Positions 1 to 40,766 are shown, counted from the stretch's first letter. The stretch: DNA of 40,766 nt from an uncultured Desulfovibrio sp. (GCA_902783285.1 CACZQM010000128.1:1-40766), one strand, 5' to 3'. The notes: a model not told the origin generated them from the letters alone. Translations and numbers: made by a program.

Positions 1-30
1 TCCTCCTTCCCCCTCCTTTCCTGTTCCCGC

Positions 31-83
31 TGCGCCATCCATAGGGCGCATCCTGCAACATGCAACACCGGGTGCTCAGCCCG
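31..83 (+). other. possible structured 5' leader of rny
   Basis: Two short inverted repeats lie just upstream of the RNase Y start: TGCGCC (31-36) pairs with GGCGCA (45-50) across 8 nt, and CGGG (69-72) can pair with CCCG (80-83). They could fold in the rny mRNA leader or belong to the 3' end of an upstream transcript cut off by the window edge. No gene is seen in the first 105 bases. Confidence 0.2.
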
Positions 84-105
84 TCAAGATATATCAGGAT
101 CTGTT

Positions 106-1668
106 ATGAACACGTTTTTTGTTTGCTTGCTAGTCCTGGGCGGGATCGTCGCCGGGGCGGTGTTTGGCGGCGCTTTCCAGCGCCATGTGACAAAGCAGCG
201 CGAAGGCGAGGCGCACGGGCTCGCAAGGCGCATCGTCGAGGAAGCCCGCAAGGAGGCGCAGGCGCAGAAAAAAGAGATCATCCTCCAGGGGCAGGATGAG
301 ATATTCAGCCAGAAGCAGTCGCTGGAACTGGAATACCGGGAGCAGGAGCGCGCCTTGAAGAACAGGGAGAAAAAGCTCCAGGACATCAGCGACCGGATGG
401 AAGAAAAAATGGAGCGCATCACGAGCAAGGAGCATGAGATCCTTCAGCAGGAAAAGGATCAGTCCCACAGGGAGCAGCTCCTTGCCGAAAAGGAAAGCCT
501 TGTGGAATCCCTGCGCGATGAGCAGGAACGGCGCCTCCAGGAGGTTTCCGGGCTGACGGCGGAAGAGGCGCGGAAAAGGCTTTTCCAGGAGATCGAGGCG
601 CGCACACGGCATGAATCTGCCAAGATGATACGGCTTATCGAAACGGAAGCGAAGGAAACGGCGGATCGCAAGGCCAGGGAAATACTCGCCTGTGCGATAC
701 AGCGCTATGCCGGCGACTATGTGGGCGAGCAGACGGTGACCGCTGTCGCCCTCCCCAGCGAAGACATGAAGGGGCGCATCATCGGCAGGGAAGGGCGGAA
801 CATACGGGCGCTCGAAGCCGCCACGGGCGTGGACCTGATCATCGATGATACCCCGGAGACGGTCATCCTCTCCGCCTACAGCCCGATACGGCGCCAGGTG
901 GCCCGCATGGCCCTGGAACGTCTCATCCAGGATGGGCGCATCCATCCGGCCCGCATCGAGGACATCGTGCATAAATGCGAGCAGGAGCTGGAAGTGCAGA
1001 TACGCGAAGTGGGCGAACAGGCCACCTTTGACGCGGGCGTGCATGGCATCCATCCTGACATCGTCCGCCTCCTTGGGCAGCTGCGCTACCGCACCAGCTT
1101 CACCCAGAACGTCCTGCAGCATTCCCTGGAAGTCTCTGCCCTCTGCGGCATGATGGCTGCGGAACTGGGCATGGACGTCAAGCGCGCCAAGCGGGCGGGG
1201 CTGCTGCATGACATAGGCAAGGCCGTCGACCACGAAGTGGAAGGCTCCCACGCCATCATCGGGGCTGATATCGCCAAGAAATACGGCGAGGGCAAGGATA
1301 TCATCCACGCCATAGCAGCACATCACGAGGACGTCCGTCCGGAAACGGCCCTTGCCGTGCTCGTGCAGGCTGCGGATTCCCTTTCCGGCGCCCGCCCCGG
1401 AGCGCGCAAGGAACTCCTGGAAAATTATGTCAAGCGCCTTGAGGATCTGGAAAGCATAGCAGATTCCTTCGAAGGCGTTGCGAAATCGTATGCCATCCAG
1501 GCCGGCCGGGAACTGCGCGTGATCGTCAATTCCGAAAACGTCGACGACGACAGCACGTATATGCTGTGCAAGAACATCTCGGCAAAGATCGAGGAGAGCC
1601 TGACATACCCCGGCCAGATCCGCGTGACCGTTATCCGTGAACGCCGCGCCGTGGGATATGCGAAATAG
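106..1668 (+). CDS. rny: Ribonuclease Y
   Basis: Membrane-anchored endoribonuclease that starts decay of many mRNAs. The 520-residue length matches the family. An N-terminal hydrophobic segment (about residues 4-22) is followed by a long charged coiled coil (about 30-200), a KH RNA-binding domain with the [10 protein letters not shown] loop at 223-232, and an HD phosphohydrolase domain with His339 and the HD pair at 368-369. The start has an AGGA element 6 nt upstream. hisI follows after 64 nt in the same direction, so the genes may be cotranscribed, although no functional link is evident. The identification is firm from the TM/coiled-coil/KH/HD order. Confidence 0.97.
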
Positions 1669-1732
1669 GCAGCCCGTCCCCAGCAACGGAAGAAAATGCG
1701 CCGCACTCCGCGTTGCGGCACCGGAGAAACGT

Positions 1733-2134
1733 ATGTTTGAAGCGCCCAGGGATTTCAAGCCTGACTTTTCACGATCCGGCGGGCTGATCGCCGCCATTGC
1801 CCAGGATGCGGAAAGCGGCGAGATACTCATGCTTGCATGGATGGATGAAGAGGCATGGAACGCCACGCTGAACACGGGTGAAGCGCATTATTGGAGCCGC
1901 AGCCGCCGGCAGCTCTGGCACAAAGGGGAAAGCTCCGGGAATGTGCAGGAAGTCCTCGCCATCCGTCTGGATTGCGATTCCGATGCCGTGATCCTGGAGG
2001 TCAGGCAGATCGGCGGTGCCGCCTGCCATACAGGGAGGAAAAGCTGTTTTTTCCGCCGGATCGTCCCTGGCAGCAATACTGCAGAACTATGCAGCCCGCA
2101 GGTGTTCGACCCTGCGGAAGTCTACAAGAAATAG
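1733..2134 (+). CDS. hisI: Phosphoribosyl-AMP cyclohydrolase
   Basis: Zn/Mg enzyme opening the adenine ring of phosphoribosyl-AMP, the third step of histidine synthesis. I place the start at this ATG because GGAG sits 6 nt upstream; the frame stays open back to 1637 but would overlap rny. The resulting 133-residue protein has the single-domain HisI length, without a fused HisE. Visible motifs are the tryptophan-rich segment near 54-70, DCDSD at 80-84 (Mg ligands and Cys81) and CHTGRKSC at 98-105 with the other two zinc cysteines. hisG follows 12 nt later, so the two histidine genes probably form a translational unit. Confidence 0.96.
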   Translation: MFEAPRDFKPDFSRSGGLIAAIAQDAESGEILMLAWMDEEAWNATLNTGEAHYWSRSRRQLWHKGESSGNVQEVLAIRLDCDSDAVILEVRQIGGAACHTGRKSCFFRRIVPGSNTAELCSPQVFDPAEVYKK

Positions 2135-2146
2135 GGGTACCTCACC

Positions 2147-3049
2147 ATGACTCAACTCAAGCTTGGCTTGCCCAAGGGCTCGCTGGAAGAAGCCACGATC
2201 GCGCTCTTTGAAAAGGCAGGGTGGAAGATCCACAAGCATGTCCGGAATTATTTTCCGGAGATCAACGATCCTGAACTGCACGCGCGGCTCTGCCGTACGC
2301 AGGAGATCCCGGAATACATCGAAGAAGGCGTCCTGGACGTGGCGCTCTGCGGTCGTGACTGGCTGGAAGAACGCGGCGTTTCCTGGGGCGGACCTGATGG
2401 CGGCGACGAGCCCGTCGTGGTGATCTCCGACCTCATCTATTCCAAGGTCTCCAACAGGAAGGCCCGCTGGGTGCTGGCCGTCGCCGGTGATTCCCCGTAT
2501 CAGCGCGCAGAGGACCTTGCCGGAAAACGCATCTCCACGGAGCTTGTCGGGGTCAGCACGCGCTATTTCAAAGAGCATGGCGTCGATGTGGATATCAATT
2601 ACTCCTGGGGGGCTACCGAGGCCAAAGTCGTTGAAGGCCTGGCTGACGCCATCGTGGAAGTGACGGAGACGGAGACCACCATCAAGGCCCACGGGTTGCG
2701 CGTGATCGACGAAGTGATGTCCAGCAACACCATCCTCATCGCGAACCGGAAGGTATGGAACGATCCCGAGGCGAGACGCAAGATAGAGCAGATCGACCTG
2801 CTGCTCCAGGGGGCCCTGCGCGCCGAAAGCTTCGTCTGCCTCAAGATGAACGCTCCCACAGCGAAGCTGGATGAGATACTGGGGCTCCTTCCCGCGCTCA
2901 ATTCCCCGACCGTTGCGCCGCTGCGCAATCCTGCCTGGGTCTCACTGGAAACCGTGGTCGCCGTCAGCGAGGTCAGGGACCTCATCCCGCATTTGCGCGG
3001 GCTGGGGGCAGAAGGCATCCTGGAGTACAGCCTGAACAAAGTCATTTGA
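2147..3049 (+). CDS. hisG: ATP phosphoribosyltransferase, long form
   Basis: First and committed enzyme of histidine synthesis, joining ATP and PRPP to phosphoribosyl-ATP. At 300 residues it is the long HisG_L type: a catalytic part beginning with LKLGLPKGSLEE at residues 4-15, plus a C-terminal domain (about 220-300) that in this class binds histidine for feedback inhibition. No HisZ partner should therefore be needed. It starts 12 nt after hisI and is followed within 30 nt by a strong intrinsic terminator, making it the last gene of its unit. No other his genes are in the window, so the pathway is dispersed. Confidence 0.97.
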   Translation: MTQLKLGLPKGSLEEATIALFEKAGWKIHKHVRNYFPEINDPELHARLCRTQEIPEYIEEGVLDVALCGRDWLEERGVSWGGPDGGDEPVVVISDLIYSKVSNRKARWVLAVAGDSPYQRAEDLAGKRISTELVGVSTRYFKEHGVDVDINYSWGATEAKVVEGLADAIVEVTETETTIKAHGLRVIDEVMSSNTILIANRKVWNDPEARRKIEQIDLLLQGALRAESFVCLKMNAPTAKLDEILGLLPALNSPTVAPLRNPAWVSLETVVAVSEVRDLIPHLRGLGAEGILEYSLNKVI

Positions 3050-3078
3050 TCTGCGGATGGAATCAATGCACGGATGGG

Positions 3079-3114
3079 AGGGCCTCCGCTCAAGGGCGGA
3101 GGCCCTTCCCTTTT
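3079..3114 (+). terminator. rho-independent terminator after hisG
   Basis: Perfect 11-bp stem AGGGCCTCCGC (3079-3089) with GCGGAGGCCCT (3096-3106), 6-nt loop, then TCCCTTTT. It ends the rny-hisI-hisG transcript. There is no U-tract in the opposite direction, so it does not clearly serve opgH. Confidence 0.9.
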
Positions 3115-3173
3115 AAGAACGCCTCCGCCGGGCGCAAATGGCTGCAGTCCTATGCGTCACCGCGGGATAGAAT

Positions 3174-5687
3174 TTAATTTTGCGCCACGCCCCATTCTTT
3201 TCCGCGGTCGGGATCCAGCTCCCATACGCGCAGGTGCAGCTCGTGGAGCAGCCGGGGATCCAGCAGGAACAACGACTTCTCCTGGCGGGTCAGGCCGTTT
3301 GGCCCCTGTTCCAGCGCTTTGGCAAGCAGCTCCCTGCGCTTTTTGGCGCTTTCTTCTCCGAGGGGGCGGGTCCATTCCTTTTTGCGTATGAGCGCGATGT
3401 GCAGAGCGTGTACGGAAGGGATGACGACGGCTTTGATGAAGCCATGCGCGCTGTCGATGGTGAAGGGAGTGTAGCGGTCCGGCAGGGTGAGGACAGCGTG
3501 CATGTTCTTCTGTTCCGGTGCCTCCTGCAGCTCTGAGGCCGTGATGAACAGCCCCATCCTGCGGGCGGCCATCCCCCAGCTCACCCGGCTGGTGAACACG
3601 GACAGGGGGATGGAGAAGACAAGGCCGAACACGATGGGCGAGAACCACCAGAAAAAGCCGGGGGTGATAAGCCACATGATGCCGCCCCAGGCGATGCCGA
3701 GCAGCGTGCCCCACCAGTGGAAGCGTATGGCGTCGCCCCAGCTCGTGCCCTTGTCGCTGCGGTTCTGGGCGTTCCAGGAGACCTTCCATCCCAGGATGGT
3801 GGAAATGACGAAAAGGCTGTGGAAGATCATGCGCACGGGTGCGAGCATCGTCGAGATGAGCACTTCTCCCAGCACGCTGGCGCAAAGTCCGAAGATCCCG
3901 CCGAAGTGCCTGGCCCCGCCCTTGCATATCGTAAGGACGACGGCAAAGAGCTTGGGCATGAAGAGCATGACGCAGGTGCTTGCGAGCAGGAGCAGGGCCC
4001 ATTTCGGATACCATGTGGGCCAGACGGGGAAGAGCGTTGGCCCGCTGGGGAAGTACGAGGGCGGGATGAATACTTCGCTGATGGCCTCGATGGAGCTGAA
4101 CACCAGGAAGAAAAGCCAGAGCAGGGCCGAAGCATACGACATGATGCCGTTGATGAACAGCGCCCTGTGCGTCGGGAATATGCCGCCGGAGAAAATGAGC
4201 CTGCTGTGCTGCAGGTTGCCCTGGCACCAGCGGCGGTCCCGTATCAGCTCGTCGATGAGCGACGGCGGGCTTTCTTCCCATGATCCGTCGAGCCCGGGCG
4301 CCAGCCATACGCCGTAGCCGGCACGGCGCATCAGGGCCGATTCCACAAAATCGTGGCTGAGGATGTCGCCGGCGAGAGGTCCGCGTCCTGGCAGGGTGGG
4401 CAGCTGGCAATGCTTGATGAAAGGTTCGGTGCGGATGATGGCGTTATGCCCCCAGTACTGGGCGTCGCCCAGCAGCCAGTAATGCATGCCGGCGGCAAAA
4501 ACAGCCCCGTAAAGGTGGTTGGAGAATTGCTGCACCCTGGCGATGAGGCTGTTCATGTTCACCGAAAGAGGAGGAGTCTGGAGTATGCCCATCTCCGGGT
4601 GCTTTTCCATGGACTTGACCATGCGCACCATGGTCCTGCCGCTCATCACGCTGTCGGCGTCGAACACGATCATGTAGCGGTACCAGGCTCCCCAGCGTCG
4701 GCAGAAGTCAGCGACGTTACCGCTTTTGCGCTTGATGTTCTCGCGCCTCCTCCGGTAGAAGACGTGGCCGATGGCCTGCTCGCGTCGGCAGAATTCGTGC
4801 CATGCCGCTTCTTCTGCCACCCATGCGTCGGGATTCGTGGAATCGCTGAGGATGAATATGTCGAACTTGTCGCTTTCGCCGGTCTCCAGGAGCGAATGCC
4901 AGGTCGCCGTTATCCCGGCCATGTATTTTTTGGAATCTTCGTTATATACGGGAAAAAGGATGGCAGTGCGGCAGTCCTGCGGGATCTCGACGGTGTCGCA
5001 TCCGGCCGTGGGCATGAAGCGGTCGACCTTCCTGACTATCGACCAGAGCCCTGCCGTGCACATCCAGAAGCCGACGGATATCCAGCCGAAAAGGATGGCG
5101 AAGAGTATCGATGTCATGATCTTGATGGCTTCGATGCCCTGCGGGGGGAGGATGCCATACATCTGGAAAGCGCCGATGGCCGAGGGGACGAAGATCAGGA
5201 CCATGAGCACCAGGCGCCTGCGCCCTGCGACGCGTTCCCATTCCCTCTGCTGGCGCTGCCTTTCTGCGCTGTGCTTCCAGGAATCGGAGGCTTTGGCCCC
5301 TTTGTAATTGAAGATGTGGAAGAGATTGTGCAGGCTCTTTTTAAAAATGTTCAGCCACGGGGTGCGGTCGAGTTCCTCGGGGAGCATGGAGCTGCGCCGT
5401 ATGTCGGGAACGGGCTGCATCTGGGGTATTTCTCCATCCTGGAGCAGTTCCTTGCCCCGTTCTTTGAGGATGGCATGGAGGCTGGCAAAGGCCTCGGCGT
5501 AGCTGGGGTGCGGAGACGGGCAGCGCTTGAGGCTTTCGAGCGCAAGATCGACGCTCTCCTTGGGATCGAGGTCGAGTCCCCGGGCATAAAGCAGGATGCG
5601 GTCGCGGACGCGGAGATCCATTTCCCTGCGCGGAAGATCCAGGGAAACGCCTGGTATGTTGCTGGTGTTGTCCATGGACGGAAGCAT
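3174..5687 (-). CDS. opgH: Glucan biosynthesis glucosyltransferase OpgH (MdoH)
   Basis: Inner-membrane GT2 glycosyltransferase that polymerises and exports the beta-1,2-linked backbone of osmoregulated periplasmic glucans. The chosen start gives 837 residues (E. coli OpgH 847); an ATG 12 nt further in is equally possible. The frame remains open to 5795 but that would overlap opgG. TM segments lie near residues 158-175 and 189-217, with several more after about 510. GT motifs are the DAD at 343-345, the third Asp in HDFVE at 445-449 and RRWCQGN at 485-491, the Q/RxxRW element. It lies 43 nt downstream of opgG, the usual opgGH arrangement. Confidence 0.95.
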   Translation of the reverse strand: MLPSMDNTSNIPGVSLDLPRREMDLRVRDRILLYARGLDLDPKESVDLALESLKRCPSPHPSYAEAFASLHAILKERGKELLQDGEIPQMQPVPDIRRSSMLPEELDRTPWLNIFKKSLHNLFHIFNYKGAKASDSWKHSAERQRQQREWERVAGRRRLVLMVLIFVPSAIGAFQMYGILPPQGIEAIKIMTSILFAILFGWISVGFWMCTAGLWSIVRKVDRFMPTAGCDTVEIPQDCRTAILFPVYNEDSKKYMAGITATWHSLLETGESDKFDIFILSDSTNPDAWVAEEAAWHEFCRREQAIGHVFYRRRRENIKRKSGNVADFCRRWGAWYRYMIVFDADSVMSGRTMVRMVKSMEKHPEMGILQTPPLSVNMNSLIARVQQFSNHLYGAVFAAGMHYWLLGDAQYWGHNAIIRTEPFIKHCQLPTLPGRGPLAGDILSHDFVESALMRRAGYGVWLAPGLDGSWEESPPSLIDELIRDRRWCQGNLQHSRLIFSGGIFPTHRALFINGIMSYASALLWLFFLVFSSIEAISEVFIPPSYFPSGPTLFPVWPTWYPKWALLLLASTCVMLFMPKLFAVVLTICKGGARHFGGIFGLCASVLGEVLISTMLAPVRMIFHSLFVISTILGWKVSWNAQNRSDKGTSWGDAIRFHWWGTLLGIAWGGIMWLITPGFFWWFSPIVFGLVFSIPLSVFTSRVSWGMAARRMGLFITASELQEAPEQKNMHAVLTLPDRYTPFTIDSAHGFIKAVVIPSVHALHIALIRKKEWTRPLGEESAKKRRELLAKALEQGPNGLTRQEKSLFLLDPRLLHELHLRVWELDPDRGKEWGVAQN

Positions 5688-5730
5688 TGCCTCGCTTAAC
5701 GGATCTGTATTGCAGCAGATCGCCGAATGA

Positions 5731-7335
5731 TCATTTGGGCTGGACCTGCCAGTCGCAGACCCATGTCTCGGTAAGGGGGTCGGGCAGGTTCTCACCCTTT
5801 TTCAGCAAGGCGCGGAAGCGCAGCATCAGCGGGCCTTTGCGGGCAGCCATCAGGCTTTGGATCACGCCTTCTTCCTTGGGGAGCCGCACCTTGAACTCCA
5901 GGCGCCAGCCCTCTGTGACGGGGTTGCGGGTCAGCTTTTTTTCCAGCAGGGGCACGGGCTCAGGCGTTTCCACGATGCTGGAGAGCCCGGTGTCCGCCGG
6001 GAGGGAGGCCAGTGCCTTGCCGGCAAAATCGATATGGAAGGTGATGGTGTCCGCGCTGCGGGAGACCCGCGTGGAAACGACTTTGCCTTTTTCGTGCCGG
6101 CTTGCTCCGGGCTGCTGCCAGAACAGCTTCCAGCTGTACATCTGCATGTCAGGGTAGCGCAGTTCTTCGGCAGGCTGGCCGGGATCGCCGCTGTGCGGCT
6201 TGTCTGGACACCAGAAGACGACGATGTTGTCATGCAGTTCGTCGTCTGTGGGGATCTCCACCAGGTTCAGGGAGCCGTTGCCCCAGTCCCCCTGCGGTTC
6301 GACCCAGAGCGACGGCCTCAGGTCATACCGCGCGTTCAGGTCCTGGTAGCTGGAAAACGAGCAGTCGCGCTGCATGAGCCCGAATCCGCGGGGGTTGGAC
6401 AAGGGAAAGGTGTTCACTGCCAGCCTCTTGGGATTGGCCACCGGACTCCAGAACCATTGGTCTTCGCCATCGACATAAAGCAGCCCGTCGGAGTTATGCA
6501 CTTCCGGCCTGTATTCATCCGGACGCCCGTTCGTTTCCTCGCCGTAAAAAAACATGCTCGTCAGCGGGGCCAGCCCGAGCTTCTGGTAGTTTGGTGAACC
6601 GTTCCGCGTGAAAAGGGCGCACTTGACGTCCATTTCTGTCGGCGCGCCGGGCGTGATGACAAAGCGGTATGCCCCTGCCATCCTGGGGCTGTCCATGAGG
6701 GCGAAAACAGTGATGCTCGTGTCTTCCGGCAGGGGCTTTACGACCCAGAATTCACGGAAATAGGGGAATTCTTCACCCTGGGGGCTGGCCGTGTCCAGTG
6801 CCAGGCCGCGGGCATAGATGCCGTAGTGGTTTCCTTTGGCCAGTGCGCGGAAGTACGAAGCCCCCAGGAAAATGGCGATCTCGTCCCTGTACTCGGCGTT
6901 GTTGAGCGGAAAATGTATGCGGAAGCCGGCAAAATCCAGCCCGCCGGCTTCTGCCGCCAGGTGGGCGAGCTTTTCGCTCCCGTACTGGAACAGGGAAGGA
7001 TCAAAGGCTATGTCGGAAACGCCGGAATCATCAACGATATGCATTTTCACGGGACGGTCGTAGTACAGCCCCTGGTGGAAAAATTCCAGGTTGAAGGGCA
7101 GGCCTTCATCGGCCCAGACAGCCTTTTCCTTGCGGTAGCGTATGCCGCTCCATTCCGCGTAATTGAGCTTGACAAGGAATTCCGGGGCTGCAGGCGCATC
7201 CGTCCAGTCTTTGCGGGCAAGATCCTGCGCCTTGGCCTGCACATCGGCAAAGCAAAATGTCGATGCCGCCCAGGAACTTCCCGGAAGCAGCAGGGATAGA
7301 AGCATAACACAAGCAATGATCGTTTGCCGCAGCAT
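5731..7335 (-). CDS. opgG: Glucan biosynthesis periplasmic protein OpgG (MdoG)
   Basis: Periplasmic protein needed with OpgH to make branched periplasmic glucans. The start is the ATG encoding MLRQT, with GGGAG 9 nt upstream; a TTG codon 9 nt earlier is in frame but lies in the ribosome-site spacer. The product is 534 residues (E. coli OpgG 511, OpgD 551). It starts with a clear signal peptide: hydrophobic core about 5-18, then a likely cleavage after SSWA at about residue 23. The rest fits the MdoG beta-sandwich family. It is first in an opgGH operon with a promoter at 7426-7453. OpgD is an alternative name for the family, but adjacency to opgH favours OpgG. Confidence 0.93.
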   Translation of the reverse strand: MLRQTIIACVMLLSLLLPGSSWAASTFCFADVQAKAQDLARKDWTDAPAAPEFLVKLNYAEWSGIRYRKEKAVWADEGLPFNLEFFHQGLYYDRPVKMHIVDDSGVSDIAFDPSLFQYGSEKLAHLAAEAGGLDFAGFRIHFPLNNAEYRDEIAIFLGASYFRALAKGNHYGIYARGLALDTASPQGEEFPYFREFWVVKPLPEDTSITVFALMDSPRMAGAYRFVITPGAPTEMDVKCALFTRNGSPNYQKLGLAPLTSMFFYGEETNGRPDEYRPEVHNSDGLLYVDGEDQWFWSPVANPKRLAVNTFPLSNPRGFGLMQRDCSFSSYQDLNARYDLRPSLWVEPQGDWGNGSLNLVEIPTDDELHDNIVVFWCPDKPHSGDPGQPAEELRYPDMQMYSWKLFWQQPGASRHEKGKVVSTRVSRSADTITFHIDFAGKALASLPADTGLSSIVETPEPVPLLEKKLTRNPVTEGWRLEFKVRLPKEEGVIQSLMAARKGPLMLRFRALLKKGENLPDPLTETWVCDWQVQPK

Positions 7336-7425
7336 GAAAAGCAACTCCCGTCAAGGTGTTCGTTCCCGCCTCATGGAGAGGGCAGGGATCCGTGCAAGAC
7401 AGAATGACCTCTATTTTGTGATTGC

Positions 7426-7453
7426 ATTATATGGAGTAAGACGGCATTGTCCA
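7426..7453 (-). promoter_or_regulatory. sigma-70-type promoter for opgGH
   Basis: Read on the minus strand: TGGACA (5/6 of TTGACA, 7448-7453), 16-nt spacer, then a perfect TATAAT (7426-7431). The start of transcription would be near 7419, about 85 nt before the opgG ATG. It lies in the divergent gap of 226 nt shared with the ABC ATPase gene, for which I found no convincing promoter. Confidence 0.65.
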
Positions 7454-7561
7454 GAAATATTATCCGGTTGCGGTGGAAATGCCGATGTGCTAGCCTGCGC
7501 TGGCAGGTGCGGGGGAGTGTGTCCCCGCGCACCGCGTGATCGTTTCTGCGGTGATGACGGT

Positions 7562-8530
7562 ATGGAAGACATGCTTACAGTGCGGCGTGCCTGCCGCTAT
7601 TTTTACGTACGGCGCGGGATAGTTGGCCCAAGGATGACAGTCCGGGCCGTGGATGGCGTGAGCCTGTCCGTCTCAGCCGGGGAGACCCTGGGGCTGGTGG
7701 GGGAATCCGGATGCGGAAAGTCCACCCTCGCCCGCATGGCTGCCGGGCTCATCCGCCCAACTTCCGGCGAGGTCATCCTCGCCGGGAAGCCTTTGCATGC
7801 CTGGGGGCGCCTGGAACGCGCCAGCCGCCTGCAAATGGTCTTCCAGGATCCCTTTTCTTCCCTTGATCCGCGCCAGACGGTCGGATCGTCCATCGCCGAG
7901 CCGTTCCTGTTCACGGAAAGGGCGGCAGGAAGGAACGTCTCCCGCGCAGCCGCCAGGGAAAAAGTCCTCTCCATCATGGAGAGCGTCGGGCTGTCCGGCG
8001 ACCTTGCCGCACGCTACCCGCACGAATTTTCCGGGGGGCAGCGGCAGCGCATCGCCATTGCGCGCGCTTTGATAGCCAGGCCCGGCACGCTGATCTGCGA
8101 CGAACCGGTCTCTGCCCTGGATGCATCCGTGCAGGCGCAGGTGCTCAACCTGCTTAAAGAGATGCAGGAGCGCATGCGCCTGGCCTGCCTCTTCATCTCG
8201 CACGATCTGGGCGTCGTGGGGTTCATGAGCAGCCGTGTGGCCGTCATGTACCTTGGCAGGGTGGTGGAACTTGCAGGATGCGCGGAACTGTTTTCCCATC
8301 CGGGGCATCCCTACACCAAGGCGCTCATCGATACAGCTCCGGCAAGGGATCTTTCTGGAGGGAAAAGGGCTCCCGCCATCTCCGGAGAGATGCCAAGCCC
8401 CCTGGACCCTCCTTCAGGATGCGCTTTCCATCCGCGCTGCCCCTGCGTCTCCCAGCGCTGCCGCGAGGATCTGCCCCGGCTTACGGAGGTGGCTCCCGGG
8501 CATCTTGTGCGCTGCCATTTCCCGCTGTGA
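7562..8530 (+). CDS. Oligopeptide/dipeptide-type ABC transporter ATPase (OppF/DppF-like)
   Basis: ATP-hydrolysing subunit of a peptide/nickel-type ABC importer. Its 322 residues match OppF/DppF. Visible motifs: Walker A GESGCGKST (47-55), Q-loop Gln95 in FQDPFSSLDP, signature SGGQR (157-161), Walker B LICDEP (177-182), H-loop His214. The C-terminal extension carries the oligopeptide/dipeptide element with HPYTKAL (249-255) and a cysteine-rich tail (Cys287, 293, 295, 300). The start is uncertain: ATG 7562 has a weak ribosome site and ATG 7571 is an alternative; the frame is open to 7163 across opgG. Permeases, binding protein and the usual DppD partner are all absent nearby, so it must work with subunits encoded elsewhere or be a remnant. 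Confidence 0.88.
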   Translation: MEDMLTVRRACRYFYVRRGIVGPRMTVRAVDGVSLSVSAGETLGLVGESGCGKSTLARMAAGLIRPTSGEVILAGKPLHAWGRLERASRLQMVFQDPFSSLDPRQTVGSSIAEPFLFTERAAGRNVSRAAAREKVLSIMESVGLSGDLAARYPHEFSGGQRQRIAIARALIARPGTLICDEPVSALDASVQAQVLNLLKEMQERMRLACLFISHDLGVVGFMSSRVAVMYLGRVVELAGCAELFSHPGHPYTKALIDTAPARDLSGGKRAPAISGEMPSPLDPPSGCAFHPRCPCVSQRCREDLPRLTEVAPGHLVRCHFPL

Positions 8531-8559
8531 CCGGTCCGGCGGGGAAAGGCCATTTGTTG

Positions 8560-10284
8560 TCAGCCCGGCTGTTCCGTGCCCCTGTCCGGCCAGTACAGTT
8601 CATAGTACAGGCTTTCCGAATCGGAATCGCCGATGAGGAACAGTTCGTCGGATTCCTGGAATTCCCTGCGCGGATCGGGGTTGATGAGCATCTCTCCGTC
8701 TACCTTCTTGATGGCCACCACGTTGCAGCGGCTGTTTTTTCGGATGCCGCTGTCGATCAGCGTTTTGCCGGCAAGCTCGCTGCCGGCCGTCGCACGGAAG
8801 ATGTTCAGCCCTTCGTTGATCATGAACACGCGCCCGGGCTCCATCAGGTTGATGATCCTGTTGGAGACCAGCGAGGCCAGGGAGAGCACCAGCGTCGCCC
8901 CGGCGGCATGCAGCACCTTGACGTTGCGGTCCAGGTTGGTGCGGCTGATGATCTGCACATCGGGGCGCAGGCGGCGGCAGTAGATGGTAAGGTAGATGTT
9001 GATGTCGTCATCATGCGTGGTGATGATGATGGACGGGGCGTTTTTTATGCCTGCCCGTTCCAGGGTGGCGGGATCCGCAGCGTCACCCACCTGCACGCAG
9101 ATGCCGGGCATTTGCGGAGCCACGTTCTGCTTGTCCACGACCACCACGTCCAGTCCGCGGTCCCTGAGGGCGAGCGCTGCGGCTGCCCCCACCCTGCCGC
9201 CGCCCAGCACCAGCACGGGGCCGGCAGGTGCGTCATCCCGCTCCCGTGAGCATTGCTGGCTGAAAGCTTCGACCTGCCCGCGTGATCCGGCGATGACCAG
9301 GACCTTCTGGTCTTCGAGCAAAGTGTCGGGACCGGGCTGTTCGAACACGCCGTGGTTCCACAACCCGACGACGTTGATGCCCATGCTGGCGCGGAGATCG
9401 CTTTCGCGCAGGGTCTTGCCGCCAAGAGTGGTATGCTTCACCTGGGCTTCGGCAATGACCAGGGGGCCGACTGCCGCGAGCTGGCTCACGCAAAGCCTCC
9501 CCGTCGCCACGCGCCGCGTGAGCGACTGGCCCAGCAGCTTGCGGAACTGGAATACCCACGTGCATCCCGCCAGCTTGAGGATGTCGATGGATTCTTCCTT
9601 TTCCGCCCTGGAGATCATGGGCACAGACGTTGTGAGTTCGCGCAGGGTGAATGCCACGTTGGTGTTGCGCACGTCGGTATCGAGCGCCACGACCATGCGT
9701 GCCTGATCCGTCCGCAGGCTGCGGTAGACCTCCACGTCGTCGTAGTCGCCCACTACGGCACGGAGCCCCTGGTCCATGAGCGCCAGGGCATCCTGCGTGC
9801 TGCCGCAGAGGAGCACGTTGACAACGCCATAGCGCGTGAGCACCTGGGCAAGGTTTTTGGAGATGGGGCTCACGCCGACGATGACCACATGGCCGCGGGT
9901 CGAAGCGGGCAGGCTGTGCTGCACCTCGCGCTTCTTTTGAGCTTCCAGCCAGGGATTGTAGATGAACTGCAGGAAAACGGAGGGCAGGACGATGAGCAGC
10001 CCCACGATCCCCGTGAGCAGCACAAGTATGGAAAAGGCTAGCCCCAGGTCGGAATGGAAGGTGATGTCGCCGAAGCCCAGCGTGGACATGACGGTGAGCG
10101 TCCAGTAGACCCCGGTTATCCAGCTGAACTCCCTGCCTTCCAGCAGCATGATGGCATGGAAAAGCACGCTGAAGACAAGGACGAGCACCAGGAGTGCGGC
10201 GGCGAACCGCGTGACGTACGCCACATTGCGCCGCGTCTCCCTTCCTTTGAAGAAGCGGTTGAATTTGTCGGTGGAAAAGTTCAT
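8560..10284 (-). CDS. Two-TM potassium-channel-like protein with tandem RCK/TrkA domains
   Basis: Probable K+ channel or K+-linked regulator in the inner membrane. Residues (574 from this ATG): TM1 about 22-46, pore helix and filter TLGFGD at about 68-73, TM2 about 80-104, then two RCK units. Each unit is a TrkA-N Rossmann fold plus a TrkA-C domain: N1 about 131-250 with C1 270-345, and N2 356-480 with C2 495-560. The second Rossmann fold has canonical GGGRVG (361-366) and Asp384, whereas the first reads GVSPIS and probably lacks normal nucleotide binding. A TTG at 10314 is in frame; the ATG here is preferred but both have weak ribosome sites. It is monocistronic and convergent with the ABC ATPase gene. 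Confidence 0.88.
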   Translation of the reverse strand: MNFSTDKFNRFFKGRETRRNVAYVTRFAAALLVLVLVFSVLFHAIMLLEGREFSWITGVYWTLTVMSTLGFGDITFHSDLGLAFSILVLLTGIVGLLIVLPSVFLQFIYNPWLEAQKKREVQHSLPASTRGHVVIVGVSPISKNLAQVLTRYGVVNVLLCGSTQDALALMDQGLRAVVGDYDDVEVYRSLRTDQARMVVALDTDVRNTNVAFTLRELTTSVPMISRAEKEESIDILKLAGCTWVFQFRKLLGQSLTRRVATGRLCVSQLAAVGPLVIAEAQVKHTTLGGKTLRESDLRASMGINVVGLWNHGVFEQPGPDTLLEDQKVLVIAGSRGQVEAFSQQCSRERDDAPAGPVLVLGGGRVGAAAALALRDRGLDVVVVDKQNVAPQMPGICVQVGDAADPATLERAGIKNAPSIIITTHDDDINIYLTIYCRRLRPDVQIISRTNLDRNVKVLHAAGATLVLSLASLVSNRIINLMEPGRVFMINEGLNIFRATAGSELAGKTLIDSGIRKNSRCNVVAIKKVDGEMLINPDPRREFQESDELFLIGDSDSESLYYELYWPDRGTEQPG

Positions 10285-10329
10285 AGCCGCAGTATGCCCC
10301 GCCCCGCTTGCCAAGGCAAGGCTTTTATG

Positions 10330-10348
10330 CCTGCTGCCAGACAGCAGG
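10330..10348 (-). other. hairpin in the leader of the channel gene
   Basis: Perfect 7-bp inverted repeat CCTGCTG/CAGCAGG around a 5-nt loop in the untranslated region upstream of the channel gene. A second repeat, CTTGCC (10307-10312) with GGCAAG (10315-10320), lies closer to the start. Neither is followed by a U-tract on either strand, so they are not terminators. Role unknown. Confidence 0.3.
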
Positions 10349-10390
10349 GGGCTGGTTCCCGGTCACGATCCGCTTTTTCCGTTCCAGCTG

Positions 10391-10419
10391 TTGACAATAA
10401 CGTTGTGATAACGTAGCAT
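10391..10419 (+). promoter_or_regulatory. sigma-70-type promoter of the racemase operon
   Basis: Perfect TTGACA (10391-10396), exact 17-nt spacer, TAGCAT (10414-10419, 4/6). Transcription would begin near 10426, inside the palindrome at 10423-10434. On the minus strand TTGTCG (10425-10430) and TATCAC (10402-10407) are also spaced 17 nt, so a weaker divergent promoter for the channel gene may overlap it. The spacer and -10 include two copies of ATAACGT (10397-10403 and 10408-10414), exactly 11 bp apart. Confidence 0.6.
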
Positions 10420-10422
10420 GTA

Positions 10423-10434
10423 ATTGTCGACAAT
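10423..10434. promoter_or_regulatory. palindromic operator-like site ATTGTCGACAAT
   Basis: Perfect 12-bp palindrome sitting at the predicted transcription start of the racemase operon. The TTGT-N2-ACAA core resembles operators of FCD-type GntR regulators. No GntR gene is in the window, so the regulator, if any, is encoded elsewhere. Assignment to a family is inference; the symmetry itself is certain. Confidence 0.45.
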
Positions 10435-10525
10435 ATGATTTTTATCAAAAATGGCAACGGGTTTTTCATGCGGGAGAAAACGTCTTGCCCCTGCGGAGGG
10501 CGGCCTGTGCTTGCGGAGGCGTCTT

Positions 10526-11338
10526 ATGGTCCAGCGTTTTGAAAGGCATGCCTTGTCTCCCCTCCCCATCGGGATCGTGGGCGGGATGGGTCCTTATGCG
10601 GGATATGACCTTGTCCGCAAGATATTCCGCTGGACGAAAGCCGGCTGCGATGAAGACCATCTTCCCGTGATGCTCCATTCCTTCCCTGCCTGGATACCGG
10701 GACGCCCGGCGTTCCTGCTGGGCAGGATCGCAGAAAATCCGGGGGAGGACATCGGCGGCATCATGGTGCAGCTTGCCCGCTGCGGGGCCAGGGTCCTGGG
10801 CATGCCCTGCAACACGGCGCACAGCCCCCGCATCCTTGATGCGGCCATGAAGCGCCTTCAGGATTCCTGTGAAGATGTCCGCTTCATCTCCATCATTAAA
10901 AGCGCCGTCGACCATGTGCGGAGCATCTGCAGGCCAGGCGGCCGTGTGGGGCTCCTGGGCACTGTGGCCACGCTGCGCACCAGGCTGTACCAGGACGCGC
11001 TGGAGCAGGCGGGGCTTGAACCCGTCGTTCCCGGCCAGGACGAATGCGACCTGGTGCAGGACGCTATCAGCAGCCCCGGATTCGGCATCAAATCGTTTTC
11101 CGACCCTGTTTCCCCCAGGGCGCGCGGCATCCTGCTCGATGCAGCAGCGCGCCTTGCGGAAGAGAAAGATGTTTCCGTGATCCTCCTGGGGTGCACGGAG
11201 ATCCCCCTGGCCATCCGGGAGACCAGCCTGGGTGGCATCCCTGTTGTGGACGCCACCAGCATCCTTGCCAGGGAATTGGTGCGGGCCAGCTGCCCGGAAC
11301 GGCTCAACGATGCCATAGAACTTCAAACAGAGGAGTAG
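10526..11338 (+). CDS. Aspartate/glutamate-racemase family protein
   Basis: Cofactor-independent amino-acid racemase of the Asp/Glu racemase superfamily. The start has a full GGAGG 6 nt upstream (10515-10519); the frame is open to 10451 but without a ribosome site. The product is 270 residues. The motif GIVGGMGPYAG is at 16-26, and the two catalytic cysteines are in MPCNTAH (Cys95) and LLGCTEIPL (Cys223), so it should be active in both directions. It is the first gene of a three-gene operon; its stop codon is 3 nt before the next ATG and the ribosome site of that gene lies inside this frame. Substrate is not determinable; aspartate, glutamate or a cysteine/cysteate-type amino acid are options given the neighbours. 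Confidence 0.88.
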   Translation: MVQRFERHALSPLPIGIVGGMGPYAGYDLVRKIFRWTKAGCDEDHLPVMLHSFPAWIPGRPAFLLGRIAENPGEDIGGIMVQLARCGARVLGMPCNTAHSPRILDAAMKRLQDSCEDVRFISIIKSAVDHVRSICRPGGRVGLLGTVATLRTRLYQDALEQAGLEPVVPGQDECDLVQDAISSPGFGIKSFSDPVSPRARGILLDAAARLAEEKDVSVILLGCTEIPLAIRETSLGGIPVVDATSILARELVRASCPERLNDAIELQTEE

Positions 11339-11341
11339 CTC

Positions 11342-12343
11342 ATGAATCTTGCTCAGTTTCCACGCCGCGGGTATGTGAAGCATCCCACGCCCATCGAGTT
11401 CCTGCCCCGTTTTTCCGAGGCCCTTGGCGGAAAGGTGAAGGTGTACATCAAGCGCGATGACCTGCTCCCGGGCTGCGCCGGCGGCAACAAGACGCGCAAG
11501 CTTGACTTTTCCATTGCGGATGCGCTCGCCAAGGGCGCCGACACCATCATCACCTGCGGCGCCGTGCAGTCCAACCACTGCAGGCTGACCCTGGCCTGGT
11601 CGGTGCATGAAGGGCTCGACTGCCATCTCGTCCTCGAAGAGCGCGTCCCGGGCAGCTATGATCCTGAAGCATCGGGCAACAACCTGCTGTACCATCTGCT
11701 GGGCGTGAAGAGCATCACCGTGGTGCCCGGCGGATCCCCCATGATGGACGAGATGGAAAAAGTGGCTGCCAAGCTCCGCGCGGAAGGCCGCAAGCCCTAT
11801 ATCATCCCCGGCGGAGCGTCGAATGAGATCGGCGCCCTGGGCTACGTGGCCTGCGCGCAGGAGACCATCCAGCAGATGTTCGACCTGGGGCTCGATTTCG
11901 ACCACATCTACGTCCCCAGCGGCTCCGCCGGCACCCATGCCGGCATGATCGCCGGTTTCGTCGGCAACAACATGGATATCCCGATCTCCGGGATCGATGT
12001 CAGCCGCCCCGGCGACGTGCAGCAGGAGATCGTGTACAAGCTGGCGCAGAAGGTCCTGGACCGCATCGGCGCCGGAGTGCAGCTGCCCAAGGAAAAGGTC
12101 GTCTGCTACGGAGACTATTACCTGCCCGGCTATTCGCGTCCCAACCCCGGCATGGTCGAGGCCGTGAAGCTGCTGGCGCAGACAGAGGCCATACTGCTCG
12201 ATCCGGTTTACAGCGGGAAAGCATTTGCCGGCATGATCGACCACATACGCCAGGGGCGCTTCGCAGAAGGATCGCGCATCCTCTTCCTGCATACAGGCGG
12301 ATCGCCTGCGCTGTATGCCTATCTTCCCACTTTCCTGGGCTAG
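11342..12343 (+). CDS. PLP-dependent D-cysteine desulfhydrase / L-cysteate sulfo-lyase family enzyme
   Basis: Fold-type II PLP enzyme of the ACC deaminase / D-cysteine desulfhydrase family. Family members cleave D-cysteine to pyruvate, ammonia and sulfide (DcyD), or L-cysteate to pyruvate, ammonia and sulfite (CuyA). The PLP lysine is Lys50 in GGNKTRKL (47-54); GAVQSNH (73-79) and SGSAGTHAG (residues 196-204) are typical substrate/phosphate loops, and the C-terminal LHTGGSPALYAY is conserved. Length is 333 residues, normal for the family. GAGGAG overlaps the end of the racemase gene, indicating translational coupling. The motifs do not separate the two activities; the neighbouring racemase would make sense for either enantiomer. 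Confidence 0.85.
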   Translation: MNLAQFPRRGYVKHPTPIEFLPRFSEALGGKVKVYIKRDDLLPGCAGGNKTRKLDFSIADALAKGADTIITCGAVQSNHCRLTLAWSVHEGLDCHLVLEERVPGSYDPEASGNNLLYHLLGVKSITVVPGGSPMMDEMEKVAAKLRAEGRKPYIIPGGASNEIGALGYVACAQETIQQMFDLGLDFDHIYVPSGSAGTHAGMIAGFVGNNMDIPISGIDVSRPGDVQQEIVYKLAQKVLDRIGAGVQLPKEKVVCYGDYYLPGYSRPNPGMVEAVKLLAQTEAILLDPVYSGKAFAGMIDHIRQGRFAEGSRILFLHTGGSPALYAYLPTFLG

Positions 12344-12389
12344 CGCCGGGCAGCGGGCATCATCATAATCCGTGATAGGGAGGCATGAC

Positions 12390-13796
12390 ATGGCAGAACA
12401 AGAGCGGAAATTGCAAATGTACGGCGGGATGCTGGGAGGGTTCGTGCCGCTCCTCATCCTCGTCATAGGGCTCGTGTGGCTCTCTGTGGCGCAGCGGGGC
12501 GGCGTCAAGCCCTTCTGGGCATGCGCCTGGATCGCCCTTGCCGTGGGGCTGTTTTTTGCGCGCAGCAAAGAAGAATACTGCAAGGCCCTCATGCGGGGCA
12601 TCGGTGACAAGACAGGCATCGTCATCGTCACGGCGTGGCTTTTTGCCGGCGTGTTCGGCAAGCTCATGCAGGCGGGCGGGCTGGTCAACGGACTGCTCTG
12701 GCTGGGCATGACCACGGGCGCCGACGGATCCATCTTCGTGGGGCTCGTCTTCCTTGCGGCCATGCTGTTCTCTCTCGGCACGGGCACGTCCACGGGGACC
12801 TGCATCGCACTGACACCGGTGCTTTATCCGGCAGGCGTGTTCCTTGGGGCAGATCCGGCCATGTGCGCCCTGGCCATCCTTTCCGGCGCTGCCTTTGGCG
12901 ATAACCTCGCGCCTGTTTCGGACACCACCATCGTTTCGGCCTACACGCAGGGCGCCACCATGAAGGACGTCGTCCGCAGCCGCTTCCCGCTGGCCATTTC
13001 GGCGGCGGCCGTGGCCATGGTCTTCTTCCTGGTCTTCGGCGGCAACGGCAATGCCGCGGCATTGCCGGAGATCAAGGCCAACCTCGATCCCACAGGGCTC
13101 GTCATGCTCATCGCCCTGATCGTGGTCGTCGCTTCGGCCCTCATGGGGCGGCACATCATCGAATCGCTCATCTACGGCAACGTCACCGCGGCCATCGCCG
13201 GCATCGCCACGGGGAAGATAGCCCCCACGGCCATCTTTGGCATCCCCGCCAAGAGCGGTGGCTCGACCGGCATCATCCAGGCCGGGATCGACGGCGTCGT
13301 GGGCGCCATCATCTTTGCCATCCTCATCCTCGCCGTCACGCAGGTCCTTGTGGAATGCGGCATCATGGACCGGATCCTTGACTATGCCCGCAAGACCTTT
13401 GTGAACACCGTGCGCCAGGCGGAGCTGTTCATCATCGGCGTGACCATCGCGGCCTCCATACCCATTTCGGCCAACGCTCCGGCAGAACTTCTGGTAGGTC
13501 CCAGCCTCGTCAAGCCGATGGGTGAAAAATTCGGACTGGCCGCCGCGCGCAGGGCGAACCTCATGGACTGCGCCGTCTGCACGGTGTTTTTCATGCTGCC
13601 ATGGCATATCGCCGTGGCCACATGGTACGCACAGACGGTGGCCGCTGCCGAAACATACCAGATCGCAGCGCCTTCCGTGAGCGCCGCGCTCATGAACCCG
13701 TATTCCTGGGCCTTGCTCCTCGTCCTGCTGTTCTCGGCCTTCACCGGCTGGAACCGCAGATTCGCCGCCCAGGGTGAGGCCGGCGAGACTGCCTGA
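12390..13796 (+). CDS. NhaC-family Na+/H+ antiporter-like transporter
   Basis: Polytopic inner-membrane secondary transporter of the NhaC superfamily, which includes Na+/H+ antiporters and organic-acid exchangers such as malate/lactate MleN. The ATG has GGGAGG 6 nt upstream; a GTG at 12372 is in frame but lies before that site. The 468-residue product starts with a hydrophobic helix at about 17-31 and has roughly ten more segments, and the GDNLAPVSDTT stretch (about residues 170-180) is characteristic of the family. It is the last gene of the racemase operon, with 46 nt to the preceding gene and a terminator 33 nt downstream. Context suggests uptake or exchange of the amino acid handled by the two enzymes rather than plain sodium export; this is inference. 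Confidence 0.87.
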   Translation: MAEQERKLQMYGGMLGGFVPLLILVIGLVWLSVAQRGGVKPFWACAWIALAVGLFFARSKEEYCKALMRGIGDKTGIVIVTAWLFAGVFGKLMQAGGLVNGLLWLGMTTGADGSIFVGLVFLAAMLFSLGTGTSTGTCIALTPVLYPAGVFLGADPAMCALAILSGAAFGDNLAPVSDTTIVSAYTQGATMKDVVRSRFPLAISAAAVAMVFFLVFGGNGNAAALPEIKANLDPTGLVMLIALIVVVASALMGRHIIESLIYGNVTAAIAGIATGKIAPTAIFGIPAKSGGSTGIIQAGIDGVVGAIIFAILILAVTQVLVECGIMDRILDYARKTFVNTVRQAELFIIGVTIAASIPISANAPAELLVGPSLVKPMGEKFGLAAARRANLMDCAVCTVFFMLPWHIAVATWYAQTVAAAETYQIAAPSVSAALMNPYSWALLLVLLFSAFTGWNRRFAAQGEAGETA

Positions 13797-13828
13797 CAGT
13801 GATCCCAGGCTTTCCCTTGAACTTCCGC

Positions 13829-13853
13829 AGGCCCCGGCTTCCGGGGCCTTTTT
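13829..13853 (+). terminator. rho-independent terminator of the racemase operon
   Basis: Perfect 9-bp stem AGGCCCCGG/CCGGGGCCT with a 3-nt CTT loop, running into five T residues. It closes the racemase/PLP-lyase/transporter transcript. Confidence 0.92.
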
Positions 13854-14001
13854 CATGGCCACGCGTTGCCGCCGGCATATCGTGAATTATTGATCAAGCA
13901 GGAGCCGCCCCCGGCCCATTCCCGCAGCAGGAAGCCTCCAGCTTGTTCCCTTTGATGCAAGCGCCAGGTCCAGGAGCGGCCACGATGCTGGTTATCTGAG
14001 C

Positions 14002-14018
14002 ATAATATCTTGTATTAT
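14002..14018. promoter_or_regulatory. AT-rich inverted repeat ATAATA-N5-TATTAT
   Basis: Perfect 6-bp arms separated by 5 nt within the 340-nt gap before the flavoprotein gene. A TATAAT lies immediately adjacent (14016-14021) but has no good -35. It may be a repressor or redox-regulator site. The stretch 13857-14001 shows nothing else I can name. Confidence 0.3.
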
Positions 14019-14092
14019 AATGTAAAAAATCGATAACATCACTTTTGGCGCCCATGACAGGGATCAAAAGATCGCCATGTCTGCCTGCCTGC

Positions 14093-14130
14093 TTGCCATG
14101 AACAATGTTTTTCTGCTATGATAAAACATT
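14093..14130 (+). promoter_or_regulatory. promoter with overlapping operator for the CoADR-rhodanese gene
   Basis: TTGCCA (5/6, 14093-14098), 18-nt spacer, TATGAT (5/6, 14117-14122). A perfect 8-bp inverted repeat, AATGTTTT (14104-14111) and AAAACATT (14123-14130), covers the spacer, the -10 and the predicted start point. This geometry suggests repression by steric exclusion. The regulator is unknown. Confidence 0.6.
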
Positions 14131-14171
14131 CACGTCAAACCAGTGATCCTTTTTCCAGGAGGTTTCCATAG

Positions 14172-15887
14172 ATGGCTCTTAACATCCTCATTATCGGCGG
14201 TGTCGCACTCGGCCCCAAGGCTGCCACGCGTGCCAAGCGCCTGCTCCCCGACAGCAACATCACCATGATCGACCAGGGGACGTATGTTTCCTACGGTGGC
14301 TGCGGCATCCCCTATTTCGTAGGCGGCGATGTGCAGCAGATGAACGGACTTCGCACGACCAATGCCGGCGTCGTCCGCGATGAAGCGTTTTTTGACAGCC
14401 AGAAGGATGTCAAGGTCATCTGCCATATGCGCGCGCTCTCCATCGACCGCAAGGCCAAGGCCGTTGAGGCCGAAGACACCCAGACCGGCGAAAAGCGCAC
14501 CTTCTCCTATGATAAGCTGGTCATCGCCACCGGCAGCAGCCCGCGCATCCCCCCCATCCCCGGCGCCGATCTTAAAAACGTGACTTCCGTCACCTGCCTG
14601 GAAGCCGCACAGGCCATCCAGCAGCAGTGCGCCGCACGCAAGATCAATCATGCCGTGATCATCGGCGCCGGATTCATCGGGCTCGAGATGGCCGTGGCCC
14701 TTGCCGACATGTGGGGCATCAAGGTCACTGTCATCGAGATGATCGATCATGTGCTGCCCGCCCAGCTCTCCCTCAATTTCGCCCAGATGGCCAAGCATGA
14801 CCTTGAAGAACTGGGCGTGACCGTCTACACCGCCGAATCGGTCAAGGAACTCAAGGGCAAAGACGGCGCTGTCTGCCAGGTGGTCACCGACAAGCGCGTC
14901 ATCGATGCCGACCAGGTGATCTTCTCCATCGGCGTGACTCCCAATTCCAAGATCGCATCCGATGCCGGGCTGCTCTGCCATCCGCGCGGCGGCATCATGG
15001 TGAACAGCCATATGCAGACTTCGGACCCGGACATCTACGCCGGCGGCGACGTGGTGGTCGTGCGCAACCTCATAAGCGGCGACTTCAGCTACCTGCCCCT
15101 GGGTTCCATGGCCAACCGCCAGGGCCGGGTCATTGGCAGCAACCTGGGCGGTGTGCAGGCGACGTTCGACGGCGTCGTGGGATCCTGGTGCGTCAAGCTG
15201 AACAAACTGCATTTTTCTGGTGCGGGGCTTACCCTGCACCAGGCACGCCAGGCGGGATTCGACGCTGTTGAAGCCAGCATGGAATCCTATGACATGGCGC
15301 ACTTTTATCCGGGGCACACCCCCCTGCTGCTCAATGTCGTCGCGGACAGGCAGACCAAGCGCATCCTGGGCATCCAGGGCGTGTGCGCCAATGGGCACGC
15401 TGTCAAGGCACGCACAGACGCCGTGGCCGCCATGCTGCAGATCGGCAAGCCCACGCTCAACGACCTCTCCAACCTTGAGATCTGCTATGCGCCGCCTTTC
15501 GCCTCTGCCATGGACGCCATCAACATAGCGGGCAACGTGGCCCAGAACGTCGTGGAAGGGCGCCACAATGCCATCACCCCGGACGAATTCCTCGACCTGT
15601 GGCGCAACCGCGACAAAAACAACATCCTCTTTGTGGACATCCGTCCGCCCAAGGCAGGCAAGCCCATCGAAGAACGCCACCCCGGGCAGTACCTTTCGCT
15701 GCCGCTCGAAGAGTTCAAGCAGCGCCGTGGCGAATTTCCCAAAGACCGTCCTGTGGTGCTCATCTGCAATTCCGGAACGCGCGCCTATGAAACGCAGATC
15801 AAGCTGCGTGCCATGGGCATAGAAGCTCCCAACTCCGAAGGCGGGCACACCGCCATGAAGCTGCGCGGCGACGAAAAGGAATTCTAG
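14172..15887 (+). CDS. CoA-disulfide reductase-like flavoprotein with C-terminal rhodanese domain
   Basis: FAD/NAD(P)H pyridine-nucleotide-disulfide oxidoreductase of the CoADR-Rhd class, which reduces CoA disulfide, CoA persulfides or polysulfide/sulfur. Visible: N-terminal FAD loop GGVALGPKAA (9-18), single redox cysteine Cys44 in SYGGCGIPY, NAD-binding GAGFIGLEMA (about 166-175), second FAD motif YAGGD, dimerisation domain, then a rhodanese domain (about 470-571) with active-site loop CNSGTR starting at Cys532. Length 571 matches this fusion. AGGAGG lies 9 nt upstream. The gene is monocistronic between its own promoter and terminator. In a sulfur-metabolising anaerobe a role in persulfide or sulfur reduction is more likely than NADH oxidation alone. 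Confidence 0.9.
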   Translation: MALNILIIGGVALGPKAATRAKRLLPDSNITMIDQGTYVSYGGCGIPYFVGGDVQQMNGLRTTNAGVVRDEAFFDSQKDVKVICHMRALSIDRKAKAVEAEDTQTGEKRTFSYDKLVIATGSSPRIPPIPGADLKNVTSVTCLEAAQAIQQQCAARKINHAVIIGAGFIGLEMAVALADMWGIKVTVIEMIDHVLPAQLSLNFAQMAKHDLEELGVTVYTAESVKELKGKDGAVCQVVTDKRVIDADQVIFSIGVTPNSKIASDAGLLCHPRGGIMVNSHMQTSDPDIYAGGDVVVVRNLISGDFSYLPLGSMANRQGRVIGSNLGGVQATFDGVVGSWCVKLNKLHFSGAGLTLHQARQAGFDAVEASMESYDMAHFYPGHTPLLLNVVADRQTKRILGIQGVCANGHAVKARTDAVAAMLQIGKPTLNDLSNLEICYAPPFASAMDAINIAGNVAQNVVEGRHNAITPDEFLDLWRNRDKNNILFVDIRPPKAGKPIEERHPGQYLSLPLEEFKQRRGEFPKDRPVVLICNSGTRAYETQIKLRAMGIEAPNSEGGHTAMKLRGDEKEF

Positions 15888-15907
15888 CCAGCACCATGAC
15901 GAAAGCC

Positions 15908-15937
15908 GGGGGCAGCCTGCGGGCTGCCCCTTCGTTT
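15908..15937 (+). terminator. terminator after the CoADR-rhodanese gene
   Basis: 9-bp stem GGGGCAGCC (15909-15917) with GGCTGCCCC (15922-15930), 4-nt loop, followed by TTCGTTT. The U-tract is interrupted, so efficiency may be moderate. Confidence 0.75.
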
Positions 15938-16004
15938 ATGAAAAACCCATGCCTGCGCCCTTGCGAACGCCTGCCACTTGCGGCATACTCTCCCTGAGGA
16001 AATC

Positions 16005-17336
16005 ATGCCCGGACGCAACCTTTCCCACCCTTTCTTCACGCTTTACCGCGTGCTGTGGCGCGTGGCGCGTATTTTCCTGCGGCGCAGCCCCCGCCTTGCC
16101 GAAGGCTGGGAAGCCCGGCTCGTGCCCCAGGACTGGCTCGAACCCGAGCTTACACCGGCAGACGCAGAAGACCGCTGCGCGGACGTATGGCTGCAGGCGG
16201 CCTCGGGAGGTGAAGCCCGCCTGGCTGAAGCCATATGCCGTGACCTTGACCCTTCCCTCCCCCTGCGCCTCCTCATCACCACATGGACAGCGCAGGGGCG
16301 CGATGTCGCCAATGGCTTCCTGCCTGCCCTTAAGCTGAGCCATCCCCTGCTTAAGGCAGCGGTGCGCTTTGCCCCCCTGGACAGCCCCGAACACGTTTGC
16401 CGCGCTCTTTCCCTTGCCAGGCCGCGGCTTGTCGCACTGCTTGAGACCGAGCTTTGGCCGGGATTGATGGCCGCCTGCCGCGACATGGGCATCCCGGTCA
16501 TCGTGCTCAACGGGCGCATCAACCAGTCCACTGCCCGCTTCGGGAAGTTCTTCTCATCGCTGACGCGCAACATCGCTCCGGAGAGCGTTTTCGCTGTTTC
16601 CGAAGAGGACGGCAGCAGGTTTTCCGCCATGTTCCGCTGTCCGGTCCGTGTGATGCCCAATGTCAAGTTCGACCTTTCCATGAGCAGCCTGGATTCCCCG
16701 CCAAAGCCCCATGAGCTTTCTTCGTGCTTTAAAGGCAGGGTGTACCTGTTTGCCTCCGTGCGCAGCGGGGAGCTCAAGCGCCTGCCGCGCTGCTTCTGCG
16801 AGATAGTCAAAGCCGATCCCAGGGCTGTCATCATCGCCGCCCCCCGCCATATGCACGCTGCAGCGGAATGGAGGGATCTGATGGAAGACCTGGGCCTGCG
16901 TCCCGTGCTGGCATCCAGCCTCAGTCCGGGCGCAGAGGTCCCCTGCGGGCACACGGTGGTGTGGGACCGCTTCGGCGACCTCCCGCAACTGTATGCGCTG
17001 GCCGCAGCCGCTTTTGTCGGGGGGACGTTCACGCAGGGCGGGCAAAATTTCCTGGAGCCGCTGGCTGCGGGCATCATTCCCTGCGTAGGTCCGTCTACGG
17101 AGAATTTCGGCTGGGCGCTCAGCCAGGGGGCGGGCGGCGCTCCTTCGCTTGAAGAGGCAGGGCTGCTCCACCGGGTCAGATCTCCCGGCGACGCCGTGCG
17201 TTTTATGATCGCCAGCGCTGAAGCCCCCCTTGGCAGGGATCGCGTGCGCCAGCGCTACAGCGCATGGCTCGCCGCCCGCACGGGCGGGGCGGTCCTGTGC
17301 GCCCGCGAGATAGAAAGGCGCCTCCGCCAGGATTGA
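16005..17336 (+). CDS. waaA: 3-deoxy-D-manno-octulosonic acid (Kdo) transferase
   Basis: Inner-membrane GT30 enzyme (KdtA/WaaA) adding Kdo from CMP-Kdo to lipid A precursor. The start is ATG with GAGG 5 nt upstream; an in-frame TTG at 15978 has none. The product is 443 residues (E. coli 425). Seen: N-terminal hydrophobic anchor (about 9-25), AASGGE at 65-70 with the presumed catalytic Glu70 (ASVGE in most homologues, here GG), ETELWPG, GRINQST, and the C-terminal TQGGQNFLEPLAAG donor-binding motif. The gene shows that the organism makes LPS. The SLBB export protein follows after 63 nt and is probably cotranscribed. Confidence 0.93.
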   Translation: MPGRNLSHPFFTLYRVLWRVARIFLRRSPRLAEGWEARLVPQDWLEPELTPADAEDRCADVWLQAASGGEARLAEAICRDLDPSLPLRLLITTWTAQGRDVANGFLPALKLSHPLLKAAVRFAPLDSPEHVCRALSLARPRLVALLETELWPGLMAACRDMGIPVIVLNGRINQSTARFGKFFSSLTRNIAPESVFAVSEEDGSRFSAMFRCPVRVMPNVKFDLSMSSLDSPPKPHELSSCFKGRVYLFASVRSGELKRLPRCFCEIVKADPRAVIIAAPRHMHAAAEWRDLMEDLGLRPVLASSLSPGAEVPCGHTVVWDRFGDLPQLYALAAAAFVGGTFTQGGQNFLEPLAAGIIPCVGPSTENFGWALSQGAGGAPSLEEAGLLHRVRSPGDAVRFMIASAEAPLGRDRVRQRYSAWLAARTGGAVLCAREIERRLRQD

Positions 17337-17399
17337 CGGCCCCCATATCCCTTTGCAGAGCATGCGCTTGCCGTGGGGTCCCCGCGGAAGGAGTTTTCT

Positions 17400-18953
17400 T
17401 TGAGGATACTAGCCCAACTTGTCATCTGCATCATGCTTGCCGGCACGGCTGCCGGCGTGGCCAGGGCGGAAACGCCGGACCTTCCGCCTTTTGGCGGCAA
17501 TCTCTTCCAGGGCAACTTTGCCGCCGGTTCCGGTGCGGCGCTCCAGCCCGGCGACCGCATCCTGGTGCGCATCTGGGGCGGCGGGCTCACGCAGGAAAAC
17601 GTGCTCGCCGTTTCGCCGGAAGGCACGCTGGATGTTCCTGGTGCCGGCAAGGCCACCGTTGCCGGATTGCCCAGGGGCGACGCTGAACAGATCCGGCAGG
17701 CCATAGCCAGCAGGCTCAATGTCGCAGGCGTGCAGGGTGCGGAGGTGTATGTCCGTCCCCTGGACGCCCAGTCCATCACCGTTTTCGTCACGGGATTCGT
17801 CAGCCGTCCGGGCAGTTATGCAGGGTCTCCTTCTGACAACATCCTGGCATTCCTCGATAAGGCAGGCGGCATAGATCCGGGCAAGGGCAGCTACCGCAGC
17901 ATAGGCGTCAAACGCGGCGGCAAAGACATTGCCGAGGCCGACCTTTACCCGTTCATCCTCAGCGGGCAGATCCCCGCGCTGCGCTTTATGGACGGCGACA
18001 CCATCATCGTGGGGGAAAAGCAGCCTTCGGTCAGCGCTTCTGGGGAAGTGCGCAACGCGGCCAGCTTTGAATTTGGCTCTTCCCGCCCGACCGGGGCACT
18101 CCTCATGTCCCTGGCAGACCCCGGAGCGCGCGCCACCCACGCCAGTGTTTCGGGCTGGCGGCAGGGACGGCCTTTCCGCCAGTATCTTCCGCTCTCCGAA
18201 TTCTCCCGGCTCCAGCTTGCCGGAGGGGACCAGGTGGTCTTCACGGCCGACAGCAGGGCGGGGACCATCATGGTGGAGGCCCAGGGCGCCATCCTGGGGG
18301 CCTCGCGTTTCCCCATGCCGAACGGCGCGCGGCTCAGGGAGGTGCTCAGCTTTATTTCCGTCGATCCGGAACGCGCCGACCTGGACGGGATACACATCAA
18401 GCGCGCCAGCACGGCAAGGCAGCAGAAAAGATCCATCGTCGATGCCCTCAACCGCCTGGAACACGATGCCTACACAGCCACATCTTCCAGCAACGACGAG
18501 GCGCAGATACGGGCCAGGGAGGCAGAGATGCTCTCCAGCTTCATCCAGCGCGCCAAGGAAGTGGAGCCCGAAGGGATCGTCGTCGTGGGCGGCGGCGGGG
18601 GGCCTGCGGACATAGCCCTGGAGGACGGGGACGTGATCGTCATACCCGAAAAGTCCGACGTCGTGCTCATAAGCGGCGAGGTGCTCATGCCCCAGGCCGT
18701 CGTATGGAGCAGGAAAGCGAGCCTGGATGACTACATCGAGCGCGCCGGAGGCTTTGGCAACAGGGCCGACAAAAACAACATCCTTGCCGTGCGCACCAAC
18801 GGCGAAGTCGTGCCCAAGCCCAAAAGCATCCTGCCCGGCGACCAGATCCTCGTCCTTCCCCGGGTGGATGCCAAGAACATGCAGGCGCTCAAGGAAGTCT
18901 CGCAGATCCTTTACCAGATCGCCGTTGCCGCCAAGGTCATCCTGGCGCTGTAG
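17400..18953 (+). CDS. SLBB-domain polysaccharide export-type protein
   Basis: Periplasmic or outer-membrane-associated protein related to Wza-type polysaccharide exporters. I choose the TTG start because AAGGAG lies 6 nt upstream and the product (517 residues) then begins directly with a signal peptide, MRILAQLVIC to ARA at 1-23; the frame opens at a GTG at 17373. It has a poly-export domain (about 46-125) followed by about four SLBB-like segments (beginning near 131, 210, 285 and 425). There is no lipobox cysteine, unlike classical Wza lipoproteins. No tyrosine kinase, flippase or glycosyltransferase cluster accompanies it; the only neighbour is waaA. An exporter role is plausible but not shown. 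Confidence 0.83.
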   Translation: MRILAQLVICIMLAGTAAGVARAETPDLPPFGGNLFQGNFAAGSGAALQPGDRILVRIWGGGLTQENVLAVSPEGTLDVPGAGKATVAGLPRGDAEQIRQAIASRLNVAGVQGAEVYVRPLDAQSITVFVTGFVSRPGSYAGSPSDNILAFLDKAGGIDPGKGSYRSIGVKRGGKDIAEADLYPFILSGQIPALRFMDGDTIIVGEKQPSVSASGEVRNAASFEFGSSRPTGALLMSLADPGARATHASVSGWRQGRPFRQYLPLSEFSRLQLAGGDQVVFTADSRAGTIMVEAQGAILGASRFPMPNGARLREVLSFISVDPERADLDGIHIKRASTARQQKRSIVDALNRLEHDAYTATSSSNDEAQIRAREAEMLSSFIQRAKEVEPEGIVVVGGGGGPADIALEDGDVIVIPEKSDVVLISGEVLMPQAVVWSRKASLDDYIERAGGFGNRADKNNILAVRTNGEVVPKPKSILPGDQILVLPRVDAKNMQALKEVSQILYQIAVAAKVILAL

Positions 18954-18978
18954 TCCGGCGGCCTGCCGGACGGCTTTT
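18953..18978 (+). terminator. terminator after the SLBB gene
   Basis: Perfect 7-bp stem GTCCGGC/GCCGGAC with a 5-nt loop, then GGCTTTT. The left arm begins in the stop codon of the SLBB gene and the U-tract reaches the end of the convergent TPR gene. Confidence 0.7.
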
Positions 18979-19634
18979 CATTCTTCCCCGGCCTTTCCTG
19001 CCGCAGGACCGGATGCTGCATCTTTAAGGGCCTTCCAGTATTCGTCGGGGACGTCAAAGCCCAGTTCACAGGCCTTTTCAGCGTATTCCCTGGCTTTGGC
19101 AGCGTCGCCCATCTCCAGCACGGCAAGGGAAAGGTTGTTCCATGCCGGGGCGAACGACGGTTCCTGCCTGATGACCATGCGGCTCATTTCGGCGCTTTTG
19201 TCGTATTCGCCCTTCATGTACAGGGCGGATGCGAGGTTGGTGCGCGCCTGGACGAACCGGGGATTCCAGGTGAGCGCCTTCTGGAGTGCGGCGATGGCTT
19301 CGTCTGCTTCGCCGCGCTGCAGATGCACAAAGCCGATGTTGCCCCAGGGCTCGGGAAACTTGGCGCGGCTCTGGGCAGCTTCCTTATTGTACTGCAGGCA
19401 TCCATCCAGATCGCCGCGCTGCAGGCACAGTCCGCCCAGCTGGACATAGGCTTCGGCCATATGCGGCGACTGGCGCACGGCGTTCAAAAAGCATTCCTCA
19501 GCCTCGGAAAAATCGCCAAGCGAGAGCATGGCAACGCCCAGGTTGTAATGGTGTATGGCGCACTTGGGATCTTTTTCGATGGCTTCCTGCAAGTCATGGA
19601 TATATTCGTTGATGTCGTCGTACCGGTCTTTCAT
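18978..19634 (-). CDS. Tetratricopeptide-repeat protein
   Basis: 218-residue protein made almost wholly of TPR units: five consecutive 34-residue repeats at about 27-196, with helix-turn-helix signatures such as NLGVAMLSLGDFSEAEE, preceded by a short helix. There is no signal peptide or membrane segment, so it is probably a cytoplasmic protein-protein scaffold. The start codon overlaps the stop of the upstream gene (ATGA), which indicates translational coupling and excludes the longer frame open to 19673. It is last of three coupled genes (ykgJ-like, unknown, TPR). The partner is unknown; a joint role with the cysteine-cluster protein is inferred only from coupling. Confidence 0.88.
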   Translation of the reverse strand: MKDRYDDINEYIHDLQEAIEKDPKCAIHHYNLGVAMLSLGDFSEAEECFLNAVRQSPHMAEAYVQLGGLCLQRGDLDGCLQYNKEAAQSRAKFPEPWGNIGFVHLQRGEADEAIAALQKALTWNPRFVQARTNLASALYMKGEYDKSAEMSRMVIRQEPSFAPAWNNLSLAVLEMGDAAKAREYAEKACELGFDVPDEYWKALKDAASGPAAGKAGEE

Positions 19635-20032
19635 TGGAGATGTCCTTCCTTTTTGAGCAATTTTTGATACCATGCAGCGAATTCGTAGCAGCCCAGGTAC
19701 TTGTCCTGCTTGTTGACGATGCCGATGGCGGCCTCCAGTGCGCCCTGGATGAAGGCGTCGCTGGGGGGATCTTCGCCGGCGAGCTGCACCTCGCAGTTTT
19801 TATCCTGCAGGAATTCCTTGAGCAGCTGCTGGACCGTGCGCTTGGTCACATCGGTGCGTATCTCTATGGGGTCGTTGGGCTCCGGAAAAGGATCCCAGTT
19901 TTCATAGCCTATGCGGTCGATGAAGCGGCGGCGGCGCGGCGGTATCTTTTCGTACAGGTCGCGCTTGAGTTTTTCTTCTTCGGGCGTGAGCTGGCGGGGC
20001 TTGTCGCTGCGCAGCAGGGGGGCGATGGACAT
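19631..20032 (-). CDS. conserved-looking protein of unknown function (133 aa)
   Basis: I do not recognise the family. The protein is soluble and highly charged, with an arginine-rich segment PPRRRRFIDR at 31-40, a proline/aspartate-rich linker, and a C-terminal part (about 62-133) that looks helical, with Cys80 and Cys115 as the only cysteines. A perfect AAGGAGG 7 nt before the ATG marks it as a real gene. It sits 2 nt after the ykgJ-like gene and overlaps the TPR gene by 4 nt, so the three are likely made in fixed ratio. Function may lie with the cysteine-cluster protein, for example in metal or modification chemistry, but nothing in its sequence proves it. Confidence 0.8.
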   Translation of the reverse strand: MSIAPLLRSDKPRQLTPEEEKLKRDLYEKIPPRRRRFIDRIGYENWDPFPEPNDPIEIRTDVTKRTVQQLLKEFLQDKNCEVQLAGEDPPSDAFIQGALEAAIGIVNKQDKYLGCYEFAAWYQKLLKKEGHLQ

Positions 20033-20034
20033 CG

Positions 20035-20706
20035 CTACGCCTCCTTTGCCGGGGCTCCCGCCCCGAGGTAGGCGTCGTCATATTTGGTGAGCAGGGCCAT
20101 GGATACGGGCACATAAACGCGGTGCAGGTCGCGGAAGCGGGAACCCAGGGCGGCACCGATGCGGCGGCTCATGTCGGCAAGGCGGTCCTGTATGCGGTCC
20201 AGCGCCACGGTAGGATAGGCGCGGCCCTTTTCAAAGCGGCACGTGCCGCACACATGGGCCTTGCCGCCAATGACCGTGGGCACGCCGTACAGCCGGCAGG
20301 TGATGGGCCTGTGCTCGTACAGCAGGCAGGTCTCGTCCAATCCTAACAAGGGGCAGCGCACCCGTTCCCGGCCGGCTTCGTCAAGGATGTCGCTGTCGGA
20401 GATGCCGCTTTTGGCCTGCTGGAAATAATGCCGCTTCAGGCGGGTGAGCTGGCGGTCGGCGCGGCCGGCAGCCTCGATGACGGCGGAGCGGCGGATGCCA
20501 TAGCCAAATTCCCTGTTGAACGCGCGGTTGAGCGCCATGGCCTCGACAAGCGAGAGGTCAAAGGGGGCGCTGCAGCAGCTGCTGCAGCCCTGGACGCAGG
20601 CGACTTCGCCGGGGAACTGTTCCCTGACTTTGCTGAAAAGTGCGTCGGCATTGGCAGCAAGCTGTTCATATTCTTTAAAAATGGCATCCAATTCTGTGTT
20701 GCCCAT
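20035..20706 (-). CDS. YkgJ-family cysteine-cluster protein
   Basis: 223-residue protein of the YkgJ (CxxCxxCC) family, described as putative zinc- or iron-sulfur-binding proteins of unknown activity. Cysteines: 37, 41, 44 and 45 in the N-terminal cluster (GCSSCC), then 118, 127, 137, 153 and 156, giving nine candidate metal ligands spread over the chain. The ATG encoding MGNTELD has only a weak ribosome site; the frame is open to 20772, but that region holds the ferredoxin terminator. It lies 38 nt downstream of the terminator stem and 2 nt before the next gene. Whether it receives transcripts reading through from the ferredoxin gene is unclear. Confidence 0.85.
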   Translation of the reverse strand: MGNTELDAIFKEYEQLAANADALFSKVREQFPGEVACVQGCSSCCSAPFDLSLVEAMALNRAFNREFGYGIRRSAVIEAAGRADRQLTRLKRHYFQQAKSGISDSDILDEAGRERVRCPLLGLDETCLLYEHRPITCRLYGVPTVIGGKAHVCGTCRFEKGRAYPTVALDRIQDRLADMSRRIGAALGSRFRDLHRVYVPVSMALLTKYDDAYLGAGAPAKEA

Positions 20707-20734
20707 GGAAAATCGCCCGCTTTGAAAGAGTGTG

Positions 20735-20767
20735 AAAATCGCCGGATGAGCACGGCCCATCCGGCGA
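20735..20767 (-). terminator. rho-independent terminator after the ferredoxin gene
   Basis: On the minus strand a perfect 10-bp stem TCGCCGGATG/CATCCGGCGA with a 9-nt loop is followed by TTTT. It separates the ferredoxin gene from the three coupled genes downstream and may act as an attenuator. Confidence 0.82.
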
Positions 20768-20802
20768 CGCATAAAGCTGTTCCGCCCGGATCGTGGGCCG
20801 GA

Positions 20803-20991
20803 CTACGCTTCTTCGATCACGATGGCTTCCTGTTCGCACACGCCGGAGCAGGATTCGCAGCCGAGGCATTCTTCCTCGTTCACCGGAGCGGACTTGCCGT
20901 CCTGGAGTTCCCACACCTGGACAGGGCAGATGTCAACGCACTGGCCGCAGCCGACGCACTTGTCTTCGTCAAACACGATCTTGTATCCCAT
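20803..20991 (-). CDS. Two-[4Fe-4S] ferredoxin
   Basis: Small electron carrier of 62 residues. The first cluster motif is CVGCGQCVDICP (Cys12, 15, 18, 22) and the second CLGCESCSGVCE (Cys42, 45, 48, 52); the second is followed by Glu rather than the usual Pro. The ATG has TGGAGG 5 nt upstream; the frame extends 24 nt further but ignores that site. It has its own promoter (21077-21105), a hairpin just before the ribosome site, and a terminator, so it is mainly monocistronic. The acidic C-terminus is typical of these soluble ferredoxins; the redox partner is not indicated. Confidence 0.95.
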   Translation of the reverse strand: MGYKIVFDEDKCVGCGQCVDICPVQVWELQDGKSAPVNEEECLGCESCSGVCEQEAIVIEEA

Positions 20992-21006
20992 GACAACCTC
21001 CAACAG

Positions 21007-21023
21007 CGCCCGCAAAACGGGCG
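21007..21023 (-). other. hairpin next to the ferredoxin ribosome site
   Basis: Perfect 6-bp repeat CGCCCG/CGGGCG around a 5-nt loop. In the ferredoxin mRNA it ends about 6 nt before the GGAGG element. It may stabilise the message or modulate initiation. Confidence 0.35.
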
Positions 21024-21076
21024 GTTAATGAATTTTCCGAGAAAGGGCGGCGCGCTTCAAGAGCGCCTCCGCCTGT

Positions 21077-21105
21077 GGGATAGCCTGTGCGCGCCGCCGT
21101 GTCAA
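21077..21105 (-). promoter_or_regulatory. promoter for the ferredoxin gene
   Basis: Minus strand: perfect TTGACA (21100-21105), exact 17-nt spacer, TATCCC (21077-21082, 3/6). Transcription would start near 21070, about 80 nt before the ATG. Confidence 0.5.
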
Positions 21106-21280
21106 GCTCCTTGCAAAGAGCGTGTGAACACAGCGCCGTTGGGGATGCGGCAGCAGGCATGGAGGGATAGGGAAGTCCCTTGGGCGCGTGGCGGAACAGA
21201 GAAAAAACATGCGGGGCGGATATCGCCGGCGGCCACTCCCGGACCGTCCGATCCCGCCATTTATTTTTTTTATGGGGGGC

Positions 21281-21295
21281 ATTGGATTTTCCAAT
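21281..21295. promoter_or_regulatory. LysR-type T-N11-A box before malic enzyme
   Basis: ATTGG-ATTTT-CCAAT is a perfect 15-bp interrupted palindrome containing T-N11-A (21282 to 21294), the LysR-family recognition geometry. It lies 48 nt upstream of the malic-enzyme start, and a LysR gene is 3 kb away in the same cassette. The gap 21106-21280 shows no other feature; a clear -10/-35 for the malic-enzyme gene was not found (TTTCCA at 21296 with TATGTA at 21319 is the best, weak, pair). Confidence 0.45.
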
Positions 21296-21342
21296 TTTCC
21301 ATGCACCGCCTTTTTGCGTATGTATCTGTCATAAAGGATGAG

Positions 21343-22515
21343 ATGGGCAGCATGGACCAGGAAGAGATCTATCGCAGGGCTGTCGAGCTCGTGGACAAGG
21401 CGCGCGGCAAGCTGGAAGTGCGCAGCAAGGTGGGCGCCGCCGATCTTGACGGATTGAGCATTGCCTATACGCCTGGCGTCGCGGCTCCTGCGCGCGCCGT
21501 CCATGCGGACAAGTCCCTGCAGTTCCGGTACACGGCCAGGGCCAGCATGCTTGCCATCGTCACCGATGGCACGGCAGTGCTCGGGCTGGGCGACGTGGGG
21601 CCGGAGGCTGCCATGGTCGTCATGGAAGGCAAGGGCGTCATGCTCAAGGAATTTGCCGGGGCTGATCCCGTGCCCATCTGCCTGTGCACCACCGATGCCG
21701 ATGAGATCGTGCGCACCGTCAAAAACATCTCGCCGTCCTTCGGCTTCATTTTTCTTGAAGACATCGCCGCCCCCCGCTGCTTTGAGATCGAGCGCCGGCT
21801 TTCTGAAGAGCTGGACATCCCCGTCTTTCACGATGATCAACACGGTACGGCTATCGCCATCTGCGCAGGACTGAAGAACGTCATGCGCCTTTCCGGGCGG
21901 GAGCTCGCCGCGCAGAAGATCGTCATCAGCGGGGCCGGAGCGTCCGCCCTGGCCACAGCGGGCCTGCTGTTCGAACTGGGTGCTTCCCATATCGCCATGG
22001 CAGACAGCAGGGGGGCGCTTTCCTCCAGCCGGCCGGACCTCGATCCATGGAAGCGTGCCGTGGTGGAGCGCAGCACCGCTCCGCAGGAGGAACGTTCACT
22101 GGCCGGGATCATGCGCGGCGCGGACGTTTTCATCGGCCTTTCCCGGGGCGGGCTGGTCTCCCGCGCCATGGCGGCATCCATGGGCAGGGATGCCGTGATC
22201 TTTGCCCTTGCCAACCCCGATCCCGAGATCATGCCCGAAGACGCCCTGGCCGCCGGTGCGAAGTATGTGGGCACGGGGCGCTTCGACTATCCCAACACGG
22301 TGAACAACCTCCTCGCCTTCCCCGGGATCGTCAGGGGAGCCATGCTTTCCCGGGCGAAGCATATCACCATGCGCATGAAACTGGCCGCTGTCGATGCCAT
22401 AGCCTCCTATGTGACCGATGAACAGCTTTCGGAAGGCTTCCTGCTCCCGAACCCTCTCGACCGCCATCTGTCAGAAAGCGTTGCCGCCGCGGTAGCGTCC
22501 GCTGCGGATGCCTGA
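21343..22515 (+). CDS. NAD(P)-dependent malic enzyme
   Basis: Oxidative decarboxylation of L-malate to pyruvate and CO2. The product is 390 residues, the short bacterial malic-enzyme type without a phosphotransacetylase domain. Seen: catalytic Tyr42 in AYTPGVA, Lys97 in MEGKGVMLKEF, metal ligands Glu139-Asp140 in FLEDI and Asp164/165 in FHDDQHGTA, nucleotide loop GAGASA (197-202) and ALANPDPE. The ATG was chosen for AAGGA 4 nt upstream; ATG 21352 is an alternative. The frame is open far upstream across the ferredoxin gene, but that part is a shadow. It lies 33 nt before the TctC gene and is probably cotranscribed with it. Confidence 0.93.
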   Translation: MGSMDQEEIYRRAVELVDKARGKLEVRSKVGAADLDGLSIAYTPGVAAPARAVHADKSLQFRYTARASMLAIVTDGTAVLGLGDVGPEAAMVVMEGKGVMLKEFAGADPVPICLCTTDADEIVRTVKNISPSFGFIFLEDIAAPRCFEIERRLSEELDIPVFHDDQHGTAIAICAGLKNVMRLSGRELAAQKIVISGAGASALATAGLLFELGASHIAMADSRGALSSSRPDLDPWKRAVVERSTAPQEERSLAGIMRGADVFIGLSRGGLVSRAMAASMGRDAVIFALANPDPEIMPEDALAAGAKYVGTGRFDYPNTVNNLLAFPGIVRGAMLSRAKHITMRMKLAAVDAIASYVTDEQLSEGFLLPNPLDRHLSESVAAAVASAADA

Positions 22516-22548
22516 TACCACCAACCTTTTTACCCAATGGAGTAGAGT

Positions 22549-23526
22549 ATGAAAAAGTTTGTCGCCGCCCTCGCATGTCTGTCCATGCTTGGCCTGTCTG
22601 CCCTTGCCGCCAAGCAGGCTCCTGCCGCTGACTATCCCAGCAAGCCGGTCAACATGATCATTGCCTTCACCGCCGGCGGCTCCAGCGACGTGCAGGCCCG
22701 CCTCATGCAGAAGTACTGGAACAAGTATGCCGGTCCGGACTGCCCCTGGGTGTTCATCTACAAGACAGGCGCTGCCGGCATGATCGGCTTCACCGAGATC
22801 GCGAAGGCCAAGCCCGACGGCTACACCATCGGCGGCATGAACGTGCCGCACATCGTGCTGCAGACCCTTGGGCAGAAGGCGCAGTTCCACGCCGTGGACA
22901 GCTTCCAGTACATCTGCCAGGTGGTCAACGACCCGCAGGTCGTGGCCGTGCGCAAGGACAGCCCCTACAAGAGCGTCAAGGAAGTCTATGACGCAGCCAA
23001 GGCCAAGCCCGGCAAGATCAAGCTCGGCATGTGCGGCCCCATGTCCGGCCAGCACCTGATGTACATGGATTCCATGCAGAAATTCCCGGAATCCAAGTTC
23101 GCCCCCATTTTCTACAAGGGCGCCGCTGACCAGATCGTCGCCATCCTTGGCGGCGAAGTCGACGTGATCTTCGGCAACATGAACGACATCATGCGCTCCC
23201 TTGACGAGCTGAACATCCTCGGCATCGCTTCCGAAAAGGAAAACGATGTGTTCCTGCCCGGCGTGAAGACCCTGAGGGAGCTTGGCTTCGACATGGTCTC
23301 CGACATCCGCCGCGGTTTTGCCGCTCCCAAGGACATCGCCCCCGAGCATCTCGCGAAGCTGCGCGCCATCTTCAAGCAGATCTGCGAAGACAAGGAATAT
23401 GTCGCCGAAATGATCAAGGCCGGCCAGCCGCACGAATACATGGATGGAGAAACGTTCCATAAGTGGCTTGCCGACCAGTTCTCCAAGAGCGAAAAGCTGC
23501 TCAGGGCCTCGGGCCTGCTGAAGTAG
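22549..23526 (+). CDS. TctC/Bug-family periplasmic solute-binding receptor
   Basis: Extracytoplasmic receptor of the tripartite tricarboxylate transporter (TTT) type, 325 residues. It has a signal peptide (hydrophobic core about 4-20, cleavage near 20-27), the DYPSKPVNMIIAF start of the mature Bug fold, and the AAGMIGFTEIAKAKPDGYTIG motif region typical of the family. TGGAG lies 10 nt before the ATG. TctA and TctB membrane genes are absent, as is common for orphan Bug receptors; it may use a membrane pair encoded elsewhere or act in sensing. Cotranscription with malic enzyme suggests a ligand such as malate, tartrate, citrate or another carboxylate; inference only. Confidence 0.92.
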   Translation: MKKFVAALACLSMLGLSALAAKQAPAADYPSKPVNMIIAFTAGGSSDVQARLMQKYWNKYAGPDCPWVFIYKTGAAGMIGFTEIAKAKPDGYTIGGMNVPHIVLQTLGQKAQFHAVDSFQYICQVVNDPQVVAVRKDSPYKSVKEVYDAAKAKPGKIKLGMCGPMSGQHLMYMDSMQKFPESKFAPIFYKGAADQIVAILGGEVDVIFGNMNDIMRSLDELNILGIASEKENDVFLPGVKTLRELGFDMVSDIRRGFAAPKDIAPEHLAKLRAIFKQICEDKEYVAEMIKAGQPHEYMDGETFHKWLADQFSKSEKLLRASGLLK

Positions 23527-23542
23527 CAACGACGGAAGAGCC

Positions 23543-23602
23543 GGGCGGTCCTGAAGCAGGACCTGCCCGCTGAGGCCAGCGGATGTTGGGGCCGCTGGCC
23601 TC
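23543..23602. terminator. tandem hairpins between convergent tctC-like and lysR genes
   Basis: Hairpin 1: GGGC-GGTCCTG (23543-23553) with CAGGACC-t-GCCC (23557-23568), one bulge, AAG loop. Hairpin 2: perfect 11-bp GAGGCCAGCGG (23572-23582) with CCGCTGGCCTC (23592-23602), followed on the plus strand by a weak TCTATT. Together they probably block both convergent transcripts; U-tracts are poor in both directions. Confidence 0.6.
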
Positions 23603-23603
23603 T

Positions 23604-24506
23604 CTATTGGGCGGGGCCTGCTCCGGACAGATCAGCAAGCACATCCAGCAGCAAAGCGGCCGCCCTGTTCAGGCGGTCGTTTTTGCGCTGGATGAGGAAA
23701 TACTCGATGGAAGGGAGCTGCGCGGGCAGGGCGATCTCCTTCAGCAGACCAAGTTCCAGCTCGCGCGCGGCGCAGCACCGCGGCAGGATGGCGATGCCGG
23801 CGCCGTGCAGCGCCAGGTTTTTTATGGATTCCATGTCCCCTGTGATGATCGGCGGGGGCATCTTCTCGTGCCCTGGCTGCGCCCTGATCCAGTCCTGGGC
23901 GATATCGTGCACCTTGGTCCCTTTTTCCCGGAAAATAAATCTGCAGCGGGAAAAATCCTGGTCCTCCGGGCATGGGGAAGCTCCCCGGCTGTATCCGGGG
24001 CCCGCGGCAAGGATGCAGTGGTCTTTGTGCATCAGGGTGAAGGACAGGCTGTTGAAACCCGGGGCCCAGGGGGCGAATCCCAGATCGACGAGGCCGTCCT
24101 GGACCCAGGTGGCAGTGGTGTAGGAATTGGCAAAGTGCAGGCGGATGCTGACTTCAGGCCAGTGCAGGGCATAGGTCTTGAGCGCCGGGGGCAGGACGTA
24201 GGTGCCCATGACGGATGAAGCGGCGATATTCAGCTCTCCGCGCACAGCTTCGGATGGCCTGCCGATGTTCCTGATGTCGTCCAGCATGGCTGCGAGCACG
24301 TCCACCTTGTGCAGCAGCGCCTCCCCTTCCGGGGTGAGGCGCGTTTCCTGGCTGGAGCGCACAAAGAGCTCATAGCCCAGTTCGTGCTCAAGCATCTGGA
24401 TATGGTGTGTCACCGTGGGCTGCGTGATGAACATCTCCTGGGCGGCGCGCGTGAAGCTGCCTGTGGTGGCAACTTTTCTGAACGAGAGAAGATGGTCGAT
24501 CTTCAT
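23604..24506 (-). CDS. LysR-family transcriptional regulator
   Basis: 300-residue LTTR with an N-terminal winged HTH (about 2-60; recognition helix near 28-40 in ITQPTVTHHIQMLE) and a C-terminal periplasmic-binding-type effector domain (about 88-295). The ATG encoding MKIDHLL has AGGGGG 6 nt upstream; the alternative 18 nt earlier has none. It is transcribed towards the malic-enzyme/TctC pair and away from nothing of its own, so it does not sit divergently from its target in the usual LTTR way. Regulation of the malic enzyme, the receptor or the neighbouring dehydrogenase is inferred from context; E. coli DmlR, a LysR protein, controls a similar dehydrogenase. Confidence 0.93.
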   Translation of the reverse strand: MKIDHLLSFRKVATTGSFTRAAQEMFITQPTVTHHIQMLEHELGYELFVRSSQETRLTPEGEALLHKVDVLAAMLDDIRNIGRPSEAVRGELNIAASSVMGTYVLPPALKTYALHWPEVSIRLHFANSYTTATWVQDGLVDLGFAPWAPGFNSLSFTLMHKDHCILAAGPGYSRGASPCPEDQDFSRCRFIFREKGTKVHDIAQDWIRAQPGHEKMPPPIITGDMESIKNLALHGAGIAILPRCCAARELELGLLKEIALPAQLPSIEYFLIQRKNDRLNRAAALLLDVLADLSGAGPAQ

Positions 24507-24625
24507 GTGGGCCCCCTGCCGCATGTTGCAACGGAACGGTTTATGTTTCCATGCTATTCCTGTTTGCCATGCCCTGCAAATGTTTTTCCATAGCCGTTCC
24601 GGCTTCAGGACCAGGGTGCCGGAAA

Positions 24626-24656
24626 CGAAAGGAGCCTCCGGCGGAGGCTCCTTTCG
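24626..24656 (-). terminator. terminator after the D-malate/tartrate dehydrogenase-like gene
   Basis: Perfect 14-bp stem CGAAAGGAGCCTCC with GGAGGCTCCTTTCG around a 3-nt loop, 20 nt after the stop codon. The T residues lie within the outer stem, and TTTCC follows on the minus strand. The same structure could stop plus-strand transcripts. Confidence 0.8.
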
Positions 24657-24675
24657 ATATTAAAGGATGCGGAGG

Positions 24676-25755
24676 TCACTGGGCCTGCAGCGCAGCGCGC
24701 ACGGCGGCGCCCATCTCCTGCGTGCTGCTGGACCCGCCCATGTCGCGGGTGCGCACCATGCCTTTGGCAAGCACTTCCTGCTCGGCGGCAAGAAGGGCGC
24801 GGGCGGCTTCTTCCTCGCCGAAGTGTTCCAGCATCATGCGGGCGGATTCGATGGAGGCCAGGGGGTTGACCACGCCCTTGCCGGCGATGTCCAGCGCCGA
24901 TCCGTGGATGGGTTCGAACATGGAGGGGAATTCTTTTTCCGGGTTGAGGTTGGCACCGGCGGCGAAGCCCATGCCGCCCTGCAGCACGGAGCCCAGGTCG
25001 GTGATGATGTCGCCGAAGAGGTTGGAAGCCACGATGACGTCGAAGCGCTGGGGCTTGCTGACCATGAACATGGTGAGCGCATCGACCAGGAGGTAGTCGT
25101 TCTCGATGTCCGGATACTGGAGCGCGACTTCCCTGAAGATCTTGTCCCAGAAGACCATGGAATAGTTGAGCGCGTTGGACTTGGTGCAGTTCGTCACACG
25201 GCCCATGTGCCCCTGCGCCTTGCGTTTGCGCGCCAGCTCAAAGGCATAGCGGATCACGCGCTCACAGCCTTTGCGGGAGAACACGGCCATCTGCGTGGCG
25301 AAGCCGTGGGGCTCGTCAGGAGAGAATATCCCGCCGAGGTGGCTGTATTCGCCCTCGGTGTTCTCGCGCACGACGACGAAGTCGACGGTCTGGGGCGTGG
25401 CGGTAGTGACCGGGCTGCTGACGCCTTCGAGCATGCGTATGGGGCGCAGGTTGACATATTGGCAGAAGCCCTGGCGTATGGCCAGCAGCGGCCCCAGGGA
25501 GATATGGTCGGGCACTTTGGCAGGGTCGCCCACGGAGCCCAGGAAGACGGCATCGAACGACCTGAGGACCTCCAGCCCGTCTTCGGGCATCATGCGTCCA
25601 TGCGCGAGATAGTAGTCGCAATTCCAGCCGAATGTCTCGCCTTCGACGGCGAAGGAGAACTTCCGGGCGCACGCTTCCAGCGCGAGCCTGGCTTCGAGGG
25701 CGACTTCCGGGCCGACACCGTCGCCCGGGATGAAGGCAATCCTGTAGGTTTTCAT
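24676..25755 (-). CDS. D-malate/tartrate dehydrogenase-like beta-decarboxylating dehydrogenase
   Basis: NAD- and metal-dependent oxidative decarboxylase of the IMDH/isocitrate dehydrogenase superfamily. The product is 359 residues; ATG has AAGGA 8 nt upstream. Seen: GDGVGPE (11-17), substrate arginines Arg94, Arg104 and Arg130, RENTEGEYS (130-138) with Tyr137, catalytic Lys192 in CTKSNAL, metal aspartates Asp225, Asp249 and Asp253, and EPIHGSALDIAGKG (281-294). ENTEGEYS in place of ENTGG favours the DmlA/tartrate dehydrogenase branch over LeuB, and no leu genes are nearby. Next to malic enzyme it would convert D-malate or tartrate-type acids to pyruvate or relatives. 3-isopropylmalate or homoisocitrate activity cannot be excluded. 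Confidence 0.88.
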   Translation of the reverse strand: MKTYRIAFIPGDGVGPEVALEARLALEACARKFSFAVEGETFGWNCDYYLAHGRMMPEDGLEVLRSFDAVFLGSVGDPAKVPDHISLGPLLAIRQGFCQYVNLRPIRMLEGVSSPVTTATPQTVDFVVVRENTEGEYSHLGGIFSPDEPHGFATQMAVFSRKGCERVIRYAFELARKRKAQGHMGRVTNCTKSNALNYSMVFWDKIFREVALQYPDIENDYLLVDALTMFMVSKPQRFDVIVASNLFGDIITDLGSVLQGGMGFAAGANLNPEKEFPSMFEPIHGSALDIAGKGVVNPLASIESARMMLEHFGEEEAARALLAAEQEVLAKGMVRTRDMGGSSSTQEMGAAVRAALQAQ

Positions 25756-25938
25756 GGCTTGTTCCTTTGGGGGGCATGCGCGCCCTCTGCGTGTTGCGGG
25801 ATGGGGACATGATACCTGCATTGCGGGAAGAGGCAAATAAAAAAAAGCAATGGGGGATATAGAGCAAGCTTATGTCTGGCTTCCGCGCAGCCTCCCGGCG
25901 CCGTTTTTTGCGGACATGAAAAAAGATGAAGAAAAAAC

Positions 25939-25967
25939 TTGACTCTGCAAGGCGGTGAAGATAGAAG
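25939..25967 (+). promoter_or_regulatory. promoter of the S10 ribosomal operon
   Basis: TTGACT (5/6, 25939-25944), exact 17-nt spacer, TAGAAG (4/6, 25962-25967), preceded by an A-rich stretch (25918-25937) that could serve as an UP element. Transcription would begin near 25974, leaving a leader of about 510 nt before rpsJ. Confidence 0.6.
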
Positions 25968-26051
25968 AAGCGTTGCCCTTATTGGGCGTATCCCTGTTCG
26001 GAAGGGAAGGGCGGCTCTGCCTGCCCTGCTGTGCTCCCAAAGCGGGAGTTT

Positions 26052-26088
26052 TGACATTTGCAGGCGTCATCACATGCCTAAGATGTCA
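26052..26088 (+). other. imperfect stem in the rpsJ leader
   Basis: TGACAT (26052-26057) and AGGC (26062-26065) can pair with GCCT (26076-26079) and ATGTCA (26083-26088), giving a two-part stem in the transcript. TTGACA at 26051-26056 alone looks like a second -35, but no -10 is at a proper distance. Confidence 0.3.
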
Positions 26089-26379
26089 TGCCGGGCGGCA
26101 TAGCCGCCAGGCGTCCGAAGTCTGGGCAATCCGGGTTTCGGGCATGTGTTGGCCCTGTGGGACCACCTGATTTGCGGAAGGGATTCCGCTGACGCAGGTA
26201 GGCGGCCAGGCCGGCTTTGTTTTGTGATGTTCAGGGGCGCGGAGGCTGCCAGGGTTCCATCCTCTCATTCCCCGAAAATCCATGATGAAGCCGCCAAGGA
26301 ACACCTGGTGGCCGCCCTGTGCTGGGTGTAGGAAAGAAAGGGTCCTGCCTGCAAGGTGAGCGGGCGCGGATCCTTGTGA

Positions 26380-26458
26380 TGGCCGGTGTGAGCCGGCCAG
26401 CCGCCGGGGACGGCGGTGAATTCTCCGGTTGAAATAGCTCTTTGAGGATCAGCCGGAG
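26380..26458 (+). promoter_or_regulatory. three consecutive hairpins just before rpsJ (candidate r-protein leader)
   Basis: TGGCCGG/CCGGCCA (26380-26386 with 26393-26399, 6-nt loop); CCGCCG/CGGCGG (26401-26406 with 26411-26416, GGGA tetraloop of GNRA type); CTCCGG/CCGGAG (26423-26428 with 26453-26458, 24-nt loop). They end 18 nt before the rpsJ ribosome site. The position is that of an autoregulatory leader as in the E. coli S10 operon (L4), but the sequence is not one I recognise. Confidence 0.45.
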
Positions 26459-26486
26459 CGGGTTTGCCAGAAAATGGAGATTCGCA

Positions 26487-26804
26487 ATGACGACAGTTGG
26501 CAGTGATCGTATCCGTATCAAGCTCAAGGCTTACGATTACCGCATCCTTGACAAGGCTGTGGCGGAAATCGTGGACACGGCGCGCAATACGGGCGCCAAT
26601 GTGGCTGGGCCGATCCCGTTGCCCACCAACATCCATAAGTACACGATTCAGCGCTCGGTGCACGTGAACAAAAAGTCGCGTGAGCAGTTCGAGATGAGGG
26701 TGCACAAACGCCTTATGGACATCCTTGAACCCACGCAGCAGACCGTGGACGCCCTGGGCAAGCTTTCCCTGCCCGCAGGCGTGGATGTGGAAATCAAGCT
26801 CTAG
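26487..26804 (+). CDS. rpsJ: 30S ribosomal protein S10
   Basis: Small-subunit head protein (uS10), also NusE in transcription antitermination. The 105 residues carry the family start [17 protein letters not shown] and the loop region [14 protein letters not shown] (41-54). The ATG has TGGAGA 7 nt upstream; the frame reaches 26442 but lies in the leader hairpin. First gene of the S10 operon, after the long leader described at 25974-26486. Confidence 0.98.
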
Positions 26805-26815
26805 TGAGGGGCGTC

Positions 26816-27445
26816 ATGTCTGAGAAAATGGGTATTATTGGACGAAAGCTGGGCATGACTCGCATTTTCGCCGCAGACGGCAGCGCTGTTGCCGTGACCG
26901 TGGTCAAGGCCGGGCCCTGCCCCGTGACCCAGGTCAAGACGGTGGAGAAAGACGGTTACAATGCCCTTCAGATCGGCTTTGAAGAAGTGGCTGAAAAGAA
27001 AGTGACCAAGCCCCTGCGCGGTCACTTTGCCAAGGCCGGGGTCGCCCCCTGCCGCGAGACCCGCGAGATCCGCCTCGCGGAGCCGGCCGCTTACGAGGTT
27101 GGGCAGGTCGTCACCGCAGACGTGTTTGCCGCAGGCGACATCGTCAAGGTGACCGGGACCAGCATAGGCAAGGGCTACCAGGGCGTGATGCGTCGCTGGA
27201 ATTTCCATGGGAGCGACGACGGCCATGGCGACGAAAAGGTGCATCGTTCCGGTGGTTCCATCGGCAACAACACCTTCCCCGGACACGTCATCAAAGGCCG
27301 CAAGATGGCCGGACAGTGGGGGGCGGAGCGCGTCACCCAGCTGGGGCTGACCGTTGTGGAAGTGCGTCCCGAGGATAACGTCCTCCTTATCAAGGGCGCC
27401 GTGCCAGGGCCTAAGAACGGCCTTGTCCTGGTGCGCAAGCAGTAG
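26816..27445 (+). CDS. rplC: 50S ribosomal protein L3
   Basis: Early assembly protein (uL3) near the peptidyl transferase centre. 209 residues starting [18 protein letters not shown], with the central-loop stretch [18 protein letters not shown] and [20 protein letters not shown] (138-157). GAGGGG lies just before the ATG; a GTG overlapping the rpsJ stop is in frame but has no ribosome site. Gap of 11 nt to rpsJ. Confidence 0.98.
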
Positions 27446-27468
27446 TGCGAAACATTGGAGATGAAGCA

Positions 27469-28098
27469 ATGGCTGTTGTAAAAGTTTACGATCAGAACAA
27501 GCAGGAAGCCGGGGAAGTCACCCTCGCTCCCGAGGTGTTCGAAGTCGAAGTGAGGCCGGAGATTCTGAACCTTGTGGTTCGCGCTTACCGCGCCGCGCTG
27601 CGTGCGGGCACGCATGCGGTCAAGACGCGTGCGTTTGTGTCCGGCGGCGGCAAGAAGCCCTTCAAGCAGAAGGGCACGGGTAATGCGCGTGAAGGTTCCA
27701 ACCGTTCGCCCATCATGCGCGGCGGCGCGATCATCTTCGGACCGCAGCCCCGTGATTACAGTTTCAAGGTTAACAAGAAGGTTCGCAGCCTTGCGCTCCG
27801 CATGGCTCTTTCCTCACGCCTGGCCGACGGGCTCATGGTCGTCAAGGGCATCGAGCTTGCCGAGGCCAAGACCAGGCTTTTCGCAAATGTGGCAAAGGCT
27901 CTCGGCCTGACCAAGGCCCTTGTGGTCGCCGGGACCGCTGAGAGCGGCCCCGACCCCAAGCTGGCGCTTGCTGCGCGCAACCTGCCCGGTGTCACCGTGG
28001 TCACCCCCGATGCCGTCACCGTGTATGACGTGCTCAACTGCAAGCAGCTCGTACTGCTGGAAGGCGCCCTGCCCCAGCTCGAAGAGAGACTGAAGTAG
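27469..28098 (+). CDS. rplD: 50S ribosomal protein L4
   Basis: Exit-tunnel protein (uL4), 209 residues, with the tunnel-loop motif GGGKKPFKQKGTGNARE and RGGAIIFGPQPRDY. In E. coli L4 represses its own operon through the S10 leader; whether this homologue does so here is unknown, but the hairpins at 26380-26458 make the question relevant. TGGAG lies 8 nt before the ATG, which excludes the GTG at 27445. Confidence 0.98.
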   Translation: MAVVKVYDQNKQEAGEVTLAPEVFEVEVRPEILNLVVRAYRAALRAGTHAVKTRAFVSGGGKKPFKQKGTGNAREGSNRSPIMRGGAIIFGPQPRDYSFKVNKKVRSLALRMALSSRLADGLMVVKGIELAEAKTRLFANVAKALGLTKALVVAGTAESGPDPKLALAARNLPGVTVVTPDAVTVYDVLNCKQLVLLEGALPQLEERLK

Positions 28099-28120
28099 TC
28101 GCTCCCCGAAAGGAATGGAC

Positions 28121-28408
28121 ATGGATTACACTACAATTCTTCTGAGGCCCGTGGTCACCGAAAAGGCCACTGCTCTGCGCGAGCAGGGCGTGTACGCCTT
28201 TTTTGTGGCTCCGAAGGCCAACCGGATCGAGATCGGTAAGGCAGTGGAAGAAGCCTTCAAGGTCAAGGTCACCGATGTCAATGTCGTCACGGTCAAGCCG
28301 CGCCGCCGCGTGCGCCAGGGCCGTGTGAAGGGGCGCATCGCCGGCTATCGCAAGGCGTATGTCACCCTCGCCGCTGACAACAAAATTGATTTCTTCGAGG
28401 GAGTCTAG
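28121..28408 (+). CDS. rplW: 50S ribosomal protein L23
   Basis: Tunnel-exit protein (uL23) that docks trigger factor and SRP. 95 residues beginning MDYTTILLRPVVTEKAT, with the typical KANRIEIGKAVEEAF and a basic loop KPRRRVRQGRVKGR. AAAGGA 6 nt upstream supports this ATG over the one 6 nt earlier, which would have no spacing. Confidence 0.97.
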   Translation: MDYTTILLRPVVTEKATALREQGVYAFFVAPKANRIEIGKAVEEAFKVKVTDVNVVTVKPRRRVRQGRVKGRIAGYRKAYVTLAADNKIDFFEGV

Positions 28409-28411
28409 TCA

Positions 28412-29242
28412 ATGGCAGTCATTAAAATGAAACCGACCTCGGCTGGGCGTCGTTTCCAGACGGTTTCCGACTTCGCAGAGATCACGAGATCCACGCCGGA
28501 AAAGTCCCTGACCGAAGGTCTGAACAAGAAGAGCGGACGCAACAACAACGGACGCGTCACCAGCCGCCGCCGCGGCGGCGGGCACAAGCGCCTGTACCGC
28601 GTGATCGACTTCAAGCGTGACAAGGCGGGCATCCCGGCCAAGGTGACGGAGATCGAATACGATCCCAACCGTTCCGCCCGCATCGCCCTGCTCACCTACG
28701 CCGACGGCGAAAAGCGCTACATCATCGCCCCCGTGGGCATCCGCCAGGGTGATGTCGTGGAATCCGGTGACAAGGCCGACATCAAGCCCGGCAACGCCCT
28801 CGCCCTTGGGCGCATCCCCGTTGGCACCAACGTGCACAACATCGAGATGCATCCGGGCCGCGGCGGACAGATGTGCCGCGCCGCCGGCACCTATGCCCAG
28901 CTCGTGGGCAGGGACGGCAAGTATGTCATCGTCCGCCTGCCTTCCGGCGAAGTCCGCAAAGTGCTCGGCACCTGCCTGGCCACGGTCGGCCAGGTCGGCA
29001 ACGTGCAGAACGAGAACATCAGCCTGGGCAAGGCTGGCCGCAACCGCTGGCTCGGCCGCCGTCCCAAGGTCCGCGGCGTCGCGATGAACCCTGTTGACCA
29101 TCCCCTGGGCGGCGGTGAAGGCCGCAGCTCCGGCGGACGCCATCCGGTCACGCCATGGGGCATCCCGACCAAGGGCTACAAGACCCGCGCGAAGAAGAAG
29201 CCTTCCAGCCGCCTTATCATCAAGAGCCGCGACAAGAAGTAA
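28412..29242 (+). CDS. rplB: 50S ribosomal protein L2
   Basis: Large-subunit protein (uL2) needed for subunit joining and peptidyl transfer; 276 residues. Conserved blocks: [18 protein letters not shown], the RNA-binding core [22 protein letters not shown], and the C-terminal [16 protein letters not shown] with the invariant His. It begins 3 nt after rplW, so coupling is likely. Confidence 0.98.
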
Positions 29243-29254
29243 GAGGAGCCGGAC

Positions 29255-29542
29255 ATGCCAAGATCTCTTAAAAAAGGTCCCTTTGTGGACGGCAGCCTTA
29301 TGAAGAAGGTGGACGCGGCCGTTGCCAGCAACGACCACAAGGTCATCAAGACCTGGTCCCGCCGCTCCATGATTTTGCCGGAAATGGTTGGTTTGACGTT
29401 TGCCGTGCACAACGGCAAGAAGTTCATCCCGGTTTTCGTGACGGAGAACATGGTCGGGCACAAGATGGGCGAATTTGCGCCCACGCGCACCTTCCACGGT
29501 CATTCTGCCGACAAGAAGACGAAAGCGGCCACGAAAAAATAG
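29255..29542 (+). CDS. rpsS: 30S ribosomal protein S19
   Basis: Head protein (uS19) contacting S13 and bridge B1. 95 residues starting [19 protein letters not shown], with [20 protein letters not shown] and the [15 protein letters not shown] end block. GAGGAG lies upstream of the ATG; 12 nt follow rplB. Confidence 0.98.
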
Positions 29543-29554
29543 CGAGTAACGTTC

Positions 29555-29893
29555 ATGGAATCGAAAGCAATCTGCAAGTTTCAGCGGGTCTCCCCGCGCA
29601 AGACCCGCCTGGTTGCCAGGAACATCAAGGGTCTTCCCGTAGAGGACGCGCTGAACCAGCTCAAGTTCACGCCCAACAAGCCTGCCGGAGTCCTTTACGG
29701 GGTGGTGCGTTCGGCGCTGGCCAACGCCTCACAGTTCCCTGGCATCGATGTGGACTCCATGTACGTCAAGGACGTTGTGGTCAACGAAGGGCCCACCTGG
29801 AAGCGCTTCATGCCGCGCTCCCAGGGACGCGCTATGCACATCCGCAAGCGCACCAGCCACATCACCGTAATTCTTGCGGAAGGACAGGAATAG
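29555..29893 (+). CDS. rplV: 50S ribosomal protein L22
   Basis: Exit-tunnel protein (uL22), 112 residues. The beta-hairpin that lines the tunnel is visible as [20 protein letters not shown] followed by [12 protein letters not shown]. Macrolide-resistance changes in other species map to this hairpin; nothing unusual is seen. It starts 12 nt after rpsS. Confidence 0.97.
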
Positions 29894-29895
29894 GC

Positions 29896-30538
<643 letters not shown>

Positions 30539-30539
<1 letters not shown>

Positions 30540-30958
30540 TGCTTGCTCCCAAGAGAATCAAATTCCGCAAGTGGCAGAAAGGCCGCCTTCGCGGCCCCGC
30601 CAACCGCGGCGCCACCATCGCTTTTGGCGAGATAGGCCTGAAGGCAGTCGAGCACGGCAAGCTTTCCAGCCAGCAGATCGAAGCAGCCCGTATCGCGATG
30701 ATGCGCCATATCCGCCGCGGCGGCAAAGTGTGGATCAGGATCTTCCCGGACCATCCGGTGACCGCAAAGCCTCTGGCTACCCGCCAGGGAAGCGGCAAGG
30801 GCGCTCCGGTGGGCTGGTGTGCACCGGTCAAGCCCGGACGCGTGCTCTACGAGATCAAGGGCGTCGAGCTCGAGCTCGCCAAGCGTGCGCTCACCCTCGC
30901 CAGCCATAAGCTCCCGGTCAAGACCGTCATCGTGATAAAGGAAGGGGCCTTCGCATGA
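30539..30958 (+). CDS. rplP: 50S ribosomal protein L16
   Basis: uL16, near the A-site finger and the tRNA elbow; 139 residues starting [16 protein letters not shown]. Conserved blocks include [20 protein letters not shown] and [18 protein letters not shown]. The start overlaps the rpsC stop by one base (TAATG) and the stop overlaps rpmC by four, so expression is coupled on both sides. Confidence 0.98.
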
Positions 30959-31146
30959 AAATGAAAGAAATACGCGAGATGAGCGTCGAGCAGCTGCAGG
31001 CCAAGCTTGTCGAGCTGCGCCAGGAGCTCTTTAACCTGCGCTTCCAGCATGCAACGTCCCAGTTGGAAAAAACGGCCTCCATACCGGCGACCAAAAAAGA
31101 CATTGCCCGCGTGTTGACGGCCCTTGCCGCCGCCGCGAAGAACTAG
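30955..31146 (+). CDS. rpmC: 50S ribosomal protein L29
   Basis: Small helical protein (uL29) near the tunnel exit; 63 residues. The helix pair [20 protein letters not shown] and the [12 protein letters not shown] segment are diagnostic. The start overlaps the rplP stop (ATGA); a second ATG two codons later is possible. No separate promoter. Confidence 0.96.
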
Positions 31147-31154
31147 GAGCGGAA

Positions 31155-31421
31155 ATGAACAGCGCAATCGAAAAGCGCAACGGCAGGACGCTCGTTGGCA
31201 CCGTGGTCAGCGACAAGTGCGACAAGACGATCGTCGTCCTTGTCGAGACTCTGGTCCAGCATCCGTTGCTCAAGAAGTACATCCGCCGCCGCAAGAAGTT
31301 CACGGCGCACGACCCCATGAACGAATGCGGCATCGGCGACAAGGTCAAGATCGTGGAATACCGGCCCATGAGCCGGAACAAGCGCTGGCATCTCGTGTCT
31401 GTGCTTGAAAAGGCCGTCTAG
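31155..31421 (+). CDS. rpsQ: 30S ribosomal protein S17
   Basis: OB-fold assembly protein (uS17), 88 residues, with [20 protein letters not shown] and the [20 protein letters not shown] block. TAGGAGCGG precedes the ATG and overlaps the rpmC stop. It ends the block usually assigned to the S10 operon. Confidence 0.97.
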
Positions 31422-31451
31422 TCCCCGCCGGGCTGACGAAAAGGAAACACA

Positions 31452-31820
31452 ATGATCCAGGTAGAATCCAGACTCCAGGTCGCCGATAATTCCGGCGCCA
31501 AGGAAGTGGCCTGCATCAAGGTGCTGGGCGGCTCCCACCGCCGCTACGCTACGGTGGGCGACATCATCATGGTGTCCGTCAAGGACGCCATCCCCCACGC
31601 CAAGGTGAAGAAAGGCGATGTGATGGAGGCCGTGATCGTGCGCACCGCCAAGGAAATGCGCCGTCCTGATGGCTCCTACATCAAGTTTGATACGAACGCC
31701 GCCGTGCTTCTCACCAAGCAGGGCGAACCGGTTGGTACCCGCATCTTCGGACCTGTGGCCCGCGAACTCCGCGCCCGCAACTTCATGAAGATCGTGTCCC
31801 TCGCCCCCGAGGTCCTGTAG
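31452..31820 (+). CDS. rplN: 50S ribosomal protein L14
   Basis: Intersubunit-bridge protein (uL14), 122 residues starting [18 protein letters not shown], followed by the [17 protein letters not shown] core and the [19 protein letters not shown] end. The 30-nt gap to rpsQ has AAAAGGAAAC but no recognisable promoter, so the spc genes seem to be read from the S10 promoter. Confidence 0.98.
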
Positions 31821-31831
31821 GAGCCGACGCC

Positions 31832-32152
31832 ATGAAGCATTATCGCATCCATAAAGACGACAAGGTGATGGTGATTGCCGGTAAGGACGAGGGAAAGATC
31901 GGCAAGGTCCTCAAGATCCTCCGCAAGACCGACCGCATCCTCGTTGAAAAGGTCAACGTTGCCAAGCGCAACGTCAAGCCCAATCCCTACAAGCGCGAGC
32001 CCGGCGGCATCGTTGACAAGGAGATGCCCATCCATGTCTCCAATGTCATGGTCGTGTGCCCGCACTGCGCCAAGCCAACCCGCATCGGCTTCAAGGTGGC
32101 GGACGACGGAAAGAAAGTCCGCTTCTGCAAGAAGTGCGAGAAAACCATCTAG
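31832..32152 (+). CDS. rplX: 50S ribosomal protein L24, zinc-type C-terminus
   Basis: uL24, an initiator of 50S assembly; 106 residues. A KOW motif spans about 8-35 ([18 protein letters not shown]), and the C-terminus carries two CxxC pairs, CPHC (76-79) and CKKC (99-102), a likely zinc knuckle. GAGCC precedes the ATG and 11 nt separate it from rplN. Confidence 0.97.
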
Positions 32153-32166
32153 CAAGGTGAACGACG

Positions 32167-32706
32167 ATGACCCGTCTTGAAACGATATACCGTGAGAAAG
32201 TGATCCCGGTATTGCAGAAGGAGTTTGCTTACAAGTCTCCCATGCAGATCCCTGGGATCGAGAAGATCTCCCTGAATATCGGTCTTGGCTCCGCCAACCA
32301 GAACCAGAAGGTGATCGAAGACTGCGTTGCCGACCTGACCGCCATTGCCGGACAGAAGGCCGTGGTCACCCGTGCCAAGAAGTCCATCGCTGCATTCAAG
32401 CTGCGCGAAGGCATGCCCATCGGCGTGCGCGTCACGCTGCGCAAGGATGCCATGTGGGACTTCCTTGACAAGCTGATGAATTTTGCCATGCCCCGCGTAC
32501 GCGACTTCCGCGGCATCCCCGACCGTGGCTTTGACGGCCGCGGCAATTTCACCCTGGGCATCAAGGAGCACACGATCTTCCCCGAAATGGAGGCAGACCG
32601 CGTTGAAAGCCCAGTGGGCATGAACATCACCATCGTGACCACCGCGTCCACGGACAAGGAAAGCAAGCTGCTGCTCGAGCAGCTTGGCATGCCTTTCCGC
32701 AAGTAA
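32167..32706 (+). CDS. rplE: 50S ribosomal protein L5
   Basis: 5S-rRNA-binding protein (uL5), 179 residues. It contains [14 protein letters not shown] near residues 29-42, the P-site tRNA loop [20 protein letters not shown], and the [20 protein letters not shown] block. The 14-nt gap to rplX contains AAGGTGA as ribosome site. Confidence 0.98.
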
Positions 32707-32716
32707 GGAGTGAGCC

Positions 32717-32902
32717 ATGGCTCGTACGTCTCTTAAGGTAAAGGCCGCCCGCAAGCCCAAGTTTGCCGTGCGCGCCTACAACCGCTGCCCCGTGTGCGGA
32801 CGTCCTCACGCCTTCATGCGCCAGTTCGGCCTCTGCCGCATCTGCTTCCGCAAGAAGGCTCTCAGCGGGGAACTTCCCGGCGTCCGCAAATCCAGCTGGT
32901 AA
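32717..32902 (+). CDS. rpsN: 30S ribosomal protein S14, zinc-binding (type Z)
   Basis: Head protein (uS14) of the short zinc form: 61 residues with CPVC (24-27) and CRIC (40-43), one Zn site. This is the C+ version rather than the longer zinc-free paralogue found in many proteobacteria. AAGGAG precedes the ATG; 10 nt after rplE. Confidence 0.97.
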
Positions 32903-32930
32903 TCCCAGCCAACTTTTTAGGAGTTATACC

Positions 32931-33317
32931 ATGTTGACCGATCCCATTGCCGATATGCTCACGCGTATCCGCAACGCACACCTGGCCCTCCACAAGGAAG
33001 TTAGTGTGCCGCGCTCGAAGATGAAGGAAGCCATGGCGACCATCCTCAAGCAGGAAGGCTATGTGGAAGATGTAAGCGTGGACGAAGAGAAGCGCTGCAT
33101 CACCATTGCGCTGAAGTATGTTGGGGGCCGTCCGGCTATCCGCGGTCTCAAGCGCATCAGCAAGCCTGGCCGCCGCGTCTACGTGGGTGCGGGTGAGATC
33201 CCCCGCGTCCAGAATGGCCTCGGCATCTGCATCCTGTCCACTTCCCGCGGAGTGCTGGATGGCCAGACCGCCCAGGCGGAGAAAACGGGCGGCGAACTTC
33301 TTTGCGAAGTCTGGTGA
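32931..33317 (+). CDS. rpsH: 30S ribosomal protein S8
   Basis: Central-domain assembly protein (uS8), 128 residues starting MLTDPIADMLTRIRNAH; in E. coli it represses the spc operon at the rplE site. The C-terminal ILSTSRGVLDGQTAQ segment is the rRNA-binding signature. The start has TAGGAG 9 nt upstream, and the frame, open since 32763 within rpsN, is not used earlier. Confidence 0.98.
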   Translation: MLTDPIADMLTRIRNAHLALHKEVSVPRSKMKEAMATILKQEGYVEDVSVDEEKRCITIALKYVGGRPAIRGLKRISKPGRRVYVGAGEIPRVQNGLGICILSTSRGVLDGQTAQAEKTGGELLCEVW

Positions 33318-33362
33318 TAGCGGCATAAAGGCCGCAGACCTTCAGCCAAGGTAGAAAATACT

Positions 33363-33905
33363 ATGTCGAGAATAGGCAAGCAGCCCATCGAGCTTCCCAA
33401 GGGTGTGGAAGTGAAGCTGGGCGAAGAAATGATCGAGGTCAAGGGTCCCAAGGGGACGCTTCAGACTCCGGTGAGCCCGCTGCTGGACTACGAGCTCAAG
33501 GACGGACGCCTGAGCATCTCCCGCAAGGACGATTCCCGCGAGAGCAATGCCCAGCACGGCCTGCGCCGCACCCTGCTCAACAACTGCATCGAGGGCGTGA
33601 GCAAGGGCTTTTCCAAAACGCTCGAAGTCATCGGCGTGGGCTTCAAAGTGGCCGTCAAAGGCAACCTCATCGACCTTTCGGTAGGCTTTTCACACCCCGT
33701 CCTGGTCGAGATCCCCAAGGGGCTGGAAGCAAAGGCTGACGGAACGAAGCTGACGATCTCCGGGATCGACAAGCAGCTCGTGGGCGAGTTCGCCGCCCGC
33801 CTCCGCCGCATCCGCAAGCCGGAACCCTACAAGGGCAAGGGCATCAAGTACGAAACTGAAATCGTCCGCCGCAAGGCCGGTAAGTCCGGCGGCAAGGGCA
33901 AATAG
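33363..33905 (+). CDS. rplF: 50S ribosomal protein L6
   Basis: uL6, near the GTPase-associated region; 180 residues beginning [17 protein letters not shown], with two alpha/beta domains and the C-terminal [15 protein letters not shown] loop that contacts rRNA. The 45-nt gap to rpsH is among the longer ones but contains only a ribosome site (AAGG). Confidence 0.98.
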
Positions 33906-33916
33906 GGGTAACGGTT

Positions 33917-34276
33917 ATGATTCTTTCCAAGAATGAAAGCCGGAAGCGCCGCAAGGTGCATATCCGCAAGAAGATTTCCGGCACTCCCGAACGTCCGCGC
34001 CTCGTCGTGTTCCGCTCCAACCTGCACATCTACGCGCAGATTGTGGATGACACGGCAGGTCAGACGCTTGTTGCTGCTTCCTCGCTGACGCTCACCAAGA
34101 ACGGTCAGAAGACGTCCGGCAACAAGGCGGGGGCGGAATCCGTGGGCAGGGAGATCGCCCGCTTGGCTCTGGAGAAGGATATCCACAAGGTCATTTTCGA
34201 CCGCAACGGCTATCTGTATCATGGCCGCGTCAAGGCTGTGGCCGAAGGCGCCCGCGAAGGCGGCCTTGAATTCTAG
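33917..34276 (+). CDS. rplR: 50S ribosomal protein L18
   Basis: 5S-rRNA-binding protein (uL18), 119 residues. It has a basic N-terminus ([15 protein letters not shown]), then [20 protein letters not shown] and the C-terminal [20 protein letters not shown] signature. It lies 11 nt after rplF with GGGGTAACGG upstream. Confidence 0.98.
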
Positions 34277-34309
34277 TGGTCCATTTACGGACAGCAAGAG
34301 CAGGAAAAT

Positions 34310-34816
34310 ATGGAACAGCAGCAGCAGACGCAACAGGATTCCGGCTATATCGAAAAAGTCGTGAGCCTCAACCGTGTCGCAAAGGTCGTCAAAGGCGGAC
34401 GCCGTTTCAGCTTCAGCGCCCTCATCGTGGTGGGCGACGGCAAGGGCCGCGTCGGCTTTGGGCTCGGCAAGGCGCAGGAAGTGCCCGAAGCCATGCGCAA
34501 GGCCACCGAGCGCGCACACAAGTCCATGATACAGATTCCCCTGGTAGAGGGCACCCTTCCCTACGAAGTGCTCGGCCGCTTCGGCGCCGGGCGTGTCCTC
34601 CTCAAGCCTGCATCGCGCGGTACCGGCATCATCGCCGGCGGCGCCGTGCGTGCGGTCATGGAAGCCGTTGGCGTGACCGACGTGCTTGCCAAGGCCATCG
34701 GCACCAACAACCCGCACAACGTCCTCCGCGCGGCGGTGGCCGGCCTTGCCTCCCTGCGCAGCGCCGAGGATGTTTCGGAAGTGCGCGGTAAAAAACTGGA
34801 AGCCCCGCGCAAGTAG
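34310..34816 (+). CDS. rpsE: 30S ribosomal protein S5
   Basis: Decoding-fidelity protein (uS5), 168 residues. After a glutamine-rich start ([12 protein letters not shown], unusual but harmless) come the S5 double-stranded RNA-binding part [20 protein letters not shown] and the [20 protein letters not shown] domain. AGGA lies 4-5 nt before the ATG. Confidence 0.98.
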
Positions 34817-34834
34817 GGCGAGTAGGTGAAGCAC

Positions 34835-35014
34835 ATGTCTGAGATCAAGGTCAAACTCATCAGGAGCCGCATCGGCACGACTCCGGCGCAGAAAAAGGTG
34901 CTTGACGCCATGGGACTGCGCCGCCGTGAGATGGTCAGAGTCCTTAAGGATAATCCCGCCGTGCGCGGAATGATCGCCAGCGTCCCGCATCTTGTCGAGG
35001 TAATAGAAAAATGA
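34835..35014 (+). CDS. rpmD: 50S ribosomal protein L30
   Basis: Small protein (uL30) of 59 residues: [19 protein letters not shown] and [20 protein letters not shown]. The ATG with AGGTGA upstream is preferred to the GTG 9 nt earlier. The stop overlaps the rplO start (ATGA), so L30 and L15 are coupled. Confidence 0.97.
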
Positions 35015-35490
35015 GACTGAACGAGCTTTATCCTTTCCCCGAGGAGCGCAAGGGCCGCAAGCGTGTGGGCCGCGGAGCCGGTTCCGGGCTCGGCGGCACG
35101 TCAGGCAAGGGCCATAAGGGCCAGAACGCCCGCGCCGGCGGCGGTGTGCGCCCCGGTTTCGAAGGCGGCCAGATGCCTCTGCAGCGCCGCCTCCCCAAGC
35201 GCGGTTTTAAGAACTATGAATTCAAGGTGACGTACGAAGTCGTCAATCTTGACCGCCTTCTCCAGGCTTTCCCCGCCGACCAGAAGGAGATCACCCTTGA
35301 AGACATCTACACGCGCGGGCTTGCCAAGGGCGGGCTCGTCAAAGTGCTTGGCGGCGGCAATGTCGACAGGGCGGTCAGTGTGGAGGCCTTTTGCTTCAGC
35401 AAGTCGGCCAAGGAGAAGATCCTGGCTGCCGGCGGCGAAGTGAAGGAACTTCTCGCCGCCGAAGGCGAAACGGAAGCTACCGAGGAATAA
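35011..35490 (+). CDS. rplO: 50S ribosomal protein L15
   Basis: Late assembly protein (uL15), 159 residues. The glycine/arginine-rich N-terminal half has [19 protein letters not shown] (20-38) and [18 protein letters not shown], followed by a globular C-terminal half and an acidic end. It overlaps rpmD by 4 nt and is 3 nt before secY. Confidence 0.98.
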
Positions 35491-35493
35491 AAC

Positions 35494-36792
35494 GTGGCGA
35501 ACGGCATGGACACCATGGCGCAGATGCCCGAGCTGCGCAAGAAGCTGGCATGGACCCTGTTCATCCTGTGCATGTACAGGGTGGGGGTCCATATCCCGGT
35601 GCCCGGCATCGATGTCAGCGCGCTCTCGCATTTCTTCGCCAGCATGCAGGGATCGGTTTTCGCCCTGCTTGACATGTTTTCAGGCGGCGGTCTGAGGAAC
35701 GTATCTGTCTTTGCCCTCGGCATCATGCCCTACATCTCGGCCTCGATCATCCTGCAGCTCATGCAGGTGGTCAGCCCTGACATCAAGCGCATGGCCAAGG
35801 AAGAAGGGCAGGCGGGCAGACGCAAGATCACCCAGTACACGCGTTATCTCACGGTGGGCATCACGCTCATCCAGGGGCTTGGCATCGCCACGCTGCTGGA
35901 AGGCATGACCAGCCCTGAGAACGCTCCCGTGGTGATGAACCCGGGCTGGGAATTCCGCCTGGTCACCATTGTCACGCTGACGGCCGGAACCATCCTCATC
36001 ATGTGGCTTGGCGAACAGATCACGGCCAAAGGCATAGGCAACGGGATCTCGCTGATCATCTTCTCCGGCATCGTCGTGGGCATCCCCGGCGCGCTCCTCC
36101 GCTCCTTCCAGCTCATCAAGGCTGGGGACATGAACATCCTCTTCGCCATCTTCATCCTCATCATGATGCTGGCAGTGACGGTGGGCATCGTCTTCGTCGA
36201 GCGGGCGCAGCGCCGCATCCCCATACAGTACGCAAAGCGTCAGGTCGGGCGCCGCATGTATGGCGGGCAGACCACGCACCTGCCGCTGCGCATCAATACT
36301 GCCGGCGTCATACCGCCTATTTTTGCGCAGAGCCTCCTGCTCTTCCCGGCGACGCTTGCAGGATTTTCGACGGCGGGATGGCTGCAGAGGATAGTGCAGT
36401 GGTTCCAGCCGACGTCTGTCCTGTACAACATCATTTTCGTGGCCCTCATCTTCTTCTTCTGCTTTTTCTACACGGCGATCATATTCGATCCCAAGGATAT
36501 CGCCGAGAATCTGAAGAAGGCGGGCGGGTTCGTCCCCGGCATCAGGCCCGGAGAAAAGACGCGTGAGTACATCGATAATGTCCTTACACGCCTGACCTTC
36601 TGGGGCGGGATCTACATCTCGCTGATCTCTGTGCTCCCCATGCTCCTCATCGCGCAGTTCAACGTGCCGTTCTATTTCGGCGGCACCAGCCTGCTGATCC
36701 TCGTGGGCGTCGCGATCGACTTCATGGGGCAGGTGGAGTCGCACCTGATCTCGACGCAGTACAAGACGATGTTGAACCGCGGAAGGGCGTAG
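35494..36792 (+). CDS. secY: Protein translocase subunit SecY
   Basis: Channel subunit of the SecYEG translocase in the inner membrane; 432 residues with about ten membrane segments. Conserved parts: the plug region MFSGGGLRNVSVFALGIMPY, GNGISLIIFSGI, and the C-terminal cytosolic loops with GIRPGEKTREYID. The start is GTG, with GAGGA 7 nt upstream and 3 nt after rplO; internal ATG codons in frame follow 12 and 21 nt later. Confidence 0.98.
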   Translation: MANGMDTMAQMPELRKKLAWTLFILCMYRVGVHIPVPGIDVSALSHFFASMQGSVFALLDMFSGGGLRNVSVFALGIMPYISASIILQLMQVVSPDIKRMAKEEGQAGRRKITQYTRYLTVGITLIQGLGIATLLEGMTSPENAPVVMNPGWEFRLVTIVTLTAGTILIMWLGEQITAKGIGNGISLIIFSGIVVGIPGALLRSFQLIKAGDMNILFAIFILIMMLAVTVGIVFVERAQRRIPIQYAKRQVGRRMYGGQTTHLPLRINTAGVIPPIFAQSLLLFPATLAGFSTAGWLQRIVQWFQPTSVLYNIIFVALIFFFCFFYTAIIFDPKDIAENLKKAGGFVPGIRPGEKTREYIDNVLTRLTFWGGIYISLISVLPMLLIAQFNVPFYFGGTSLLILVGVAIDFMGQVESHLISTQYKTMLNRGRA

Positions 36793-36794
36793 GC

Positions 36795-37610
36795 ATGAAG
36801 AAGTTTCGGGGCGTTTTCATCAAGAATGAGCATGAGATCGAACTCATGCGCGTGGCCAACGGAATGACGGCCGCCATCCTTGACGAACTGGTGGCAAACG
36901 TGCGCCCCGGCGTTGCCACATGGTTTTTTGAGGAGCTGACGCAGAAGATGTGCCGTGAAATGGGCGTCCGCCCGACCTTCCAGGGGTATTACGGCTATCC
37001 GTATGCGCTCTGCTGCTCGGTCAACGAAACGATCATCCACGGCTTCCCCTCCAAAGACATCGTGCTCAAGGAAGGGGACATCGTCAGCTTTGACATGGGC
37101 GTGGAATACAAGGGCTTCACGGGTGATTCTGCCAGGACGGCGTTCTGCGGAGAAGTTTCGCCCGAAGCCAGGCATCTTTCAGATGTGACCAGGAAATGCC
37201 TGGAGCTTGGCATAGCCGAAGCGGTCCCGGGCAACAACCTTTATGCGATTTCGGCAGCGGTGCAGCGTCATGCCGAAGCGGAAGGGCTCCATGTCATCCG
37301 TGATTTCGTGGGGCATGGCGTTGGCGCCAGCCTCCATGAAAAGCCGGAGGTCCCGAATTTCGTGCCACGCGGCGGCATGGAAAACGGGAAGCCGGGAGGC
37401 ATCCCCCTCAAGACGGGGATGGTCCTGGCCATAGAGCCCATGTTGGCAATAGGCACCCATGAAGTGGAAGTCATGCCTGACGGATGGACGACGAAGATCA
37501 AGGATCGGAGCCTGTCTGCCCACTGGGAACACAGCATAGTCGTCAGGCCGGGCGGCGCGGAGATCCTCAGCGTCGCCGGCAACTGCAAAGGCTTCGCTTC
37601 CGCGTCGTGA
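36795..37610 (+). CDS. map: Methionine aminopeptidase, type I
   Basis: Removes the initiator methionine from nascent proteins. 271 residues with the five metal ligands Asp100, Asp111, His174 (GHGVGASLHE), Glu214 (IEPML) and Glu245, plus His82 at the active site. No N-terminal zinc-finger extension is present. It starts 2 nt after secY; infA, which often follows map, is not found before rpmJ. Confidence 0.98.
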   Translation: MKKFRGVFIKNEHEIELMRVANGMTAAILDELVANVRPGVATWFFEELTQKMCREMGVRPTFQGYYGYPYALCCSVNETIIHGFPSKDIVLKEGDIVSFDMGVEYKGFTGDSARTAFCGEVSPEARHLSDVTRKCLELGIAEAVPGNNLYAISAAVQRHAEAEGLHVIRDFVGHGVGASLHEKPEVPNFVPRGGMENGKPGGIPLKTGMVLAIEPMLAIGTHEVEVMPDGWTTKIKDRSLSAHWEHSIVVRPGGAEILSVAGNCKGFASAS

Positions 37611-37619
37611 ACACTGTTC

Positions 37620-37676
37620 TTGACAGGGTGAGGACAACAGGATAAGAGATGCAGTTCCGGTGCGTTTTTCGCCGGA
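37620..37676 (+). promoter_or_regulatory. possible alpha-operon promoter and leader hairpin before rpmJ
   Basis: Perfect TTGACA (37620-37625), exact 17-nt spacer, TAAGAG (37643-37648, 3/6). Downstream TCCGG (37656-37660) can pair with CCGGA (37672-37676) around an 11-nt loop containing five T residues. The 99-nt gap is the longest within the ribosomal block, which supports an internal promoter or a regulatory leader. Confidence 0.4.
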
Positions 37677-37709
37677 GAACACATCAAAAGCTATTAAGCG
37701 GAGAGAGCG

Positions 37710-37823
37710 ATGAAAGTCAGGCCTTCCGTCAAAAAAATCTGCCCGAAGTGCAAGGTGATCCGGCGCAAGGGTGTGTTGAGAGTGATCTGCGAAAACCCCC
37801 GGCATAAGCAGCGCCAGGGATAA
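37710..37823 (+). CDS. rpmJ: 50S ribosomal protein L36
   Basis: The smallest ribosomal protein (bL36), 37 residues: [20 protein letters not shown] followed by [17 protein letters not shown]. The zinc ligands are Cys11, Cys14, Cys27 and His32, the C+ form. GGAGAGAG lies upstream of the ATG. It precedes rpsM by 18 nt and is the first gene after the 99-nt gap. Confidence 0.97.
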
Positions 37824-37841
37824 CCTTGCAGGAGTCGAAAC

Positions 37842-38210
37842 GTGGCCAGAATTGCAGGCATTGAACTGCCCCGTGGTAAAAGGGCTGACATAGCCCTTAC
37901 CTATATTTATGGCATTGGCAGGGCAACGGCCCTCCAGATCCTTTCCGCTTCCGGCATCGACTGGAAGCGCAGCATCGACGATCTGAGCGCCGACGAGGTG
38001 AATGAGGTCCGTAAGGAGATCGAGACCAACCACAAGGTGGAGGGCGACCTCCGCCGTGAAGTGGCATCGAACATCAAGCGCCTTATGGATATCGGCTGCT
38101 ACCGCGGGCTTCGGCATCGCCGCGGCCTTCCCGTCAACGGTCAGCGCACGCATACCAATGCGCGCACCCGCAAGGGACCGCGCCGTGGAAGCGTGAGCAA
38201 AAAGAAGTAG
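37842..38210 (+). CDS. rpsM: 30S ribosomal protein S13
   Basis: Head protein (uS13) touching P-site tRNA and bridge B1; 122 residues from a GTG start ([19 protein letters not shown]), with AGGAG upstream. The helix-two-turn-helix part [17 protein letters not shown] and the basic C-terminal tail [20 protein letters not shown] are typical. Confidence 0.98.
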
Positions 38211-38221
38211 CGGATACGCCG

Positions 38222-38240
38222 CGGCCGCCGCTTGCGGCCG
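38222..38240 (+). other. all-GC hairpin between rpsM and rpsK
   Basis: CGGCCGC (38222-38228) pairs perfectly with GCGGCCG (38234-38240) around CGCTT. There is no U-tract after it. It could be a processing or stability element, or part of translational control of the alpha operon. Confidence 0.4.
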
Positions 38241-38267
38241 GCATCCAAAGCCCTAAGGAAGTGCAAC

Positions 38268-38657
38268 ATGGCAAGAGCCAAACGCGCAATCAAGAAGAAA
38301 GAGAAGAAAAACGTGCCGCTGGGCATCGCCCACATCGCGGCCACGTTCAATAACACCATCATCACCTTCACCGATACCCGCGGCAACACCATCAGCTGGT
38401 CTTCCGCCGGTAACAGCGGCTTCAAGGGGTCGCGCAAGTCCACCCCCTTCGCCGCCCAGGTGGCCGCCGAGAATGCCGCCCGCAAGGCCCAGGACAACGG
38501 GATGCGCACCGTAGGCGTTTATGTGAAGGGTCCAGGATCTGGCCGTGAATCCGCCCTGCGCGCCATAAGCGCCGCCGGATTCAAGGTGGCGTTCATCCGC
38601 GATGTCACGCCCATTCCCCACAACGGATGCCGTCCTCCCAAGCGGCGCCGCGTCTAA
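38268..38657 (+). CDS. rpsK: 30S ribosomal protein S11
   Basis: Platform protein (uS11), 129 residues, with [37 protein letters not shown] and the C-terminal [17 protein letters not shown]. The ATG has AAGGA 8 nt upstream; the frame begins at 38232 inside the hairpin, which is not used. Confidence 0.98.
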
Positions 38658-38683
38658 CGTTTTGATGGCAAGGAGAACTAGCC

Positions 38684-39313
38684 TTGGCAAAATATAATGA
38701 CGCCAAATGCCGGCTCTGCCGTCGTGAAGGCACCAAGCTGTTTTTGAAGGGTGACCGCTGCTACACCGAAAAGTGCTCCCTCACCAAGAGGCCCAACGCC
38801 ACTCCCGGTCAGCATGGCCACATGCGCAAGAAGATGAGCGACTATGCCCTCCAGCTGCGTGAAAAGATGAAGGTCCGCCGCATGTACGGCATACTGGAAA
38901 AGCAGTTCCGCGGCTATTTCGAAGACGCCGACATGGCCAAGGGCATCACGGGCGCCAACCTGCTCATCATCCTTGAGCGCCGCCTCGACAATGTCGTCTA
39001 CCGCATGGGATTCGCCAATTCCCGCAGCCAGGCCCGCCAGATGGTGCGCCATGGGATCTTCACCCTCAACGGCAGGAAGGTCAACATCCCTTCCCTGCAG
39101 GTGCGCGTGGGCGACGAGATCGCCGTTCCCGAAAAGAACCGCAAGATCCCTGTCATAGCCGCCGCGGAAGAGATGGTCGCCAAGCGCGGCTGCCCCGCAT
39201 GGATGGAAGTTGACGCCGCCGCCTTCAAGGGCAAGGTCAACGCCCTCCCGCAGCGCGACGATATCCAGACTCCCATCGAGGAATCCCTTATCGTCGAACT
39301 TTACTCGAAATAA
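38684..39313 (+). CDS. rpsD: 30S ribosomal protein S4, zinc form
   Basis: Primary 16S-binding assembly protein (uS4) and, in E. coli, repressor of the alpha operon. 209 residues from a TTG start with AAGGAG 8 nt upstream. The N-terminus has Cys9, Cys12, Cys26 and Cys31, a zinc site of the C+ type; the S4 RNA-binding domain follows at about 96-160 ([20 protein letters not shown]). The rare start codon may lower its translation compared with its neighbours. Confidence 0.97.
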
Positions 39314-39325
39314 TCAGGATCTGCC

Positions 39326-40369
39326 ATGCTCAGCAAACAAGCCAACATCTATGCGCGCAACTGGGCGGTGCTGGAAAAGCCCAACCAGATCGAGCGCCAG
39401 GATGTCCCCAATACCGACCCCGCCATGTACGGGAAGTTTGTATGCGAGCCCCTTGAGCGCGGCTACGGTACCACGATCGGCAATGCGCTGCGCAGGGTGC
39501 TTCTGTCCTCCCTTCAGGGTTCGGCATTCGTATCGGTCAAGATCGCCGGCGTGCAGCATGAATTTTGCACCATCCCCGGTGTCCTGGAAGATGTCACCGA
39601 CATCATCCTCAACATCAAGCAGGTCCGCCTGTCGATGGACACCGACGATCCCCAGAGGCTCACTCTCGAAGTGAGCAGGAAGGGGGAGGTCAAGGCCGGG
39701 GACATCAAGGGCAACCAGCATGTCGAAGTCCTCAATCCGGATCTCCACATCGCCACCCTTACGGAGGATGTGGAGTTCAGCATGGAGTTCGAAGCACGCA
39801 TGGGCAAGGGCTATGCGCCTGCCGACACGCATGAAGGCCTCTCCGATGAGATCGGGATCATCAAGCTGGATTCCAGCTTCTCCCCCGTGCGCAAGGTCGC
39901 CTATACGGTCGAGTCCGCCCGCGTGGGGCAGATGACGAACTACGACAAGCTGATCCTCGAAGTCTGGACAGACGGCTCGGTGACGCCGGAAGACGCCATC
40001 GCTTACAGCGCCAAGATCATCAAGGACCAGATCTCCGTGTTCATCAATTTTGATGACAAGGTCTCCGACGAAAGCGGCTTCAGCAGCGGCGATATCGGCG
40101 AGGTCAACGAAAATCTCTTCAAGCGCATCGACGACCTCGAGCTGACCGTCCGTGCCTCGAACTGCCTGCGCAGCGCCAACATCACCTATGTGGGCGACCT
40201 TGTGCAGCGTTCCGAAAACGAGATGCTCAAGACCAAGAATTTCGGCAGGAAGTCCCTGGACGAGATCAAGAACGTGCTTTTGGGCATGGGGCTTGATTTC
40301 GGCATGAAGATCGATAACTACGACAAGAAATTACAGGAATGGAAGAGGAAGCAGCACCATGAGGCATAG
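39326..40369 (+). CDS. rpoA: DNA-directed RNA polymerase subunit alpha
   Basis: Alpha subunit of RNA polymerase, 347 residues (E. coli 329). The N-terminal assembly domain carries [20 protein letters not shown], and the C-terminal domain has [11 protein letters not shown] starting at Arg276 (E. coli Arg265), which contacts UP elements, and [14 protein letters not shown] short charged tail (about 330-347) follows. It overlaps rplQ by 11 nt. Confidence 0.99.
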
Positions 40370-40748
40370 CAACTCCGGCAAGAAATTGAGCAGGAACCCC
40401 TCGCATCGCAAGGCCCTGCTCCGCAATATGTCCAAAGCGCTTCTGACCTATGGCCGCATCCGCACGACGGAGACCAAGGCCAAGGAGCTGCGCGGCGTCG
40501 TCGAGTCCCTCATCACCCTTGCCCGGCGCAATGATGTCGCTTCGCGCCGCCTGGCCTACCGCGATCTTGGCAGCCATCAGCTCGTCAAGAAGCTGTTTGA
40601 CGAGATAGCCCCCCGCTTTGCCGGCATCCCCGGCGGCTATACCCGCGTCATCAAGCTTGCCATGCCCCGTCCGGGCGACTGCGCCCCCATGGCGATCATC
40701 GAACTGACCAGGCAGGCTGAGGAATCCCCCGCGGAAGCCAAGGCATAG
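40359..40748 (+). CDS. rplQ: 50S ribosomal protein L17
   Basis: Tunnel-exit region protein (bL17), 129 residues: [20 protein letters not shown] and [20 protein letters not shown], then the [20 protein letters not shown] block. The ATG lies inside the end of rpoA in another frame (11-nt overlap), with GAGGAAG upstream. Last gene of the alpha operon; only 18 nt follow before the window ends, so no terminator is visible. Confidence 0.98.
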
Positions 40749-40766
40749 GGCTTGATCGAACAAGCA

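Follow-up and report, generated by a model that had tools for sequence, protein, structure and literature searches.

To which substrate are a racemase, a PLP-dependent lyase and an NhaC-family transporter directed when their genes stand in a single operon? The question is raised by a locus in a DNA stretch of 40,766 nucleotides from an uncultured Desulfovibrio sp., the whole of which is referred to below as the window. Based on curated protein-family models, gene neighbourhoods and phylogenetic trees, the three genes are proposed to form an operon by which a gut bacterium that respires sulfite dissimilates cysteate, a reading to which a probability of roughly 0.8 is assigned. The main rival to cysteate use is the use of D-cysteine.

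The three genes lie on the same strand between one promoter and one terminator (Table 1), with gaps of 3 nt between racemase and lyase (11338/11342) and 46 nt between lyase and transporter (12343/12390). The arrangement of three coupled genes with one promoter and one terminator, as given in the initial annotation, was confirmed, and only the racemase start was moved. The start at 10526 is probably correct, and is preferred to the earlier-called 10451, because GGAGG lies 6 nt upstream of its ATG and 10451 is not preceded by a Shine-Dalgarno sequence. Ribosome-binding sites also precede cuyA (GAGGAG) and the transporter gene (GGGAGG). Promoter-like sites matching 10/12 consensus positions occur five times in the 6.5 kb scanned, against 1.6 expected from shuffles. 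The upstream gene (8560-10314), encoding a TrkA-type potassium channel, is on the strand opposite to the trio, and the downstream gene (14172-15887), encoding a CoA-disulfide-reductase-like flavoprotein with a C-terminal rhodanese domain, is located past the terminator with a promoter-like site of its own; the transcription unit is therefore regarded as consisting of three genes. The flavoprotein is a possible polysulfide enzyme. Elsewhere in the window, a closely packed run of over 20 small ORFs on one strand (26487-40748), one of them identified as ribosomal protein L3 (26855-27445), looks like a ribosomal protein operon.

Table 1. Features of the racemase-lyase-transporter locus, in positions of the window.
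Feature	Position	Strand	Basis
Promoter, sigma-70-type, TTGACA-17-TAGCAT	10391..10419	+	Consensus scan, 10/12
Candidate operator, perfect palindrome ATTGTCGACAAT	10423..10434	.	Conserved WTGTCGACAW upstream of cuyA operons
Racemase, Asp/Glu-type, cofactor-independent two-cysteine, 270 aa	10526..11338	+	PF01177, 101 bits; Shine-Dalgarno
cuyA, predicted PLP-dependent D-cysteate sulfo-lyase, 333 aa	11342..12343	+	NCBIfam NF052482, 503 bits; PF00291
NhaC-superfamily membrane transporter, 468 aa, proposed cysteate importer/exchanger	12390..13796	+	PF03553, 64.5 bits vs 23
Intrinsic terminator, 9-bp GC-rich stem, T-rich tail	13829..13849	+	Hairpin scan

The lyase scores 503.2 bits over its full length against the NCBIfam CuyA equivalog model NF052482 (cut-off, 450), and fails the XcbE (258 vs 450) and ACC deaminase equivalog models. 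It is 48% identical to a megaplasmid protein of Ruegeria pomeroyi DSS-3 that is annotated as D-cysteine desulfhydrase, adjoins a sulfate exporter family gene and is taken here to be the cysteate sulfo-lyase purified from this organism. In a tree of 26 sequences, a CuyA clade apart from DcyD was neither recovered nor rejected (p-AU 0.18). Since this tree does not settle how the CuyA-type groups stand to DcyD, the assignment to a family is based on the curated model together with gene context, by which the lyase would be the D-cysteate sulfo-lyase CuyA and sulfite release is predicted. It is unlikely that the enzyme is instead a D-cysteine desulfhydrase releasing sulfide, with the racemase supplying D-cysteine or serving another amino acid. 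Such an enzyme would belong to the same PLP family, in which E. coli DcyD is 44% identical to the window lyase, CuyA-type enzymes can act as D-cysteine desulfhydrases (PMC10507020), and 7YSK, a D-cysteine desulfhydrase in the PDB, groups with R. pomeroyi CuyA in the tree. However, the window lyase lies below the cut-offs of all D-cysteine desulfhydrase equivalog models (305 vs 429, 286 vs 469 and 284 vs 610), and the cystine ABC transporter genes with which E. coli dcyD sits are absent from the window locus. The initial annotation had proposed a D-amino-acid or cysteate cassette; the cysteate half is favoured by the CuyA model, by the HpsN/aminotransferase contexts described below and by dsrA, and by the failure of every D-cysteine desulfhydrase model.

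In a survey of 91 cuyA loci in Desulfovibrionales, for which ORFs were called by codon scoring, the neighbours within 4 kb included a racemase (about 45 loci), GntR (44), RidA (43), an SDF symporter (34), NhaC (28) and TRAP DctM (27); many of the loci have no racemase nearby, a point against the proposed reading. All three genes are found together at 11 loci, seven of which show the order of the window (the window itself, L089, L095, L105, L132, L137 and L145), so that conservation of the trio across Desulfovibrionales is borne out. Because gene pairs as well as the full trio recur across the order, the trio is not regarded as a chance arrangement. Related loci pair CuyA with genes for an HpsN/HisD-like dehydrogenase and an aminotransferase, which argues against the D-cysteine alternative. 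The aminotransferase at cuyA loci with an HpsN/HisD-like gene is of the DegT family (L085:4759-5949, L098, L099, L100, L102, L104, L153 and Paracoccus L161), with 58-68% identity in Desulfovibrionales and 51% in Paracoccus, and is a candidate for the sulfopyruvate aminotransferase that makes L-cysteate, a step listed as unidentified in PMC11382572. In about half of the loci, a gene of the RidA family (enamine/imine deaminase) is near cuyA, often just before it (e.g., L081:3415-3789), which fits the CuyA reaction because RidA hydrolyses the aminoacrylate/imine that CuyA should release. At L117, L147 and L122, cuyA is present twice, the copies being about 4 kb or less apart, and at L117 and L147 NhaC follows one copy and a TRAP transporter the other.

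The racemase CuyB together with CuyA acting on D-cysteate has been reported (Liu et al., J Biol Chem 2024, 107371, as cited in PMC11382572), and NCBIfam equivalog models exist, so the earlier statement that no described system is known does not hold. The suggestion that CuyA acts on L-cysteate has likewise been overtaken by newer work in which D-cysteate is the preferred substrate, and this preference explains the presence of a racemase in the operon. The window racemase itself falls short of the CuyB equivalog model NF052483 (176 bits; cut-off, 190). Across 247 Desulfovibrionales genomes, matches to this model split into groups of 244-290 and 138-190 bits, and amino-acid racemases of the order that lie away from cuyA reach 175-180 bits; that the window racemase scores no higher counts against the proposed reading. 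In the racemase tree, three clades were obtained, namely CuyB proper, a 28-member clade containing the window racemase and racemases joined to the aspartate racemase 1JFL. The 28-member clade is separate from the CuyB clade, with a support of 100/99 and a stem length of 1.34; its deeper placement is unsure owing to the long stem and the long 3S7Z branch. Sequence identity of the window racemase is 71-76% with Mailhella proteins encoded near cuyA, 43-65% with others of its clade and about 30% with CuyB. Swapping of the racemase between close relatives was also considered and was rejected at the identity seen with its nearest clade mates. The catalytic Cys95 and Cys223, R60 (equivalent to Arg48 of 1JFL) and the lysine of a GxK motif that matches Lys164 of 1JFL are kept in all 28 members, their roles being presumed from aspartate racemase. 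In aspartate racemase, the Arg and Lys bind the acidic side chain, and retention of this pair in the window racemase is a further point against D-cysteine.

Alternatively, the protein could be a general Asp/Glu racemase that supplies D-Asp or D-Glu and shares the transcript by accident, as it passes the general asp_race model (112 bits; cut-off, 93) while failing that for CuyB, and is about 30-31% identical to 1JFL, an archaeal protein, with CuyB no closer. This explanation is nevertheless held to be very improbable, because about 23 of the 28 clade members, from several genera, sit in cuyA clusters, only 3 nt separate the racemase gene from cuyA, and the clade of the order that does join 1JFL is located away from cuyA. 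Members of the window clade are also found in clusters of HpsN, aminotransferase, CuyA and racemase genes (L098, L099, L100 and L102); at these loci, sulfopyruvate-derived L-cysteate would have to be inverted before CuyA could use it. The window racemase is thus a candidate cysteate racemase by gene linkage and not by the CuyB model.

The transporter is far below the cut-off of the NhaC equivalog TIGR00931 (64 vs 370 bits), and is therefore not NhaC proper; a sequence search found no solved structure for it. A copy of its subfamily (at least 69% identity) occurs in 33 of 247 Desulfovibrionales genomes. CuyA is present in 32 of these 33 genomes and in 37 of the 214 others (Fisher p 8e-20, relatedness ignored), and in 26 of the 33, one of them truncated at the end of a contig, about 4 kb or less separates the transporter gene from cuyA. 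In the remaining seven it is away from cuyA, in contexts that indicated no alternative substrate. Import of cysteate by this NhaC-family carrier is suggested by the linkage, and a limited literature search found no paper joining NhaC with cysteate. An ordinary Na+/H+ antiporter or a product exporter, either of which would be compatible with the cysteate enzymes, is a serious possibility, if one with less than even odds. It would accord with the family name, with the presence of both an SDF-family symporter and NhaC at L132, L137 and L145, where NhaC need not be the importer, and with an SDF transporter on another contig of the window genome that is 64% identical to a cuyA-linked one. Against it stand the low score on the equivalog model, the strong linkage to cuyA and the position of NhaC as the sole transporter in the operons of the window and of L095, the locus most closely related to it, the only two of the 11 trio loci without a linked SDF symporter.

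A perfect palindrome, ATTGTCGACAAT, lies 3 nt past the -10 hexamer of the promoter and is not repeated exactly anywhere else in the genome of 1.9 Mb. Of 88 cuyA operons in Desulfovibrionales, 34 have the motif WTGTCGACAW upstream; many of the loci are from related species, so that these counts are not independent. The motif occurs 37 times in 33 kb of upstream sequence, against 32 times in the other 1.01 Mb, so that its upstream density is about 35 times higher. When all 10-mer palindromes in the 400 nt upstream of the 88 operons were ranked without bias, ATGTCGACAT was first (27 loci) and TTGTCGACAA, the form in the window, was second (4 loci), the next being found at 3. TTGACA followed at like spacing by AATTGTCGACAATAT precedes the cuyA operons of L095, L136 and L149, of which L136 and L149 come from another genus. 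The occurrence of TTGTCGACAA in L089 was counted as chance, since some 500 nt separate it from the first gene of the operon and it lies outside a promoter context. The form of the palindrome fits a GntR/FCD operator, and GntR/FCD genes adjoin cuyA in relatives; the regulator at this site is probably a protein of that kind. A search of the window genome (93% complete) for a GntR regulator resembling the one at L095, run with no positive control, gave no match.

The nearest genomes are Mailhella MAGs, several of them from animal guts, and the window genome is Mailhella-like, within Desulfovibrionaceae. It contains dsrA above the cut-off, split over two contigs, and no match to aprA at cut-off level was found in this 93% complete assembly. 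Sulfite is therefore considered a usable electron acceptor, and the host probably respires sulfite and not sulfate. Respiration of organosulfonates, isethionate among them, is described for Mailhella (PMC13219744), and anaerobic respiration in which cysteate donates the sulfite has been reported (PMC6278857). Taurinivorans muris carries cuyA but did not grow on cysteate (PMC10507020), so that cuyA alone does not prove cysteate use. In contrast to aerobes, the window operon contains no sulfite exporter, as would be expected if sulfite is respired.

In the proposed pathway, the NhaC-family carrier would bring cysteate into the cell, possibly in exchange for a product, and the racemase may convert L-cysteate into D-cysteate by a two-cysteine mechanism. 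CuyA, assigned by its curated model, could then use PLP to cleave D-cysteate into sulfite, ammonium and pyruvate, and the Dsr sulfite reductase, of which dsrA is present, could reduce the sulfite to sulfide. A regulator, probably of the GntR/FCD type, may control the operon through the palindrome beside the promoter. Three elements, namely the separate racemase clade, the linkage of NhaC to cuyA and the palindrome, appear to be new to the literature. In a wider reading of these sequence comparisons, whose chances are evenly poised, a second, non-CuyB lineage of cysteate racemases and a dedicated NhaC-family cysteate carrier in a WTGTCGACAW regulon would together constitute an undescribed order-wide module for cysteate respiration, prominent in animal guts. 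Organosulfonate respiration by Bilophila-like gut bacteria leads to hydrogen sulfide, and no paper naming their route of cysteate uptake was found. If the wider reading is true, the candidate carrier, the second racemase lineage and the operator could serve as genome markers for cysteate-respiring bacteria and as handles for testing the trait.

Of the known systems, the NhaC superfamily carriers (NhaC, ArcD-type and Tet(35)) share the PF03553 domain with the window transporter, which differs in being far below every equivalog cut-off and in its linkage to cuyA. E. coli DcyD (L160) is a member of the same PLP enzyme family as the window lyase, but it is encoded in a cystine ABC transporter cluster and releases sulfide, and NCBIfam models separate the two. 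The cuyA locus of R. pomeroyi DSS-3 (L158) resembles the window in its CuyA, whereas it has a LysR regulator, a TRAP transporter and the sulfate exporter family gene, with no racemase alongside. In the CuyA/CuyB system, as cited in PMC11382572, a racemase and a PLP-dependent D-cysteate sulfo-lyase likewise yield pyruvate, ammonia and sulfite; the window differs from it in a racemase of another deep clade, an NhaC-type carrier and a host that is probably an anaerobic sulfite respirer.
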